From: Candidatus Alcyoniella australis | GTDB taxonomy: Bacteria; Lernaellota; Lernaellaia; JAVCCG01; Alcyoniellaceae | Assembly: GCA_030765605.1 (NCBI GenBank) | Contig: JAVCCG010000113.1 | Span: 16,966-80,965 of the forward strand | Length of the DNA stretch: 64,000 bases | Reading direction: 5' to 3' | Shown here: piece by piece, positions 1 through 64,000 of the stretch | How positions within the stretch are numbered: the stretch's first letter is position 1 | How the letters are laid out: every line of letters starts with the position of its first letter | Position numbers and translations under genes: made by a program | Notes under the pieces: generated by a model | Database searches by the model: none | What the model was told of the DNA's origin: nothing | The model's input: the letters and a program-made list of their open reading frames with translations, nothing else

Positions 1-429
1 CTGAATGAGCCGCCCTTTGGCGTTCGTAAGGACGAGGTGCTGTGGGTGATTGGCCCTGTATTCCGTACCGCGTTGATGGATTGGAGGACTTGGGACCAGC
101 AAAGCATGCCGCATCAATTTTGGAGAGCCTGGCACGCGAAATTCCTCGGCGAAGAGGCCATCTATGGTCTTGATATGCCATCTTGGTTGTTTGGAGTGCA
201 GGGATATCGCGTGGTATTTAATATCTTTACCAGGGATAGCCGGTATTGCATTCGGAATGTTGAACTCCCGCAAGCCTTAGATTCCGCGGTGGTCAACAAC
301 GGCCACGGCATGCTGTTCGTCGGAGAGCGTCGAGTCGACCTGTGCCGCTTTGAGCGATCCAATCTGCTGACCGTGTGCTGGGAATGGGTGAGCATGACAT
401 TCCTCCAAGGCCTTGCAGCGGTTGAGTAA
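1..429 (+). CDS. C-terminal part of a membrane-anchored propeller-like cargo protein (cut by window edge)
   Basis: The frame is open from base 1, so the 5' end lies outside the window; 142 codons are visible. The protein is not recognised as a known family. Its C-terminal half resembles the C-terminus of the 368-residue protein at 1343-2449: both have a W/R-x(3-5)-FLGE stretch followed by A-x-YGL, then a Cys-Ile start to a run of beta-strand-like sequence ending in an N/G-x-G-rich turn. I infer a paralogue of that protein, standing in the same position relative to a copy of the phage gene start at 732. Base composition is nearer the AT-rich cargo than the phage genes. Function unknown. Confidence 0.55.
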   Translation: MNEPPFGVRKDEVLWVIGPVFRTALMDWRTWDQQSMPHQFWRAWHAKFLGEEAIYGLDMPSWLFGVQGYRVVFNIFTRDSRYCIRNVELPQALDSAVVNNGHGMLFVGERRVDLCRFERSNLLTVCWEWVSMTFLQGLAAVE

Positions 430-591
430 TTTACAAAGTCCATCCAGATGATCAATTGATGGAACCACGAAGAATCGGCCCGAGCAGACAAATAAAGTAA
501 CGACAATGAAGCAGAATAAGATGATCAAGCTGCTGATAATACAACAATGAAGCAACGGCAAGTATATTCTCCCCATCAAGTAAAAGAATAC

Positions 592-620
592 TTGACAGCC
601 ATACGCGAAACTGCTAGTAT
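592..620 (+). promoter_or_regulatory. Sigma-70-like promoter in a 302-base gene-free stretch
   Basis: A perfect TTGACA -35 box (592-597), a 17-base spacer and TAGTAT (615-620, four of six matches). It lies in the AT-rich gap 430-731, which holds no other convincing gene, and would drive the truncated phage gene copy and cargo genes downstream. This is sequence matching only. Confidence 0.5.
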
Positions 621-731
621 TGAGCTACAATGAACAATGCTCTAAAGGCGGCAAGGTTCCCAGCCTGTCGCTGACTTCCTGTCCCCCTTCTCTCGAGAAT
701 AGTCATTACAGCCGACAACTCAGAGGCAATT

Positions 732-863
732 ATGGACAGTTCGGTCCCGCGCTTGATCTATGAGTCGTTGCAGGCGGCTGTGGCAACGGTCACCGAAGCC
801 AACGGCTACCACTATACGATCGGCGAGACGTTTCTGTCTGTAATTAGGAACCAGCACAACTGA
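732..863 (+). pseudogene. Truncated duplicate of the tail-terminator-like gene start
   Basis: ATG at 732 follows an AGAGG-type ribosome site. The first 35 codons match the start of the complete gene at 2540-2971 (shared PRLIYESLQ and TEANGYHYTIGE stretches), then the sequence diverges and stops at 861-863 after 43 residues. Nucleotide identity is nearly perfect over 753-835. The remaining three quarters of the gene are missing. It is a remnant left when cargo was inserted or when a segment was duplicated. It could be translated, but the product would lack most of the fold. Confidence 0.75.
753..835 (+). repeat. 83-bp direct repeat, copy 1
   Basis: Matches 2561-2643 with one difference seen by eye (base 774 G against 2582 A). 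It lies in the first codons of a phage gene. The two copies bracket a 1.7-kb cargo segment, so recombination between them would delete or circularise the cargo. Confidence 0.85.
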
Positions 864-875
864 AACGGTGATAGC

Positions 876-1310
876 ATGAACGTGGAATGGATAATCCAGA
901 TGGTCGTTAGGACCTCCATAGAGGATGAAGAACTGGCCCGCCTAATATAAACGTTAAAGGAGGAGTCTGATCCACTGGATTTCGAGTTTGCTGATTTGTG
1001 TGACAAATTTGAAGATGATAATGCCAAGCAAGATTGCTATGACACGAATAAAAGTATAGAAAATCAGTGTCGCGAGCTAATAGCAGCAGAGGACTTTTGT
1101 GATGACCGAACGTATGATTATCTTGCGCTGAGAATAGTTGAGATGTATTCTATATCAATACTCCTAAAAATTATAAAGCGTACCGGGGTGGAGCATATAA
1201 TAATTGAGTTGCTTAAAAAATATCATTGGACATTGCCTTCCAGTTTTAGTATTGTAGATGATATATATACATCTGAGCTCAATAAGATCTTGGCGGGTGA
1301 GGAGTATTAG
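876..1310 (+). pseudogene. Small acidic cargo protein interrupted by an in-frame TAA
   Basis: An ATG at 876 opens a frame that reads 24 codons, meets TAA at 948-950, then continues in the same frame for 119 codons to 1310 with no other stop. The sequence on both sides is acidic and helical in character, so it reads as one 144-codon gene with a single nonsense change. The downstream part could restart at TTG 996; a strong AAAGGAGG site at 957-964 precedes it but is about 31 bases away. The family is not recognised. It sits just upstream of the propeller-like gene at 1343 with 32 bases between, probably as a pair. An assembly or sequencing error at 948-950 is the alternative. Confidence 0.55.
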
Positions 1311-1342
1311 GATAAAACCATTATTGTAATAATGGAACAAGA

Positions 1343-2449
1343 ATGAAAAGCAAGAAGCTTCATGTTTTAACAGTAGCCATAATAGCAATAGTTGTTACAC
1401 CCATAATAATATTTTTTTTGCAAAGCCGGGTGCAATTAGAAATATTGGATTCGGTCGAGCTTGATCGCAAGGTGTTCCGTTCTCAATGCACTGATGAAGG
1501 ATGGTGTGTCATAGGAAGAGCAAAGCATTTCACTATATTTGGCATTGTCAACAATCGCCTGCAGCGTATATCTGAAATACTGCCTGAAGACTGTAAGTAT
1601 AGCATACCATCGGACTTTAACATCAGCCCTTCAAGGCAAAGAGTGCTTTACCGGTGCAAGGATGAAATTCTGTTTTTTAACAAAGACGGCATAGAAAACA
1701 GATTGGCAATCAGTGATGCAGACGTAGATTGGTATGATGAAGATAATTTAATCGTAATTTTAGGTAATACCGTATATCTGATGCCAATAGCACGGCCGGA
1801 ATCCAAAAAGCCGCTGGTCGGGCTGAGCATTGCGCTGGCAAAGATGATGTCGGAAGAACCGAACCTGATGATAGAGGTGGTGGCGACAAGCGAGGCTGTG
1901 TTGGTGATATACGGCCGTTTTAATGTTGCTCTTTGGCGGATAGCTGATGATGCTGTAATAACTAGGAAAATCCCTACGGTTTTCTGTCTGTATGAAATAC
2001 CGGGCAAGGTTTATTACCGAGACTACGAATTGAAATATCCTTTAGCAGGAGGGGAGATACTCGATATCTCCTCTGGACAAAAGGAAAGAGCCCCATTATA
2101 TAGGGCGATGTGGAGGGATGATTTTCTGGGCGAGCGAGCTGCATACGGGCTGACGCATCGGTGCAATTCTTTTCCGCGCAATCTATTTCCCAGCCCGATA
2201 AACGCAGAGCGCTTTTTAGAGCAATATTATAATGATCGCTATCTTGATATTTACCCTGATAGCGGCGGAGAATATAAATGCATCGAGGTTCAGCATCCTG
2301 ACTTTTTCTCGCTGGAGATCTTCGATGATGGGAATCACGTGTTGGCCATTGGAGGAAATACGGTCGTGCTTTATGAGATCGTAAAACGCAGTAGAATATA
2401 TATGTTTTGGCATCAGGCAATTGTGAAGCTCAAAGAATTTATTAACTGA
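1343..2449 (+). CDS. Membrane-anchored propeller-like cargo protein
   Basis: 368 residues. A Lys-rich N-terminus and one hydrophobic segment (about residues 8-27) predict a signal anchor with the rest outside the cytoplasm. The remainder is a series of short beta-strand-like repeats, for example a stretch ending in CKDEILFFNKDG and one ending in GNTVVLYEI, as in beta-propeller folds; this is a fold guess, not a match to a named family. The sequence is clearly more AT-rich than the phage genes and lies between the two copies of the 83-bp repeat, so it looks like inserted cargo. The protein at 1-429 is a probable paralogue. Function unknown; an immunity or exclusion role would be speculation. 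Confidence 0.6.
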   Translation: MKSKKLHVLTVAIIAIVVTPIIIFFLQSRVQLEILDSVELDRKVFRSQCTDEGWCVIGRAKHFTIFGIVNNRLQRISEILPEDCKYSIPSDFNISPSRQRVLYRCKDEILFFNKDGIENRLAISDADVDWYDEDNLIVILGNTVYLMPIARPESKKPLVGLSIALAKMMSEEPNLMIEVVATSEAVLVIYGRFNVALWRIADDAVITRKIPTVFCLYEIPGKVYYRDYELKYPLAGGEILDISSGQKERAPLYRAMWRDDFLGERAAYGLTHRCNSFPRNLFPSPINAERFLEQYYNDRYLDIYPDSGGEYKCIEVQHPDFFSLEIFDDGNHVLAIGGNTVVLYEIVKRSRIYMFWHQAIVKLKEFIN

Positions 2450-2539
2450 TAAACGACAAACGCCGCTAAATCCAGGAATAGTCTATAAAAGAACTATTTC
2501 TAATACATCGCGGCTGAACCCGAATTCACAGGATATAGC

Positions 2540-2971
2540 ATGAGCAGTTCAACTCCCAGGTTGATCTATGAGTCGTTGCAGACGGCTGTGGCAACGGTCA
2601 CCGAAGCCAACGGCTACCACTATACGATCGGCGAGACGTTTCTACATTGGCCCGACCCCGGGGAGATGGCCACCAAGGCCCCCTGCGCCAACGTGATCAC
2701 CAACGGACAGTCCATCGACAGCCAGGTGGGGGCCAACTCGCGGATCCAACTCGCCTGGCTGGTGACCGCCTGCATCAAGGTCGAAAACTCGCCCTCGACC
2801 GCGGCCCTTGACCTGGAGCAGGACCTGCGCAGCGCGCTGACGGCCGATGTGCGGCGTGGCGGCTCGGCCACGTTGACCACCATCAACTCCAGTATGCATT
2901 CCTACGGCACGGACCGCCGCGTGGTCTACGTGGTGCTCCAGGGAAGCTGCGTGTACCACGTGGGAGGGTGA
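2540..2971 (+). CDS. Phage tail-terminator / neck-like protein
   Basis: 143 residues, GC-rich like the other phage genes. The layout resembles small phage neck or tail-terminator proteins: an N-terminal helix, a central strand region, a stretch with A-LDLEQDLRSAL followed by a Gly-rich turn, and a final strand pair ending in CVYHV. No catalytic motif. It is followed after 4 bases by the TerS-like gene. Tail terminators normally sit between capsid and tail-tube genes, so its place upstream of the terminase is unusual. A truncated duplicate of its start lies at 732-863. The assignment rests on length and pattern only; another head-tail connector is possible. Confidence 0.45.
   Translation: MSSSTPRLIYESLQTAVATVTEANGYHYTIGETFLHWPDPGEMATKAPCANVITNGQSIDSQVGANSRIQLAWLVTACIKVENSPSTAALDLEQDLRSALTADVRRGGSATLTTINSSMHSYGTDRRVVYVVLQGSCVYHVGG
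2561..2643 (+). repeat. 83-bp direct repeat, copy 2
   Basis: Second copy of the segment at 753-835, here inside the intact phage gene. Similarity ends abruptly at 2643/835, marking a recombination junction. Confidence 0.85.
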
Positions 2972-2975
2972 TCCG

Positions 2976-3371
2976 ATGGCACAAGCGACAATCAAGGCTG
3001 ATCAGCCGTCGATCGCCAAGACCGTGTGCAGCCGGATTCTCGACCACCTCAGGCACGGCCTGACCGAGGAGGGGGCCTGCGGCAAGGCTGCGATCCCCTT
3101 TGAGGAGTATCAAAAATACAAAAACGCCGACCCCGCATTTCGCCGCGAGGTCGAGCTGGCGCAGTCAGCGTCCCGCGCCAACATCGAGCAGATGGTGATC
3201 GACAAGATCATGGAGGGCGACGCGCGCATGGCGCTCGACTATCTCAAGCGCCGCTACCCCAACCAGTGGGCCGGGCACGTGAAGCATGACAGCAAGCAAA
3301 GCGAAAACGAGCAAAGCGACCAAGTCATCGAAGTCACCCTCGGACCCGACCCGTACTATCAGCGGCACTAA
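2976..3371 (+). CDS. Phage terminase small-subunit-like protein
   Basis: 131 residues. The N-terminal third reads as a helix-turn-helix segment (ILDHLRHGLTEEGACGKAAI), followed by long charged helices with a YLKRRYPNQW stretch and an acidic C-terminus. TerS proteins pair a DNA-binding N-terminus with an oligomerising helical core and recognise the packaging site. The gene lies directly upstream of TerL and overlaps it by 86 bases in another frame, the usual TerS-TerL arrangement. The family call depends strongly on this neighbourhood. Confidence 0.6.
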   Translation: MAQATIKADQPSIAKTVCSRILDHLRHGLTEEGACGKAAIPFEEYQKYKNADPAFRREVELAQSASRANIEQMVIDKIMEGDARMALDYLKRRYPNQWAGHVKHDSKQSENEQSDQVIEVTLGPDPYYQRH

Positions 3372-4683
3372 ATCGCAGATCGCCCAGCGGCTGCTGGCAA
3401 ACCCGGCCGAATTTCTGCGATTTCTCTATCCGGAGCACGAGTTCCGGCCGTTTCACTGCCAATGGCTCGAGCTGGTCGCAAACAATCGGCTGACACTGAT
3501 CCTCGCGCCGCGCGGCCATGCCAAGACCACGGTGGTCACAATCTCGGAGATCGTGCGCAGGCTGCTGGCCGACCGCGATTGCCGGATATTGCTGGCGTCA
3601 AACACCCAGGATCAGGCCCGGGCGATCTATCGCACGGTGCGCGAGCTGCTGCAAAAGCAGATCACGCCCTGCGGGCTGTTCGGCGATCCAATCGAACGCT
3701 CCATAATCAACGAACTGTGGCTGACCAAGCGTAAAAAGATCCACAAGGAGGCGAGCCTCACTGCATTGGGCGTATTCGGCGCGCTAACGCTGCGCCATTT
3801 CGACCAGATCTTTGTGGACGATGCCCTGGACTTCGAGAACACTCGCAGCGCGACCCAGCGCAAGAAGTTCCGCGAGTGGGTGGGCATGACCCTGCTGCCG
3901 ACCCTTGAGCCCGGCGGGCACATCCACTGGGTGGGCACGCGCTATCACAACCAGGATTTCTACGGCGCGGAGCTGCTCGACCAGGCGCGCTACCCCACCC
4001 TGGTCTGGAACCAGGGCAGCCATCGCGCACTGCTCGAGGATGGCGGCGCATTGTGGCCCGAGCGCTTCTCGGTCCAGGAGCTGGAACAGATCAGGCAACA
4101 GGTCGGCTCGACGATCTTTGCCGCGCAATACCTCAACGACACCCAGTTTATGCGCGGCACGATCTTCCGTGAGCAGTGGTTTCGCTACTTTCACGAGCCA
4201 CCCCAGGACCCGGCGATCTACATCGGCTTTGACCCGGCGATCTCGCAATCCGAGCAGGCCGACTACTCGGCCCTGGCCGTGGTCGGACGCACAGGCCAGG
4301 ACCTGTACGTGCTCGAGGCCTACAAGGGGCGCTGGACCTTTGACGAACAGCTGCGGCTGTTGGCCCTGGCCGCGCAAAAATGGCGGCCGCTGACCATCGG
4401 CATCGAGGACGTGGCGTACCAGCGGGCTCTGATCGAGACCTGCCGAAACAACGGCTTGCCCGTTGTGGCCGTGCCCAGACGCACGGACAAGGTCTCACGG
4501 GCCTACGTGATGCAGGGGCTGTTCGAGTCCGGCAGGATCTACTTCCCGGCCGCGGGCCGACTGCACGAACTCGAGGCCGAGCTGACCGCGTTCCCCGAGG
4601 GCGAACACGACGACCTGTTCGACGCCCTGGAAACCGCGATCGGACAGGCGCAACGCCCCCATGTTGGGATAATTTTAATCTGA
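3286..4683 (+). CDS. Phage terminase large subunit
   Basis: 465 residues; the ATP-driven DNA-packaging motor and headful/site nuclease of tailed phages. The ATPase half has a Walker A motif APRGHAKT (about 74-81) and a Walker B segment QIFVDD (174-179). The C-terminal RNase-H-like nuclease has its first acidic residue in YIGFDPAIS (D316) and an HDDLFD motif (441-446). The start overlaps the TerS-like gene. The last seven codons (after QAQRP) fall in AT-rich sequence unlike the rest of the gene, so the native C-terminus seems to have been replaced where cargo begins. The catalytic residues are retained, so the protein may still be functional. Confidence 0.93.
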   Translation: MTASKAKTSKATKSSKSPSDPTRTISGTKSQIAQRLLANPAEFLRFLYPEHEFRPFHCQWLELVANNRLTLILAPRGHAKTTVVTISEIVRRLLADRDCRILLASNTQDQARAIYRTVRELLQKQITPCGLFGDPIERSIINELWLTKRKKIHKEASLTALGVFGALTLRHFDQIFVDDALDFENTRSATQRKKFREWVGMTLLPTLEPGGHIHWVGTRYHNQDFYGAELLDQARYPTLVWNQGSHRALLEDGGALWPERFSVQELEQIRQQVGSTIFAAQYLNDTQFMRGTIFREQWFRYFHEPPQDPAIYIGFDPAISQSEQADYSALAVVGRTGQDLYVLEAYKGRWTFDEQLRLLALAAQKWRPLTIGIEDVAYQRALIETCRNNGLPVVAVPRRTDKVSRAYVMQGLFESGRIYFPAAGRLHELEAELTAFPEGEHDDLFDALETAIGQAQRPHVGIILI

Positions 4684-4873
4684 TTTTTCGAAATGCCTTT
4701 ATTCAAAGTCTGGGCTTTATAAGTACGGCCTCTTTTGTTAACATCACAGTCTGTATGATGATAATAATACTGGCAGGTGGGCTTATTATAAAAAACTAGT
4801 TAGCACACCCTTTGGTAAGGCTTTAGCCATTGGGCAAGGAGTTTCTTTTTTTCTGCTTGTTTTTCTTCCACTT

Positions 4874-5239
4874 TTGGGGCGCGCAGTGCCGTTACTAGCA
4901 GAGCATGCAGGCCATTTGTTGTGGGCAATCCCCTTAGGCGCATTTTCGGTGTTTTTTCTGTTGTTACCTCTTGATAGGCCTTATAAAACATATCTTGATA
5001 TTGAAAATATCCTTACTATAGAAATTGGTTTATTAAAGAATCGAATTCAGAAAATCGAACATAATAGAAATGAGATGCAAAAGCAACTAGACGAATACGA
5101 CCCAGACGCAGCACGTTTGTTAATAAGAAGAAAAAGAGAAGAGGCTCATAATTGGGAGAATAGATTAAAAAGCGCTTCCAACGATGATAGTGAGATGTAC
5201 GAGCTGATCGCGGTGATGATGAATAAAATTGCTGCATGA
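4874..5239 (+). CDS. Cargo membrane protein with coiled-coil tail (start uncertain)
   Basis: The frame is open from 4742 but contains no ATG before 4874; TTG at 4874 is the first usual start codon, giving 121 residues. The sequence upstream of it (codons for an STPFGKAL stretch and a hydrophobic run) looks coding too, so the true N-terminus may be frameshifted or use another codon. The visible protein has a hydrophobic segment near residues 14-33, then a highly charged helical region (about 40-100) that looks like a coiled coil. AT-rich, between TerL and portal, overlapping the next gene by 4 bases (ATGA). Family not recognised. Confidence 0.45.
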   Translation: MGRAVPLLAEHAGHLLWAIPLGAFSVFFLLLPLDRPYKTYLDIENILTIEIGLLKNRIQKIEHNRNEMQKQLDEYDPDAARLLIRRKREEAHNWENRLKSASNDDSEMYELIAVMMNKIAA

Positions 5240-5664
5240 ATAATAGCGCACTTGTGAAACCCATGAAATGGCCGCTGGCTGTTCATTGTATTCTGTTATT
5301 TATTATCATCGGCGTACACTGCTACTTGCTGCATCCTGTAATTGCGCTAAGCGTGACAAGCTTTCTGGCAATGGTGATTTTCAGCTATCTGATGGTCAGC
5401 GATCCGAATCGGCGTGGAAGCGAAATTCTATTATTATTCGGATTGTACATGGTTGCTCAGTGTATTTGTCTGGCAGGCAACGGCTTTTTACTGCCCGTAA
5501 CTTCATTTGAACCCTCCATGGCGATTCATAGTGCTGAGGGAATGAGTAATCCGCCCATGGACTTCACACACTATTTGATCAGCCAGCTCGCCACATCGTA
5601 CATGATTTTCTCATGGGTGATCGTGTTGGTAATAGCGATTAAGTTGTATTCGAAACGTATATAG
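5236..5664 (+). CDS. Small polytopic membrane protein, cargo pair member 1
   Basis: 142 residues with about four hydrophobic segments (near 15-32, 34-52, 62-82 and 117-136) and little else, so an integral inner-membrane protein. It is homologous to the next gene: both share the order MKW, AVHC or AIHC, a HP-IAL stretch, a FSYLM stretch and a LFGLYM stretch. It overlaps the preceding coiled-coil gene by 4 bases, suggesting translational coupling. AT-rich compared with the terminase and portal genes on either side. Family and function not recognised; it could be a phage-exclusion membrane protein, but nothing in the sequence proves it. Confidence 0.6.
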   Translation: MNNSALVKPMKWPLAVHCILLFIIIGVHCYLLHPVIALSVTSFLAMVIFSYLMVSDPNRRGSEILLLFGLYMVAQCICLAGNGFLLPVTSFEPSMAIHSAEGMSNPPMDFTHYLISQLATSYMIFSWVIVLVIAIKLYSKRI

Positions 5665-5720
5665 AATCAGCGATGTCAAGGGTGCGATGCGGACGTTGCT
5701 AAGGAATTACGAGTAGCAGT

Positions 5721-6146
5721 ATGGGGAACAGCACAGTCGGGAAATCCATGAAGTGGCTCGTGGCAATTCATTGCATGCTGTTGTTTTCTATCACCGTTGC
5801 GGATTGCTACTACATGCATCCTATAATCGCTTTAATCGTAACTGCCCTGGCAGCGATGGTGCTTTTCAGTTACCTGATGATCAATGCTCCCGGCCGCACG
5901 AGAAACGAGATTATCGTGTTGTTCGGATTGTATATGGCAGCGCTTGTCATATACCTAATGGGCAGCGGTCTGCTGATGCCCGGGACCGTCTTGGAAACGG
6001 TTTTGGAACCACGCCATATTAGGAATCTGCATAATTCCGGGCCAATGCCCTATAGGATAAGCAGGCTCGTCACAGCCTACATGATGCTTTCGTGGCTGAT
6101 CGTGCTGGCAATCATCATCACCGCTTTGCGTCGGAAGCGCAGGTAA
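5721..6146 (+). CDS. Small polytopic membrane protein, cargo pair member 2
   Basis: 141 residues, diverged paralogue of the gene at 5236-5664 with the same four hydrophobic segments and the same conserved short motifs (IALIVTALAAMVLFSYLM region, LFGLYMA). The pair differs mainly in the loop before the last membrane segment. The C-terminus is basic (ALRRKRR), which favours a cytoplasmic end. It lies 79 bases before the portal gene. Duplication followed by divergence is clear from the sequence; the function is unknown. Confidence 0.6.
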   Translation: MGNSTVGKSMKWLVAIHCMLLFSITVADCYYMHPIIALIVTALAAMVLFSYLMINAPGRTRNEIIVLFGLYMAALVIYLMGSGLLMPGTVLETVLEPRHIRNLHNSGPMPYRISRLVTAYMMLSWLIVLAIIITALRRKRR

Positions 6147-6225
6147 GGATCGGAAAAAGCAACTGACGAGTCCCTTTGAATAATCCGCGTTAGACAGCTT
6201 TCCAAACAATCGAGAGGCAATTGCA

Positions 6226-7308
6226 GTGGGCAGAATACGCGACCTGTTCCGCAGGGCTGAGAAACGCCCTAATGACAAGTATTTCCGCGCAGCCGCGGCC
6301 GAGGTCTGGCCCTACGAGGTTCAGCACGGCCGGCCGCGTCCCGACGATTTGGCCCAGGGGCTCGAGACCTCGGCGGCCCACGTCTGGGTCTACGCCTGCA
6401 CCAATGCGGTGGCGCGTTGCGCCGCCCGGGTGCCGATCGAGATCCTCAAGCCCGCGGCGCCGCGGGGACAACAGGTCACCGCGCTGCCCAGCGACCCGGT
6501 GGCCCGGCCGTTCCTGGCGGTCAACGACTTTATGTCCCAGGCCGAACTGATCGAGCTGACCGTGCTGCATTTGCTGCTCACGGGCAACGCCTACTGGGAT
6601 ATCGAGCGCCAGACCGGCGAGATCTGGCCGTTGCGGCCCGATCGGGTGAGCGTGGTGCCGCACTCCACCGAGTTCGTCAGCGGCTACCTCTACCGCAACC
6701 GCGGGGTGACCGTACGCTTTGACGTGGACGAGGTGGTGCACTTCAAGCTGCCCAATCCCAGCGACCCGTGGTACGGCCTGGCGCCGCTACGCGCGGCGTT
6801 CGACTCGGTTCAGGCCGACCGCTACGCGATTTTGGGCAGCAAGCAGTTCCAGCAACACGGCGCGGTGCCCGCGGGCATCCTGACCGCGCCCCACGCCCTG
6901 GACAGCGAGCAGGTCGAACGCCTGCGCGGCGAGTGGAAGCGGCTCTATGGCGGTCCCAAGGGGCGCCAGCGCGTGGCCGTGCTCCAGGGCGGCATGGACT
7001 TCCGCACGATCAGCATCAGCGCCCGCGACGCCGAAGTGATCGCCCAGCGCAAGCTCAACCGCGAGGAGATCTGCGCGGTGTTCGGCGTGCCGCCGGCGGT
7101 TGTCGGCCTGTTCGAGTACGCTAACTACGCCAACGCCGATGTCCAGGAGCGGCTGTTCTGGCGCAACACCGTGATCCCCCACGTACGGCGCATTGCCCAG
7201 CGCCTCAACGAGTCCGACGTGCTGCCCCAGGGCTGGCACGCCGAGCCCGACCTGAGCGACCTGGCAACGCTGCTCAGCGATCAGCCGACGCAAGGCCGCT
7301 CCAACTAA
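6226..7308 (+). CDS. HK97-type phage portal protein
   Basis: 360 residues. GTG start preceded by an AGAGG site. Portals form the dodecameric ring at one capsid vertex through which DNA enters and to which the tail attaches. Diagnostic features: a NAYWDIER segment, an I-WPLRPDRVSV stretch, the VVHFKLPNP-D-WYGLAPLRAA region, and the C-terminal EEICAVFGVPPAVVG loop followed by Q-RLFW-NTVIPH. Length is a little below the usual 390-450 residues, mostly at the C-terminus. Followed after 17 bases by a chimeric ORF rather than directly by the protease. Confidence 0.92.
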   Translation: MGRIRDLFRRAEKRPNDKYFRAAAAEVWPYEVQHGRPRPDDLAQGLETSAAHVWVYACTNAVARCAARVPIEILKPAAPRGQQVTALPSDPVARPFLAVNDFMSQAELIELTVLHLLLTGNAYWDIERQTGEIWPLRPDRVSVVPHSTEFVSGYLYRNRGVTVRFDVDEVVHFKLPNPSDPWYGLAPLRAAFDSVQADRYAILGSKQFQQHGAVPAGILTAPHALDSEQVERLRGEWKRLYGGPKGRQRVAVLQGGMDFRTISISARDAEVIAQRKLNREEICAVFGVPPAVVGLFEYANYANADVQERLFWRNTVIPHVRRIAQRLNESDVLPQGWHAEPDLSDLATLLSDQPTQGRSN

Positions 7309-7325
7309 GGCTTGGGGAGGATTCC

Positions 7326-7775
7326 ATGTCTGACCTGAGCAAAATGATCCAAGAAGCGATCGGCGAGGCGCTCGACGAGATCCATCGAGAGATGGCGGCT
7401 GAGCAGTCACTTGCTAACACCGTGAAAGTGGTTAATGTCACTGATTTTGATTCTAAGCACTGGTGGAGGGGTGATAAGTGGTATCAAAGCAATATGTCGA
7501 TGGCGCAGCATGAGCAGCCTCTCATTGACAAGCTCTCTCCCACATTCTCAACGGATGACATGGAAAGGGCTTTTGCAATCGCAGATAGCCTGAGCAATCG
7601 TATAGTGGTAAAATATCCGCGTGCAACTTGGATTGTTCCAGGATGTGGTAATCTAGCAGGGGAACTCCAACGCATGCTGTATAAAGCCTTGACAAAGGCT
7701 GATCTCGTAGAAAACTGCAAGGCATATTATATAGAGGGGGCTTTAAAAATGTTTACCCGCATGCCTATGTCATAG
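7326..7775 (+). CDS. Chimeric ORF: phage-like N-terminus joined to AT-rich cargo
   Basis: 149 residues. The first 25 or so codons are GC-rich and read as a charged helix (DEIHREMAAEQ), like a small phage head-module protein. From about 7410 base composition drops and the rest is a different, soluble protein with a central GCGNLAGELQR stretch. I infer that cargo sequence was joined in frame to the start of a phage gene whose remainder has been lost, as with the truncated copy at 732. The RBS (GGGGAGG, 7313-7319) belongs to the phage part. Neither half is recognised as a family. Confidence 0.5.
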   Translation: MSDLSKMIQEAIGEALDEIHREMAAEQSLANTVKVVNVTDFDSKHWWRGDKWYQSNMSMAQHEQPLIDKLSPTFSTDDMERAFAIADSLSNRIVVKYPRATWIVPGCGNLAGELQRMLYKALTKADLVENCKAYYIEGALKMFTRMPMS

Positions 7776-7889
7776 TACAGAGTTATTATTGCGAAAGAGT
7801 GGAAGGGAAAACAGTGTGTTATGTTCGATATAGGCAGTACGACCCCTGGCTGGCGAGGGGACTTTTTTTAAGAAAGGCGATTAAAAAAG

Positions 7890-8315
7890 ATGTATATTAA
7901 ACATTTCCTCAGGTTTTCAGCGGGATTGATGATACTGTTCTTTTTCGTTTTTTTCTCTCTGATCGACTGGACGCTCGGACTTTTCTTTCTCGAAATAAGC
8001 GTTGCTTTGGTATTGGGGTGCTATCTCTATTTGCGAGCGGATGCTTACGCAAAGAGCCCGAGCAAATATCTCGTTGCGATGTTTATATATCATGCCTGTC
8101 TGGGGCTGATGGTGTTTTCTGTTTATCACCCGGTGTTGGGCGAGTACTTCATCGAAACGGTGATGGGGGAGCCAGCTAAATTGATGGTCTCGCTGTGGTA
8201 TGCGTTCGTCTTCGTCGTGTTAATTCAAGTGGTCAGTTTTATAATATGGCTGATCATTAAGTTTTTTCGCAAAACAGTAGGTATGATTGCTTCAAAACCA
8301 CGGGATGGAGAGTGA
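7890..8315 (+). CDS. Small polytopic membrane protein (cargo)
   Basis: 141 residues with four hydrophobic segments (about 8-27, 30-48, 64-82 and 105-130) and a short basic tail; predicted inner-membrane protein. ATG 7890 has an AGAAAGG site about 12 bases upstream. Start-region sequence recurs twice downstream: a diverged copy at 8342 and an exact 28-bp copy at 8439. It is AT-rich against the phage genes. Not homologous by eye to the 5236/5721 pair beyond general hydrophobicity. Function unknown. Confidence 0.55.
   Translation: MYIKHFLRFSAGLMILFFFVFFSLIDWTLGLFFLEISVALVLGCYLYLRADAYAKSPSKYLVAMFIYHACLGLMVFSVYHPVLGEYFIETVMGEPAKLMVSLWYAFVFVVLIQVVSFIIWLIIKFFRKTVGMIASKPRDGE
7902..7929 (+). repeat. 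28-bp direct repeat, copy 1
   Basis: Codons 5-14 of the membrane-protein gene at 7890. An exact copy is at 8439-8466. Confidence 0.85.
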
Positions 8316-8341
8316 CGCAAATCAGGTAGGAAAAAAGTGAT

Positions 8342-8599
8342 ATGCATATTAAGCATTTCCTGCGGATAAGCATCAGCCTGATCCTGCTGGGGATCATCAT
8401 TTGCGGATTCTTTTTAAAAGGTGACAATGTATATCCGCCATTTCCTCAGGTTTTCAGCGGGATTGAAGAACCGACTAGGACGCTGAAGCAAGTATTCAAA
8501 CGAAAACAAGCAAGCTACATTCATTCCAACAGGACAGTTGAGAACCATGCGAAACAAGATCTATTCCAGCGGCCGGGTGCGGGTGGTCGACGCGGATAA
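8342..8599 (+). pseudogene. Broken second copy of the membrane cargo gene
   Basis: The first 11 codons parallel the start of the gene at 7890 (IKHFLR shared). After one hydrophobic segment the frame enters the 28-bp repeat out of phase, loses any resemblance, and its last 50 bases merely overlap the prohead protease in another frame. The three remaining membrane segments are missing. I read it as the remnant of a tandem duplicate, truncated where the cargo joins the protease gene. Confidence 0.6.
8439..8466 (+). repeat. 28-bp direct repeat, copy 2
   Basis: Exact copy of 7902-7929, now in a different reading frame relative to the local start codon. It marks a past recombination between cargo gene starts. 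Confidence 0.85.
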
Positions 8600-9509
8600 C
8601 TTCGTCACCGAGCACGTGATCTCCACCGAGGACGTTGACCGGGACGGCGAGGTGGTGGTCTTCGACGACCTGGAGCGCGCCGCGCGCAATTTCGTCAACA
8701 ATCCGGTGGTGTTGTTTTTTCACAACGCCGATCCGGCCACGCCCAAGCTGCCCATCGGCCGCAACCTCGAGCTGCGGCGCGAGCAGGGCCGGGTGGTGGC
8801 CCGCACCCAGTTCGCGGTGCGCGAGGACCAGAGCGGGTTCACGCGCACGTTGTGGAACCTGCACGTGGGCGGCTATCTCAACGGCGTGTCCATCGGCTTC
8901 CGCCCCGAACGGGTCGAGGTCGTGGGCCAGGGCCGCGAGGCAGTGCGCGTGGTGCATGTGGACGAGCTGCTCGAGTACAGCCTGGTGCCGATCCCGGCCA
9001 ACCCCGAGGCGCTGACCTCCATGGCCAAGGCCCTGGCCGATCGCCGCCGGGTCCAGCTCGGCAAGCCCTCGGCCTATGTCACGGGCTTTGCCACTGCCGA
9101 CGCCGCCCTAAACGCCCTGAGCGGCGAGCGCGATCCTGGCCAGCCCGACGCCCAGCGCCGTGCAGTTCGACCTCGACGACGCGTCGGAGATCAGCGAGCA
9201 CGACCTGCTGCTGGTGCCGCTGTCCACGTTGCGGGCCGTGCGTGTGGACTCCAAAAACAGCGACACGCTGTGCATCAGCCCCGCGTTGCCCACAGCCCCG
9301 GCCGGAGGCGAGACCATCGCCGCGAGTCTGGTCTATCGGCTCAACACCCGACCGACCTCCTCGTTCACCATCACGCGTGCCGGCTCGTTTTTCTGCGAGT
9401 GGGCGGCGGGATGCTGGGTCGATTCGATCAGCCTCAGCGTATCCAGCGGCTCCGAGCCGCGACTCAAGCTCGCGGGCGGATACGCGGACAAGTCGTACGC
9501 ACACTCTGA
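8547..9509 (+). CDS. Prohead protease (HK97 family) with an out-of-frame tail
   Basis: ATG 8547 chosen over the upstream in-frame TTG at 8538, which lacks spacing for a ribosome site. Residues 1 to about 190 are a HK97-type maturation protease, which cuts the capsid scaffold: the catalytic His lies in VVLFFHN and the catalytic Ser in LNGVSIGF, followed by the YSLVPIPANPEA stretch. After about 9120 the frame reads through tail-tube coding sequence in the wrong phase, giving some 130 Arg/Pro-rich residues that look like an artefact. The native 3' end of the gene, and any capsid gene after it, are missing here. Confidence 0.8.
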   Translation: MRNKIYSSGRVRVVDADNFVTEHVISTEDVDRDGEVVVFDDLERAARNFVNNPVVLFFHNADPATPKLPIGRNLELRREQGRVVARTQFAVREDQSGFTRTLWNLHVGGYLNGVSIGFRPERVEVVGQGREAVRVVHVDELLEYSLVPIPANPEALTSMAKALADRRRVQLGKPSAYVTGFATADAALNALSGERDPGQPDAQRRAVRPRRRVGDQRARPAAGAAVHVAGRACGLQKQRHAVHQPRVAHSPGRRRDHRRESGLSAQHPTDLLVHHHACRLVFLRVGGGMLGRFDQPQRIQRLRAATQARGRIRGQVVRTL

Positions 9510-10191
9510 CGCGTTGAGCCAGACCGTGGGAACCACCGACGGGACCACGATCTACGTCGAGCACCCGTACAAGTTCCGCGCCGGCACGGACGTTCCGTGC
9601 TGGGTCCAGATCGACGACGAGGTGCTCAAGGTCACGGCGGTCGATCTTGATACCGGGGCGCTGAGCGTGGAGCGCGGAGTGCAGGGGAGCGTGGCTGCCA
9701 CCCACGAACTGGCCGTAGCGGTTGAGCCCTACACGCCGACTCCGACGCTGTCCGACGCGTCGCCGTCCAGCGGCCTACTGGGCAAGCTGCGCTACGCCGA
9801 CTCGACCTCGAGCGGCCTGGACCTCTACGCCACGCAGATTGAGATCGAACTCGAGAACAAGTGCAAGGCGATCAACGGCCCGTTCGGCACGGCCATCCCG
9901 CAGGGCTTTGTCAGCGGTGAGAAACGCGAGGTCAACGTGCGACTCGGGCTGTACCTGACCCAGGACCAGGCTGAGCAGTGGGGCGCGGCCTTCAGCCGTG
10001 CGGACGTCGAGGACGTGATGCTGCAAATCGGCGTCAGCGCCGGGTCGGTGCTGGCCGCCTGTGTGCCCAAGCTACATCTAAAGCCGGTCGACATCGGAAT
10101 CGAGGACGCCGAGGAGATCGTGGTCACCCTCGAGGGGCGCGCCCTGTGCGGCTCGGAGGGCAACGACGAACTGATCCTCGCTTTTCTTTAA
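9160..10191 (+). CDS. Phage tail tube protein-like
   Basis: 343 residues from GTG 9160; coding-like sequence of the same frame begins at about 9121 without a start codon, so the native N-terminus may be lost at the junction with the protease. The protein is beta-rich throughout. The C-terminal half has the pattern of tube proteins: a GLLGKLRYADS turn, a strand with IEIELENKCKAINGPFG, then IPQGFVSGEKREVNVRLGLYL. Tube proteins stack into the hollow tail shaft. It is followed after 10 bases, with an AAGGAGG site, by the tail assembly chaperone. The family is inferred from pattern and position. Confidence 0.6.
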   Translation: MQFDLDDASEISEHDLLLVPLSTLRAVRVDSKNSDTLCISPALPTAPAGGETIAASLVYRLNTRPTSSFTITRAGSFFCEWAAGCWVDSISLSVSSGSEPRLKLAGGYADKSYAHSDALSQTVGTTDGTTIYVEHPYKFRAGTDVPCWVQIDDEVLKVTAVDLDTGALSVERGVQGSVAATHELAVAVEPYTPTPTLSDASPSSGLLGKLRYADSTSSGLDLYATQIEIELENKCKAINGPFGTAIPQGFVSGEKREVNVRLGLYLTQDQAEQWGAAFSRADVEDVMLQIGVSAGSVLAACVPKLHLKPVDIGIEDAEEIVVTLEGRALCGSEGNDELILAFL

Positions 10192-10201
10192 GGAGGAAAA
10201 A

Positions 10202-10609
10202 ATGGAAATCAACGGACGCAAGGTGGGCGACGTGTTGACCTACGTGCCCGAGTACAACGGCAACCGCGGACTGAGCATGCACGACCGTGTGGAGGTCGAC
10301 CTGCTGCCGCTGTCCAACGCGGAGTTCGAGAATTTCGCCGCCCTGGCACTGCAACCCGACCCGACGCGCGGCAACGTAGCGGCCACTGGATTGCAACGCG
10401 ATCCAACCCGGCCGGTCAGATGCGTGCTGATCCAACGCGTAAGCGCGATCCGCAACCTGCGCTTTGGCGGCAGTCCGATTGTCAGCGGAGCAGATCTCGA
10501 ACGCCTGATGGACGATTATCGCTCCGAGGATCTGGCCGCGCTGATTCGCGAGATCGTGCAGGCCGCATCGGACGTCTCGACCCTGGAACAGGGCCTGCGA
10601 AAAAACTGA
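10202..10609 (+). CDS. Tail assembly chaperone, zero-frame product (G-like)
   Basis: 135 residues, start preceded by AAGGAGG. Mostly helical C-terminal half (LERLMDDYRSEDLAALIREIV). It lies between tail tube and tape measure, where tailed phages encode two chaperones from one start by -1 frameshifting; the products coat the tape measure during tail assembly. The last codons are CGA AAA AAC TGA, a perfect slippery heptamer right at the stop. The -1 frame stays open to 10989. Sequence similarity to lambda G is not visible; the call rests on position and the slip site. Confidence 0.7.
   Translation: MEINGRKVGDVLTYVPEYNGNRGLSMHDRVEVDLLPLSNAEFENFAALALQPDPTRGNVAATGLQRDPTRPVRCVLIQRVSAIRNLRFGGSPIVSGADLERLMDDYRSEDLAALIREIVQAASDVSTLEQGLRKN
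10600..10606 (+). promoter_or_regulatory. Programmed -1 ribosomal frameshift site
   Basis: A AAA AAC, read in the zero frame as xxA AAA AAC and followed at once by TGA (10607-10609). This fits the X XXY YYZ rule exactly. A slip moves ribosomes from the 10202 frame into the frame that stays open to 10989. No stimulatory structure was tested. Confidence 0.75.
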
Positions 10610-10989
10610 CCAGGCTCGCGGTCTTCCTTTGCGATCCGCGATCGCGTGAGTACGACTGCGAGCGTTGCAACGAGGAACTGCGGCGCGCGCGCAACTGCCT
10701 CGACGGCTTTGAGCCCGCGCCCCAGGTCTTTGGACCACGCGAGGCCAACCAGCGCGGCCTGGGGATCTTCACCCAGTGCCCGCGGGGGCTAATCCGTAGG
10801 CAGCCCGAGCTGCTGCATTTCTGGAACCTCTACTGCCGCTGCAGCACCCTCAAGGCGCTGCCCGGACCCGGCGGCCTCGACGATCAGGATGCGCGCACGA
10901 CTCAGGCGTTGATGGCGATATCCGAGACGCTGTGCACGCTGCAGCAGATAACCGCCGAGGCCGACTGGGCCAGAGCGAACCATAGGTGA
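10606..10989 (+). CDS. Tail assembly chaperone, -1 frame extension (T part of GT)
   Basis: 127 codons entered by the frameshift at 10600-10606; the fused product would have 262 residues. There is no good start codon or ribosome site for independent translation near its beginning. The segment has a cysteine-rich stretch (FLCDPRSREYDCERCNEEL) and two further Cys in FWNLYCRC. That is unusual for a GT extension but resembles small tail proteins with a metal-binding look. It ends 4 bases before the tape measure. Confidence 0.65.
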   Translation: MTRLAVFLCDPRSREYDCERCNEELRRARNCLDGFEPAPQVFGPREANQRGLGIFTQCPRGLIRRQPELLHFWNLYCRCSTLKALPGPGGLDDQDARTTQALMAISETLCTLQQITAEADWARANHR

Positions 10990-10993
10990 GAAC

Positions 10994-11926
10994 ATGGCGC
11001 AGACTATTGCCAAACAGATCGAGATCGAGATCCTCGCCAAGGACCGTACGCGCGGTCTGCTTTCGCGGATCAACGCACTGATGCTCACGGCCCAACGCCG
11101 GGCCCAAGAGCTGGGTCAGAGCGCGGGCAAGGCGGCCGAAACCCTCGGCGCGCTGGGCGCGGGCTTGGATGCCGCGGCTGTTCAGCGCTACGGCGAAGGG
11201 CTGGTACTGGCCCGTTCCGAGCTCGAGACGCTCGACCAGCGGGTGACCGCGTTGTACCAGAGTTCGCAGATTCAGTTCTCGCTGCTCAGCGAAACGGTCT
11301 ACAGCGTGGGCCGTTCTTTCGACGCGGTGGGCAACACGTTTATCTCGGGCTTTGCCGATACGCTGATCTACGGCAGCTGGGACGCCGAGCGCGCGCTCAA
11401 GGGGCTGGGGCGCACGATCCTCACTACGCTGCTCGGCGCCCTGAGCCAGTGGGCTGTCAAGCAGCTGGTGATCAAGAGCCTGGAGTCGGCACAGATCGCG
11501 CTGCTCGCCGTGGAGCAGGGACAGGTCGCTGCGCTGACCCTGTCGTACAATGCCCTGGCCGCGGCCAAGCTCATTGCGTTGGGGCCCGCCGGCCTACTGC
11601 TGCACGGTGGCGGCGCAGTGATGCACGAGGGTGGACCTGTGCGACGCGCACATTCCGGATTGCGCGCCGACGAAGTCGGGCCGTTCATTTTGCAGCGCGG
11701 CGAGTTCGTGATGCAGCGCAGCACGGTTCAGTCCATCGGCTCGCAGCGCATGGCATATATCAACCAGACCGGGCAGCTGCCGCAGTCCAGTCCGACCATC
11801 AACATCACGGTCAACGCCGGCCCGGGAAGCGACGGCCGCAGGATCGGCCGCGACCTTGCTGAAGAGCTGTCCTGGCAAAGCCGCACCGGTCGGTTGCAGC
11901 TCGACCGCCGGGCGATCAGGGGTTAA
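10994..11926 (+). CDS. Short tape-measure-like protein
   Basis: 310 residues. N-terminal helical and Ala-rich with a coiled-coil character, a central hydrophobic helical region (about 150-200), then the typical tape-measure C-terminus: HGGGAVMHEGGPV, DEVGPFILQRGEFVM and a Ser/Thr-rich end. Tape measures set tail length and pass through the tube; known examples run to 700-2000 residues, so this one is very short and would predict a short tail. Position after the chaperones and before the tail-tip proteins supports the call. The sequence shows no frameshift that would explain the length. Confidence 0.75.
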   Translation: MAQTIAKQIEIEILAKDRTRGLLSRINALMLTAQRRAQELGQSAGKAAETLGALGAGLDAAAVQRYGEGLVLARSELETLDQRVTALYQSSQIQFSLLSETVYSVGRSFDAVGNTFISGFADTLIYGSWDAERALKGLGRTILTTLLGALSQWAVKQLVIKSLESAQIALLAVEQGQVAALTLSYNALAAAKLIALGPAGLLLHGGGAVMHEGGPVRRAHSGLRADEVGPFILQRGEFVMQRSTVQSIGSQRMAYINQTGQLPQSSPTINITVNAGPGSDGRRIGRDLAEELSWQSRTGRLQLDRRAIRG

Positions 11927-11929
11927 AGC

Positions 11930-14900
11930 ATGTCTGTAAACGACCGCAAATGGACCGAGGCCAACGGGATCATCCCGGCTGGCTATTCGTCCGGCACCTG
12001 TCATCAAGTGCTCAAAGACAGCACCGACAGCAGCCTGTTCTATGCCTGCTACGGCGGCGCGGGGGGCGGGATTGTATCTATTGACTCGGACGCCGACTCG
12101 GACAATGGCGCGCAGATCGCCTATGCCGACCTGGCAAACGCCTGCGCCCTGACACAAGACGATGATTATCTATATATCGGTACTGGCGAAGCATCGGGCA
12201 CTGGAGTACATCGTATCGCCAAGAGTTACCTTGCCGTGGCGGGTCCGGGCGGCGAACAAACAGCACACCTCGCTGTGTTCCTTTCGACTAGCACGGGTGA
12301 GCCGATTTACTCAAATGAGATCGGCGTGCGCGGGCTGGCGTTCAACGATAATCTTGACCACCTGGCGATCAGTTGCGGGCGGCTGTCGATCTACGACATG
12401 GAGACGCCGGGAGCCGAAGCGGTCTACGACAGCAGCGCATATTCTCCAGCCAACGGCCCGGTGGTTGCGAGTGGTGACAAGGCGTGGTGGGTCTTTAACG
12501 GAGACCGGGGCAAGGTCTGCGCAATCGACTTGACCACGCCCGCTGCCGACGATTTCCGTCCGGACGAATGCCTAATCGATCCCAGTGACGACTTCGGCGA
12601 TGCGTCGTTAGATGCGGCCCGCTGGGCCTTATACACAGAGGGCAGCCCGTCCTCATATTCGGCGACAGAATCCGGCGGGGCGTTGACTCTCGCCCTCACC
12701 CATCGCAACAGCAGCGGGGACGACGTAATCGGAGTTGGGGGGCAGAGCTATTTAGGGGCAGCTGACTTCTCGGTTGCTGTGGACTTCGGAGCGTTGACCA
12801 CCAGCGCGATCGGAGCATCCGACCTGCGGTCGATCAACCTTTACGTCCGGATCTTTGATGCAACTTGGTCGGCAAACCTGACCGGCGTAATCAGGGCGCA
12901 CAAAAACCCAACGACCGAATGGGTCCAGGCAACGTTTTACCGCGGAGGGGCGCTGATATTTGACACGTCAATCAGCCCCGCGGCGTGGAGTGCCGGGGTC
13001 AAACTTTATATCGAGCGGGTAGGAACAATCGTAACATGCTCATACGACACCGGCGGCGGCAAGACTACGATCAACAGCAACACGCACGCTGACAACAACA
13101 ACTATGACCGGCTGTGGATCGGCGGAATATATGCGACAGACCGCGATTTAACAGCGCCATACGACTCTACCATCTCCATTCCCGTCAACGACGTGGCTGT
13201 GGTCACAACGGCTGGTTATGCCGCCCTTCCGACCGGAACGATCAACGACATCGCCTTTGCACCGGGCACCGGCACCGACATGCTGCTATTGGCGACCAAC
13301 GCCGGGCTGTACAAGGTGGACACTGACACAAGCTCCGCCTGGGGCAGCTACGAGGACCTGAGCGTTGAGACGTTCGGTCAGTCCGGCTCGGGCGCGGATC
13401 ACGAGATTCTGCACGGCGCGTCCGATGCGTGCGCCTGTTGCGACGTGGACAGCAGCGCCACGGGAAGCAACGGGAACACCTTCGTAGGCACCGACAAAGG
13501 CGTGTCTGTGATCGACCTGTCGGACGATACGCTGGTCGGCTGGTTCGACAGCTCGGGCGGCCAGTGGGCAGGCGATAGCATCTCGCAGTCGACCAATAAC
13601 GACGCCATCGCCTGCCTGTCGATTGCCAACAATTCCAACTCCAAATTTGCCTATGGCGGATCGTCCGGACTGATCACTCCGGACGTCGACGCGCCGGGCG
13701 AGCCACAGGCCTTCGGCTATCAGGGCGATGATACGGATTGCATCCACACGCGCTGGGACCAGGCCACTGACCCGGACGTGGACTGCTACGAGATCGAGCG
13801 CAGCGGCAACGACGACGAGGGTACGTGGTATCGACTCAAAGACGACTTCACGTGGGCCACGTCGGGCGATTACTTACAGATCGACGCCCAGGACGAGCTG
13901 TGCAGCCTGCGGATCACCGACCTGTCCACCGGCCGCTATAAGGTGCGAGTGCGGACGCGGGACTACGCCAACAACGCCGGGGACTGGACGACCTCGAGTT
14001 GGATTTACATTGGCGTTCCCAGCTCGCTGTCGATCTCGATTCTCTCGGGCTCGACCCGCACTACCACCCGCGCGGTTACGCTCACGGTCAGCGGCTACAG
14101 CCACGCCGACGCCGGGCCGATCGCCAACTACGGCATCGATCAAATTTCCTTAAGCGACGACGATACCAACTGGGACGAATGGCGCGAGTTCACCGCAGGC
14201 GACTCCAACGATTACGACTACAACCTGCCTGTTGGCGACGGCAAGAAGACCGTGTACGTCAAGGGCCGCGACGAGGCGCAAAACGAGTCCAACAGCTATA
14301 GCTCGAGCATCGTCCTGTCCGAGGCGGGCGCCGGCTCGCTTGGCAACTACGCGGACAATGTACTGCTGGCGCTTGAGGGTACGCACTTTGAGGGCGACAA
14401 CGCCACGCTGACCTCGGACTCCGAGGCCTCGGGCTACGAGGACGACAACGTGCTCAGCGACGCCCTGGGGCAGACCTGGCGCACGACCAACGGTTCGGGC
14501 GTCAAGTACCTGCGCTTCGACCTGGGTTCGGCCAAGACGATCCATGCTGTAGCGATCCTCGGGCACAACTTCCAGTCGTCGGGCATCACGGCGCTTGATC
14601 TGAAGCTCCAAGCCAACACCACCGACACCTGGCTGACGCCCGCGCTTGAGGTCGACCTATCGGACTATCGAGCCCTGGACCGCATCGTCTACGTCACCGG
14701 CGGCGAGACCTATCGCTACTGGCGCATTCGGATGTCCGCGACCGGGATCGTCGGCTACCTCGAGATCGGCCGGGTGGTGCTGACTTCAGCGTTCCAGCCC
14801 CTGTTCAACTTCGACGACAGCTACACCTACGATCTTACCGACCCCTCGCCGATCAGCCGCACCGAGGCCGGACACCGGCGCGGCAAGGTCCGCGACGTGC

Positions 14901-15145
14901 GGCGCGGCTATCATCTGGGCTGGAGCAAATCGATCATGACCCTGGCCGACCAGGAAACTCTCGAGGATGCCTACTGCCAGTGCGGCGTACTACGGCCCGT
15001 GCTGGTGATTCCCGATCCGAGCACCACGGCACGGGCCTGCGCAACGGGCGTCTACGGACATCTGAGCAGCCCGCTGAGCTTTCGGCGTAGCGGCCCGGAG
15101 GACTACGCAGGCCTGACCCTTGACGTTGAGGAGATCACCGGATGA
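11930..15145 (+). CDS. Multi-domain tail-tip adhesin with distal-tail-like C-terminus
   Basis: 1071 residues. Approximate order: propeller-like repeats (1-215), a LamG-like jelly-roll segment beginning DDFGDASLD (215-400), more propeller-like repeats (410-580), a fibronectin-III-like domain from about 585 (PGEPQAFGY, CYEIERS), an Ig-like segment, a discoidin (F5/8 C) type carbohydrate-binding domain (about 800-950; LRFDLGSAKTIHAVAILG), and a C-terminal segment like a phage distal tail protein (YHLGWSKSIMTLAD). The protein probably binds the host surface. It starts 4 bases after the tape measure and its stop overlaps the next ATG. Domain borders are by eye. Confidence 0.65.
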   Translation: MSVNDRKWTEANGIIPAGYSSGTCHQVLKDSTDSSLFYACYGGAGGGIVSIDSDADSDNGAQIAYADLANACALTQDDDYLYIGTGEASGTGVHRIAKSYLAVAGPGGEQTAHLAVFLSTSTGEPIYSNEIGVRGLAFNDNLDHLAISCGRLSIYDMETPGAEAVYDSSAYSPANGPVVASGDKAWWVFNGDRGKVCAIDLTTPAADDFRPDECLIDPSDDFGDASLDAARWALYTEGSPSSYSATESGGALTLALTHRNSSGDDVIGVGGQSYLGAADFSVAVDFGALTTSAIGASDLRSINLYVRIFDATWSANLTGVIRAHKNPTTEWVQATFYRGGALIFDTSISPAAWSAGVKLYIERVGTIVTCSYDTGGGKTTINSNTHADNNNYDRLWIGGIYATDRDLTAPYDSTISIPVNDVAVVTTAGYAALPTGTINDIAFAPGTGTDMLLLATNAGLYKVDTDTSSAWGSYEDLSVETFGQSGSGADHEILHGASDACACCDVDSSATGSNGNTFVGTDKGVSVIDLSDDTLVGWFDSSGGQWAGDSISQSTNNDAIACLSIANNSNSKFAYGGSSGLITPDVDAPGEPQAFGYQGDDTDCIHTRWDQATDPDVDCYEIERSGNDDEGTWYRLKDDFTWATSGDYLQIDAQDELCSLRITDLSTGRYKVRVRTRDYANNAGDWTTSSWIYIGVPSSLSISILSGSTRTTTRAVTLTVSGYSHADAGPIANYGIDQISLSDDDTNWDEWREFTAGDSNDYDYNLPVGDGKKTVYVKGRDEAQNESNSYSSSIVLSEAGAGSLGNYADNVLLALEGTHFEGDNATLTSDSEASGYEDDNVLSDALGQTWRTTNGSGVKYLRFDLGSAKTIHAVAILGHNFQSSGITALDLKLQANTTDTWLTPALEVDLSDYRALDRIVYVTGGETYRYWRIRMSATGIVGYLEIGRVVLTSAFQPLFNFDDSYTYDLTDPSPISRTEAGHRRGKVRDVRRGYHLGWSKSIMTLADQETLEDAYCQCGVLRPVLVIPDPSTTARACATGVYGHLSSPLSFRRSGPEDYAGLTLDVEEITG

Positions 15146-16929
15146 CCTGGGGACCCGACGCAAGCGATACCAGCGCAGCCTGGCATGTGCTGCTTTCTTT
15201 GGGCGGAACCGGCGCGCTGTACCTGTCGGCGGGCGAGACTATTACTCGCTCGACCCAAGGCGCGTCCCGCGTGTGGCAGGCGCTGCCGATGGATCTGGGG
15301 CCGATCGAAGAAGAGTTCTCCGACGGCCTGATCCGCGCGCCGCGCATCGGCTCGTACACGGTCGAGATTACGGACGACGACCAGGGCACGCTTCAGGCCT
15401 GGTACGAGAACAACGATGGCGCCCTGGGGCGCAAGGTCTCGATCTGGGCGTCGGACGATGACGCCACGACCGCCGAGTTGGTGTTCGACGGCGTGATCGA
15501 CGAACCGTCCGATGCAGTGTTCGACTACTCGACCAAGGTGCTCGAACTGCGCGTGATGGATCGTCGCACATCCGAGGATCAGAACGTGCCGCCCAACACG
15601 TTGGACCCGGACAACCCGGACTACGAGTACATCGACGACGCCTGGAAGGGCCGGCCGATCCCGATCCTCTACGGCGATTGGTCCGAGGGCCGGGTGCACC
15701 ACAGCGGCAGCATGCGGCGACCGGTGATTGAGGCCGTGGCGATCGACACCGGAGTGCACCGCGGCGTGGGCCAGTACGCCATGCGCTTTCAGGTCTGTGA
15801 TCCTGGGACCAACGGCATCGCGTACATCGGCGATCGGGTATGGATCAAGTACGGCAACTCCGCGGCACACGGCAGCGAATGGTCGTGGATGAACACCAGC
15901 TCGATCGATCTGGACACAAGCTGCTTCTCGGTCTCGACCACGGAGATCGAAGCACAGTCCTACCGCTACCAGATTGGGGATCGGTTCTTCGTCTACTGCA
16001 AGGGAAACGCGGACGGCGCGGGCAACGTGATCGAGAATCCGCTGCTGATCTTGCGCGACCTGTGGAACAACTATGCCAGCCCGGTCACGGAGAACAACGA
16101 CTGGTTCGACAGCTTCAGCACCGAATACCTCCATTTCAGCGGCAGCCGGGCGCGGGCGCGGCTGGTTGACCAGGAACCGCTGATCGACGTGTCCGACCGG
16201 CTGTGCACCGAGTTCAACATGATCTGGGGCGTCAAGCCCGAGGAGTCCGGCGGGGTCTGGGATACGGTCTACTGGGCGCGGCGGTTCGATCCCTGGAACA
16301 CCTCGGGCAACGCCACGCCCACGGCGGACTATCGGCCGGCCTGGGGCAGTATCAGCTCCGAGCCGATAATCAAGCCCGCAGAAACAGACCTCTATGCAGA
16401 CCGTCTGCGAGTGCTGTATCGCTATCACCCGCTGCTTGAAATCTGGTCAAAGTTAAAAGAGGCCAATGTTTCCGGCCTGAAGTATTTGCCCTGGAACCCT
16501 GGCGGCGCGGGCTACGTCACGCGCGAAATCGAAACCACCTGGCTGTGGCGCAAGGCCGACGCGTACCGCCTCATCGACCAGCAGGCTCTGCTCTATAGCC
16601 GCAAGCGCCTGGTCTGGGAGTTCCCTGCCTGGGGCTGGCCGATGAACGTCTACCTAGGGGACGCGGTCCAGTGGCAGTCCACAAACGACAACGACGCGCG
16701 GCGCGGAATCGTCATCGGCCGCCGCGTCGATCTTCAGAGCGGCGAATGCGAGTTGACCGTGCTCGACTGCTCGGATCGCGTAGAATACTACGCCCGCTGG
16801 ACGTCCGACACTGAAGACGTCTACGACGACCAGGACACGGACGGCAAACGCATCTGGGGCTTCTGGACCGACGAGGACGGGCTGTGTGATCCACCCGATT
16901 CAACCTCGGACGACAGCCACTGGATCTAA
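15142..16929 (+). CDS. Phage tail hub / baseplate-like protein
   Basis: 595 residues, start overlapping the previous stop by 4 bases. Beta-rich, Trp-rich protein with an early SYTVEITDDD stretch, a RPIPILYGDW turn typical of siphophage tail-tip proteins, and a C-terminal WEFPAWGWPMNVYLGDAV followed by a GIVIGRRVDL strand, as in hub proteins that form the tip channel. Its C-terminal 60 residues are acidic. The gene follows the distal-tail fusion, matching the usual tail-tip order. The family is inferred from pattern and location. Confidence 0.55.
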   Translation: MTWGPDASDTSAAWHVLLSLGGTGALYLSAGETITRSTQGASRVWQALPMDLGPIEEEFSDGLIRAPRIGSYTVEITDDDQGTLQAWYENNDGALGRKVSIWASDDDATTAELVFDGVIDEPSDAVFDYSTKVLELRVMDRRTSEDQNVPPNTLDPDNPDYEYIDDAWKGRPIPILYGDWSEGRVHHSGSMRRPVIEAVAIDTGVHRGVGQYAMRFQVCDPGTNGIAYIGDRVWIKYGNSAAHGSEWSWMNTSSIDLDTSCFSVSTTEIEAQSYRYQIGDRFFVYCKGNADGAGNVIENPLLILRDLWNNYASPVTENNDWFDSFSTEYLHFSGSRARARLVDQEPLIDVSDRLCTEFNMIWGVKPEESGGVWDTVYWARRFDPWNTSGNATPTADYRPAWGSISSEPIIKPAETDLYADRLRVLYRYHPLLEIWSKLKEANVSGLKYLPWNPGGAGYVTREIETTWLWRKADAYRLIDQQALLYSRKRLVWEFPAWGWPMNVYLGDAVQWQSTNDNDARRGIVIGRRVDLQSGECELTVLDCSDRVEYYARWTSDTEDVYDDQDTDGKRIWGFWTDEDGLCDPPDSTSDDSHWI

Positions 16930-16995
16930 TCAACTGATTAGCAATACTTAATAGTTCGAGTTGTTAAGAATTCCTTAACTGCTCAGGAGCAAGCA

Positions 16996-17685
16996 ATGAC
17001 CGAGCGGCATGACAGCGAAAACCATGAATACACCGAGATCAGCACCCTCACCACGGGCAATCCGACCAAGGCCTCGGAGGGCAACGCGCTGCGGACCAAC
17101 GTCGAATATGCCCTTGACGCCTCGGTGCAAGGGCTCAGCCCGGATGCCAGCTACAACAGCAGCCAGGCCGACGCGGCCAAGTCGGGCTTTGCGATCATCG
17201 ATGTGTACGCGGTATGCCAGGAGGGCAACGGCGCGCAGATCCTCGACCCGGACAACCTGCCGTTCGATCTGGACGACAGCGATCAAATGAGCCTCTACGA
17301 TCGGTTCATCACGATCGAGGTGATGTGGGTCTGTAACAATGCTGCGGACAAGACGGCAATGTGCAAGTTCCTGCCCGGCGGTGAGTACGACGACGCATTC
17401 TCGACCGGCAGCACGCAAAGCCACGGCACGATCGAGCATGGGACCAACGTAGTGCGCCTCTGGACCGGACCGGGGCAGTTGGATGTCACCACGGGCAAGT
17501 ACGCGGGAACGGCGAACTATACGCTGGAAGATGTCTACACAACAACCGGCACCTGGACCGCCTGGGTGGACACGGACGATGACAACCTGTACCTGCGCGC
17601 CGACGATACATCGACCTACTCTTACTGGTTCGCCTGCGCAATCCGGATCACGGTCGGCCCGCGCACCACGCATTACAGCGCGTGA
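16996..17685 (+). CDS. Tail fibre-like or tail-associated protein, family not recognised
   Basis: 229 residues with no cysteine cluster and a beta-rich, Thr/Asp-rich composition typical of phage surface proteins. Contains GTANYTLEDVYTTTGTWTAW and a C-terminal strand FACAIRITVGPR. A CAGGAGC site precedes ATG 16996. No signal peptide. It lies between the tail hub and two lipoprotein genes, where tail fibres or their chaperones are often found. No named family is recognised. Confidence 0.45.
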   Translation: MTERHDSENHEYTEISTLTTGNPTKASEGNALRTNVEYALDASVQGLSPDASYNSSQADAAKSGFAIIDVYAVCQEGNGAQILDPDNLPFDLDDSDQMSLYDRFITIEVMWVCNNAADKTAMCKFLPGGEYDDAFSTGSTQSHGTIEHGTNVVRLWTGPGQLDVTTGKYAGTANYTLEDVYTTTGTWTAWVDTDDDNLYLRADDTSTYSYWFACAIRITVGPRTTHYSA

Positions 17686-17734
17686 TTGAATTATCTATAC
17701 GCAGCCCGCATATTGTTCCCAGGAGGACGGGAGC

Positions 17735-18115
17735 TTGAAACATTTTTGGTTGATAGCGATCCTGGGGCTGATCTGCTGCATCGCAGCCTGCGCGCTGTCC
17801 GGCTCGGATGACGATGATGATGACACGGACGGCGGCGATGACGACGATGATACGGATGACGCGCTGGCCGGGGAGTGGTCGTGCGAAACGCTCCAAAACG
17901 GCAAAGAGTGGACGGCCCACGATTGGACGATAACCTTTGACGGCTGCGAGCCAGCGGGCTCAGTTCTGATATGTCAGACAGAGACGAACGACGGAGGTAC
18001 AGCTGTAAGGTTCTATCCGGGATATCACAACGCGGGACACGGCACACTTTCGTACATCTCGCTCCTGACTGACGTTCAAGGCGGACTGCTTTACCGCTGC
18101 ACCCGGGTAGATTGA
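17735..18115 (+). CDS. Lipoprotein with Asp-rich linker, pair member 1
   Basis: 126 residues. TTG start, chosen because a perfect AGGAGG lies 8 bases upstream. Signal peptide with a hydrophobic core and a lipobox-like AACALSGS, then an Asp-run linker (DDDDDDTDGGDDDDDT) and a compact beta domain with four cysteines (W-C-TLQNG, FDGC, LICQ, YRC). The next gene is a paralogue. The Asp linker is shared with chromosomal lipoproteins of this window (50343, 57881), so this is host-type sequence or an adapted moron gene inside the phage tail/lysis region. Function unknown; a receptor-masking or exclusion role would fit but is not shown. Confidence 0.75.
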   Translation: MKHFWLIAILGLICCIAACALSGSDDDDDDTDGGDDDDDTDDALAGEWSCETLQNGKEWTAHDWTITFDGCEPAGSVLICQTETNDGGTAVRFYPGYHNAGHGTLSYISLLTDVQGGLLYRCTRVD

Positions 18116-18142
18116 CGTCGATTACATAATGAGGAAGAGAGC

Positions 18143-18580
18143 ATGAAACGCTTTTGGGTAATTGCGATCCTGGGCCTAATCTGCTGCATAGCGGCCTGCG
18201 CGCTGTCCGGCAGTGACGATGACGACGACGATATGGACACAGACAGCGGCGACGATGATGCTGACGACGACGACACAGACGGTGATGACGACGATCCTAG
18301 GGATGACGGCATTGATGTGAGCGGAGTATGGAACTGTCTATACATCATTGAAGGCGACGAAGAATGGCGAGGATATCAGGGGGGGTACGAAGAGACTTTT
18401 GAGGACACCTGCAAACTCTTCGACAACGCCATTCTGTGTTTTGATGACGACCCGGAGACAGGGGCAGACGGGGCCGTAATCACAGCCCCAGCGACGCTTA
18501 AGGATGGCGTGCTGACGATTGTCAGGGTGCCGATGAGCAGTAGCAATTACACAATAAAGCGCTGCACCCGCGCCGACTGA
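18143..18580 (+). CDS. Lipoprotein with Asp-rich linker, pair member 2
   Basis: 145 residues, ATG with a GAGGAAGAGAG site. The first 25 residues are almost the same as in the preceding gene (ILGLICCIAACALSGS), while the Asp linker is longer and the outer domain has diverged, keeping WNC, a C-KLF-NAILC pair and a final RC. The lipid anchor would place it in the outer or inner membrane facing the periplasm or outside. A hairpin terminator follows at 18606. Tandem duplication with a conserved signal and variable outer domain is evident. Confidence 0.75.
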   Translation: MKRFWVIAILGLICCIAACALSGSDDDDDDMDTDSGDDDADDDDTDGDDDDPRDDGIDVSGVWNCLYIIEGDEEWRGYQGGYEETFEDTCKLFDNAILCFDDDPETGADGAVITAPATLKDGVLTIVRVPMSSSNYTIKRCTRAD

Positions 18581-18605
18581 CAACCTGACAACCGCGACCA
18601 CGTGG

Positions 18606-18636
18606 GGCTCGGACTTCGGTCCGGGCCTTTTGTTTT
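18606..18636 (+). terminator. Rho-independent terminator after the lipoprotein pair
   Basis: Nine-base-pair stem with a TTCG tetraloop (18606-18627) followed by TTTTGTTTT. Its presence rules out the GTG at 18602 as the start of the next gene. Confidence 0.8.
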
Positions 18637-18646
18637 GGAGACAGCA

Positions 18647-18853
18647 TTGAATACACGAATCAGCGACGACGATATCGCCCGCCGGCTGGAATGCATGGAG
18701 CGCAAGCTCGATCGGATCCGCACCCAGGATCTGCCCGGCCTACGCATTGCGATCGCCACGCTCAAGGTGCGCGCCTCGCTGTGGGGCGGACTGGCCGGGC
18801 TGGTGCCCGCGTTGATCGCCGTCATCGTGCTGCTGCTGCGGCTGCTGAGTTAG
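18647..18853 (+). CDS. XhlA-like single-membrane-segment lysis protein
   Basis: 68 residues from TTG 18647, which has a GGAG site 6-7 bases upstream; an earlier GTG at 18602 lies in a terminator hairpin. N-terminal charged helix (ARRLECMERKLDRIR) and one C-terminal membrane segment (about 45-66), the layout of hemolysin XhlA / accessory holin proteins. Just upstream of the amidase and a two-segment holin-like gene, so it belongs to the lysis cassette. Confidence 0.5.
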   Translation: MNTRISDDDIARRLECMERKLDRIRTQDLPGLRIAIATLKVRASLWGGLAGLVPALIAVIVLLLRLLS

Positions 18854-18885
18854 TTCTTTCCTGAATAGTCCTCGATTCAACCGAC

Positions 18886-19473
18886 ATGGGAGATCCGATG
18901 CGGAACCAAATGCTGCAACTGCTCGACCTGCGCCACAGGCTGCCCGTTCACAGCAGCAAACATTGGAGGCGCAGAGAGATCGACCAAATCCGCTGCGTTG
19001 TGACCCACCAAAGTCTGGGCTCGGCCGCCGAACTCGAGCCGGGCCTGCTCACGCGCTATTTGGCCGCGTACCACGTTAAGAGCGATCCGCGCGGCACAGC
19101 CTACGGCCGCAACTGGCCGGGCCTGGCCTACCACTTCTGCATCGAGCCTTGCGGCGCGCTGATCTGGGCCAACGACCTGGAGTCCGTGACCTATCACACG
19201 GGCGGCGCGCGCAACCGCGACGGCGTGGGAATCGTAATCTGCGGCGATTTCGACGGCCCGGGCCATGCGGGAAAACATCAGCCGACAGCGGCGCAGCACC
19301 AGGCCTGGCTGCGGTTGATGGCCTGGCTCGAGCACGACCTCCAGATCGCGCCTGCACAAATCTACGGCCACTGCGACGCTCCGGGCGGCACGCTAAAGGC
19401 CGCCTGCCCGGGCTACGTGGTCCATGGCTGGATCAAGAGCTACTCAAATGCCAAACAACGACAAAAAGCATAA
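18886..19473 (+). CDS. N-acetylmuramoyl-L-alanine amidase (endolysin)
   Basis: 195 residues; a second in-frame ATG at 18898 is possible. Amidase_2/PGRP fold that cleaves the bond between muramic acid and the stem peptide. Zinc ligands expected from T7 lysozyme-type enzymes are visible: His in VVTHQS, His in YGHCD and Cys in the CPG motif after it; the YHFCIEPCG stretch belongs to the core. No signal peptide, so export would need the holin genes around it. The 3' end overlaps the following holin-like gene by 26 bases. Confidence 0.85.
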   Translation: MGDPMRNQMLQLLDLRHRLPVHSSKHWRRREIDQIRCVVTHQSLGSAAELEPGLLTRYLAAYHVKSDPRGTAYGRNWPGLAYHFCIEPCGALIWANDLESVTYHTGGARNRDGVGIVICGDFDGPGHAGKHQPTAAQHQAWLRLMAWLEHDLQIAPAQIYGHCDAPGGTLKAACPGYVVHGWIKSYSNAKQRQKA

Positions 19474-19702
19474 CGCTCTGGGCGCGGCGGCTGCGGCCGC
19501 GGCGGCCAAGGCAGTGGTTCAGCTCGCCGCGTTCAAGGTCTGGGTGTTGGCCTGCGCGGTCTCCCTGGTGCTCGTCGGCAGCATCGACGGCCAGTCCTTT
19601 GCCTGGATCGTGGCCGCGCTGGTCGCCGGACGCGCGGCCGAATACTGGCGCGTGCCCGGATCGGGCTACGGCCTGCCGCCCCAGGGCGGCCCCGGAGATT
19701 GA
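19448..19702 (+). CDS. Holin-like two-segment membrane protein
   Basis: 84 residues starting at ATG 19448 inside the end of the amidase gene. An Ala-rich region and two hydrophobic segments (about 24-42 and 50-66) with short charged ends fit a class II holin. The amidase overlap and the following membrane-anchored gene support a lysis role. Holins are too diverse for a firm family call. Confidence 0.5.
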   Translation: MPNNDKKHNALGAAAAAAAAKAVVQLAAFKVWVLACAVSLVLVGSIDGQSFAWIVAALVAGRAAEYWRVPGSGYGLPPQGGPGD

Positions 19703-19705
19703 GCC

Positions 19706-20527
19706 ATGCAAATCAGCACCCGAACAAAAATCGAGATCGCGCTGATTGCGGCGCTGATCGTGCTCTCGTTGGTCGCCCTGTACCAGCATCGTCTGGCGAC
19801 CGGGGCCCAGGCCGCACTCGAACAAAACCTCAACGCCGCGGAATTGGACGACCTAAGCGCCGGAGTAATCGGCGCGCGGGCCGTGGACAGCTCGGCCTTA
19901 AAACGGCTGATCGCGAAACGCCCCGGCGCGATCAGACCCGAGGCGCACGGGCTGCGGCCCTACGGCGCGACCAATGCCGAGGCAATCGTTCGATCCAGGG
20001 GAGGCGGGGAACTTGTACGTCGCAGCTCCCCGACGACCGAGGACGCGGCGGTCCCTCCTGCCGCCGCCGGCTCCGCCTCCCCACCTTCACTGCACTTCCA
20101 CGACTGGCGGCTGAACCTCGACGCCTTTCCCGCACACGACGATCCCGCGCGCTGGCGGATCGAGTACGAGCTGCGCCAACGCTTCCGCCTGGAGGCTGAG
20201 CTGTGGTCCGATGACGCGGGCAACATCGCGGCCCAGAGCATGCGGCTGATCGAGCTCGGAGCGCAGGGCGAGGATCTGGCAGCGGCCGAACTAACCCGCG
20301 CCAGCTTTGTCACTGCGCCGAAAAAATCGAATTGGCGCGAACGTGTGGGGCCGTTTATCAGCTCGGATCTGTTCGTGGATTTAGACCGCAACGGGCCGCA
20401 TCACGCCGCGCTGAGCGCGACCGCCGGAGTAGAGCTGTGGGGCGCGTGCCTGGGACTGCGCGTGGTTGCGAACGACGAGTTGCGCGCCCGCGCCGGTTTG
20501 ATGCTCGGCTGGCGCCGCCGCTGGTAA
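19706..20527 (+). CDS. Membrane-anchored protein at the end of the lysis cassette (spanin candidate)
   Basis: 273 residues. One N-terminal membrane segment (about 10-27) followed by an Ala-rich helical region, a Pro-rich link (AAVPPAAAGSASPP) and a C-terminal domain of alternating polar and hydrophobic residues ending in Trp, as in outer-membrane strands. A protein spanning both membranes at this position suggests a unimolecular-spanin-type role, but the sequence has no lipobox and no family match is seen. It is the last phage-like gene before the tRNA. Confidence 0.4.
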   Translation: MQISTRTKIEIALIAALIVLSLVALYQHRLATGAQAALEQNLNAAELDDLSAGVIGARAVDSSALKRLIAKRPGAIRPEAHGLRPYGATNAEAIVRSRGGGELVRRSSPTTEDAAVPPAAAGSASPPSLHFHDWRLNLDAFPAHDDPARWRIEYELRQRFRLEAELWSDDAGNIAAQSMRLIELGAQGEDLAAAELTRASFVTAPKKSNWRERVGPFISSDLFVDLDRNGPHHAALSATAGVELWGACLGLRVVANDELRARAGLMLGWRRRW

Positions 20528-20530
20528 AAC

Positions 20531-20554
20531 GAAGCCCCCGCAAGCGGGGGCTTC
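20531..20554 (-). terminator. Terminator of the tRNA-Leu transcript
   Basis: Perfect inverted repeat of 11 bases with an AA loop; on the minus strand it is followed by a short T-run (GTTTTA). It may also serve the converging phage-like transcript. Confidence 0.7.
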
Positions 20555-20565
20555 GATCGATTCGA

Positions 20566-20652
20566 TGGTGCGAAAGGGGGGATTCGAACCCCCATGAGCT
20601 TGCACTCACTGGACCCTGAACCCAGCGCGTCTACCAGTTCCGCCACTTTCGC
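20566..20652 (-). tRNA. tRNA-Leu (CAG)
   Basis: 87 bases including an encoded CCA. The minus strand gives a class II tRNA with a GCGAAAG acceptor stem, a long variable arm, the T-loop GGTTCGAATCC and the anticodon loop TTCAGGG (CAG). The prophage-like genes end 39 bases away; no second copy of the tRNA end was found in the window to prove an attachment site. Confidence 0.95.
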
Positions 20653-20775
20653 ACTCTTTTCCCCGGTTCAGGGAAGTATCCGTTTACCACCAGATATCTG
20701 CACTGTCAAGCCTTCCGAATTCCGCCGCTAAAGAACCTCCCTTCGATTCTCTATTGATCTTGCCTCCCACTGTAG

Positions 20776-20805
20776 TTGACATCGGCCAAGCGCTGATGCT
20801 AGCTT
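20776..20805 (+). promoter_or_regulatory. Sigma-70-like promoter of the START-domain gene
   Basis: TTGACA (20776-20781), 18-base spacer, TAGCTT (20800-20805). The predicted transcript start near 20812 favours the GTG at 20838 as start codon. Confidence 0.45.
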
Positions 20806-20837
20806 GATTTCCTCTGATGACCAAACTGGGGGATGTT

Positions 20838-21533
20838 GTGCGCAAACTGCGGTTTTTCTTAGGGATTGCCTTGAGCTTGGCCATGCTCGGGACGCTGTGC
20901 GTCACAGCGGCAACGGCGCAAAATCCAGCCGATGAGGGTTGGGTGCTCAAAAAGGACTCGGACGGGCTAAAAATATACAACCGCGAAAAGGCCGGCTCGG
21001 ACATCAAGGAGCTGCTGGCGATCGGCACGATCGACGCTGCGCCCGCGCGCGTGTTCAAGGTGCTGGGCGACTACGAGAACTTCAAGGACTTCATGCCCTA
21101 CACAGAAGCCTCGCACATCATCAAGACCGAACAGCAGGGCGATAAGAAGCTCACTTGGTGGTTTACGTTGCTCGACCTGCCGATGGTCAGCGACCGCTAC
21201 TACACCCTGGTGCTCACCGACGGACAAGAGGGCGATAATTTCCGCAGCCAGTGGATCATGGCCAAGGACATGCCGCCCGACCCGGCCTGGGGCGACCCGA
21301 GCATCGCTGCCTATCAGGGCAACCGCAAAGAGCCGGTCAAAACGCGCGAGAACAAGGGCTACTGGCTGCTCAAGCCGATCGACGGCGGCGCCAGGACCCA
21401 GGCGAACTACTACGTCTACACCGATCCAGGCGGATCGATCCCCTCTTGGCTTGCCAACCAGGCAAACTCCATCGCCATTCCCGAACTGTTCAAGGCTGTC
21501 CGCGAGAGGGTTCAAGACCCGCGGTATAATTAA
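20838..21533 (+). CDS. Periplasmic START / SRPBCC-domain protein
   Basis: 231 residues from GTG 20838, which follows a GGGGGAT site; the ATG at 20817 lies only 5 bases after the predicted transcript start. Signal peptide ending near TAATAQ, then one START-type domain that binds a lipid or other hydrophobic ligand: SDGLKIYNRE, APARVFKVLGDYENFKDFMPY, and a C-terminal helix with SIAIPELFKAVRERV. Such exported single-domain proteins are found widely in deltaproteobacteria. Ligand not predictable from sequence. It opens a run of envelope genes on the + strand. Confidence 0.8.
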   Translation: MRKLRFFLGIALSLAMLGTLCVTAATAQNPADEGWVLKKDSDGLKIYNREKAGSDIKELLAIGTIDAAPARVFKVLGDYENFKDFMPYTEASHIIKTEQQGDKKLTWWFTLLDLPMVSDRYYTLVLTDGQEGDNFRSQWIMAKDMPPDPAWGDPSIAAYQGNRKEPVKTRENKGYWLLKPIDGGARTQANYYVYTDPGGSIPSWLANQANSIAIPELFKAVRERVQDPRYN

Positions 21534-21573
21534 TCCCGGCCAAGCCCGATCCCTGGGCTCCGCGGAGGCATGA

Positions 21574-23109
21574 TTGCGGGCTAGCACATTAATAATCGGA
21601 GTGCTGCTCGGCGCGTTGTGCGCCTGCGCCTTGGCGTCCCATGCCGTAGCCGCCGAGCAAGACTCGATCGACGAGACGGCCCAGATCCACTTTGCCGCGG
21701 CGACTGCCGCATATTTGCGCGGCGATTATCAGCTCGCAGCCGACCGCTTCGCCCTGGCTCATCACAGCTCGCCGCAGTTGACGATCGCCCTGTATTGGGA
21801 AGGAGTCTGTGCCAACGCGCTGGGGGATTACAATCGCGCCGAGGATCGGCTGCAACGCTTCCTCGATACGCAGGGCGAACCGGCCGACAGGGCGCACTTC
21901 GAGCTGGCCGTGGCGTCGATCGGTCTGCAGCGCTGGCAACGGGCGCTCTCGCAGCTCGACAGAGCGGCCCTTGCCGATCAGCCCCGGCCCGAGATCGCAT
22001 ATTACCGCGGCCTGTGCCTGGTGCGCCTGGAGCGGACCGACCAAGCGCGCGTCTGGCTCCAGCGGGCGCTGAGCAATACTCCCCAGTGGCGCGACCGCAT
22101 CCTGGCGTTGCTGGCGGCCTGCGACCTGATCGACGGCGACCGCAGCGCGGCCACGCGCAACATCAACGAAGCGCTGAGCGCGACCCATGACCAGGGGCTG
22201 CGCGACGAGCTGTCACTGACCATCGAGGCCATCGAGCGCAGCGCCGACCGGCTGCGCTGGTGGGATTTGTGGCTGCGGCTGGGCGGCGGATACGACAGCA
22301 ACGCCGCGCTGATCTCCGACGAGTTCGAGGACGCCTCGCCCGAGTCGTACATCGCCGAAGCCGCGCTACAGGCGCTGCTGCTGCCGCTGCATCGTCCCGC
22401 GCTTAAGCAGTGGATCGGCTACCGTTTCGACGGCCGGATGCACCTGGGCTACGACAAGGATCAGCAGCCCGACGCGTCCGAGTTCGACATGCTGCGACAC
22501 CGCGGTCTTTTGGGAATCCAGGGCCGGATCGGGCTGGGCCGCAGCGCGGCGCTCCAGCCGGCGTTGGGCTACACATTCAGCCACGTGACCCTCGGCGGCG
22601 AGGACTATCTGCTCGAGCATCGCGCCGACCCCTCGCTGACCATAATCGAGTCGCGGCTGCTGGCAACGCGCCTGGCCTACGCACTGCTCTACGACGATTA
22701 CTACCAGATCGACGACCTCGACGGCCTTTCCCATCGCGCGGAGCTGACGCAGTTCATCAGTTTCTGGGATAATGGCGGCCTGATCAGCATCGGCGGAGGC
22801 GGCGAGATCCGACAGACAGGCGCGGAGTTGTACGACCGGACCGCCTGGTGGGTCGCGGCCGGATTGGACGCGCCGCTGTTCGTCGGAATAAGGATCGACG
22901 TGAACTACAGCTATCGCCAGGACGACTACAGCGATCATCCGCTGGAGCGTTACGAGACCGGCAACCGCATGGGCGTCGGGCTGCGGCGCAAGTTCGTTCA
23001 GCGACTGACCCTCGAGGTCCGCGCCCAGGTCACCGACGTCACGGCCGATCCCGAGATCTACAGCTACAGCCGCCTGGTGGGCGGCGCGTGGCTCAAGTGG
23101 GAGTTCTGA
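21574..23109 (+). CDS. TPR-repeat outer-membrane beta-barrel protein
   Basis: 511 residues from TTG 21574, preceded by CGGAGG. Signal peptide (about 1-25), then TPR-like helical pairs (about 30-215; AAYLRGDYQLAADRFALA, RAHFELAVASIGLQRW), then a C-terminal half of alternating beta strands ending in the aromatic residue F as in outer-membrane barrels (WLKWEF). I infer a periplasmic TPR domain carried by a barrel, similar in layout to surface-assembly or export proteins. The stop overlaps the start of the Crp/Fnr gene by one base, so the two are translated together. Confidence 0.7.
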   Translation: MRASTLIIGVLLGALCACALASHAVAAEQDSIDETAQIHFAAATAAYLRGDYQLAADRFALAHHSSPQLTIALYWEGVCANALGDYNRAEDRLQRFLDTQGEPADRAHFELAVASIGLQRWQRALSQLDRAALADQPRPEIAYYRGLCLVRLERTDQARVWLQRALSNTPQWRDRILALLAACDLIDGDRSAATRNINEALSATHDQGLRDELSLTIEAIERSADRLRWWDLWLRLGGGYDSNAALISDEFEDASPESYIAEAALQALLLPLHRPALKQWIGYRFDGRMHLGYDKDQQPDASEFDMLRHRGLLGIQGRIGLGRSAALQPALGYTFSHVTLGGEDYLLEHRADPSLTIIESRLLATRLAYALLYDDYYQIDDLDGLSHRAELTQFISFWDNGGLISIGGGGEIRQTGAELYDRTAWWVAAGLDAPLFVGIRIDVNYSYRQDDYSDHPLERYETGNRMGVGLRRKFVQRLTLEVRAQVTDVTADPEIYSYSRLVGGAWLKWEF

Positions 23110-23801
23110 TGCGCAAGTCCTTGGAGGCGATGCGCGAGGTCCCCCTGTTCAAGGGGCTGGGAGACCGGGAGCTGGGATTGCTGTACGAGCGCTGCGTGGT
23201 GCGCTCCTACGAGCCGGACACGATCATTGTCAGGCAAGGGGCTGTGGGCGACGCGCTGTACGTGGTGCTCAGCGGCAAGGTCAAGGTCACGCTCTACTCC
23301 GAGTCGGGACGCGAGGTGGTGCTCGATACGCTCGCGCCGGAATCGTTCTTCGGCGAGATGAGCCTGATCGACGCCGCGCCGCGTTCGGCGAACGTGATCA
23401 CCGTCGAGCAAAGCGAACTGCTGTACCTGGGACGCAGGGACTTCCGCCGGGCGCTGACCGACAATCCGACCCTGGCGCTGAGCCTGCTCGAGGAGCTGTG
23501 CCGCCGACTGCGCGAGGCCGACGCCAAGATCGGCCATTTGGCGCTGGTCGATGTACAGGGCCGGGTGGCCGGATTCCTGCTGCGCCTGGGGCGCGAGCAC
23601 GGCAAGAAGATGGCCGGCGGCTACTTGATCGAAAAGCGACCGACCCACCTGGAGATGGCCGGGCTGCTGGGAACCTCGCGCGAGACGGTCAGCCGGGCGA
23701 TGAGCGAATTCATCAAACGCGGCTACATTCGGCAGCAGGGCCGCAAGCTGTTCATCCCGCTGGACACCCTGCTCGATCCCAAGGACGGCGGCGGGCTGTG
23801 A
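23109..23801 (+). CDS. Crp/Fnr-family transcription regulator
   Basis: 230 residues; ATG 23109 overlaps the previous stop. N-terminal cyclic-nucleotide-binding fold (GAVGDALYVVLSGKVKV, ESFFGEMSLIDAAPRSA) and C-terminal helix-turn-helix (HLEMAGLLGTSRETVSRAM). The four-Cys iron-sulphur motif of true Fnr is absent; the effector is not evident. The SRETVSR recognition helix resembles the Fnr/Crp groups, so a TTGA- or TGTGA-like operator is expected. Co-transcribed with the barrel gene and followed by a FecR-type protein. Confidence 0.92.
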   Translation: MRKSLEAMREVPLFKGLGDRELGLLYERCVVRSYEPDTIIVRQGAVGDALYVVLSGKVKVTLYSESGREVVLDTLAPESFFGEMSLIDAAPRSANVITVEQSELLYLGRRDFRRALTDNPTLALSLLEELCRRLREADAKIGHLALVDVQGRVAGFLLRLGREHGKKMAGGYLIEKRPTHLEMAGLLGTSRETVSRAMSEFIKRGYIRQQGRKLFIPLDTLLDPKDGGGL

Positions 23802-23855
23802 CATCCGTCACTTTCCCGGCGGCCGCGGACCGCTAGGCTCTGATCGAGGATTTAT

Positions 23856-24752
23856 ATGCTCGCAAGGTCCACTCTTCGCCGTTCGCTTTGTTTGGCGCTG
23901 CTGTTCGCCGCTGTAATGCTGGTCTGTGTGCCGGCGACGGCGCAGCAGGCGCAACGCACGGGCGTAGTCGTGGGCCTCAGCGGCCAAGCCACATTAATGA
24001 ATCCCGGGAAGAGTCCGGTGCCGGCGATGATCGGCAGCGAGGTCGAGGTCGGCACATTGGTACGCACCGGCCCCGAGGGCAGGGTCAAGCTGTATTTCGA
24101 GCGCGACGTGGTCGTCACTTGCGGCCCGTCGAGCAGCCTCGAGATCAGCTCGTCCCTGCTCGCGCCGGACGGCTCGGACAGCCCGGGAGTGTTCCGGCTG
24201 CTGTTCGGCACGATCCGCGTGCTGGTCGGCAAGGTCTTCGGCGTTCAGCGACAGCTCGACGTGGAGACGCCCAACGGAGTGGCCGGAGTCACCGGAACGA
24301 CCTTCATCGTACGCGTGCAGCCCGACGACCGTTCATTGTTCCTCACCTTGGACGGTGCACTACGGGTCAGCGGCTCAGACGCGCAAGCCACCAGCGTGGC
24401 GCTCGTTGCGCCGAACTACACTTACGTGGTGGCCGGGACCGCGCCGATCGATCCTCAGCCCGCGCCGCGCGAACTGTGGGACGATCTGCTCGACTCCACG
24501 GAGCTCGAGTGTCGACCCGAACAGTCCGCCGCCGACTCGCAGCGTCCGGCCGGAGCGTTGCCCTCGCTGTCGCAAATGGCCCAGCCCGGCCTGAGCCTTG
24601 AGGGACGGGACGAAGGCGAGGACGCGTCGGGCGCAGGCGACGACGAGGTCTGGATCGAGACACAGGTCCCTGCTGACAGCACAGGGGACGATGGCGAAAA
24701 CGGCTCAGAGAACGAGGGCGACGTTGATGTCGTCGTCGAGTTTCCCGAGTAA
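23856..24752 (+). CDS. Exported FecR-domain protein
   Basis: 298 residues. Signal peptide (cleavage near ATAQQ), then a FecR domain (about 30-170): VVVGLSGQATL, LVRTGPEGRVKLYF and the diagnostic VETPNGVAGVTGTTFIV. The C-terminal 90 residues are acidic and low in complexity. Classical FecR proteins are membrane-spanning anti-sigma sensors; this one has no cytoplasmic part and no adjacent sigma factor, so it is more likely a structural or ligand-binding periplasmic protein. It follows the Crp/Fnr gene by 54 bases and precedes another exported protein by 20. Confidence 0.85.
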   Translation: MLARSTLRRSLCLALLFAAVMLVCVPATAQQAQRTGVVVGLSGQATLMNPGKSPVPAMIGSEVEVGTLVRTGPEGRVKLYFERDVVVTCGPSSSLEISSSLLAPDGSDSPGVFRLLFGTIRVLVGKVFGVQRQLDVETPNGVAGVTGTTFIVRVQPDDRSLFLTLDGALRVSGSDAQATSVALVAPNYTYVVAGTAPIDPQPAPRELWDDLLDSTELECRPEQSAADSQRPAGALPSLSQMAQPGLSLEGRDEGEDASGAGDDEVWIETQVPADSTGDDGENGSENEGDVDVVVEFPE

Positions 24753-24772
24753 GGGCCGGGAGGAGCGAAACC

Positions 24773-25708
24773 ATGCCCTCCATTAAGGTGCAAATCCTCG
24801 GATTCATCGCCTCCGTGGCAACGATCGTCGTCCTGTGCCTGATCGTCATGGCGGGCGAGGGCTGCACCCCGGTCGCTGACGACGCCGACGCCCTGGCCCG
24901 GATCACCCTGCCCCAGAGCGTGCCCGATTCCCTGGTCTACCTCTCGCTGCTGGTCAGCGGCCCGCAGATGGACGACATCGAGCGCCGTGTGGAGCTGGGC
25001 TCCCAGTCCGAACCGTTGACCATTGAGCTCAAGGTTCCGGCGGGGCAGGATCGGCTGTTCCTCTGCCAAGCCTTTGGTTCAGACGACGTGCTGTTCTACC
25101 AAGGTCAGATTGCCAGCGACGTGATTGCCGGGGAGCAGCTGGACCTGACCATCGAGATGGCGGCCCGCGCCACCGTGCGCGGCACGATCTATCAGGCGGG
25201 CTTCGACGACTACCCCGGAAATCCGCTGTCGAGCTTCCACTTTGAGGGCGATGACGACCACCCCCAGATCCAGACCGACGGCAGCGGCGCCTACAGCCTG
25301 AGCCTGGAGCTTGGCGAACGCGAGCTGCTGGTGGAACACGAGCAGAGCACGGCTCTGGTGTTGCTGAGCCTGGAGCAGGCCGGTCAGGTGCTGGACCTGG
25401 ACGTCTACCTGGTCGATCGCAGCCGCGAAGGGCCCGCGTTGTACGCGCTGATGCCCGACGGAGCGGCAGAGGGTGACTACGTCGTGCTGCACGGCGCCGG
25501 CTTCATGCCCCTCGGCGCGCCCGCGCCGCAGGCGGTGTTCGGCGACGCGGCGGAGATATTCGTTTCCGCGCAAAGCTACGACGACACAACGATCACAGTC
25601 CAAATTCCCATCGGCCTCGGCGCGGGACCGGGCTGGATTCAGGTCTACCAATCGATGTACGCCGCGCAGTCCAGCCGCAGCAACTACATCAATCTCACCA
25701 TCGAATAG
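24773..25708 (+). CDS. Exported protein with carboxypeptidase-regulatory-like and TIG domains
   Basis: 311 residues. N-terminal hydrophobic segment (about 8-28) followed by GEGC, which is not a canonical lipobox, so anchoring is uncertain. A middle domain resembles carboxypeptidase-regulatory-like folds (RATVRGTIY, TDGSGAYSLSLELGERELLV) and the C-terminus is an IPT/TIG domain (YVVLHGAGFMPLGAP, TITVQIPIGLGAG). Both are Ig-like modules common in surface proteins. Last gene of the envelope cluster started at 20838. Confidence 0.65.
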   Translation: MPSIKVQILGFIASVATIVVLCLIVMAGEGCTPVADDADALARITLPQSVPDSLVYLSLLVSGPQMDDIERRVELGSQSEPLTIELKVPAGQDRLFLCQAFGSDDVLFYQGQIASDVIAGEQLDLTIEMAARATVRGTIYQAGFDDYPGNPLSSFHFEGDDDHPQIQTDGSGAYSLSLELGERELLVEHEQSTALVLLSLEQAGQVLDLDVYLVDRSREGPALYALMPDGAAEGDYVVLHGAGFMPLGAPAPQAVFGDAAEIFVSAQSYDDTTITVQIPIGLGAGPGWIQVYQSMYAAQSSRSNYINLTIE

Positions 25709-25794
25709 ATTCCACAAAAAGCGGACAAATGAATACCCGGCGATTGCGGTGCGGTCGATTGACAGCACACGCGGCGCGTGGGTAAAAGGAACGT

Positions 25795-26307
25795 ATGCCG
25801 TTGTGGGCCGTAATTCTGATCTGGATTGCCGTGGTCGCGTTGTTCGCGCTGGGCATGGTGGGGATTGTCGTTCCGGTGCTGCCCGGACTGGCGCTGGTCT
25901 GGGCAGGCATCGTGCTCTATGCAGTGTTGATGGGCCTGGACCAGATGCCGCTGTGGTTCGTAATCACCACCGGCGTAATCACCCTGCTGATGACCGTACT
26001 GGATTATCTCAGCGGCCTATTGGGAGCCAAGGGCTTTGGCGCGGGCAAGTGGGGCATGCTCGGCGCGTTCGCCGGGCTGGTGCTCGGCGTTGTGCTCGGA
26101 TCGATGGTCGGCCTGCCGATCGTCGGCCTGTTGTTCGGACCACTGGTCGGCGCGGTGATTGCCGAGCTGATCGCAGGCAAGACCCACGGCGAGGCGATGA
26201 AGGCCGGCCTGGGGACCTTCGTCGGATTTCTCGCCGGCGCGGTAATGAAGTTCGTCGCCGGCATGGCGATGATCGTCGCCTTTATTATCCTGGCTGCGGT
26301 GACCTGA
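25795..26307 (+). CDS. DUF456 membrane protein
   Basis: 170 residues, almost entirely hydrophobic with about five membrane segments and glycine-rich repeats: [16 protein letters not shown] near the start and a [24 protein letters not shown] stretch near the end, both typical of the DUF456 family. No biochemical role is established. AAAGGA precedes ATG 25795. It is followed after 4 bases by dtd, so the two are probably co-transcribed. Confidence 0.85.
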
Positions 26308-26311
26308 GCCG

Positions 26312-26761
26312 ATGCGCGCGGTGATTCAACGCGTGCGGCGCGCCGCCGTGAGTGTGGAAGGCCGGAGGGTCGGCGCCATCGGCCCGGGATTGCTGGTGCT
26401 GCTGGGCGTGCACAACTCCGATAGCGAACGCGACCTGGAATACATCCTGCAAAAAACTTTGAACGTGCGTATCTTCGAGGACGAGCAGGAAAAATTAAAC
26501 CGCTCGCTGCTCGATATTCAAGGCGAATTGTTGGTTGTCAGCCAGTTCACTTTATACGGCGATTGCCGCAAAGGCCGTCGCCCGAGCTTCACCCAGGCCG
26601 CTGCGCCCAAGCCGGCCCAAGCGCTCTACCAACTGTTTTGCGAACGCGCCCGCGACCAGGGCGTGACAACGGCCACCGGCGTTTTCGGCGCAATGATGGA
26701 CGTCGAACTAGTCAACGACGGGCCGGTGACGATGCTGCTGGAAAGTACAAAGCAGTTTTAA
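26312..26761 (+). CDS. dtd: D-aminoacyl-tRNA deacylase
   Basis: 149 residues, full length for the family. Removes D-amino acids (and glycine from tRNA-Ala) mischarged on tRNA, a cytoplasmic proofreading step. Diagnostic motifs are present: MRAVIQRV at the start, SQFTLYGD (catalytic region) with the following GRRPSF, and the cross-subunit Gly-Pro motif in [11 protein letters not shown]. No anomalies. Confidence 0.96.
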
Positions 26762-26895
26762 TTCAATTCATTCCCAAGTCAATTGAATACAATTCATTTT
26801 AATGCCACCGATCTATCGACAAACCTTTTTTTCGCACACAGTAATCTTGCACAGCCCGAGAATACATTCATCGGACGTTTGAATATATAAATAGC

Positions 26896-26924
26896 TTGCT
26901 GTGATTCCTTTCCTGTTGTATAAA
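26896..26924 (+). promoter_or_regulatory. Sigma-70-like promoter of the lysine/proline-repeat gene
   Basis: TTGCTG (26896-26901), 17-base spacer, TATAAA (26919-26924; five of six matches). It lies in the AT-rich stretch 26762-26953; transcript start expected near 26931. Confidence 0.5.
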
Positions 26925-26953
26925 GTGAGAAAATTATCTGCATGGGGGTACAA

Positions 26954-27529
26954 ATGGACAAGCGATTAGTCAATTCACTGAAAAAGGAATTGAAGGCATT
27001 CGACAAAGACCTCGCTGGTATCGATAAACAGCTCAAGGAAAAGCAACAAGTACGCGATACGCTGGCCAAACTGATTGGCGACCTCGGCGGCAAGCCTGGC
27101 AAGAAGCCGGGACCCAAGCCTAAAAAGGCCGGCAAAAAGCCCGGACCCAAGCCTAAAAGGGTCGGTAAGAAGCCGGGGCCCAAGCCTAAAAGGGTCGGCA
27201 AGAAGCCTGGTCCCAAACCTAAAAAAGTCGCCAAGAAGCCCGGGCCGAAAAAGGCCGGAGTCAAGCGTCGCAAGCGCCAGCCGATCTCGGACTGGGTGGT
27301 CGCGATCCTGCAGGCGGCGAACACGCCGTTGCCGACCAAGGAGATCATCGAGCAACTCAAGGCCAAGGGCTACATCTTCCCCGACGGCAAGACCACAGCG
27401 GTCTATCAGGCGCTCTCGCGCCTGGGCGCTGCCGGACTGGTGGCCAAAACCAAGGAAGGCTATACGCTGGCCAAGGTCGAGGCCAAACCCGCGCCCGTGC
27501 CAGTGGTCGTGCCTGAGCCCGCGCAGTAG
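26954..27529 (+). CDS. Basic-repeat winged-helix protein, nucleoid-protein-like
   Basis: 191 residues from ATG 26954, preceded by GGGGG; an ATG at 26942 is the alternative. Three parts: a charged N-terminal coiled coil (about 1-45), five near-perfect 11-residue units of the type KKPGPKPKRVG (50-102), and a C-terminal winged-helix domain (about 108-175; TPLPTKEIIEQLKAKGY, TTAVYQALSRLGAAGLV) resembling HARE-HTH/HB1-type domains. Lys/Pro-rich tails occur in histone-H1-like and other DNA-bending proteins, so I infer non-specific DNA binding plus oligomerisation. A strong terminator follows. Confidence 0.65.
   Translation: MDKRLVNSLKKELKAFDKDLAGIDKQLKEKQQVRDTLAKLIGDLGGKPGKKPGPKPKKAGKKPGPKPKRVGKKPGPKPKRVGKKPGPKPKKVAKKPGPKKAGVKRRKRQPISDWVVAILQAANTPLPTKEIIEQLKAKGYIFPDGKTTAVYQALSRLGAAGLVAKTKEGYTLAKVEAKPAPVPVVVPEPAQ
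27101..27259 (+). repeat. Tandem 33-bp coding repeat (five units)
   Basis: Encodes five KKPGPKPK-type units, the last shortened. Nucleotide units differ mostly at third positions, so selection on the peptide is likely. Confidence 0.85.
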
Positions 27530-27556
27530 CGTTCGCTGACAGAAGTTCAATCGTTT

Positions 27557-27599
27557 TAAACGGCCGGACCGACCGCCGAGGTTGGTTCGGCCGTTTTTT
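27557..27599 (+). terminator. Rho-independent terminator
   Basis: About 17-bp stem (with G-T pairs) around a GCCGA loop, followed by TTTTTT. Ends the winged-helix gene transcript. Confidence 0.9.
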
Positions 27600-28235
<636 letters not shown>

Positions 28236-28354
28236 TCGGCAGCAACGGGCACGATCGTCTTACACTCCACTCAATCGACTATCGCTGTGCCCTGAGGGCC
28301 TTACCTTCGGTGCCGTTAATTAGACATTCCCTTCTCACAGGCAAGGAGAGATAA

Positions 28355-29770
28355 ATGAAGACGCCAGCGGACGTATTAAAGTTCGCCAAGGACAACGGAT
28401 GCATCATGGTCGACCTGAAGTTCATGGACTACCCGGGCATGTGGCAGCACTTCAGCGTGCCGCTGGATCAGCTCAGCGAGGACAGCTTCGAGGACGGCTT
28501 CGGTTTCGACGGCAGCTCGATCCGCGGCTGGCAGCCGATTCACGCCTCGGACATGTTGGTGATCCCTGATCCGACTACCGCGGTGATGGATCCGTTCATG
28601 GCTCATCCGACGCTTTCGCTGATCTGCAGCATCGTCGACCCGATCACCAAGGAATCCTATTCGCGCGATCCGCGGAACATCGCGAGCAAGGCCGTCGAGT
28701 ATCTCAAATCGACCGGACTGGCCGACACCGCTTGCTTCGGCCCGGAGGCCGAGTTCTTTATCCTCGACGAGGCGCGTTTCGCCCAGAACGAACACGAGGG
28801 CTTCTACCACATCGACGCCAAGGAAGGTCGCTGGAACGCGGGCAAGGAAGAAGCGCCCAACCTGGCCTACAAACCGCGCTATAAAGAGGGCTACTTCCCG
28901 GTCTCGCCCACCGACAGCCAGCAGGACATCCGCACCGAGATGTGCGTCGAGCTGATGAAACTCGGCTACGAGGTCGAGGCCCAGCACCACGAAGTCGCCA
29001 CCGCCGGACAGGCCGAGATCGACCTCAAGTACCAGCCGCTGGTGCCGATGGGCGACGCGCTAATGTGGTTCAAGTACGTGGTGAAGAACGTGGCGCGCCG
29101 TCACAACAAGACCGTGACTTTCATGCCCAAGCCGGTGTTCAACGACAACGGCTCGGGGATGCACATCCATATCTCGCTGTGGAAGCAGGGCCGCCCGCTG
29201 TTCGCCGGCGACCAGTACGGCGGACTGAGCGAGATGGCGATGAACTTCATCGGCGGATTGATCAAGCACTCCAAGGCGCTGTGTGCGCTGACCAACCCCA
29301 CGACCAACAGCTATCGCCGATTGGTCCCGGGCTTCGAGGCGCCGATCAACCTGTGCTACTCCAGCCGCAACCGCTCGGCCGCCCTGCGCATTCCGATGTA
29401 CAGCGCCAGCCCCAAGGCCAAGCGGATCGAGGTACGCTTCCCCGACCCGAGCTGCAACGGCTACATGGCCTTCGCCGCGCTGCTGATGGCCGGTCTCGAC
29501 GGCGTGATCAACAAAATTCCGGCCGGAGAGCCCCAGGACAAGGACATCTACGGGCTGCCGCCCGAGGAGCTCAAGAACCTGCCGCACACCCCGGCCGATC
29601 TCAACGAGGCGATCAACGCGCTGGAGGCGGATCACGAGTTCCTGCTCAAAGGCGACGTGTTTACCCAGGACGCGGTGGACATGTGGATCGCCTACAAGCG
29701 CGAGCGCGAGATCGATCCGATGCGCCTGCGCCCCACTCCGCACGAGTTCGAGCTGTACTTCGACTGTTAG
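28355..29770 (+). CDS. glnA: Glutamine synthetase type I
   Basis: 471 residues, typical GSI-beta length. Makes glutamine from glutamate, ammonia and ATP as a dodecamer. Visible motifs: FDGSSIRGW (beta-grasp domain), PEAEFF metal ligands, the ATP-site stretch [12 protein letters not shown], the NRSAALRIP region, and the adenylylation loop DIYGLPPEE with its Tyr (Tyr397 in E. coli numbering), so control by adenylyltransferase is expected. RBS AAGGAGAG. Followed by a strong terminator. P-II upstream fits regulation by nitrogen status. Confidence 0.97.
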
Positions 29771-29798
29771 GCGGCGCGGACGCGCCAAACGACCTTCA

Positions 29799-29827
29799 GG
29801 GGCGCCCTATCCGGGGCGCCCTTTTTT
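29799..29827 (+). terminator. Terminator after glnA
   Basis: GC-rich stem of about eight pairs (GGGCGCC with GGCGCCC) followed by TTTTTTATT. Confidence 0.88.
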
Positions 29828-30704
29828 ATTTGATATCGAGATTGCCCGCCCAACGGCGGCCGATGAAGATTGAGGGCACCATCAGCCCCAGGCAGACCAG
29901 CAGCAGCAACAACGAACGGTTGAAAATCTGGCGGTCGTTGTCCTCGCGCTGCACGGCCACGAAGTAGTTAACCTTGTCCAGCAGTAGCGTGCCGCCGTAG
30001 TAGCGCGGCAGGCTGCCTTCCTTTTCGTACTCCAGTGCGGGCATCCAGGTGATCTGCCCCTCGCGAACCTCCGCGAGCTCCGAGGAATCGGCCGGACGCT
30101 GGGTATAGACGTTGGGCTGGGTGGACTCTTCGATCCAGACCATGCCCTCCATGTCCTGGTCGAGGAAACCGCGCAACTGGTTGCTGCTGAACAGCTTGCC
30201 CACGTAGATCTCGCCCCTGTTCGATTTTTGTCGCCGCGGGAAGAGCACCGAGCTGCGCACCTGGGTATCGCTGACCTGGGTCGGCGATTGGGGAAGGAAC
30301 AGCTCGGGCTTGTTGCGCCAAGGAAGCAATTCCTGGTCGCACAGATAGAGCAACGCGCGCTCCTCGGAATCGAGCAGCACCATGATGTCTAGGTTGAGAG
30401 TCGAATAGCGATCGCGCACTTCGATCGTCGCCGGCATCTGGGCAATCTCGAGTTTCTCAGTATGTTGCAGCACGATCTTGGTCTCGGCCATCTGATTGAT
30501 CGTGTTGAAGCCCAGCTGCACCTCCATCTCCAGGGTGTTGATGTGCCCCTCGATGCGGTCGATCGACGATTTGATACGAGTTTGGTACTGCTGCTCCTCG
30601 TTCGCCCGCTGGAGCGTGGCCAGCACCGAGGCGCCCACCGCCCATTGCAACAGGAAAAAGATCGCGATCGCCCAACTGACTGTCTTGCGCAGGTTTGTCT
30701 TCAT
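29826..30704 (-). CDS. Two-segment membrane protein with a periplasmic sensor-like domain
   Basis: 292 residues from the second ATG (30704); a longer start at 30734 is less likely as no ribosome site precedes it. A membrane segment near residues 8-28 and another near the C-terminus (about 263-284) enclose about 230 periplasmic residues. The topology matches Cache/CHASE-type sensor domains: a long helix with SIDRIEGHINTLEMEVQLGFNTIN, then mixed strands, DRQIFNRSLLL before the second segment. There is no HAMP, kinase, GGDEF or methyl-accepting part after it; the protein ends about 9 residues after the membrane. The signal-output partner is not visible. Confidence 0.6.
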   Translation of the reverse strand: MKTNLRKTVSWAIAIFFLLQWAVGASVLATLQRANEEQQYQTRIKSSIDRIEGHINTLEMEVQLGFNTINQMAETKIVLQHTEKLEIAQMPATIEVRDRYSTLNLDIMVLLDSEERALLYLCDQELLPWRNKPELFLPQSPTQVSDTQVRSSVLFPRRQKSNRGEIYVGKLFSSNQLRGFLDQDMEGMVWIEESTQPNVYTQRPADSSELAEVREGQITWMPALEYEKEGSLPRYYGGTLLLDKVNYFVAVQREDNDRQIFNRSLLLLLVCLGLMVPSIFIGRRWAGNLDIK

Positions 30705-30760
30705 GGGTGCGATTCTACGCAAATGATCATCCACGCGCTATCAGCGCTGCTGCATCTTGA

Positions 30761-32046
<1,286 letters not shown>

Positions 32047-32050
<4 letters not shown>

Positions 32051-33279
32051 GCGCGTCGCCGTCTCTCGAGCTCGGCCAGCACGCGCCGGAAGGGCACGCC
32101 CTCTTTGGCCAGCAGAACGATTATGAAGTACAGCACGTCGGCCGCTTCCCAGACCAGGTTGTCATGGTCGGTAAAGCGGCTAAGCTCCTCGGCTTCCTCG
32201 CGCAGCTTCTCGGCCAGCAGGTTCGAGTCCTCGAGCAGCTTAACCGTGAACGAGCCGTTGGGCGCCTCGTTCATCCGCGCCACCACCACGTCGTACAGCT
32301 CGGCGATCATGTCGCGGCGCTCGCTGTTAAAGCAGGTGTAGCGGCCCAGGTGGCAGGCGATGCCGCGCTGCTTGACCGTGAACAGCAAAGTATCCGCGTC
32401 GCAGTCCAGGTCCACGCGCACCAGGTGCTGCTCGTTACCGCTGACCTCGCCCTTGGTCCACAGGTTCTGTCGCGCGCGCGAAAAATAAATCCCGCGCCGC
32501 TGGCGTAGCGCCTTGGCCAACGATTCCTTGGTCGAAAAGGCCATCATCAGCACCTGCCCCGACTCGTCGCGCACCACCGTGGGCAGCAGTCCCTCGTGGT
32601 ACTTGTCCCAATCCAGCGAGCGGATCAGACACTGGTCGAGGGAGATCCGGCCGGTGTACAGCGCCATGCCCACCTGGCAGCCGAAGCCGTTGCGCTGGGT
32701 CCAGATCACGTCGTCGTAGTTGGCCACGCCTCCGGCCACAACGATCGGCCGGTCGGCGCCCTCGTCGATGCGCCCGAAAAACTCGCGGTCCAGGCCGCTC
32801 ATACTCCCCTCACGGTCAACATGCGTTACTAAAAACTCCGATACGTAGGGCGCCAGGCGTTGAATACGCTCCAACGGCCCCTCGCCGGTGTCGCGGCGCC
32901 AGCCCTGATCGCTGACCGTCTCGCCGCGCACGTCCACCGCCGCCACAAGTTGTTGGGGGTTGAGTTCGCGGAGGAAGTCCGGTCGGGCCTCGGTGCCGAT
33001 AATCACCTTGTTCGCACCGGAGCGAATCAGCCTCTCGTAGCGCGCGTGGTCGCGCACGCCGCCGCCGACCCGCGCCGGGGCGATATTGAGCAGCTTCTCG
33101 ATCAGCTCGGTGTTGTCCCCCTCGCCCTTGGCCGCGTCCAAGTCGATGATCGCCAGGTCGCCGTAGAGCGAGAAGTCGTGGGCCAGCTCAAAGGTGTTCT
33201 CGACCTCAAGCGCCTTGCGCTCGCCGCCGACGAGCTGAACTGCCTTGCCATGGGAAATGTCGATGCTGGGAAATATCAT
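32047..33279 (-). CDS. HisA-HisI-HisE fusion protein
   Basis: 410 residues carrying three enzymes of histidine synthesis. Residues 1 to about 225: HisA-like TIM barrel (ProFAR isomerase), with the N-terminal Asp in [26 protein letters not shown] and [10 protein letters not shown]. About 226-330: HisI cyclohydrolase ([31 protein letters not shown] zinc ligands). About 331-410: HisE pyrophosphohydrolase ([22 protein letters not shown]). HisI-HisE fusions are common; fusion with HisA is much rarer. It overlaps hisF and hisD by 4 bases each. The HisA part is divergent, so isomerase activity is inferred. Confidence 0.9.
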
Positions 33280-34043
33280 CTTGCGTGCTCCACCGGTCTG
33301 ATCGGGACGCCCGAGCGCTGAAGCGCGCGTTTGACTTCGGCGATGCTGAACTCGCTGAAGTGAAACACGCTGGCCGCCAGCGCGGCGTCCGCATTGGTTT
33401 TCTCAAAGACCTCGACGAAGTGCTCGACCAGCCCGACCCCGCCCGAAGCGATCAGCGGAATCGGCAGCTCGTCCATCGCGCTCAGCTGCGTAAGGTCAAA
33501 GCCGAGCTTGGTGCCGTCACGGTCCATGCTGGTCAATAAAATCTCGCCTGCGCCGCGATCGCAGACCTCGCGCGCCCAATCGGTGAGCTTGCGACCGGTG
33601 CCCTTGCGCCCGCCGTAGATCACCACCTCCCAATCGTCGTGGTCGCGCCGCGCGTCGATCGCCACCACCACGCACTGACTGCCAAAGGCCTTGGCCGCGC
33701 GGTCGATCAGCTCGGGCTGCTCAATGGCCGCGGTGTTGATCGCCACCTTGTCCGCGCCGGCGCTGAGCATCGAGTCGAAGTCGATCTCGCTACGGATGCC
33801 TCCGCCCACGGTGAACGGGATGAACACGCTGTCGGCCACACCGCGCACCACCTGCAGCATCGTATCGCGACCCTCGTGGCTGGCGGTGATATCGAGCAGC
33901 ACCAGCTCGTCGGCCCCCTCGCGATCGTAGCGCAGAGCCAGCTGCACCGGATCGCCCACGTCGCGGATCTCGACGAAACGCACTCCCTTGACCACGCGGC
34001 CGCGGTCCACATCGAGGCAGGGGACAATGCGCTTAGCCAACAT
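33276..34043 (-). CDS. hisF: Imidazole glycerol phosphate synthase cyclase subunit
   Basis: 255 residues, full length TIM barrel. Uses ammonia from HisH to turn PRFAR into imidazole glycerol phosphate and AICAR. Catalytic Asp in [13 protein letters not shown] and in [10 protein letters not shown]; phosphate sites in VGGGIRSE and ASGGVG. The ends overlap both neighbours (11 bases with hisH), so a tightly coupled operon. Confidence 0.97.
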
Positions 34044-34632
34044 CGAGCCAGGTCCTTAGAAAATCGAGGCCGAGCGAGCCGCTCTTCTCGGGGTGGAACT
34101 GCGTGGCCACGACGTTGCCCCGGCGAACCGCGGCCGTGAACCGGCCGTGGTAGTCCGCGTGCGCCAGGGACGCATCGTCGTCCGACGGTCTGACGTAGTA
34201 GCTGTTGACGAAGTAATAATGGCCGTTAGGCAGCAGATCCGGATCGCGGCTTTGCACCTCGTTCCAGCCGATCTGCGGCACCTTGCCCGCGTTAAAGCGC
34301 AGGCATTTGCCGGGCAACGCGGCCAGTCCGGCCACGCCGGGCGATTCGTCGCTTTCCTCGAACAGCACCTGCAGGCCGATGCAGATTCCCAGGAACGGCC
34401 GTCCGTCGGCTATTGCGGCGTTGACCGCGCTGACAAGGTCTCGCTCGCGCAGCCGCTGCATCACCGCGCCGAATGCTCCTACTCCGGGAAAAATAACGGG
34501 CCCGCCGTGCTCGAGCTTCTGGGCCGAGTCAGCCAAACTCCAGCGTGCGCCCAGGTGGTCCAACGCCTTGGTCAGGCTGCCGGTGTTGCCCGAACCATAG
34601 TCGACCACAGTGATCGCCTTCGAATCGCTCAC
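34033..34632 (-). CDS. hisH: Imidazole glycerol phosphate synthase glutaminase subunit
   Basis: 199 residues, class I glutamine amidotransferase that supplies ammonia to HisF. Catalytic Cys in GICIGLQ, His and Glu in QFHPEKSG, and the oxyanion region in FPGVGAF. Overlaps hisB by 4 bases and hisF by 11. Confidence 0.96.
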
Positions 34633-35219
34633 AGCGACCCTTTGGTGCTGGGCACCTGGTCCGCGGCGCGCGGGTCGAGCTCGACCGCCGCGCGCAACGC
34701 ACGAGCCAGCGCCTTGAACAACGCTTCGGCGCTGTGATGGTCGTTATCGCCGTAGAACAGCGCCAAATGCAGGTTGAGCCTGGCGTGCTCGCTGAAGGAG
34801 CGGAAGAAGTCGCGCAACAGATCGAGCTCGAGCTCGCCGCTACGCGTGCCCATGAACTCCACTTTGTAGACCAGGTAGGAGCGGCCCGAGAGGTCGACCG
34901 CCGCCTGAGCCAGGGAGTCGTCCATCGGGAACAGGAAGTGCGCAGCGCGCCGGATGCCGCGGCGCTCGCCCAGGGCCCGGTCGAACGCTTGACCCAGCAC
35001 GATACCCAGATCCTCCACCAAGTGGTGGCTGTCCACGTGCAGATCGCCGCGGGCTTTAAGCGTGATGTTGAACAACCCGTGCCGCGCCATGGTCTCGAGC
35101 ATGTGCTCCATGAAGCCGATGGGCACGTTGATCTGCGACGATCCGTCTCCGTCGAGGTTCAGACTCAGCGCGATGCGGGTCTCTTTGGTATTGCGTTCGA
35201 TCTCGGCGGTTCGCTCCAT
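34629..35219 (-). CDS. hisB: Imidazoleglycerol-phosphate dehydratase
   Basis: 196 residues, monofunctional form with no phosphatase domain. Manganese ligands appear as the paired motifs DSHHLVEDLGI and DNDHHSAEALFKA; the N-terminus has LSLNLDGDGSSQINVPIGFMEHM split around the first His. Start abuts the stop of hisC-HAD (one-base overlap). Since the phosphatase domain is absent, another enzyme must remove phosphate from histidinol phosphate; see hisC-HAD. Confidence 0.96.
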   Translation of the reverse strand: MERTAEIERNTKETRIALSLNLDGDGSSQINVPIGFMEHMLETMARHGLFNITLKARGDLHVDSHHLVEDLGIVLGQAFDRALGERRGIRRAAHFLFPMDDSLAQAAVDLSGRSYLVYKVEFMGTRSGELELDLLRDFFRSFSEHARLNLHLALFYGDNDHHSAEALFKALARALRAAVELDPRAADQVPSTKGSL

Positions 35220-36934
35220 TATTCCTCCAGCTCGTTAATCGAGCCGATCATGCGCACTGCTCCGGCCTCGGCCAGGGCTGCGGCGATATCCGGAGAATCG
35301 ATCCCGGCGGGCAACACGCCGATCGGTCGGATGCCGCAGGCGCGGGCCGCGGCCACGTCGTCCACGCTGTCGCCCGCATAATCCCCGGCACAGCAGCCCA
35401 GCCGCTCCAGGGCCAGCACCAGCCCCGCGGGATCTGGCTTGGCCGGCGCGTCCTGGGCGCAGACCAACGCATCGAACAGCTCAAGCGCGTTGAAGCGTTC
35501 CAGAGTCCACAGCGCCTCGGCCCGCGGCCGGGCGGTTACCACGGCCAACGGCCGCTCGCGTCCCAGGCGCTCGAGCAGTCCCGCCTCGGGGAGCCAGCGC
35601 TCGCTTAGGCGCAGTCCGGGATTCTTTTGGGTTCCGATATACAGGCGCTGGAAATGCTCGGTAACCTGCTCCAGCGAAACCTCCGTGCCGCCATCGAGCA
35701 CGATTTGCCGGGTCAGCTCCCAATCGTTGGCCGCGCCGCCGCGCTGTTTGGCGGCCTGGATCTGCTCTTGGCTCACGGGCCGGCCCAGGAAGTGTTCGGC
35801 GGTTTGCGCAATGGCCGTACGGTAAGAGCGCGAGACGTCGACCAGTACACCGTCCATGTCCAGCAGCAGCGCCCGTCGCTCCAGGGTCTGCTCCAGAGCG
35901 CTGAGCAGGGTTCGCACCTGTTCGCTGTCGCCGATGGTGATCCGCAGTACTCCGGACAGCCCGAGGTCGGCACTACGGTCGCGCACCAGCACTCCGCGCT
36001 CAAACAGCGTGTCTTGGACCAGTTTGCTGCGCGCGCCGAAACGCGCCAGCACAAAGTTGGCCGCGCCCACGTGGACCTCGAGATCCATGGCGCGCAATCC
36101 GTCGACCAGCAGCGGCCGTGCGCGGTCAACCTGCGCAACGTACTGATCCACTGCCGACGAAGCGGCCAGGGCCGCACGGCCGGCGGCCACCGCCGCGGAG
36201 TTCACGCTGTAGGGGCTGGCCGCCTTGCGCAGAGCTGCGGCCGCCTCGATGTTGGAGACCAGGTATCCCAATCGCAGTCCGGCCATGCCGAACGCCTTGC
36301 TGAATGTGCGGCTGACCACCAGCCCGGGATAGCGCTCAATCAGCGGCAGCGCACTGCGGCCCGTGAACTCGAAATAGGCCTCGTCGACCAGCACCGCCGC
36401 ATCGTCGAACTCCAGGGCCCGCTGCAGGATGCGCTCCAGCGCGTCCTCAGGCACCAGCGTGCCCGTGGGGTTGTTCGGGTGGCAGACGATCACGCTGCCC
36501 AGTCCGGGCTGCATCGCCGCCAGCAGCTCTTGTGTGGGGAACTCGAAGTTCTCGCCGTAGGGAATTTGACGGACATCGACGCCGCACAGTTCGGCGTAGA
36601 ACGCGAACATCGCGTAGGTCGGCACGGGCAGCACCAGGCGAGATCCGGGCTCGACAAAGGTTTGCAGGAAAAGCTTGATCCCCTCGTCCGTGGCGTTGAC
36701 CACCACCACCTGCTGCGGATCCACACCCAGGTGCGCGGCCAACTCGCCCTCGATCATCCCGTACTCGGGATAGGTCGCCAGGTCCTCGGGGCCGAGCTTG
36801 GCCAGGGCGTCGTAAACCGCCGAGCTGGGGCCCAAAGTATTCTCGTTGAAGTCCAAGCGCAGCTTGCCGCCGCGGCCCGCTGTGGGCGGACGGTAGGGCC
36901 TCATCGCCTGGACGGCTTTACGGATGCGTGCCAT
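35219..36934 (-). CDS. hisC: HisC aminotransferase fused to a HAD phosphatase
   Basis: 571 residues. Residues 1 to about 352: histidinol-phosphate aminotransferase, PLP type I (DFNENTLGPSS, CHPNNPTGT, VDEAYFEF, PLP-binding Lys in SRTFSKAFGMAGLRLG). About 355-571: HAD-superfamily hydrolase with the nucleophile motif LLLDMDGVLVD, the Thr motif AVVTARPRAE and acidic motif YAGDSVDDVAAA. The fused phosphatase would logically take the product of HisC, L-histidinol phosphate, and so replace the missing HolPase. That role is inference from fusion and operon. First gene of the operon seen here. Confidence 0.9.
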   Translation of the reverse strand: MARIRKAVQAMRPYRPPTAGRGGKLRLDFNENTLGPSSAVYDALAKLGPEDLATYPEYGMIEGELAAHLGVDPQQVVVVNATDEGIKLFLQTFVEPGSRLVLPVPTYAMFAFYAELCGVDVRQIPYGENFEFPTQELLAAMQPGLGSVIVCHPNNPTGTLVPEDALERILQRALEFDDAAVLVDEAYFEFTGRSALPLIERYPGLVVSRTFSKAFGMAGLRLGYLVSNIEAAAALRKAASPYSVNSAAVAAGRAALAASSAVDQYVAQVDRARPLLVDGLRAMDLEVHVGAANFVLARFGARSKLVQDTLFERGVLVRDRSADLGLSGVLRITIGDSEQVRTLLSALEQTLERRALLLDMDGVLVDVSRSYRTAIAQTAEHFLGRPVSQEQIQAAKQRGGAANDWELTRQIVLDGGTEVSLEQVTEHFQRLYIGTQKNPGLRLSERWLPEAGLLERLGRERPLAVVTARPRAEALWTLERFNALELFDALVCAQDAPAKPDPAGLVLALERLGCCAGDYAGDSVDDVAAARACGIRPIGVLPAGIDSPDIAAALAEAGAVRMIGSINELEE

Positions 36935-36969
36935 TTTATCGAGTATCTAAACCAGGTCTCGAGCCTGCC

Positions 36970-38301
36970 CTAGCCCTGGGTGAGTCCGATGCGCTGCAGC
37001 GCGGCCTCGGCCACGTTGCCCAGGCTTACGTCTCCCAGGGGCTTGAGCAGTTCGGATATCGTTGCAGTGCGGATCTTCTCGAACACTTCAAGCAACTTGG
37101 TATTGAGCTCGTCGACGTTGCGCAGCACCACGAACTGATCGCAGTTGCTCGCCGTGGCCAGCAGCGAGTCCAGACCGGGCTCGACATTGCCCGCGACCAT
37201 GCCGATGAAACTGAACGAATCGAATTTGCCCAACTGGTCGACCAATCCCTCGATCTTGTCGCTGCTCAACGCGTCGCCGGACAGGTAGAACACAGCCAAC
37301 CTGCCGTCGAACGAGACGTAGAGCACCACATCGTTGTTTTCCATCTCCTGGATGCGGATCTGGCGTTGGTTGACGCCGACCTTCAGCAGGTAGTTGACCA
37401 GGAAAATACGGAAGACCCAGGTTGAGTCGAATTTGACGCTGTTCTCCGCGTCGAACAACACCAGCCGCCGGGTGTCCTCGGCGCTTAGCTGCTCGCCGCA
37501 ACTGCACTTGACTCCGGCCGCGGCCAGCTGTTCCAGGGCCGCGCGGTTCTGCACGCGGATCGTGGGCTGTCCGGTCTTGCGGCAGAACACGGCCAACTCC
37601 TCGTTGATCAGGCCAACCTCGTTGAGCTTGTCGATGTAATACTCCATCTCCTCGGCGTTGCTCTGGTTGGCCAGGAAGTCGTCGACCACCAACCCCGAGG
37701 GATTGCCCTGAAGCTTAACCAGGATGTCCTGCACCTGGGAGTCGCGCAGCACGTTGGCGACCTCGAGGTCGTCTTCGCTCGGCGGCTCGATGTCGGCCTG
37801 GCCCATGCTCGCGATCTCCTTGAGCCCGGCGTGCAGTACGTCCTCGAACGTACCGCTCTTGATCTGCTTTTCGATCGCCTCGCAGAAATTTTCGAAGCGC
37901 GCGCCGGTCTCCTCGCCGAACAGCGCGATCTCGCCCACCTCGAGATCGAGGGAGTAGTCGGGCACGTCGGCGAAGCCCGGCTCCTCGAACACGGCGTCCT
38001 CGCTGATCGTCTTATCCTTGTTCTCGACCGGCTCCACAGCCTTGACGATCAGGTACAGCGCGCCCTTGTCGCTGATCTTGAACAGATCGCCGTCAACAAA
38101 GCCGTGCGCCTGCACGCGGGGAATGAACAGTTCGGCGCCCTTCTTGGTCGTCAGGTCGATGTTAAGCTGCTGCGCGAGGCTGGTGCGCGCATGATAGACC
38201 GCACCATCGAACCCGGCCTTGGCCAACGAGGGCCAAAGCTTGGCCAGAAATCCCTCGTCGCTGTTGAAGGTAAGCTGCCGACATCGGATGTTGACTAGCA
38301 T
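36970..38301 (-). CDS. Uncharacterised 443-residue cytoplasmic protein
   Basis: No family recognised. No signal peptide or membrane segment. An N-terminal basic/hydrophobic region, an acidic middle (about 105-200), a helical part with LANQSNAEEMEYYIDKLNEVGLI (winged-helix-like; about 215-240), a single CSCG knuckle near 280, and a C-terminal half with alternating strands and helices. It stands 35 bases upstream of hisC on the same strand and might be co-transcribed with it. It could be a regulatory or scaffold protein; nothing shows which. Confidence 0.5.
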   Translation of the reverse strand: MLVNIRCRQLTFNSDEGFLAKLWPSLAKAGFDGAVYHARTSLAQQLNIDLTTKKGAELFIPRVQAHGFVDGDLFKISDKGALYLIVKAVEPVENKDKTISEDAVFEEPGFADVPDYSLDLEVGEIALFGEETGARFENFCEAIEKQIKSGTFEDVLHAGLKEIASMGQADIEPPSEDDLEVANVLRDSQVQDILVKLQGNPSGLVVDDFLANQSNAEEMEYYIDKLNEVGLINEELAVFCRKTGQPTIRVQNRAALEQLAAAGVKCSCGEQLSAEDTRRLVLFDAENSVKFDSTWVFRIFLVNYLLKVGVNQRQIRIQEMENNDVVLYVSFDGRLAVFYLSGDALSSDKIEGLVDQLGKFDSFSFIGMVAGNVEPGLDSLLATASNCDQFVVLRNVDELNTKLLEVFEKIRTATISELLKPLGDVSLGNVAEAALQRIGLTQG

Positions 38302-38423
38302 GATCGACTCCCCCCAACGCCCCGAGGTTAAATCCGGGCCCGACCTCAGGCGGTGTCATCGAAACGCCCGGTTAATAAAACGATTTTTATTGCAGCACCA
38401 ATCGGCGCCCAGTGTCAAGCAGA

Positions 38424-39317
38424 CTATTGTGCGTCTGATGCCTCAACTGGTTCTGTTGCCGGCTCCGCGGCTGGTTCCGCAGTGACGACCTCAACAGCGT
38501 ACTTGGTCTTGAGCTGCTCTGTGCGCTCCATGTAGCGCTTCTGTTCCGCCCAGCTCTTGGCATGGGGCTCGATCTGATCCTTGACCTGCTCCAACGGACG
38601 CTCGGAGGGCGGAGTGGTGGCGACCACCTTGATGATGTACCAGCCGAACTGCGTTTTCGCCGGCTTGGAAATCTGTCCCGCGTCGGTGCTGAACACGACC
38701 TCGTCAAGCTCCTTGACCAGGTCGCCCTTCTCGACGCTTCCCATGGATCCGCCTTCCTGGGCCGTGGGGGAGTTGCTCATCTCGCGGGCCACAGTGCCGA
38801 ACTCATCGCCGTTGTTCAGCCGCTGGAAGGCTTTGTTGATCGAGGCCTCGTCGGCAGTGCCGATGACTTGCACCTCGCGCTGCTCGCCTACGCGGAATTT
38901 ATCGATGTTCTCCTGGTAAAAGGCCTCGAGCATCTCGGGAGTGACCTCGTCGAGCTCGATCTCTTTCTTGATCCAGTAGTTGTAGAGCACCTGCCTGCGG
39001 CCGTCCTCGATCATCTGCGCCAGTTCCGGATCGCTGAGCCAGCCGTTGGCCTCGGCCTCTTTGGCTGCCATGTCGCGCATAACCAGCATCTCGAGCAGCT
39101 CGCCCTGGCGTTCCGGGTTGCTCTCGAGGCCGCGACGCACCTGGTCGGGCAGGGTATCCAGCGTGCGCTGCATGTCCGACTCGTACACCGCGCCGCCGGA
39201 ATAGTTTACGAGAACCGCGCCGCTGTGCTCGACAACGGGCTGTGGCTGTTCGCAGCCGGCCATGGCGGCCAACAGCGCGACGGCGGCGATTACCACAATC
39301 GATTTTATCGAATGCAT
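38424..39317 (-). CDS. PpiC-type peptidyl-prolyl isomerase lipoprotein
   Basis: 297 residues. Signal peptide with lipobox MAGCEQ (Cys 22), an N-terminal SurA/PrsA-like helical chaperone part (about 30-140), a parvulin domain (about 145-240; EGGSMGSVEKGDLV, FGWYIIKV) and an Ala/Glu/Pro-rich tail. Such lipoproteins assist folding of exported proteins in the periplasm. PrsA- or SurA-like; which one is not clear. Stands alone on the minus strand between the 443-residue gene and the subtilase terminator. Confidence 0.85.
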   Translation of the reverse strand: MHSIKSIVVIAAVALLAAMAGCEQPQPVVEHSGAVLVNYSGGAVYESDMQRTLDTLPDQVRRGLESNPERQGELLEMLVMRDMAAKEAEANGWLSDPELAQMIEDGRRQVLYNYWIKKEIELDEVTPEMLEAFYQENIDKFRVGEQREVQVIGTADEASINKAFQRLNNGDEFGTVAREMSNSPTAQEGGSMGSVEKGDLVKELDEVVFSTDAGQISKPAKTQFGWYIIKVVATTPPSERPLEQVKDQIEPHAKSWAEQKRYMERTEQLKTKYAVEVVTAEPAAEPATEPVEASDAQ

Positions 39318-39419
39318 TGCTTGCTCCTTAATGTAAATCCGAAGAAAAGGGCTATACCTTATACGCTTTGCCCGATCATGAAAACAGGGCAGAGCTAAAT
39401 ATAGCGGTACGAATATAAA

Positions 39420-39449
39420 GATCGGCCCGCCCTGACGGACGGGCCGATC
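39420..39449 (-). terminator. Terminator after the subtilase gene
   Basis: Perfect 10-bp inverted repeat with a 10-base loop; on the minus strand it is followed by a T/A-rich run (CTTTATATTC). Confidence 0.7.
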
Positions 39450-39467
39450 GATGCGTTTTAGTTCAGT

Positions 39468-41663
39468 CTATTTTCCGCAGCAGCTCGATGCGTCGTCGTC
39501 GTCATCGTCGTCGTCGGCTGCATCGTCGTCATCGTCGTCATCGTCATCATCATCGTCGTCATCGTCGCCGCAGCCCTCGTCGACCTCGCCGTCGCAGTCG
39601 TTGTCAATCTCGTCGCAAAGCTCTTCGGCGCCGGGGTAGACAGTGTCGTCGTTGTCGTCGCAGTCCTCGCCGTCGCAATACTCGGCCTCAAAGCCGTCTC
39701 CGTCCGCGTCGCAACCCAGCAGGCCGATGCCCGGGCCGGCCAGGCTGAAGTCCTGCGGGCCCTCGGGAACGGTCGTGCCGGTGACGGTCAGGATATAGAC
39801 CCCCTCGGGCGGGTCTTGCAGGTAGAGCTGCTCGACATTGTTGATGGTGTCCGTGCCAAAGGTTCCAACGTCGTCGGGATTCGAGGGATTGAGCAGCCAC
39901 GGGTAGAGGATGAACCCTCCCGGGCCCTCGATCGTCAGGTCGAGATCGTTGACCAGGTTGGGCGTGGTGTTCGGCGTGCCCGGCGCATCGTCCCAGGCCA
40001 AGCTGAAGCGGATGGTCTCAACGTCGCCGATCTCCACCGGATAGCGCTTGACCGCGCCGGTCTCGACGCTGTCCTCGACATAGGTTCCCGCGGTGGTCAT
40101 CGCGACCGCGGGCACAGCCTGGATCAGGCCCCAGCCGTACTTGTAGTCCGGGCCGGTGTTGCCCAGGTCCTCGGCGGTGTTGACCAAAATCGCCTTGATC
40201 GTCGAGGGCCACATTGCGCCCTTGCTCGGGAAGGTCTCGGTATAGGCCTGAATCATCAGCGCCACCAGGCCGGTGGTCGTGGGCGCGGCCATGCTCGTGC
40301 CGCACATCCCGGTGTAGCCGCTGGAGGGGTAGGTGCTGGTGACTTTATTGTCGCCCGACGCCTGGCAGCCCGGGGCGACCACGTCGGGTCGCAGGCGGCC
40401 GTCGTCCACCGGGCCCCAGCTGCTGAAGTTGGTCATGGTCTTGTTGTCGGAGTTGATCGCGCCGACCACGATGGCGTTCTTGTTGACCGCCGGCGGCGGC
40501 ACGCTCTCGTAGGTCGTGGAGCAACGGTAGCCGCTGCGCTCGTTGCCCGCGGCCCAGACGATCGGGAATTTCGAGCCCAGTGAACCGCCGACGATCGCGT
40601 CGATCAGCGCCGCAGAGCTCTCGTAATCGCCTTCCCAGGCGCAGTCGTAACCGTTGAAGGTGACGTTGGAGCCGATCGAGTTGTTGCTCACCTCGACGCC
40701 CTGGTTGTTGATCGCCTCGTCGTACGAGCTCTCGGTGTCGGCCGGGTTGTTGTAGAAGATCGGTGCGGTCCAGTCGAACTCCAGGCTGAAATAGGTCACG
40801 TCCGGGGCCATGCCCTTGTACGTGGCGTTACCCGTGCCGTTGCCGCCGATGGTGCCGGCCACGTGCGTCGGATGTCCCTGAGAGCCGCTGGTGGCCTCGC
40901 CCTCGGTGACGCGTCCGGCCAGGTCCGGATGGTTACCGTAGACCGTGTCGCCGTCGAACACGAACACGTGCACGCCGTCGCCCGTGAAGCCGTAGGGCGC
41001 GGCCCAGACGTCCTCGGCGCCGATGCAGGCGCGGTTGGAATCGTTGAGCTCGGTGAAGCCCGGCGATACCTGCTCGACCCACTGCACCTCGTCCACGTCG
41101 GCGATCAGCCACAGCATCTGCGTGGAAAGCGCCGCGGTCCAAAGATTGAGCGAATGGGTGTAGGCGATCGGCTCGGCGCCCAGCTCGAGCAGCAGCTCGC
41201 GGCCGCGCTGGGCCGGGACGTCGGCAAAGAAGCTGACGTGGACCCACAGCTGGTCCGCGCTCTCCATGGCGAAACGCTCGAACGTGCCCTGGGCCAGGCG
41301 CGGGGCAAGCTTGTCCTCGGCCGACAGCGGGCCAATCCAGCGCAGCTCGGGGAACGTCTCGGCGCTGATCTGCAGATCGGTACGGATCGCCGCGAAATAA
41401 GCGTTGCCCGAGGCGTAGTCCAGCAGCTCAATGCCGCGCTGGGCCAGCGCGTTGCGTATTGCAAGACTCGGGATCTGGTTGAGCTGCACCAAGGCGTGCA
41501 CTGCGCCGCCCTTATGCAGGGTGCGGCCCAGACTCAAATCGAATCCGGGGGCGGGAGTGAACGAACCGCTGCGCAGCTCAATGCTGTATTTGCCCTGGTC
41601 TGCAATCGCGGGCAGGGCCAGCGCCAGCACCAGTGCGATCACCAGCAGTGGATTGCGAAACAT
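39468..41663 (-). CDS. Secreted subtilase (S8) with acidic Cys-ending tail
   Basis: 731 residues; ATG 41663 chosen because AGGAGG lies just upstream and a signal peptide (MFRNPLLVIALVLALALPA) follows. Inhibitor-like N-terminal region, then a catalytic domain with Asp in VFDGDTVYGNHPDL, His in GHPTHVAG (Pro replaces the usual Gly before Thr) and Ser in GTSMAAP. A jelly-roll-like P-domain region follows, then a MopE-type Cys/Asp segment (CDGEDCDDND, PGAEELCDEIDNDCDG) and a tail of Asp runs ending SSCCGK. The catalytic Asp and His surroundings depart from the family consensus, but the triad is present. The tail may be a surface-anchoring signal. Confidence 0.88.
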   Translation of the reverse strand: MFRNPLLVIALVLALALPAIADQGKYSIELRSGSFTPAPGFDLSLGRTLHKGGAVHALVQLNQIPSLAIRNALAQRGIELLDYASGNAYFAAIRTDLQISAETFPELRWIGPLSAEDKLAPRLAQGTFERFAMESADQLWVHVSFFADVPAQRGRELLLELGAEPIAYTHSLNLWTAALSTQMLWLIADVDEVQWVEQVSPGFTELNDSNRACIGAEDVWAAPYGFTGDGVHVFVFDGDTVYGNHPDLAGRVTEGEATSGSQGHPTHVAGTIGGNGTGNATYKGMAPDVTYFSLEFDWTAPIFYNNPADTESSYDEAINNQGVEVSNNSIGSNVTFNGYDCAWEGDYESSAALIDAIVGGSLGSKFPIVWAAGNERSGYRCSTTYESVPPPAVNKNAIVVGAINSDNKTMTNFSSWGPVDDGRLRPDVVAPGCQASGDNKVTSTYPSSGYTGMCGTSMAAPTTTGLVALMIQAYTETFPSKGAMWPSTIKAILVNTAEDLGNTGPDYKYGWGLIQAVPAVAMTTAGTYVEDSVETGAVKRYPVEIGDVETIRFSLAWDDAPGTPNTTPNLVNDLDLTIEGPGGFILYPWLLNPSNPDDVGTFGTDTINNVEQLYLQDPPEGVYILTVTGTTVPEGPQDFSLAGPGIGLLGCDADGDGFEAEYCDGEDCDDNDDTVYPGAEELCDEIDNDCDGEVDEGCGDDDDDDDDDDDDDDDAADDDDDDDDASSCCGK
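39490..39567 (-). repeat. GAY trinucleotide tract encoding the Asp run of the subtilase tail
   Basis: Near-uninterrupted (GAC/GAT)n on the coding strand, one Ala pair within it. Similar shorter tracts occur at 17807-17862, 18210-18300, 50421-50468 and 59000-59035. Confidence 0.85.
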
Positions 41664-41804
41664 TTTATTCCTCCTGGAATCTGGTTTGCGTACCTTGAGC
41701 AGATAGTAGACGTCAAACGACGCGTAAACGCTATGAGTTGCGCCGCGCGCTGTCAATAAATCTCGGGCTACAGTCTACACCTGCGGCATCCACCGCAAGA
41801 AAAA

Positions 41805-41828
41805 GGCCCCCTCCGCAAGGAGGGGGCC
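41805..41828 (-). terminator. Terminator after hppA
   Basis: Perfect 10-bp GC-rich stem with a GCAA tetraloop (seen as TTGC on the minus strand), followed on the minus strand by TTTTT. It also separates the hppA operon from the subtilase gene. Confidence 0.9.
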
Positions 41829-41856
41829 ATAATTAACTCTGGCTATGCGCTGTAAA

Positions 41857-43982
<2,126 letters not shown>

Positions 43983-43986
<4 letters not shown>

Positions 43987-44600
43987 TGCTGAGCTCCTTG
44001 GTCGAATGTCTCCGGATCATTTGCCACGGTCCCCCCTTGGGACCGGTTGTATACATTCATCGCCGCGTTCAATCCCTTGTCCAGGGTCGTGAGCAGCGCC
44101 TCGGCAGCGCGCTCCGCGGCCGTTTCGATCAGCTCGAGCTGGTCGGCCCCGGGGCGTTGCAGCACGTAGTCGGCCGGATCGATCGACCCTTGGGGACGAC
44201 CGATGCCGATGCGCACACGGACGAAGCCGTCCGCTCCCAGATCTCCGACAATCGAATTCAGACCTTTGTGTCCGCCGCTGCCGCCGCCGAGCTTGAGCCG
44301 CACCGCGCCGGTCGGCAGGTCGAGGTCATCGTGAATCACGAACAGCTCTGAAGGGTCGAGGTTGTAAAACCCCACGGCCGCGGCGGCGCTGCGGCCAGAG
44401 AGGTTCATGTATGTGCGCGGTTTAAGCAAAATCAACTTCTCTTTACCGTGGTGCGCTTCAGCGCAGCGCGCGTTGAAACGAACCCTTGAAAACTCTACTC
44501 CAAGCTTCCCGGCCAGGGCGTTGAGCGCGAGAAATCCCGCGTTATGTCGCGTCCCGGCATATTTCTCACCGGGATTGCCCAGGCCGCAGATGATCTTCAT
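43983..44600 (-). CDS. pth: Peptidyl-tRNA hydrolase
   Basis: 205 residues from ATG 44600, where the family motif [11 protein letters not shown] begins; a longer frame upstream lies opposite rplY and is not coding. Recycles peptidyl-tRNA released from stalled ribosomes. Catalytic His in RHNAGF, Asn in TYMNLSG, Asp in IHDDLDL and the [12 protein letters not shown] region are intact. Follows rplY by 19 bases and overlaps hppA by 4. Confidence 0.96.
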
Positions 44601-44619
44601 CAGATAGGCGCCAGCCGGA

Positions 44620-45306
44620 TCAGGATTCCTCTTTCTTGGGCTCCTCTTTGGATTTGGACTCGGTCGCCTCGGCAGGCTTTTCGCCCTCCGCGGCCTCCGC
44701 GCCCTCGGCGCCCTCTTCGCCCTCAGCGGCCTCGGCCACGGCGCGTACCACGACCACCGACGCGAGAACCGGATTGCTGTCCTCGGCCGACGTTGCGCCC
44801 TGGGGCAGCTCGATGTCTTCCAAGTGGATCGAGTCGCCGATATCGAGACTTGAGATGTCGACTTCGATCTGCTCCGGAATATTGGCCGGCAGACACTCGA
44901 CACGGATCGTCCGTACCCCCATCTGCAACACGCCGCCGGTCTCCAGGCCCATGGCCTTACCGTTAAGCTGCACGGGGATCTCGATCTGGATCTTCTCGTC
45001 CATCCGGATCTCCATCAGGTCGATGTGCAGCAACCGATGGGTCAGCGGATGGACCTGCATGTCTTTAACGATTACGGTCTTGCCGTCCAGCTCTTTGTCC
45101 TTCTCGATCACAAGCTTGAGTAGGGCACGCTGTCCGCCGCCGCGCAGCAGATCGATGAACTGCTTGCTATCGATCGCCAGCGGGGACGCCTTTTTCAACT
45201 TGCTGCCATATATCACCGCCGGTACGTGCCCGGTGTTGCGCAGCTTCCTGGCAGCGCCCTTGCCCGCGGCCTCGCGCCTAGTGGCGTTGAGTATCCGATC
45301 GTTCAT
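44620..45306 (-). CDS. rplY: Ribosomal protein bL25, long (Ctc) form
   Basis: 228 residues from ATG 45306 with a GGAGG about 11 bases upstream. N-terminal 5S-rRNA-binding L25 domain (NATRREAAGKGAARKLR, VPAVIYG) and C-terminal TL5/Ctc beta domain, ending in an acidic Ala/Glu-rich tail of about 45 residues that is unusually long. Ctc forms are linked to stress in Bacillus. Between prs and pth as in many deltaproteobacteria. Confidence 0.93.
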   Translation of the reverse strand: MNDRILNATRREAAGKGAARKLRNTGHVPAVIYGSKLKKASPLAIDSKQFIDLLRGGGQRALLKLVIEKDKELDGKTVIVKDMQVHPLTHRLLHIDLMEIRMDEKIQIEIPVQLNGKAMGLETGGVLQMGVRTIRVECLPANIPEQIEVDISSLDIGDSIHLEDIELPQGATSAEDSNPVLASVVVVRAVAEAAEGEEGAEGAEAAEGEKPAEATESKSKEEPKKEES

Positions 45307-45357
45307 TTTTTCTCTGTCCTCCAAATCGTCACTGGCGGGCCGTTTTGGCCGCACAGA

Positions 45358-46323
45358 TTAATTGATAGCTTCGACTCCCTCGAACAGGATGCTGACCGAT
45401 TCCCCGTTGTGAATGTGATCGATGGCTTTGGCGAACAGTCCGGCCACGCTGAGCACATCGATCTTCTTTAGCTGCTTAGACTCGCGCAGTAGGGGAATCG
45501 TATCGGTCGCGTAAAGCTTTTGCATCGGTGAGGCCTTGATCCGCGCCGCGGCCTTGCCCGAGAGTACGGGGTGAGTGGCAAAGGCGTAGATCTCCTTGGC
45601 CCCCTCGCGCTTGAGCGCCTGGGCCGCGGTGCACAGCGTGCCTGCGCTGTCGGCAATGTCGTCGATCAGGATACAAATGCGGCCCTTGACCTGGCCGACG
45701 ATGTTCATCACCTCGCTCGATCCCGGGCCATCGCGGCGCTTGTCGATGATCGCCAGGTCGCCGCCGTGGCTGAAGCGTTGCGCAACATAGCGCGCGCGCT
45801 TGACGCCTCCGGCGTCCGGGCTGACCGCGACGATCGGCTCGTTGATCCGCTCCCCGATCATATTGAGAAAGACTGTCGAGGCGTAGAGGTTGTCTACCGG
45901 CAGGTTGAAGAAACCCTGGATCTGACCGGCGTGCAAATCGCAGGTCAGCACGCGATTGGCCCCGGCTGCGGTGATCAGGTCGGCCACCAGCTTGGCCGTG
46001 ATCGGTGCGCGCGAGGCGACCTTGCGATCCTGGCGCGCGTAGCCGAAGTACGGGATGACCGCGGTAATCCGCGAAGCGCTGGCGCGCTTGAGCGCGTCGA
46101 TCATGATCAGCAGTTCCATCAGCGTCTTGTTGGCCGGCCGGCAGGTCGACTGGATTACGAACGTGTCGTTGCCGCGCACGCTCTCGTCGATCACCACTTC
46201 GGTCTCGCTATCGGGGAACGGTCGGACCATAGCCTTGCCCAGCTTGATTCCCAGATGTTCGCAGATTGATTTCGCCAACGGTCTGTTGGCAGTGCCGGTA
46301 AAAACCTGGAGTTCCATTGACAC
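45358..46323 (-). CDS. prs: Ribose-phosphate pyrophosphokinase
   Basis: 321 residues, class I. Makes PRPP from ribose 5-phosphate and ATP, feeding purine, pyrimidine, NAD and histidine synthesis, including the his operon above. Motifs: FPDSETEVVIDESVRG, the flexible loop YFGYARQDRK, DLHAGQIQGFF and the PRPP-binding loop LIDDIADSAGT. Full length; no anomalies. Confidence 0.97.
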   Translation of the reverse strand: MSMELQVFTGTANRPLAKSICEHLGIKLGKAMVRPFPDSETEVVIDESVRGNDTFVIQSTCRPANKTLMELLIMIDALKRASASRITAVIPYFGYARQDRKVASRAPITAKLVADLITAAGANRVLTCDLHAGQIQGFFNLPVDNLYASTVFLNMIGERINEPIVAVSPDAGGVKRARYVAQRFSHGGDLAIIDKRRDGPGSSEVMNIVGQVKGRICILIDDIADSAGTLCTAAQALKREGAKEIYAFATHPVLSGKAAARIKASPMQKLYATDTIPLLRESKQLKKIDVLSVAGLFAKAIDHIHNGESVSILFEGVEAIN

Positions 46324-46462
46324 CCTGAATCCCCCATAGCCTGATCGTCAAACCGTTACGCCCCACCCGAACGGGTACGGCGTCGGCTGTTTACCGACCT
46401 GACTTTCCTTCATATATCAACCACGGACCGAATCGGCCCGGGCAAACAAATCCGTCGAATTC

Positions 46463-46536
46463 TGGCTGGGGTGGGAGGATTCGAACCTCCGAAGCCGGAA
46501 CCAAAGTCCGGTGACATACCACTTGTCGACACCCCA
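46463..46536 (-). tRNA. tRNA-Gln (TTG)
   Basis: 74 bases including encoded CCA. Acceptor TGGGGT, anticodon loop with TTG, T-loop GGTTCGAATCC. Placed between spoVG/ispE and prs, an order seen in many deltaproteobacteria. Confidence 0.95.
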
Positions 46537-46564
46537 GCTATCGGCCTGCGGCGTCCCTTGTGGG

Positions 46565-46852
46565 CTACTCCTGTCCAGCCAGGTTCGAGGCCCCTTCCTC
46601 TTGCAGCGCCTGGTAATAGGCCTCGAATACTGCCGCCTCGATGCGTTCCCGCATCTCGTTGTTCAGGGGATGCGCCGTTTCTGTATAGGTGCCGTCTTTA
46701 CGCTTCTTCGACGGCATCGCAACAAACAGGCCCTTATTCCCCTGAATGATCTTGAGATCGCGCACGATGAACTCGTCATCAAACGTGATCGACACGAAAG
46801 CCTTGAGCTTCTCCTCTCCGACCGGAAACACTTTGACCTTGGTGATCTCCAT
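46565..46852 (-). CDS. spoVG: Septation regulator SpoVG
   Basis: 95 residues from ATG 46852, preceded by GAGGAGCAGGGAG. Small RNA/DNA-binding protein named for Bacillus septation. Motifs: EITKVKVFPV, LKAFVSITFDDEFIVRDLKII, GLFVAMPSKK and the C-terminal helix after HPLNNEMRERI. In non-sporulating lineages it is a general regulator of unknown targets. Stands 23 bases after ispE and before tRNA-Gln. Confidence 0.95.
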   Translation of the reverse strand: MEITKVKVFPVGEEKLKAFVSITFDDEFIVRDLKIIQGNKGLFVAMPSKKRKDGTYTETAHPLNNEMRERIEAAVFEAYYQALQEEGASNLAGQE

Positions 46853-46875
46853 CTCCCTGCTCCTCAATCAATGCA

Positions 46876-47742
46876 TCATCTATGCAAGTTCGTGGTCGTG
46901 TATTCGCTCCACAGACCTTCGGACTGCGATTCAATTTTAGCCTTGGCCTCGGCAGCTGTTTCACACGAGGAAAAGACGCCGAAGACCGTAGGACCACTAC
47001 CGGTCATCGATGCGTGGAGGGCCCCTAATTCAAAGAGCATTCCTCGGATACGACGCACCTGCCGGTGGCGCTCCGAGACGTATTTCTCCAAATCATTCCG
47101 TACAAAGGGAACCAACGATTCCCAATCCGGAAAAGAGAGCGGTAAGTTAACTTGCAGCCCCCTGGATGTCAATCCCCCGCGCCATTGCTCGAAGGCCCAA
47201 GCCGTGCTCACTCCGAAGTCGGGCTTGACCAATACGATATGCATCTGCGGCCAGTCTTGCAACGGGGTCAGAACCTCCCCGATCCCTCCGGCCCAGCAGG
47301 GTTTTTGCTCAAGAAAAAAAGGCACATCCGCTCCGATGGAGCGGGCCAGCGAGTTGAGTTCGGTCGAGCCCAGCGGCCGGTCGGCCGCGCTGTTGAGCGC
47401 CAGCAGCACACTCGCCGCATCCGAGCTGCCTCCACCCAGGCCGGCCAGGACTGGGATCCGCTTGTCGATCTCGATCTTCAGTCCCTGGTTGACTCCCACG
47501 GCCTCGAAAAAACATCGAGCCGCCCGCGCAGCCAGGTTGCTCGGCCCGTTGGGCACGCCCTGGACGTCGCAGACCGCCTCAATCCCGCCTTCGACCGGCT
47601 CGATCCACAGCGTATCGTGCAGCGATAGCGGAAAATTGAGCATCTCCAGCTCGTGGTAACCGTCAGGACGGCGACCGACCACTTGCAGGCGCAGGTTGAT
47701 CTTAGCCGGAGCCGTTAGGGGGCCTGTCCGTGTTGTGATCAC
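46876..47742 (-). CDS. ispE: 4-diphosphocytidyl-2-C-methyl-D-erythritol kinase
   Basis: 288 residues from GTG 47742; TTG 47781 would add 13 residues not matched by the family. GHMP kinase of the MEP isoprenoid pathway. Motifs: LTAPAKINLRL, RPDGYHELEM, the ATP loop LAGLGGGSSDAASVL and the C-terminal TGSGPTVFGVF. Neither candidate start has a clear ribosome site. Leads the ispE-spoVG pair upstream of tRNA-Gln and prs. Confidence 0.92.
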   Translation of the reverse strand: MITTRTGPLTAPAKINLRLQVVGRRPDGYHELEMLNFPLSLHDTLWIEPVEGGIEAVCDVQGVPNGPSNLAARAARCFFEAVGVNQGLKIEIDKRIPVLAGLGGGSSDAASVLLALNSAADRPLGSTELNSLARSIGADVPFFLEQKPCWAGGIGEVLTPLQDWPQMHIVLVKPDFGVSTAWAFEQWRGGLTSRGLQVNLPLSFPDWESLVPFVRNDLEKYVSERHRQVRRIRGMLFELGALHASMTGSGPTVFGVFSSCETAAEAKAKIESQSEGLWSEYTTTNLHR

Positions 47743-47806
47743 AATTTGATCATGCCGCCGGTCCGGCCGAGTGTCAATCAATGTAAAATCCGCTCCTGGG
47801 AATGGC

Positions 47807-47837
47807 TTGTATTGATTGGAGTCGGTTATGTTATGCT
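47807..47837 (+). promoter_or_regulatory. Extended -10 promoter candidate
   Basis: TGTTATGCT (47829-47837) fits an extended -10 box; a TTGTAT at 47807-47812 is 19 bases upstream. Would drive the small exported protein at 47866. Confidence 0.35.
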
Positions 47838-47865
47838 ACAAACATTCAACATGAGGGGTTCTGCA

Positions 47866-48300
47866 ATGAGAAAATCCCGTGTCGCCGTTGTCTGTGCCGC
47901 ACTGCTGTGCTTCGTCTTTGTCAGCACCGCCCTGGCCGTGTTGTTCAAGCAGCAACAGAAGGATTACGTGGCAATGAACGTGCTCACGGGCGATGAGCGC
48001 ACCAACGCCTTTCGCAGCTGCCAAAACGGAGAGCTGGGCACGGATCACGGTCCGGTCAAAATCGAGGTCTACCTGGACATGCGCGACCCCACCGACATCA
48101 AGGCCATTCGCGTCTACCCGATCGAGGGTGGAGAACGGATATTCACCGACGTCAGCGGCATCAGCTATTACAAGTCGTTCCGCGAAGAGGGGCTGGCCGA
48201 GGTCCCGACCAGCAAAGGCGTATACGCCTATCCAACCACCGAGGATTTCTGCTTCGGCTTCAGCGTCGAATACTATAACCACACCGACTTTCTGCCCTGA
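47866..48300 (+). CDS. Small exported protein of unknown function
   Basis: 144 residues from ATG 47866 (GAGGGG upstream). A hydrophobic N-terminal segment (about 7-24) is a signal peptide or anchor; no lipobox follows. The rest is a compact mixed fold with two Cys (SCQNG and FCFGFSV), probably disulphide-bonded, and repeated Tyr/Pro turns. Conserved pattern not recognised. Divergent from ispE, and separated from nadE by a gene-free stretch. Confidence 0.6.
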   Translation: MRKSRVAVVCAALLCFVFVSTALAVLFKQQQKDYVAMNVLTGDERTNAFRSCQNGELGTDHGPVKIEVYLDMRDPTDIKAIRVYPIEGGERIFTDVSGISYYKSFREEGLAEVPTSKGVYAYPTTEDFCFGFSVEYYNHTDFLP

Positions 48301-48380
48301 CATCAGGGGTCTTATTGCATTAAGACCAGCGTGATATGCGAGTTTTGTGGCGGCTCAAAGCCGCCCCGCAAGCGTTTACT

Positions 48381-48404
48381 TAAATATTGTCTTTACAATA
48401 TTTA
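48381..48404 (+). repeat. Perfect AT-rich inverted repeat
   Basis: 10-bp perfect stem with a CTTT loop (48381-48404) in the gap 48301-48477. Two further short hairpins lie at 48349-48365 and 48471-48489. None has a good T-run, so termination is only possible. Confidence 0.6.
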
Positions 48405-48477
48405 CCACCCCAAGGCTTAGTCGCGGGGAGGATCGCTTAGCTACGACGATGGTTCGCTCGCGTGCTATGCAGGCACC

Positions 48478-50202
48478 TCAAAGGTGCCTGGTGATTGGCA
48501 GTCGGCGATCTTTGCCGAACGCGCGGCCGGTGACCTTGACCCCCGGCGGGGCCTGGCGGCGCTTGTACTCGTTAAGGTCGGTCAGCCGGATCACCCGGCG
48601 CACGGTCTCGGCCTCGAACCCCTGCTCCACGATTTGCGCCACGCTCAGATCCTGTTCCACATAGAGCTTGAGGATCGGGTCGAGCACCTCGTATGCGGGC
48701 AGGCTGTCGCTGTCGAGCTGGTCGGGCCGCAGCTCGGCCGTGGGAGGTTTGGTGATAATGCTCTCGGGAATCGTCGGGCCCTCGCTTTGGTGGTTGCGCC
48801 AGCCACACAGCTCATAGACCTGCGTCTTGTACACGTCCTTGAGTGGCGCGAACCCGCCGGCCATATCGCCGTAGAGCGTGCAGTAGCCCACCGAGGTCTC
48901 GCTCTTGTTGCCGGTGGTGAGCACCAGCGAGCCAAACTTGTTGGACAGCGCCATCAGGATGATGCCGCGCACGCGGGCCTGCATGTTTTCCTCGGTCACG
49001 TCCTGCTCTACTCCGACGAACGTCGGCTGCATCATCTCCAGCAGCGCCTCAAACGCGGGCTCGATGCCGATCTGCTCGAAGCTCATTCCGAGGTTGGCGG
49101 CGAGCTGCGCAGCGTCGTCCAGGCTCTGCTGCGCGCTGTAGCGGCTGGGCATGTAGACCGTGCGCACGTGCTCGGGCCCCAACGCGTCGACCGCCACCGC
49201 GGCCACCAACGCCGAGTCCACGCCGCCGGAGAGTCCGATGATCACGTCGCTGAACCCGTTTTTACGCACATAGTCACGGGTGCCCAGCACCAGCGCCTTG
49301 TAGACCTCCTCGTTCGGGTCGTCGCGAACATCGATCAGTCCCGGGTCGGCCGGGCCGCGCTCGTCTTGCTCGGAGCGGTCGATATAGATCTCTGCGGGCA
49401 CGTTGTCGATTTCCAGCTCGCGCCGGTCGGCGCGCCAACGCGGATCTTTGAGCCGCGTGCGTAGCACGTGGTCGCAATCCACGTCGCAGGTGATCAACGC
49501 CTCCTCGAAACTCGGGCCGCAGGCCAATCGACGACCGAGCTGATCGAGCACACAGGAGTTGCCGTCGAACACCAGCTCGTCCTGTCCGCCGACCATGTTG
49601 CAGAACGCCACCACGGCCACGTTGTCCTGGGCGCGCGTGGCGAGCATCCGCCTACGAAACTCGGGTTTGCCCTGAGCGTAGGGCGAGGCGGAGATGTTGA
49701 GGATCACCGCGGCGTCGCCTGCCAACACCTCTTCGCGCGCCGGGCCGCCGGGATACCAGATGTCCTCGCAGATCGTCACTCCCAGACGACGCCCCCCAAG
49801 GTCGATCACCAGCGACGAACAGCCTTTCTGGAAATTGCGGTCCTCGTCGAACACGCCGTAGTTGGGCAAGGAGCGCTTGTGGTAGACCGCCTCCACTACG
49901 CCCTCGTGCAGCACGGCCGCCGCGTTGTAGGCGTCCTCCACCAGGTCGGCGAAACCGACCACCGCCGTAATGTCACCGACCTGGGAAGCGATCTGCTCGA
50001 TCGCCTCAATGTTCTGCTCCAGAAACTGTGGGCGCAGCAGCAGGTCTTCAGGCGGGTAGCCGGCTACCGCCAGCTCGGGCAGCAGCACCAGATCGCAGCC
50101 CGCCTTTTGGGCTCGCAGGATGTACTCCAAAATCTTGCGCGAGTTCCCCTCGAGGTCTCCCACGCAGGCGTTTATTTGTGCTAGGCCGATACGAATGCTC
50201 AA
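48478..50202 (-). CDS. nadE: Glutamine-dependent NAD+ synthetase
   Basis: 574 residues with the two expected domains. N-terminal nitrilase-type glutaminase (about 1-270): Glu in LLPELAVAGYP, Lys in HKRSLPNYG and Cys in TICEDIWYP. C-terminal NAD synthetase (about 290-574): ATP loop GLSGGVDSALVAAV and the TGNKSETSVGYCTLYGDMAGG region. It makes the last step of NAD synthesis, using glutamine as ammonia source. Confidence 0.97.
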   Translation of the reverse strand: MSIRIGLAQINACVGDLEGNSRKILEYILRAQKAGCDLVLLPELAVAGYPPEDLLLRPQFLEQNIEAIEQIASQVGDITAVVGFADLVEDAYNAAAVLHEGVVEAVYHKRSLPNYGVFDEDRNFQKGCSSLVIDLGGRRLGVTICEDIWYPGGPAREEVLAGDAAVILNISASPYAQGKPEFRRRMLATRAQDNVAVVAFCNMVGGQDELVFDGNSCVLDQLGRRLACGPSFEEALITCDVDCDHVLRTRLKDPRWRADRRELEIDNVPAEIYIDRSEQDERGPADPGLIDVRDDPNEEVYKALVLGTRDYVRKNGFSDVIIGLSGGVDSALVAAVAVDALGPEHVRTVYMPSRYSAQQSLDDAAQLAANLGMSFEQIGIEPAFEALLEMMQPTFVGVEQDVTEENMQARVRGIILMALSNKFGSLVLTTGNKSETSVGYCTLYGDMAGGFAPLKDVYKTQVYELCGWRNHQSEGPTIPESIITKPPTAELRPDQLDSDSLPAYEVLDPILKLYVEQDLSVAQIVEQGFEAETVRRVIRLTDLNEYKRRQAPPGVKVTGRAFGKDRRLPITRHL

Positions 50203-50342
50203 CGCACTCCCTCCAAGTTCAGGTCACAGGCCGAATCCTATCAAAAACCGAGGCGAAAGATTACAACGCACTGCTTTGATTTTGGCATTCAACTCATTCA
50301 TCATTGCCGCGTTGCGCCCGTAAGCCACTAAGGAGCATTGTC

Positions 50343-52865
50343 ATGCGAATTCCCTGGACCGTGTTGTTCGTCCTTTTACTAAGCGTGCTCGCCGTGGGCC
50401 TGCTCGCCTCGTGCGAGGCTGACGACGACGATGATGACGACGACGACACCGGAGACGACGACGACATCAACTTCGACCCGCCCGAGATTACCGACGGGTA
50501 CTCCTATATCCCCTGCGGGACTTTCCTGATGGGCAGTCCAGCCGACGAGACGGGCAGGCGCGAAAACGAGGCGCAGCATCAGGTCTCGTTTAGCCACGAC
50601 TTCGAGCTGATGCAGCAAGAGGTAACCCAGGAGCAGTTCGAGGCGTTTCTCGGATTCAACCCCAGCTTCTACCCCGAGTTCGGCACCGACGGACTGACCC
50701 TGCCGGTGGAGCAGGTAAGCTGGTACGACGCCTTGGCCTATGCCAATAAAACGTCCGAGGCCTATGGCCTGCCGGTGTGCTACAACCTGAGCAACATCGT
50801 CTGCGACGACGAGGCCGCGGGCGATAGCCTGAGCTATTGCAGCGCGCAAGGCGGCATCTGGTCCGCCGACGTGGCGCTCAACGGCACCGACTTGGTCTAC
50901 GGCTGCCAGGGATTCCGCCTGCCCACCGAGGCCGAGTGGGAATACGCCGTACGCGCCGAGACCACCACGCCGTTCTCCAGCGGCGAGCTGCTCAACCCGG
51001 CATGCACGCCGCTGGATTACAACCTGGACCGCGTGGCCTGGTACTGCGGCAACTCCAACGACAAAACCCACAGCGTCGGGCTGCGGGAGCCCAACCCCTG
51101 GAACCTGTTCGACGTCTACGGCAACGTGATGGAGTGGACCAACGACTGGTACGCCGACGATCCGGGCGATCAGCTGGTCGACCCTGCGGGCCCAGCCGAG
51201 GGTTACTTCAAAGTCGCTCGCGGCGGCGCGGCGCGCTTTAGCTCGCCGGTATTTTGCCGCTCGGCTTTTCGCACCGGACACTCGGTCGATTATCAGGGTC
51301 GCCGCGTAGGGTTCCGCCTGGCGCGCTCATTGGAGACGACCTACCCGTTCAACGTCTGCGGCGAGGCCGACCCCGAGCTGAAGATCGCGCCCGCGCCCGA
51401 GAAAGACGCGACCCTCGATCTGCCGCGCTCGCTGCCGTTCGAGTACACCCGCGAGCCCGCCGGCATTCCGCCCAGCCAGGCCGAAATCAACGAGTTCACA
51501 CGCGAGATCACCGCTTTCTGGGCCGACACCGACTACTTCAACTGGAACTACTGGCTCAGCCACGGTATGCACGCGAGCAATCCCAACGGCACTCCGGACT
51601 ACAAGCTGTATTGGCAGGATTTCGTGGTGCAAAAGCAGGGCGACCTGGTGACCTTCGAGCATACGGGCAACGCCGACAACATCATGATCCGAACCGGCAA
51701 GCTGTTTAACAACACTGCGGCGCTCTACCTCGAGACCGGCGATCCCGAACTGGGTGCGCTGCTCGAACAGTTGTGCAAGGGCGTGGTCGCGCTGTTCTGG
51801 GGCTTCCAATGGACTGAAGACGATCCCGAGCCCTACCTGATGCCGCGCGCGCACTTCACCGAGGACCATAGCTACGTGGAGAACGGCAAAGACGTGGCCG
51901 TGACCTACGACGGCTCCAAGCACACCAGCACCGATTGGAACGGCCGCTCCTTCCCCAACGACTACAATCCCTATTGGGAAGGGGTCTGGGTGCGCTCGAT
52001 GCGCTCCAAAGACGACGTGCCGCACATCTACCGCATGATCCCCTGGCTGATGTACCTGATCCAGGACGCGCCGGACGAGTCGGTGCGCGAACAGGCCGCC
52101 GAGGCGCTGGACTATTTACAACGCTTCGCCCGCGACATCGTGGACACCGGCTATTACATCCGCTCCAAGGATGAGCAGGGCAACGAGATGCTCCCGCTGA
52201 ACCTGGACAACAACATGGTCGCCGACCTGGCGAGCTTCGTGATCTACGAGGGCCTGGATCCCAACGCCGAGTGCAACCCCAAGCTGTCCTCGGCCTTGAT
52301 CGGCTACGGCTCGGCGCTGGACGTCTCGTGCGGCAACGGCATTGGCGAGATCTACGAGTGGGTGGCGACCAACGGCCACTACTTCAATTACGCGATCATC
52401 CGCTACTTCCACGTGGCCACTGTCACCAACGCGCTGATCAACGGCGAGGACGAGGTAGCCTACTGGCTAATCTCCGGCCTGGAACGCCGCGCCGACGAAT
52501 ACATGGCGGGCAACGGCAACTGGCAGGATGCCGCAGACTGGGACGCCGACCTGGCCGCCTATCTGCTGATCGCCGGTGCGGCCGGCCTGCCGCTAACAGC
52601 GCAGGAAGCGCGCTTCGTCATCGAGCAGTACAGCCTCTCGGCCCAGCACTACGCGACCTGGCCCTACTGGAACATGTACGACCCCTCGATCCCCGACGGC
52701 CAGTACCGCTACGCCCCGGACCGCGCGGCCGAGGGCTATCGGGTGTTGCGCTCCACAGAGGTGGAGTACCTGATCGAGTACTGCGCCTCGCCGTTTAAAA
52801 ACCCGGCCAGCGTCGATCCAGTGGACTGCGACGCGGTCCTCGATCCCACCCAGTGGGGGCTGTAA
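50343..52865 (+). CDS. SUMF1-type lipoprotein with a large helical C-terminal domain
   Basis: 840 residues from ATG 50343. Lipobox LLASCEAD, then an Asp linker. Residues 45 to about 330 form a SUMF1/formylglycine-enzyme-like domain (PCGTFLMGSP, QVSWYDALAYAN, RLPTEAEWEYAVRAE, NLFDVYGNVMEW, RRVGFRLARS). The segment RGGAARFSSPVFCRSAFR keeps one of the two catalytic Cys; the second is missing, so it is likely a binding or structural SUMF1 domain. The remaining 500 residues are helical and Trp/Tyr-rich, perhaps an alpha/alpha barrel, with no family recognised. Followed by a strong terminator. Confidence 0.75.
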   Translation: MRIPWTVLFVLLLSVLAVGLLASCEADDDDDDDDDTGDDDDINFDPPEITDGYSYIPCGTFLMGSPADETGRRENEAQHQVSFSHDFELMQQEVTQEQFEAFLGFNPSFYPEFGTDGLTLPVEQVSWYDALAYANKTSEAYGLPVCYNLSNIVCDDEAAGDSLSYCSAQGGIWSADVALNGTDLVYGCQGFRLPTEAEWEYAVRAETTTPFSSGELLNPACTPLDYNLDRVAWYCGNSNDKTHSVGLREPNPWNLFDVYGNVMEWTNDWYADDPGDQLVDPAGPAEGYFKVARGGAARFSSPVFCRSAFRTGHSVDYQGRRVGFRLARSLETTYPFNVCGEADPELKIAPAPEKDATLDLPRSLPFEYTREPAGIPPSQAEINEFTREITAFWADTDYFNWNYWLSHGMHASNPNGTPDYKLYWQDFVVQKQGDLVTFEHTGNADNIMIRTGKLFNNTAALYLETGDPELGALLEQLCKGVVALFWGFQWTEDDPEPYLMPRAHFTEDHSYVENGKDVAVTYDGSKHTSTDWNGRSFPNDYNPYWEGVWVRSMRSKDDVPHIYRMIPWLMYLIQDAPDESVREQAAEALDYLQRFARDIVDTGYYIRSKDEQGNEMLPLNLDNNMVADLASFVIYEGLDPNAECNPKLSSALIGYGSALDVSCGNGIGEIYEWVATNGHYFNYAIIRYFHVATVTNALINGEDEVAYWLISGLERRADEYMAGNGNWQDAADWDADLAAYLLIAGAAGLPLTAQEARFVIEQYSLSAQHYATWPYWNMYDPSIPDGQYRYAPDRAAEGYRVLRSTEVEYLIEYCASPFKNPASVDPVDCDAVLDPTQWGL

Positions 52866-52895
52866 TAGCTTAGAGCAACGTCAATCGCTAAATGG

Positions 52896-52926
52896 AAAAG
52901 GCCCGGGAGCAATCCCGGGCCTTTTG
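52896..52926 (+). terminator. Terminator after the SUMF1-type lipoprotein
   Basis: 13-bp perfect stem (AAAAGGCCCGGGA and its complement) with a GCAA loop, followed by TTTTGTTG. Confidence 0.92.
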
Positions 52927-53056
52927 TTGTTGTCGTTACGTCAGCATACGGGATCTATTGTTGGCGCTATCACTAGACATGAGTGCGCAAGTACCGTTGC
53001 CGGATCCTGCATCCTATAATATGCGGCTATATCAGGAGGCTTTTACCAGCTGTAAT

Positions 53057-54325
53057 CTAATCTCCAACCAGTTTCACGTCGAAGCCCAGCCAGCGGATCG
53101 CACGTAACATTCTGTTGTTACATATTGGGATATCTTCGTTGTTCACCCAACCGAGAAGCTCCTGGACATTACTGCGACCAAATTGCTGAATTTTATAGGC
53201 TGGGTCGAAGATGCAACGGCCCATACGCTCGATAAAATCTCCCTGTCCATAGAGCAGGTATTTCACCGAGTTACGCACATCTACCAAATTATTGCGTTGT
53301 TTGAAGTCCCGCATGTGAGCTGCATGACCACCTGGGTAGAAGCGTAGACGGTCATAGAACGAATGCTCACATGAGAAAGCTTCAATCATTTCTTCCATTG
53401 TCGCGCGGTCTATTAAAGCTGGTGAACCAAGGATACGTGTGATAGTGGGATAGAACTTGGGCACCACCGTGTCAAAGATGTAATGCCAATCTTTTTCATG
53501 CCAGTCTTGAATCACCTTTCGCGTTTTATCTTCAGATCCAGCAGGCGATAAGATCGGCTCTGCTAAGTAGCTGTCGCCTTTCGTATACGTTTCGCGGACG
53601 AAGCTGAGGAACTCTGCAATTTCGAGACGAAGAGGCAATTCGGAGTTGGGTACTTTTCGTCGTCCGATATCTCGGTATACCCGCTCGACCGTGCGATGGG
53701 CATCCAGGAACTCCTGATATGTCTTACGGTATTCCTCTAAAAATGATCCTGAAGCGCTCTGTTTCGGTCGGTCCAGAGTAATGTTAGGCATGACAACTTC
53801 ACCAATCACCTCTTTGACTTTTTGATCCAGATCGCGTGATCCATCGTGGTATTTCTCGAACTCTCGGGTGTATACATCAAGACATCTGGCGTCGAAGACC
53901 TTTGCCGCGCCCCAATATCCGACGAATAGGCTCATAAGCTCTGTGTAACGCGGATCATCGACGCCAACAGCTACGTTGACCTCTATGTTTCGCTCTAAGC
54001 CGTCTTTAGTGAGATTCGCCGACCCAACGATCGCACATCGTTCGTCGAAAATGTACAGCTTCGGATGGAAGTGTGTGTCCGTGAAGAACCGGACTTGGAT
54101 CCCCTCTTTGTTTAGAACCGATTTAAGCGCCTTGGGGTCTGTAGGATACCCAAGACGTACAACGAGCTGAATCCTGCATTTTCGCTTGGCGAGATCCAGG
54201 ACTATGTCCGCATTGGTGAAGAACGCGCTAGCAATGTAGACTCGGCACGGTGGCACGGAATACTCAGAGAACGCGTTGAAAAGGAAGTCCCGTCGTCGAT
54301 TTGTATTTGCAAAAAGCCCGTCCAT
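53057..54325 (-). CDS. PLD-superfamily protein with a single HKD motif
   Basis: 422 residues. An N-terminal PLD-type domain carries one HxK(x)4D motif, HPKLYIFD, followed by GSANLT, the usual GSxN signature; family members with one motif work as dimers (Nuc, BfiI). A long helical C-terminal region (about 180-422) is not recognised. Start 7 bases after the stop of the FRG gene, so one transcript. Clearly more AT-rich than genes to either side and poor in the GC-rich codons used there, consistent with recent acquisition. Nuclease activity, and a role as effector of a defence system, are inference. Confidence 0.75.
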   Translation of the reverse strand: MDGLFANTNRRRDFLFNAFSEYSVPPCRVYIASAFFTNADIVLDLAKRKCRIQLVVRLGYPTDPKALKSVLNKEGIQVRFFTDTHFHPKLYIFDERCAIVGSANLTKDGLERNIEVNVAVGVDDPRYTELMSLFVGYWGAAKVFDARCLDVYTREFEKYHDGSRDLDQKVKEVIGEVVMPNITLDRPKQSASGSFLEEYRKTYQEFLDAHRTVERVYRDIGRRKVPNSELPLRLEIAEFLSFVRETYTKGDSYLAEPILSPAGSEDKTRKVIQDWHEKDWHYIFDTVVPKFYPTITRILGSPALIDRATMEEMIEAFSCEHSFYDRLRFYPGGHAAHMRDFKQRNNLVDVRNSVKYLLYGQGDFIERMGRCIFDPAYKIQQFGRSNVQELLGWVNNEDIPICNNRMLRAIRWLGFDVKLVGD

Positions 54326-54332
54326 ACCGCCT

Positions 54333-55313
54333 TCAATCCCTCTGTTTTTTTTCTTGTCTCATTCGATAGCTATCCCACAACGGTTGCTCAAATACTCTTT
54401 TCGCAACACCGTCAAGGCCTGGGAACATGCTTGCTGCATCGACGTATTCTGCGCTGAGAAAGCGAAGGAGCTTTGGAACGTCGCGGATCGGCATCGTGAC
54501 CTTTACGAGCGGTGGCGGGAATGCATCCGCTTCCAGCCGCTCTTCAAGGCCTTGCGTATTGGCTGGATGTCCTCGCTTCTCGGTCTCTCGCACTAAAGTA
54601 AAAATGCCTTTCTGTGCAGCCAGATTCGGATTTGCGCCTGCTGGCGCTTTAATTACTTCGACCCCAACAGGTTGCATATGTAAATACTCGGTACTTAACG
54701 ACCATACAGCTATTTCGCTGATGTCGGATTCAATGGAGCATCCTCTATCGGTCAGTAATTGATATTCCCACAATCGTTTTGCAAACTCGCTAGCCGCGAA
54801 ATATGCGGCGATGTAGGAACGCCGCGACCAGTCGAGAAGTCTCGTCGGGACGCCATGATGCTGCGCCGCCGCCATAATGGGCAGGAGTTCCGGCGATGGC
54901 CATTTGCGGGGCGTTAGAAAAGCGGAGTGCACCGGGTTTTCGTTGCTCCACTTGACGAATACTTCTCGAAACCGAATGCTGTCCTCGGGTAGTGAAATCC
55001 CTTGCCGATCAGCAGCTTCGACAAAGTAATTTATAACTGAATACTCCGCTAGAATCTGTGCGTCTGCGGTATTTGGCAGCGGCAGGTACTTATCTGTGAA
55101 CTCCTTCTGTATCGTCCCCCACCCATCTGCACGCAGTGCTTTGGGCACCAGTTTCCAACGGGCATCTGCATGGCCTCTGTATAACCAATCAGGATTTGGT
55201 CCCAGGCACCAACGTTCGTTCCTAGGTGAAAGCGTACTCAAGAATTCTGTAGCGTTCTGACAGGCCATCACGACTACAGCTTCAGGAGGATTCTGATCGG
55301 ACAAGTCTTTCAT
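54333..55313 (-). CDS. FRG-domain protein
   Basis: 326 residues. Contains the FRG-domain landmarks: a YRGHADARWKLVP stretch near the N-terminus and the AQHHGVPTRLLDWS motif in the centre, followed by YIAAYFAASEFAK. FRG domains (named for Phe-Arg-Gly) are found in many defence-linked proteins but their biochemistry is unsettled. The gene starts the two-gene AT-rich unit and is followed by the PLD-family protein. No toxin or methylase gene is adjacent. Confidence 0.8.
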   Translation of the reverse strand: MKDLSDQNPPEAVVVMACQNATEFLSTLSPRNERWCLGPNPDWLYRGHADARWKLVPKALRADGWGTIQKEFTDKYLPLPNTADAQILAEYSVINYFVEAADRQGISLPEDSIRFREVFVKWSNENPVHSAFLTPRKWPSPELLPIMAAAQHHGVPTRLLDWSRRSYIAAYFAASEFAKRLWEYQLLTDRGCSIESDISEIAVWSLSTEYLHMQPVGVEVIKAPAGANPNLAAQKGIFTLVRETEKRGHPANTQGLEERLEADAFPPPLVKVTMPIRDVPKLLRFLSAEYVDAASMFPGLDGVAKRVFEQPLWDSYRMRQEKKQRD

Positions 55314-55383
55314 TGTTTAACCGCTGCCTGCGTGGCGTGCGATGGATATCGCCTTCCTTGCCCCCTGTTGAAATGCGAGCGCG

Positions 55384-57870
55384 TCAGTATTCGCGATTAC
55401 CCGCCAATGAATGCTGCGGATCGAGCAGCCCGTTGCGCACGGCGAACTCGATGTAGGCGCGGGTCATCATCCGGTAGTTCGCGCCCTTTTCCTCTTCCCC
55501 CTGCTCCTGCTCCTCGGCCTCGGAGGGTGCCACGGCCAGGTGCCACGGATAGGGCAGGCCGGGCTTCATGTAGGCCCAGACCACCTCGCCGATGCGCTCG
55601 ACCTGGTCGGGCACATCCCAGCTTTGCTTCTTGCAGTAGTCGGTCATGGGCAGCTCGTCGCTGTTCATCACCAGCGGCATGCTGTTGGGGATCGCCGCGA
55701 ACTCGGTCGGGAGCTGCGCCTTGCTCTGGAACAGGTCGTACATCGGCGCGGTAAAACGGTCGTAGTCGGTCAACGGCGGCAGCCCAAGGATCAGCTCGAT
55801 GGTCAGCCACATCGAGGCCATCGAGTAGTGCACGTTGGACACGTAGCCGCGTTTGGCAAAGGGGCTGACCAGGGTAAACGGCGTGCGGTGGGCATCGACG
55901 TGGTCCACTCCGGACTGCGGGTCGTCCTGGGTGATGAACACCGCGGTCTCGGGCCAGTATTCGCTGTTGACGATCCACTCCAGCAGCAGACCCAGGCCCG
56001 CGTCGTTGTCCGCCACCATGTACTCCATGGTCGGCCAGCCCGGATCGGTCCCCGCGGTGTGGTCGTTGGGTAGCAGGATCATGATGAACTGCGGAAAGAT
56101 CCCCTGCTTCCACTCGCGGAGCACCTCTTGCGCCTTGGTTACGTCGGAGACGGCCATGTTGTAGAAGCCGTAGTTGAGGTCCATGTACTTGGCCAGCACC
56201 TCGATATCGGGCAGCGTGCCGACGATCTCGCCGTAGATGCGGAAGTCCAGCTCGTGCTCGAGCATCTTTTGAAACACTGTGCCCGTGGCCGGGATCGTCG
56301 CCGGCTCCACGCCGGTGAGCGAGAGCCAGTCGCTGGCCGCCCAGTTCTTCTCGATGTAGTCGTTGGCCACCACTCCCGTGGCCCAGGCGTGGCCCAGGTC
56401 GGACTCGTGCGACTCGGAGTAGTAGTTGTCGCAAACCGTGAACTCGCGGGCCAGGGCATGGACGTTGGGCGTGTACTGTTCGCCGAACAGCAACAGGCTC
56501 TGGTCGCCGTCCACCCCGGGCAGGTCGGCCATAATCTGGTCGAAGGTCTTATTCTCTTTGAGGATGAACACCACGTGTTTGATCTGCCGCGAGCCCTCGC
56601 CGCGCTGCGAGGGGATCGGCGAGTCGAATTCCACGTCCGGCTCGTAGAATCCCGCCGGGCGCCGGTTGTTCTCCTGCACCATCTGCGTGTACTGCTTCAA
56701 GGTCGGCTCGTCGGGCATGTCCAGCTGTTCCAGCGAGCCCAGCAAATTGCCGCCGTCCGTGGGCAGCACCAGGCCCGGCGAATCGTTGACGCCGCCGGGG
56801 CCAGAGCCCACGCCCTTGGCTGTAACCACGTACAGCTCGTCTCCAAAGGCCTGCACGGCCGTGGGATACCACTCGGTGGGAATCCGTCCGACGACTTGCC
56901 ACTGCGCGATGTCGATCACGTCGATGCTGTTGAAGCCCGAGGCCGCCACCAGCAGCCGCTCGCCGTCGGGAGTAAGCACGATGTCCGTGGCGAACGCGCC
57001 GAACCCGGCCTGGTCCTCAGTGTACAGCGGCAGCGAGCGCGCGACCTCGAGGTTCGCCAGGTCGACCTGGAACACCTCGTCGGTGTCCGCGCAGGCCACG
57101 TAGGCATAACGCTGATCCGGGCCGAGCACCACGCCCTCAGGGTTCTTGCCGACCTCGATGTCGGCCAACAGCGTGCCGCCCTTGTCGAACACCGAGACGT
57201 TGCTCGTCCCCCAGTTGGTGCTGATCACTCGTCCCAGTTCCTCGGAAACCGCCACCGCGTATGGGTAGTAGCCGGTGTTCATCGAGGTGATCTCCAAGCC
57301 CGAGGCCAGGTTGATCACCGCGATGCGCTTGCCGAACGCCAGCGAGATGTAGAGCCGTCGCTCGTCGGCCGAGAGCAGCAGGCCCGCCGGATAGCCGAAG
57401 GCCTCGATCTCGCGGCTGAGCACCGGCTCACCGCCGATCAGGTCGAACTCGTAGACCTTCTCGCGCGACCCGCCTCCGGCCCAGAGCTTGGTGCCCGCGG
57501 CGTTGATCGCCAGGCCGTCGAAGTGGTTGCGCAGTTCGATCTCGTGGATCATCTTCATGGTCCGCGCGTCGATCGTGGCCAACGTGCGATCCTTGGCCGA
57601 GCCGACGTAGATCAGATCGCCGTCAGGGTGGACCGCCAGCGAGATCGGGAAGCGCCGCAAAGTCACGCGTTCCCCCACGGGAGAGATCGCGCGACCGCTG
57701 GGCAGGATCACCCGGCCATCGTCAGTGGGACCGGTCGGGGCGTAGGCGTCGTCCGAGGCGTCGGGCCGCGGCAAATCAAGATCGCCCTTGTCCTGATCCT
57801 GGCAGCCCGCGAACAACAGTGCGCAAACCAGAATCAACAGCACCGCGATTGCAAACAGCTTGTTGGTCAT
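55384..57870 (-). CDS. YncE-type propeller / phosphoesterase lipoprotein
   Basis: 828 residues from ATG 57870, which has AGGATG 8 bases upstream; an ATG 9 bases earlier lacks room for it. Lipobox LLFAGCQDQ. About residues 60-370 form a YncE/NHL-like beta-propeller (HPDGDLIYVGSAKD, YAYVACADTDEVFQVDLA). About 430-830 form an alkaline-phosphatase/phosphoesterase-type domain (FILKENKTFDQIM, SESHESDLGH, ITQDDPQSGVDHVDAHR metal ligands). The substrate may be a phospholipid or phosphodiester; not determinable. The gene lies 10 bases after a companion lipoprotein gene. Confidence 0.88.
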   Translation of the reverse strand: MTNKLFAIAVLLILVCALLFAGCQDQDKGDLDLPRPDASDDAYAPTGPTDDGRVILPSGRAISPVGERVTLRRFPISLAVHPDGDLIYVGSAKDRTLATIDARTMKMIHEIELRNHFDGLAINAAGTKLWAGGGSREKVYEFDLIGGEPVLSREIEAFGYPAGLLLSADERRLYISLAFGKRIAVINLASGLEITSMNTGYYPYAVAVSEELGRVISTNWGTSNVSVFDKGGTLLADIEVGKNPEGVVLGPDQRYAYVACADTDEVFQVDLANLEVARSLPLYTEDQAGFGAFATDIVLTPDGERLLVAASGFNSIDVIDIAQWQVVGRIPTEWYPTAVQAFGDELYVVTAKGVGSGPGGVNDSPGLVLPTDGGNLLGSLEQLDMPDEPTLKQYTQMVQENNRRPAGFYEPDVEFDSPIPSQRGEGSRQIKHVVFILKENKTFDQIMADLPGVDGDQSLLLFGEQYTPNVHALAREFTVCDNYYSESHESDLGHAWATGVVANDYIEKNWAASDWLSLTGVEPATIPATGTVFQKMLEHELDFRIYGEIVGTLPDIEVLAKYMDLNYGFYNMAVSDVTKAQEVLREWKQGIFPQFIMILLPNDHTAGTDPGWPTMEYMVADNDAGLGLLLEWIVNSEYWPETAVFITQDDPQSGVDHVDAHRTPFTLVSPFAKRGYVSNVHYSMASMWLTIELILGLPPLTDYDRFTAPMYDLFQSKAQLPTEFAAIPNSMPLVMNSDELPMTDYCKKQSWDVPDQVERIGEVVWAYMKPGLPYPWHLAVAPSEAEEQEQGEEEKGANYRMMTRAYIEFAVRNGLLDPQHSLAGNREY

Positions 57871-57880
57871 CTTACACATC

Positions 57881-59107
57881 CTAAAATACGTCCGGCGGAT
57901 CGGGCAGGAACGGCTGGAGCACGTTCACCAGGGTTTGAAGAAAGTCACGGATTGTGTCCGGCTGCAGGTCCTCGAAAAACGCGGCCACGTCGATCTTGAC
58001 CAAACCCAGCAACAGCGGCGGCACGTTGAAGTACTCGAGCAGCGGATTGAGCGAGGAGAGTCGGAACGAATTATCGCCATCGGAATTGATGTCCAGGTCC
58101 GTGCGGTCGAGCAGTGCCGCGCCCAGGTCGTAGAGCAAGGTCTCCAGGGCCAGCGCCAGGTCCATCTGCTCCGGGCTTAACTCGCCGATCCCCGGAATCA
58201 CCAGCGGCTCGCCCTGGTCGTAGACGCCGTTGGCGTTGAGATCCGCGTAGCCCAGCACGTCGTCTTCCTGCGGGTCGACTTCGCCGCGAATCGCCTCGAT
58301 CGTCTGTTTGTACTCGATCATGCCCAGGCCCAGTTGCAGCCGCGCCAGAGCCACGCGCTCCATGTAGTCCGGGTCGATCTGCAACGCGGTGGGGAACCCC
58401 GGATCGTTGAGCAGTCGGTCGAGGGCGTCGACGATCAGACTGATCAGCTCGAGGGTCTCCAGCTCGCCGAAGTCTACGTCGATCAGCGCGAAGACGATGC
58501 CCAGGTTGACCTCCAGGTCCAACGAGAGCAGCACTCCGCCCAGGCCGTCGAACAGGTTGCCGACCACCAGGCTCCCCGTACGTTCGGCCACGTCGAACTC
58601 AGTGCCGAGCTCCGCGACCTGCTCGTACATCAGCAGCACGGGCACGCCGTCGATCTGGAACCCCGGTTCGCCGTTCTGTTGCAGCCAGGCCGAGTGTTCG
58701 CGAATATCATCGCCGGCCGCGCTGAAGTAGCCCTCGGCCAGCAACTCGACGATCGGCCTGATCAAGTCGCGGCCCGGGTCGATATCCTCGACCTGGTAGC
58801 CGTCGTCCACATCCACCAGGAAAGTCGAGATCGCGGAGATGAACTCCCAGAGGTGCAGGCCCGAGGAGAGCATCACCCCCCAATGGCCGTCGGAGTTGTC
58901 GGGCTGCTCGTTCAGCGCACGCTTGAACGCTTCGCGCGCCCGCTGCGGCTCGCCGACCTGCAGCCAATAGCGCCCCTCTTCCAGCGGACCGGACCACTGC
59001 GAGTCGTCGTCATCGTCATCGTTGTCATCCTCAACATCGCAGGCGATAAACAACAGCAGGCAGATCGCCAAAAAAGCGATCAGCAACAGCATCGATTTGT
59101 TAAACAT
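57881..59107 (-). CDS. TPR-like lipoprotein, companion of the phosphoesterase
   Basis: 408 residues. Lipobox-like FIACDVED, an Asp linker (DDNDDDDDD), then helical repeats beginning with a TPR-like unit (REAFKRALNEQPDNSDGHWG). The rest alternates long helices without a named family. The position, 10 bases upstream of the phosphoesterase gene and in the same orientation, suggests that the two act together, for instance as a binding partner. Both are predicted to face the periplasm or cell surface. Confidence 0.65.
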   Translation of the reverse strand: MFNKSMLLLIAFLAICLLLFIACDVEDDNDDDDDDSQWSGPLEEGRYWLQVGEPQRAREAFKRALNEQPDNSDGHWGVMLSSGLHLWEFISAISTFLVDVDDGYQVEDIDPGRDLIRPIVELLAEGYFSAAGDDIREHSAWLQQNGEPGFQIDGVPVLLMYEQVAELGTEFDVAERTGSLVVGNLFDGLGGVLLSLDLEVNLGIVFALIDVDFGELETLELISLIVDALDRLLNDPGFPTALQIDPDYMERVALARLQLGLGMIEYKQTIEAIRGEVDPQEDDVLGYADLNANGVYDQGEPLVIPGIGELSPEQMDLALALETLLYDLGAALLDRTDLDINSDGDNSFRLSSLNPLLEYFNVPPLLLGLVKIDVAAFFEDLQPDTIRDFLQTLVNVLQPFLPDPPDVF

Positions 59108-59238
59108 GCTTCACCTCAATCGGCGGTAAGACCCAAGAATGCACGATCTTCGTCAGAGCAATGTTAGACCAAAACCGACTGCGATGAAAATCGCGACTGC
59201 CGCCGACCCGGCGGACCCGGATTGCCGGACTTTATATC

Positions 59239-59268
59239 TTGGCAAATCATGGCGTCGGTCGTTAGAAT
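59239..59268 (+). promoter_or_regulatory. Sigma-70-like promoter of the second SUMF1 gene
   Basis: TTGGCA (59239-59244), 18-base spacer, TAGAAT (59263-59268); five of six matches in each box. Confidence 0.6.
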
Positions 59269-59296
59269 TCGATCAAAGTCAGTGAAGGGGACGATT

Positions 59297-60133
59297 ATGA
59301 GGCGAATGCTGGTGGCCCTTGCTCTAATCGCAGCGGCTGGATGTCTGTGTTGGGCAACCGACGGCGGCGACGTCGCGGCCCAACAGCCGCCGGTCGAAAT
59401 TGCAATGGTGCTGATCGAGCCGGGGGGCTTCACCATGGGCAGCCCCGAGGCCGAGCAATGGCATGTGGTCGACGAGGTGCAGCACCAGGTTAAGATCAGC
59501 GCACCGTTCTACCTGGGCCGCTATGAGGTGACCCAAAGCCAGTGGAAAAAGGTGATGGGAACGAGCCCCAGCGAATTCATCGACTGCGGGCCGCAATGTC
59601 CGGCCGAGATGATCAGCTGGCCCATGGCGATCGAGTTCTGCAACAAGCTCTCGCAAATCGAGGGCCTGAGTCCTTGCTACAGCGGCGAAGGCAACGACGT
59701 GGTCTGGGACCGCGCATGCACCGGCTATCGCCTGCCGACCGAGGCCGAGTGGGAATACGCGGCGCGGGCCGGCAGCGGCTGCGCGTTCATTGTCGGCGAC
59801 GAGACCACCGACCTGGCCAAGGTCGCCCATTACCGCTCGGCCGATCGCACGCCTCTGGCCGTAGGCAGCAAACAGCCCAACGCCTGGGGCCTCTACGACA
59901 TGCTGGGCAACGTCCGCGAGTGGGTCTGGGATTGGTACGCACCCTACGACAAGCAGACGGCCTCCGACCCGGCCGGGCCGGAAAAGGGCAAGTTCCGCGT
60001 CAACCGCGGCGGCTGCTACTTCAGCTATCCGCAGTACTGCCGCTGCGCGGTGCGCGGCGCATATTTGCCCGGCGACACTCACGGGTACATCGGCCTGCGC
60101 GTGGCACGCAACGCGCCGAGCCAAGCGGACTAA
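59297..60133 (+). CDS. Exported SUMF1-type protein
   Basis: 278 residues from ATG 59297 (GAAGGGG upstream). Signal peptide with a Cys at AAGCLC that could act as a lipobox. The rest is one SUMF1/formylglycine-enzyme-like domain: VLIEPGGFTMGSPEA, GRYEVTQSQWK, YRLPTEAEWEYAARAG, GLYDMLGNVREWVWD, RGGCYFSYPQYCRCAVR. In formylglycine enzymes two Cys are five residues apart; here the first is Ser, so catalysis is doubtful. Eight other Cys suggest disulphides. It converges on the acetyl-CoA hydrolase gene with a 4-base overlap of ends. Confidence 0.85.
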   Translation: MRRMLVALALIAAAGCLCWATDGGDVAAQQPPVEIAMVLIEPGGFTMGSPEAEQWHVVDEVQHQVKISAPFYLGRYEVTQSQWKKVMGTSPSEFIDCGPQCPAEMISWPMAIEFCNKLSQIEGLSPCYSGEGNDVVWDRACTGYRLPTEAEWEYAARAGSGCAFIVGDETTDLAKVAHYRSADRTPLAVGSKQPNAWGLYDMLGNVREWVWDWYAPYDKQTASDPAGPEKGKFRVNRGGCYFSYPQYCRCAVRGAYLPGDTHGYIGLRVARNAPSQAD

Positions 60134-62013
60134 TCGGCCTCGTCGAACAGGTACCACAGGTAATAGATACCGTCCTCCAGCGTGGTGTGGATACCGCGCT
60201 CCCCGTTCTGGAACAGGCCCAGCATCGGCCGGTTCTTGGCCAACACCTCCACCCGAAATCCGGCCACCCCGTTTTCCCTGGCGATCGTGGTCAGCTGCCC
60301 CAGCAGCTCCCGGCCGATTCCGCGACGCCGCGAGCGCTCGTGCACGGTGAAGCTGCACTCGGCAATGCCCGTGCGCGGATCGCGGTCGTAGGTCGCCGAG
60401 CCGAGGATTCGCTCGCGGCCGACCTCGCCGGACACGGCGATGATCGCCATCCGGTTGCGGTAATCGACCAGGGTCTCGGGGCAGACCCGGCTGTGGGGAA
60501 AACGCGCGTCCGAGGCCATGAACCGCAGGTATAGATCCTTGTCCGACAGCGAGTAGTACAGCTCCTGCAACAGATGCTCGTCGCGAGGGCGGATCGGCCG
60601 CAGAGCGATCTCCTCACCGTCGCTAAGCCGTACCCGCTCGCTCCAGGTCGGCGGATGGTCCAGCGCCTCGTCCTGGGGTAGCCGTTGATCTGCAAAGATG
60701 TAGCGGTTGGCCTTGGCGGCGTTTAGCAGCGCGGGCCTGAAACGCGGGTGGGCGATCTCGATCAGCGACACCGCGCGCTCGCGCACGGACTTGCCGTAGA
60801 GGTAGGCCACGCCGTACTCGGTGACCACGTAGTGCACGTCGCTGCGAGTCAGGGTCACGCCCGCGCCCGGCCGCAGGTCGGGCACGATGCGCGAGACCGT
60901 GCCCTCGCGGGCCGTGGAAGGGATGACGATGATCGGCTTGCCGCCACTGGATCGCGCTGCGCCGCGCATGAAATCGACCTGCGAGCCAAAGCCGCTGTAG
61001 AACTTGTGCCCCAGCGACTCGGCGCAGACTTGGCCGGTGAGGTCGATCTCCAGGGCGCCGGCGATTGCGACCATCTTCTGGTTGCGGGCGATCACCCGCG
61101 GGTCGCCGACATAGTCCGCGGGAAAGAACTCAAACAACGGATTGCCGTCGATGTAATCGTAAAGCCCTCTGTCGCCAACGCAGAACGTGGCCACGACCTT
61201 GCCCGGGTGCAGCCCCTTACGCGCGTTGGTAACCACGCCGGCCTCGATCAGCTCGATCAGGCTCTGGGAGAACATCTCGGTGTGCACGCCCAGCTCACGC
61301 TTGTGCATCAGCTCGGCCGGAATCGCCGCGGGCACCTTGCCGATGCCGATCTGCAGGGTCGAGCCGTCGTCGATCAGCGGCGCGACGTTGCGCGCGATGG
61401 TGCGCGCCACAGCGTTGGGCTCGGACCAATGAAACTCGAGCAGCTCCTGCTCGTAGGGCACGAAACAGTCGATGCACTCGGCGCTGATCGAGCTGTCGCC
61501 GCCGACCCGCGGCATGCGCGGATTGACCTGGGCGATCACCAGCCGCGCACGCTGGGCCGCGGCCTTGACCGTCTCGACACTGACGCCCAGGCAACACATC
61601 CCGTGTTCGTCCGGCGGCGCAACCTGGATCAGCGCCGCGTCGATCCGCAATTGCCCGTCAAAGATCAGCGCCGGGATTTCGCTCAGGGTCAGCGGGGTGT
61701 AGTCCGCCAGGCCGCGCTCAACCGCCGCGCGCGTGCTGTCGCCGATGAAGAAGCAGTTGAAGCGCACGTGGTCGCGCAGCAGTGGGTCGTCGAAGGTCGC
61801 CTGGCCCGAGCCCAGCAGGTGGATCATCTCCACGTCGTTGAGCCGCAGGGCGTAGCGCTGGAACTCGGCTGTCAAGTGTTGCGGCTCGGCGCAGGCCGAG
61901 GCCACGTAGAGCGTGTCGCCGTGGTGGATCCCCTCAAAGGCGCGCCGGGCCGTGGTTACGCGATCACGATATGGATCGAGGGTCGCGAGCCAGGACGGCC
62001 GCCGGGGGCTCAT
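60130..62013 (-). CDS. Acetyl-CoA hydrolase/transferase fused to a GNAT domain
   Basis: 627 residues from ATG 62013. Residues 1 to about 450 are an acetyl-CoA hydrolase/transferase of the CoA-transferase family (LLGSGQATF, IGIGKVPAAIPAEL, SGFGSQVDFMRG, VTEYGVAYLYGKSVRERA with the catalytic-type Glu region). About 455-627 are a GNAT acetyltransferase (LRPIRPRDEHLLQELYYSLS, acetyl-CoA loop RRRGIGRELL). The fusion is known in other bacteria. Substrate could be acetate or another short acid. Start overlaps the ketopantoate-reductase-like gene by 4 bases. Confidence 0.9.
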   Translation of the reverse strand: MSPRRPSWLATLDPYRDRVTTARRAFEGIHHGDTLYVASACAEPQHLTAEFQRYALRLNDVEMIHLLGSGQATFDDPLLRDHVRFNCFFIGDSTRAAVERGLADYTPLTLSEIPALIFDGQLRIDAALIQVAPPDEHGMCCLGVSVETVKAAAQRARLVIAQVNPRMPRVGGDSSISAECIDCFVPYEQELLEFHWSEPNAVARTIARNVAPLIDDGSTLQIGIGKVPAAIPAELMHKRELGVHTEMFSQSLIELIEAGVVTNARKGLHPGKVVATFCVGDRGLYDYIDGNPLFEFFPADYVGDPRVIARNQKMVAIAGALEIDLTGQVCAESLGHKFYSGFGSQVDFMRGAARSSGGKPIIVIPSTAREGTVSRIVPDLRPGAGVTLTRSDVHYVVTEYGVAYLYGKSVRERAVSLIEIAHPRFRPALLNAAKANRYIFADQRLPQDEALDHPPTWSERVRLSDGEEIALRPIRPRDEHLLQELYYSLSDKDLYLRFMASDARFPHSRVCPETLVDYRNRMAIIAVSGEVGRERILGSATYDRDPRTGIAECSFTVHERSRRRGIGRELLGQLTTIARENGVAGFRVEVLAKNRPMLGLFQNGERGIHTTLEDGIYYLWYLFDEAD

Positions 62014-62969
62014 CGGCGCTGCAAGTTCGATGTCCCCGCGTTGTTCGCTCGCTGCTGCATTGTCAGTTCCGCCGCGCGCACCAGTTGGGCCAGCACGCGG
62101 TTCACCGGCGTGTCCACGCCGTGTTGCGCACCCACGCGCGCCACTGCGCCGTTGATGAAGTCGATCTCCGTGCGCCGTCCCGCAGCCAGGTCGCCGAGCA
62201 TGCTCGAACGGTTGTCCGCGGTCAGCCGCGCCACCTCCAGCGCCCGCTCGCGCATCTGTTCGCGGTCCAGGAGCACGCCGACGCTCGCTGCCACGTCCAC
62301 GGCCTCGTCCACCGCCGCGAGCATCAGCCGTTTGGACGGCTCGTACTGCGCGGGCACGCCGTTGGGCACTCCCAGCAGCGCGGTCAGCGGGTTGATCGCC
62401 ACGTTGACGCACAGCTTGGACCACAGCAGTTCGTCGATGTGCTGCGAGACCTCGGTCTGGATTCCGGCGTCGCAAAAAGCCTTCGCAATGCGCTGCGCGC
62501 GTTGCGACTCGCCGCCGCGCGACTCGCCGATCACGGTCAGCCCCTGGCCCGCATGGCACACGCGGCCGGGCTCGACCAGGTAGCCGCCGCTGGTGGTGGT
62601 GCCCGCCAATACGTTCTCACCACCTACGCGCTCGGCCAGGGCTTCGACGTTGCCGATGCCGTTTTGCAGGCTCATCGCGAGAGTGTCCGCGCCAAACAGC
62701 GCCCGGTGTTGGTCCACGGCGGCCGCGGTGTCGTAGGCCTTGGTGCAGACCATCACCAGCTGGGCCGCAGCGTCCGGGCCCGCCTGCTCGACGATCCGCG
62801 GCCTGGCGCACAGCTCGCCGCGCAGCCCCTCGATGCGCAGGCCGTGGCGCTCGACGTTCTGTCGCGTCTCGGGACGGCTCTCGACCAGGGTCACTTCGTG
62901 GCCGCCCAGCGACAGGTAGCCGCCGAAGATCGAGCCCACCGCGCCCGCGCCGATCACGTAGATTCTCAT
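62010..62969 (-). CDS. Ketopantoate reductase family protein
   Basis: 319 residues. NADPH-binding N-terminus GAGAVGSIFGGYLS, TKAYDTAAA, LQNGIGNVE and the catalytic Lys region LLWSKLCVNVAINPLTALLG; C-terminal DFINGAV. Reduces 2-dehydropantoate to pantoate in CoA synthesis when it is PanE; several paralogues reduce other keto acids. Coupling with an acetyl-CoA hydrolase/transferase by overlap would fit a CoA-related role, but panC and panB are not here, so the symbol is withheld. Confidence 0.85.
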   Translation of the reverse strand: MRIYVIGAGAVGSIFGGYLSLGGHEVTLVESRPETRQNVERHGLRIEGLRGELCARPRIVEQAGPDAAAQLVMVCTKAYDTAAAVDQHRALFGADTLAMSLQNGIGNVEALAERVGGENVLAGTTTSGGYLVEPGRVCHAGQGLTVIGESRGGESQRAQRIAKAFCDAGIQTEVSQHIDELLWSKLCVNVAINPLTALLGVPNGVPAQYEPSKRLMLAAVDEAVDVAASVGVLLDREQMRERALEVARLTADNRSSMLGDLAAGRRTEIDFINGAVARVGAQHGVDTPVNRVLAQLVRAAELTMQQRANNAGTSNLQRR

Positions 62970-63017
62970 CGTGATTCCATTTCGCCTTTAATTGTATTCC
63001 ATCGACGTTCGGCCCAC

Positions 63018-63055
63018 AAAAAAAGCCCCCCGCGGCCAACAGGCGCGAGGGGCTT
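63018..63055 (-). terminator. Terminator after the aminomethyltransferase gene
   Basis: Imperfect GC-rich stem (AAGCCCC with GGGGCTT, inner CGCG pairs) followed on the minus strand by TTTTTTT. Confidence 0.8.
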
Positions 63056-63072
63056 ATTGAAGCTGATTGAGA

Positions 63073-64000
63073 CTACTCGGACTCTTTGGTCACGTCCTTG
63101 CGCGGAAAGCGCGGCATCACTTTAATCTGCACCGACACCACCAAACGCTTGCCCGGCCCCAGGTCGATCGGTGTGCACGGCTCGGCCTTGCCCGCGGGCA
63201 GCGGGTGGGCCAGCAGGCTCTTCTCGTCGGCATACTTTTGCGGTACGTAGGCCAGTCCGACCATCGTGCCGCGACCATCGACAACGCAGCTTGTAATGTT
63301 GCCCGCGAACGCTCCGCGGTGATCGGTCAGCGGATCGCCGTGCTTGAGCGGTCGCGTCCCCTTCTGCGGCACGCGGAAGCGGATTATCTTCATATCGCGC
63401 TCGGCCTCGGATGCAATGTAGGCGGTCTTGCCGTTGAAGAATGGCTTGTGCAGCTTGACGTATCCGCCGAACCCTGCGCCGTTGGGCGAGATCTCGAACG
63501 GCCCGGCCAACTCGTGGCCGTACAGCGGCAGTCCGACCTCGGTGCGCAGCGAGTCGCGCGCGCCCAGGCCGCAGGGGGTCACGCCGACGTCGAGATCGAG
63601 CAGCTTGCGCCATAGCTGGGCAGCGCGGTCGGGGTGCACGAACAGCTCGTAGCAGATCGCCTCGCCGGTGTAACCCGTGCGCGAGAGCACCACGTCGATG
63701 TCGGCCACCACGGTTTCGATCAGATCGCGCTTGCGCATCAGCATCATCTGCTCGCGCTGCGCGCCCTGCATCAACTGGTACAGCGCATCGCGCGATCCGC
63801 GCCCCTGCAGCGCGATCAGGACCTTGCACTCCTCGCCCCACTGCGGGTCGCGCAGCCGTTTGATCACTGCCGGCTGCATCCGGCTGCGGATCGGCCAACT
63901 GCGGTCGATCAGCGCCTTGCCGTCGTTGACCAGGTTGATCCAGGCCCAGATCTTGTCCTCGTTGGACGCGTTGACCACCATCAGGAAGCGATCGACGTGC
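63073..64000 (-). CDS. Aminomethyltransferase (GcvT-type) C-terminal part, cut by the window edge
   Basis: About 309 codons are visible; the frame stays open through 64000, so the N-terminus is outside the window. GcvT proteins transfer a methylene group from the lipoyl-bound glycine residue to tetrahydrofolate. Motifs: VVNASNEDKIWAW, SRTGYTGEAICYELFV, GLGARDSLRTEVGLPLYGHEL and a C-terminal barrel with KGTRPLKHGDPL. It might be GcvT of the glycine cleavage system or a related dimethylglycine-type enzyme; other gcv genes are not visible. Confidence 0.85.
   Translation of the reverse strand, partial: HVDRFLMVVNASNEDKIWAWINLVNDGKALIDRSWPIRSRMQPAVIKRLRDPQWGEECKVLIALQGRGSRDALYQLMQGAQREQMMLMRKRDLIETVVADIDVVLSRTGYTGEAICYELFVHPDRAAQLWRKLLDLDVGVTPCGLGARDSLRTEVGLPLYGHELAGPFEISPNGAGFGGYVKLHKPFFNGKTAYIASEAERDMKIIRFRVPQKGTRPLKHGDPLTDHRGAFAGNITSCVVDGRGTMVGLAYVPQKYADEKSLLAHPLPAGKAEPCTPIDLGPGKRLVVSVQIKVMPRFPRKDVTKESE

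Follow-up and report, generated by a model that had tools for sequence, protein, structure and literature searches.

A duplicated tail-gene start separates two diverged cargo units in a decaying prophage remnant

How does the start of a phage tail gene come to stand twice in a prophage, with AT-rich cargo genes between the two copies? We address this question in a prophage-bearing region of an uncultured bacterium. The stretch analyzed (the window, 64,000 nucleotides) covers positions 16966 to 80965 of an 81-kb contig (G000:C113; 80,965 bp) from a metagenome-derived genome of 4.29 Mb in 157 contigs, 98% complete, all of which was searched. The 16.9 kb of contig to the left of the window (L003) was examined for further cargo units. 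Feature coordinates are collected in Table 1.

The duplicated gene, here called T, directly precedes the terminase small subunit gene. A first-pass annotation, made from the letters alone, had reported an 83-bp direct repeat with one mismatch at 753–835 and 2561–2643, and the repeat is present as described, at a spacing of 1808 nt. Its mismatch lies in codon 15 of T (GCG/ACG), and the longest exact match between the copies runs for 61 nt from positions 775 and 2583. A count of all 30-mers returned no other repeat of at least 30 bp in the 80,965-bp contig, and the repeat is far above chance. Homology continues leftward to both start codons (732 and 2540), where 104 nt align at 90% identity with 10 of 104 positions different. 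The reading frame of the truncated copy A hits a stop shortly past 835; copy B is complete. A whole-genome search for the T start gave these two places only, the third match (E 0.39) being noise.

T had been labeled neck/tail-terminator-like, and structure comparison points weakly the same way. With a single-sequence model of T (pLDDT 57), phage neck and terminator chains rank first, at a best E of 5.8e-3 that is not strongly significant; the model weakly suggests a tail-terminator or neck-like protein. T itself gave no sequence match, and its relatives are absent from the phages, viral contigs, relative genomes and GTDB contigs searched.

The array reads unit 1, a T start of 35 codons, unit 2 and the complete T, each unit being a small gene for an acidic protein and a membrane-anchored propeller-like gene followed by a T start. 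Both proteins that had been placed between the T copies are there, a small protein (996–1310) and a membrane-anchored one (1343–2449, one N-terminal membrane segment), and the cargo is AT-rich as claimed: the unit 2 propeller-like gene has a GC content of 43%, against 61–68% in phage genes, and cargo GC3 of 0.36–0.62 differs from the 0.81–0.91 of core genes. An upstream paralogue of the propeller-like protein had also been noted. It is real (356 aa, 28–29% identical to that of unit 2), but stops some 300 nt short of the truncated T, not just upstream of it. Extending the search to the left, the check proposed beforehand, uncovered a complete unit 1, but no third unit upstream or elsewhere in the genome and no T start before unit 1. 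Unit 1 is instead preceded by intergenic DNA of the host, in which a terminator-like, GC-rich hairpin lies at L004:1646-1669, and by a host Asp-rich lipoprotein gene. The suggested serial insertion stands insofar as two units of cargo plus T start lie in series, the second seemingly a recent addition, but it amounts to one event only.

The two units are old homologues. Homology between their small genes spans the full frames (z 19.7) and extends through the 5′ stretches holding in-frame stops (z 10.4): TAA and TGA in unit 1 and TAA in unit 2, all near the 5′ ends and followed by long open frames. We considered recoding at these stops and ruled it out: the stop codons, TAA and TGA, do not fall at the same places in unit 1 and unit 2, which has the look of decay. 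Each small gene is by now probably a pseudogene. A sigma-70 promoter-like site, matched by consensus only, lies downstream of unit 1 and before T copy A, with a TG ahead of its second hexamer. Terminator-like sites do not exceed the number expected by chance, and the shared AGAGGCAATT ahead of T copy A and the portal gene is likewise within chance.

Table 1. Features of the cargo array and of the adjoining prophage remnant (window coordinates unless prefixed)
Feature	Coordinates	Strand	Details
Unit 1 small gene	about L003:15740-16327	+	partner of unit 1 propeller-like gene
Unit 1 propeller-like gene	L003:16324 (641 nt left of window) to window 429	+	356 aa; 1..429 is the 3′ part
Sigma-70 promoter-like site	592..620 (L004:3558-3586)	+	TTGACA, 17 nt, TAGTAT; consensus match only
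T copy A, truncated start	732..835	+	35 codons; codons 8–35 (753-835) are the 83-nt repeat
Unit 2 small gene	876..1310	+	frame from ATG 876, in-frame TAA 948-950; open from 996
Unit 2 propeller-like gene	1343..2449	+	368 aa, one N-terminal membrane segment
T copy B, complete gene	2540..2971	+	putative tail-terminator/neck-like, 143 aa; 83-nt repeat at 2561-2643
Terminase small subunit	2976..3371	+	phrog_4102
Terminase large subunit	3286..4683	+	phrog_38, PF17289
Second AT-rich cargo block	4684..6225	+	4874-5239, 5236-5664, 5721-6146
Portal protein	6226..7308	+	PF04860, phrog_2662
Third AT-rich cargo block	7326..8537	+	ORF 7326-7775, four-helix protein 7890-8315, two start fragments (8342, 8427)
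Prohead protease, N-terminal part only	8547..9060	+	PF04586, phrog_80
Tail genes of remnant	9160..16929	+	9160-10191 minor tail-like; 10994-11926; 11930-15145; 15142-16929

The two copies of the T start differ sharply along their length. Codons 1–7 disagree at 9 of 21 bases (MDSSVPR versus MSSSTPR), with synonymous changes in three of the five altered codons, while codons 8–35 differ by a single base. These synonymous differences point to two T alleles that diverged while functional. Given the nine changes in 21 bases, unit 2 probably brought with it the start of a diverged T allele, which now supplies codons 1–7 of the complete copy. The simplest account of codons 8–35, read from the contrast with those seven codons, is that both copies derive from one parent and that the boundary is a recombination scar within T.

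Since the units are so diverged while codons 8–35 of T are near-identical, a single recent tandem duplication cannot explain the array; we ruled it out, unit divergence and T identity being incompatible without gene conversion. Both would be accommodated if unequal crossing-over had long ago duplicated a unit in tandem together with its T start, the units had then drifted apart over a long time, and gene conversion had recently homogenized T codons 8–35. Gene order is the same in the two units, a T start follows each, and identity breaks off abruptly on the left at codon 7/8, where a conversion tract could have ended. However, a truncated T would not stay coding while the units diverged to 28%, and the synonymous differences in codons 1–7 suggest that both alleles were functional recently. 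Nor is there residual DNA similarity: neither unit 1 compared with unit 2 nor the gaps downstream of the units rise above shuffled controls. We regard old duplication as unlikely, if still worth weighing.

We favor, at a probability of roughly 0.5, the capture of unit 2 through recombination anchored in T, for which we infer a donor, an order of events and a mechanism. Unit 1 followed by T would already have been resident. At a later time the resident T would have recombined with incoming DNA from a related phage or prophage, DNA bearing the diverged unit 2 together with the beginning of that donor's T allele. The right-hand exchange would have been homologous, inside the first codons of T, keeping T intact, with its ribosome-binding site and codons 1–7 taken from the donor. 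On the left, an illegitimate join would have fallen at codon 35 of the resident copy, leaving the truncated T start behind and 83 bp duplicated. Joining by homology at one end and illegitimately at the other is established from laboratory crosses, as homology-facilitated illegitimate recombination (PMC3240628); one homologous and one non-homologous end would give the junctions observed here. Unlike in those crosses, the end product alone is seen, and it carries an 83-bp duplication. Against capture, the mosaic argument depends on seven codons, and a join at codon 35 that duplicates 83 bp needs a second T copy during the event. The ancestral and donor states are also unseen, as no relative with either unit or T was found among phages, viral contigs, relative genomes or GTDB contigs.

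The same junctions could also reflect site-specific integration: the segment from 836 to about 2643 would be a small element whose integrase, acting in trans, directs it to the T start, where it doubles an 83-bp attachment block and puts a T start of its own in place of the resident one. The geometry agrees, running from resident codons 1–7 and block through the element to new codons 1–7, block and the rest of T, with 83-bp direct repeats at both ends. Inside the block lies a perfect 6-bp inverted repeat (CGTTGC/GCAACG, 11-nt spacer, 766–788), and the lone mismatch of the 83-nt repeat falls in its spacer. That inverted repeat is short and was spotted after the fact, and its significance is doubtful; 83 bp is moreover long for an attachment block. 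The 1.7-kb segment and the contig hold no integrase, and none was recognized to act in trans: the only two tyrosine recombinases detected in the genome (PF00589) look like XerC and XerD, judged from sequence and neighbors. The other cargo blocks lack such repeats. An integrative element thus described seems to us quite improbable.

Misassembly or strain mixing, in which two alleles of the T region were joined via their shared 83 bp, deserves mention in a genome of 157 contigs, as the 61 identical bases are within the range of assembly word sizes. Yet a misjoin via the repeat cannot make the junction at 835/836 between the truncated T start and unit 2, which some molecule must carry. The T copies also have distinct neighbors on both sides and differ at the 10 positions given above. 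We consider an artifact very unlikely.

The array opens a decaying tailed-phage prophage remnant with three AT-rich moron-like cargo blocks. The region is a remnant because terminase, portal and tail genes persist while the protease is truncated and a PF05065 capsid gene is missing. A functional prophage would have a complete head module with a major capsid protein; here the protease frame is lost near 9060, a tail-like gene comes next, and no PF05065 match to an HK97-type capsid occurs anywhere in the genome, so that the prophage is apparently without a capsid gene of the searched type. Among the tail genes, the first has a phage family match and the others were assigned by position. The closest large terminases are at most 43% identical. 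Whereas about 28 related viral contigs have terminase and portal as near neighbors, in the remnant a 1.5-kb stretch of AT-rich cargo DNA splits the two, and a similar block splits portal from protease. The last codons of the terminase large subunit extend into the AT-rich DNA from about 4660. No duplicated core-gene starts were found around the second and third blocks.

In the second block, the 4874–5239 product has one membrane segment, and the two genes after it (5236–5664 and 5721–6146) encode paralogous four-helix membrane proteins that are 48% identical. A single family of four-helix proteins across blocks 2 and 3 was rejected, with pairwise scores at chance (z 0.2–0.6); a mixed profile (A3) recovers all three proteins by construction. 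The first ORF of the third block, between portal and protease, has 28 GC-rich, phage-like codons (GC3 0.71) and an AT-rich remainder (GC3 0.47), resembling a fusion of cargo to a phage gene start. The start of the four-helix gene at 7890 recurs just ahead of the protease as fragments at 8342–8384 (60%) and 8427–8469 (88%), further duplicated gene starts that here belong to a cargo gene. In the surrounding host DNA, several gene copies whose products are lipoprotein-like or secreted and contain long runs of Asp (DDDD) lie around the remnant (L003:13382-15560 and window 17735–18580). Farther left, two adjacent host genes at L003:4863-8317 hold three homologous domains (276-nt repeat, 65–74% identical), which may resemble formylglycine-generating-enzyme-type domains.

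Each propeller-like protein has one N-terminal membrane segment and no match in Pfam, NCBIfam or PADLOC; that of unit 2 has no PHROGs match either, and relatives were absent from 144 other genomes, GTDB contigs, viral contigs and phages. The structure search suggested at the outset returned nearly all WD40 or other beta-propeller matches, but at TM-scores near 0.2 and from a low-confidence model (mean pLDDT 48.5) with strands in repeated sets of three to four, which makes the propeller-like label weakly suggestive. Family searches gave no support for a toxin/immunity or known defense role. From membrane anchoring and position, the cargo most likely comprises envelope proteins made by the lysogen, and superinfection exclusion would be a tentative leading guess at function.

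Prophage morons offer the closest comparison. As in that group of lysogenic-conversion genes (reviewed in PMC6379469; the HK97 superinfection exclusion protein gp15 is one example), extra genes of other base composition lie among core late genes and encode small membrane or membrane-anchored products. The GC3 contrast fits, and so does insertion between genes that are adjacent in relatives for the terminase–portal block; units 1 and 2 have no T-bearing relative for that comparison. Unlike named morons, to none of which it is related in sequence, this locus carries one gene pair twice in succession, in diverged copies with a duplicated core-gene start in between, in a prophage that has decayed. 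The cargo is best filed as moron-like, of unrecognized families, with one informative recombination scar.

Orphan CdiA-CT/CdiI and Rhs-CT/RhsI arrays also line up variable gene pairs, each tied to a short conserved core-gene stretch (PMC3150448), and as there the conserved stretch could act as recombination homology. Here, in contrast, the stretch comes from the 5′ end of a phage tail gene, where those arrays have the 3′ side preceding a toxin domain, only two units are present, and no toxin or immunity family was recognized. With a tail gene start in place of a VENN- or DPxGL-type boundary and cargo lacking a family match in place of a toxin C-terminus, the locus is not a member of those arrays.

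A bolder idea is that the T start serves as a docking sequence for stacking diverse cassettes of small protein plus membrane propeller, each with its own T start, letting phages or lysogens build up and exchange surface proteins. We think this very doubtful. Serial insertion, as the first-pass annotation envisaged it, found no support as a general system: there are two units only, host DNA precedes unit 1, and the other blocks show no duplicated core starts. Nothing shows an active system, the array sitting in a decaying prophage with both small genes interrupted by stops, and a single case of this kind does not establish a cassette system. The propeller-like and four-helix membrane proteins belong to no recognized family. 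If capture through T is right, the locus would be a snapshot of multi-gene cargo entering a phage late operon, in which the cargo family is old, the join is recent, and homologous and non-homologous ends can still be recognized.
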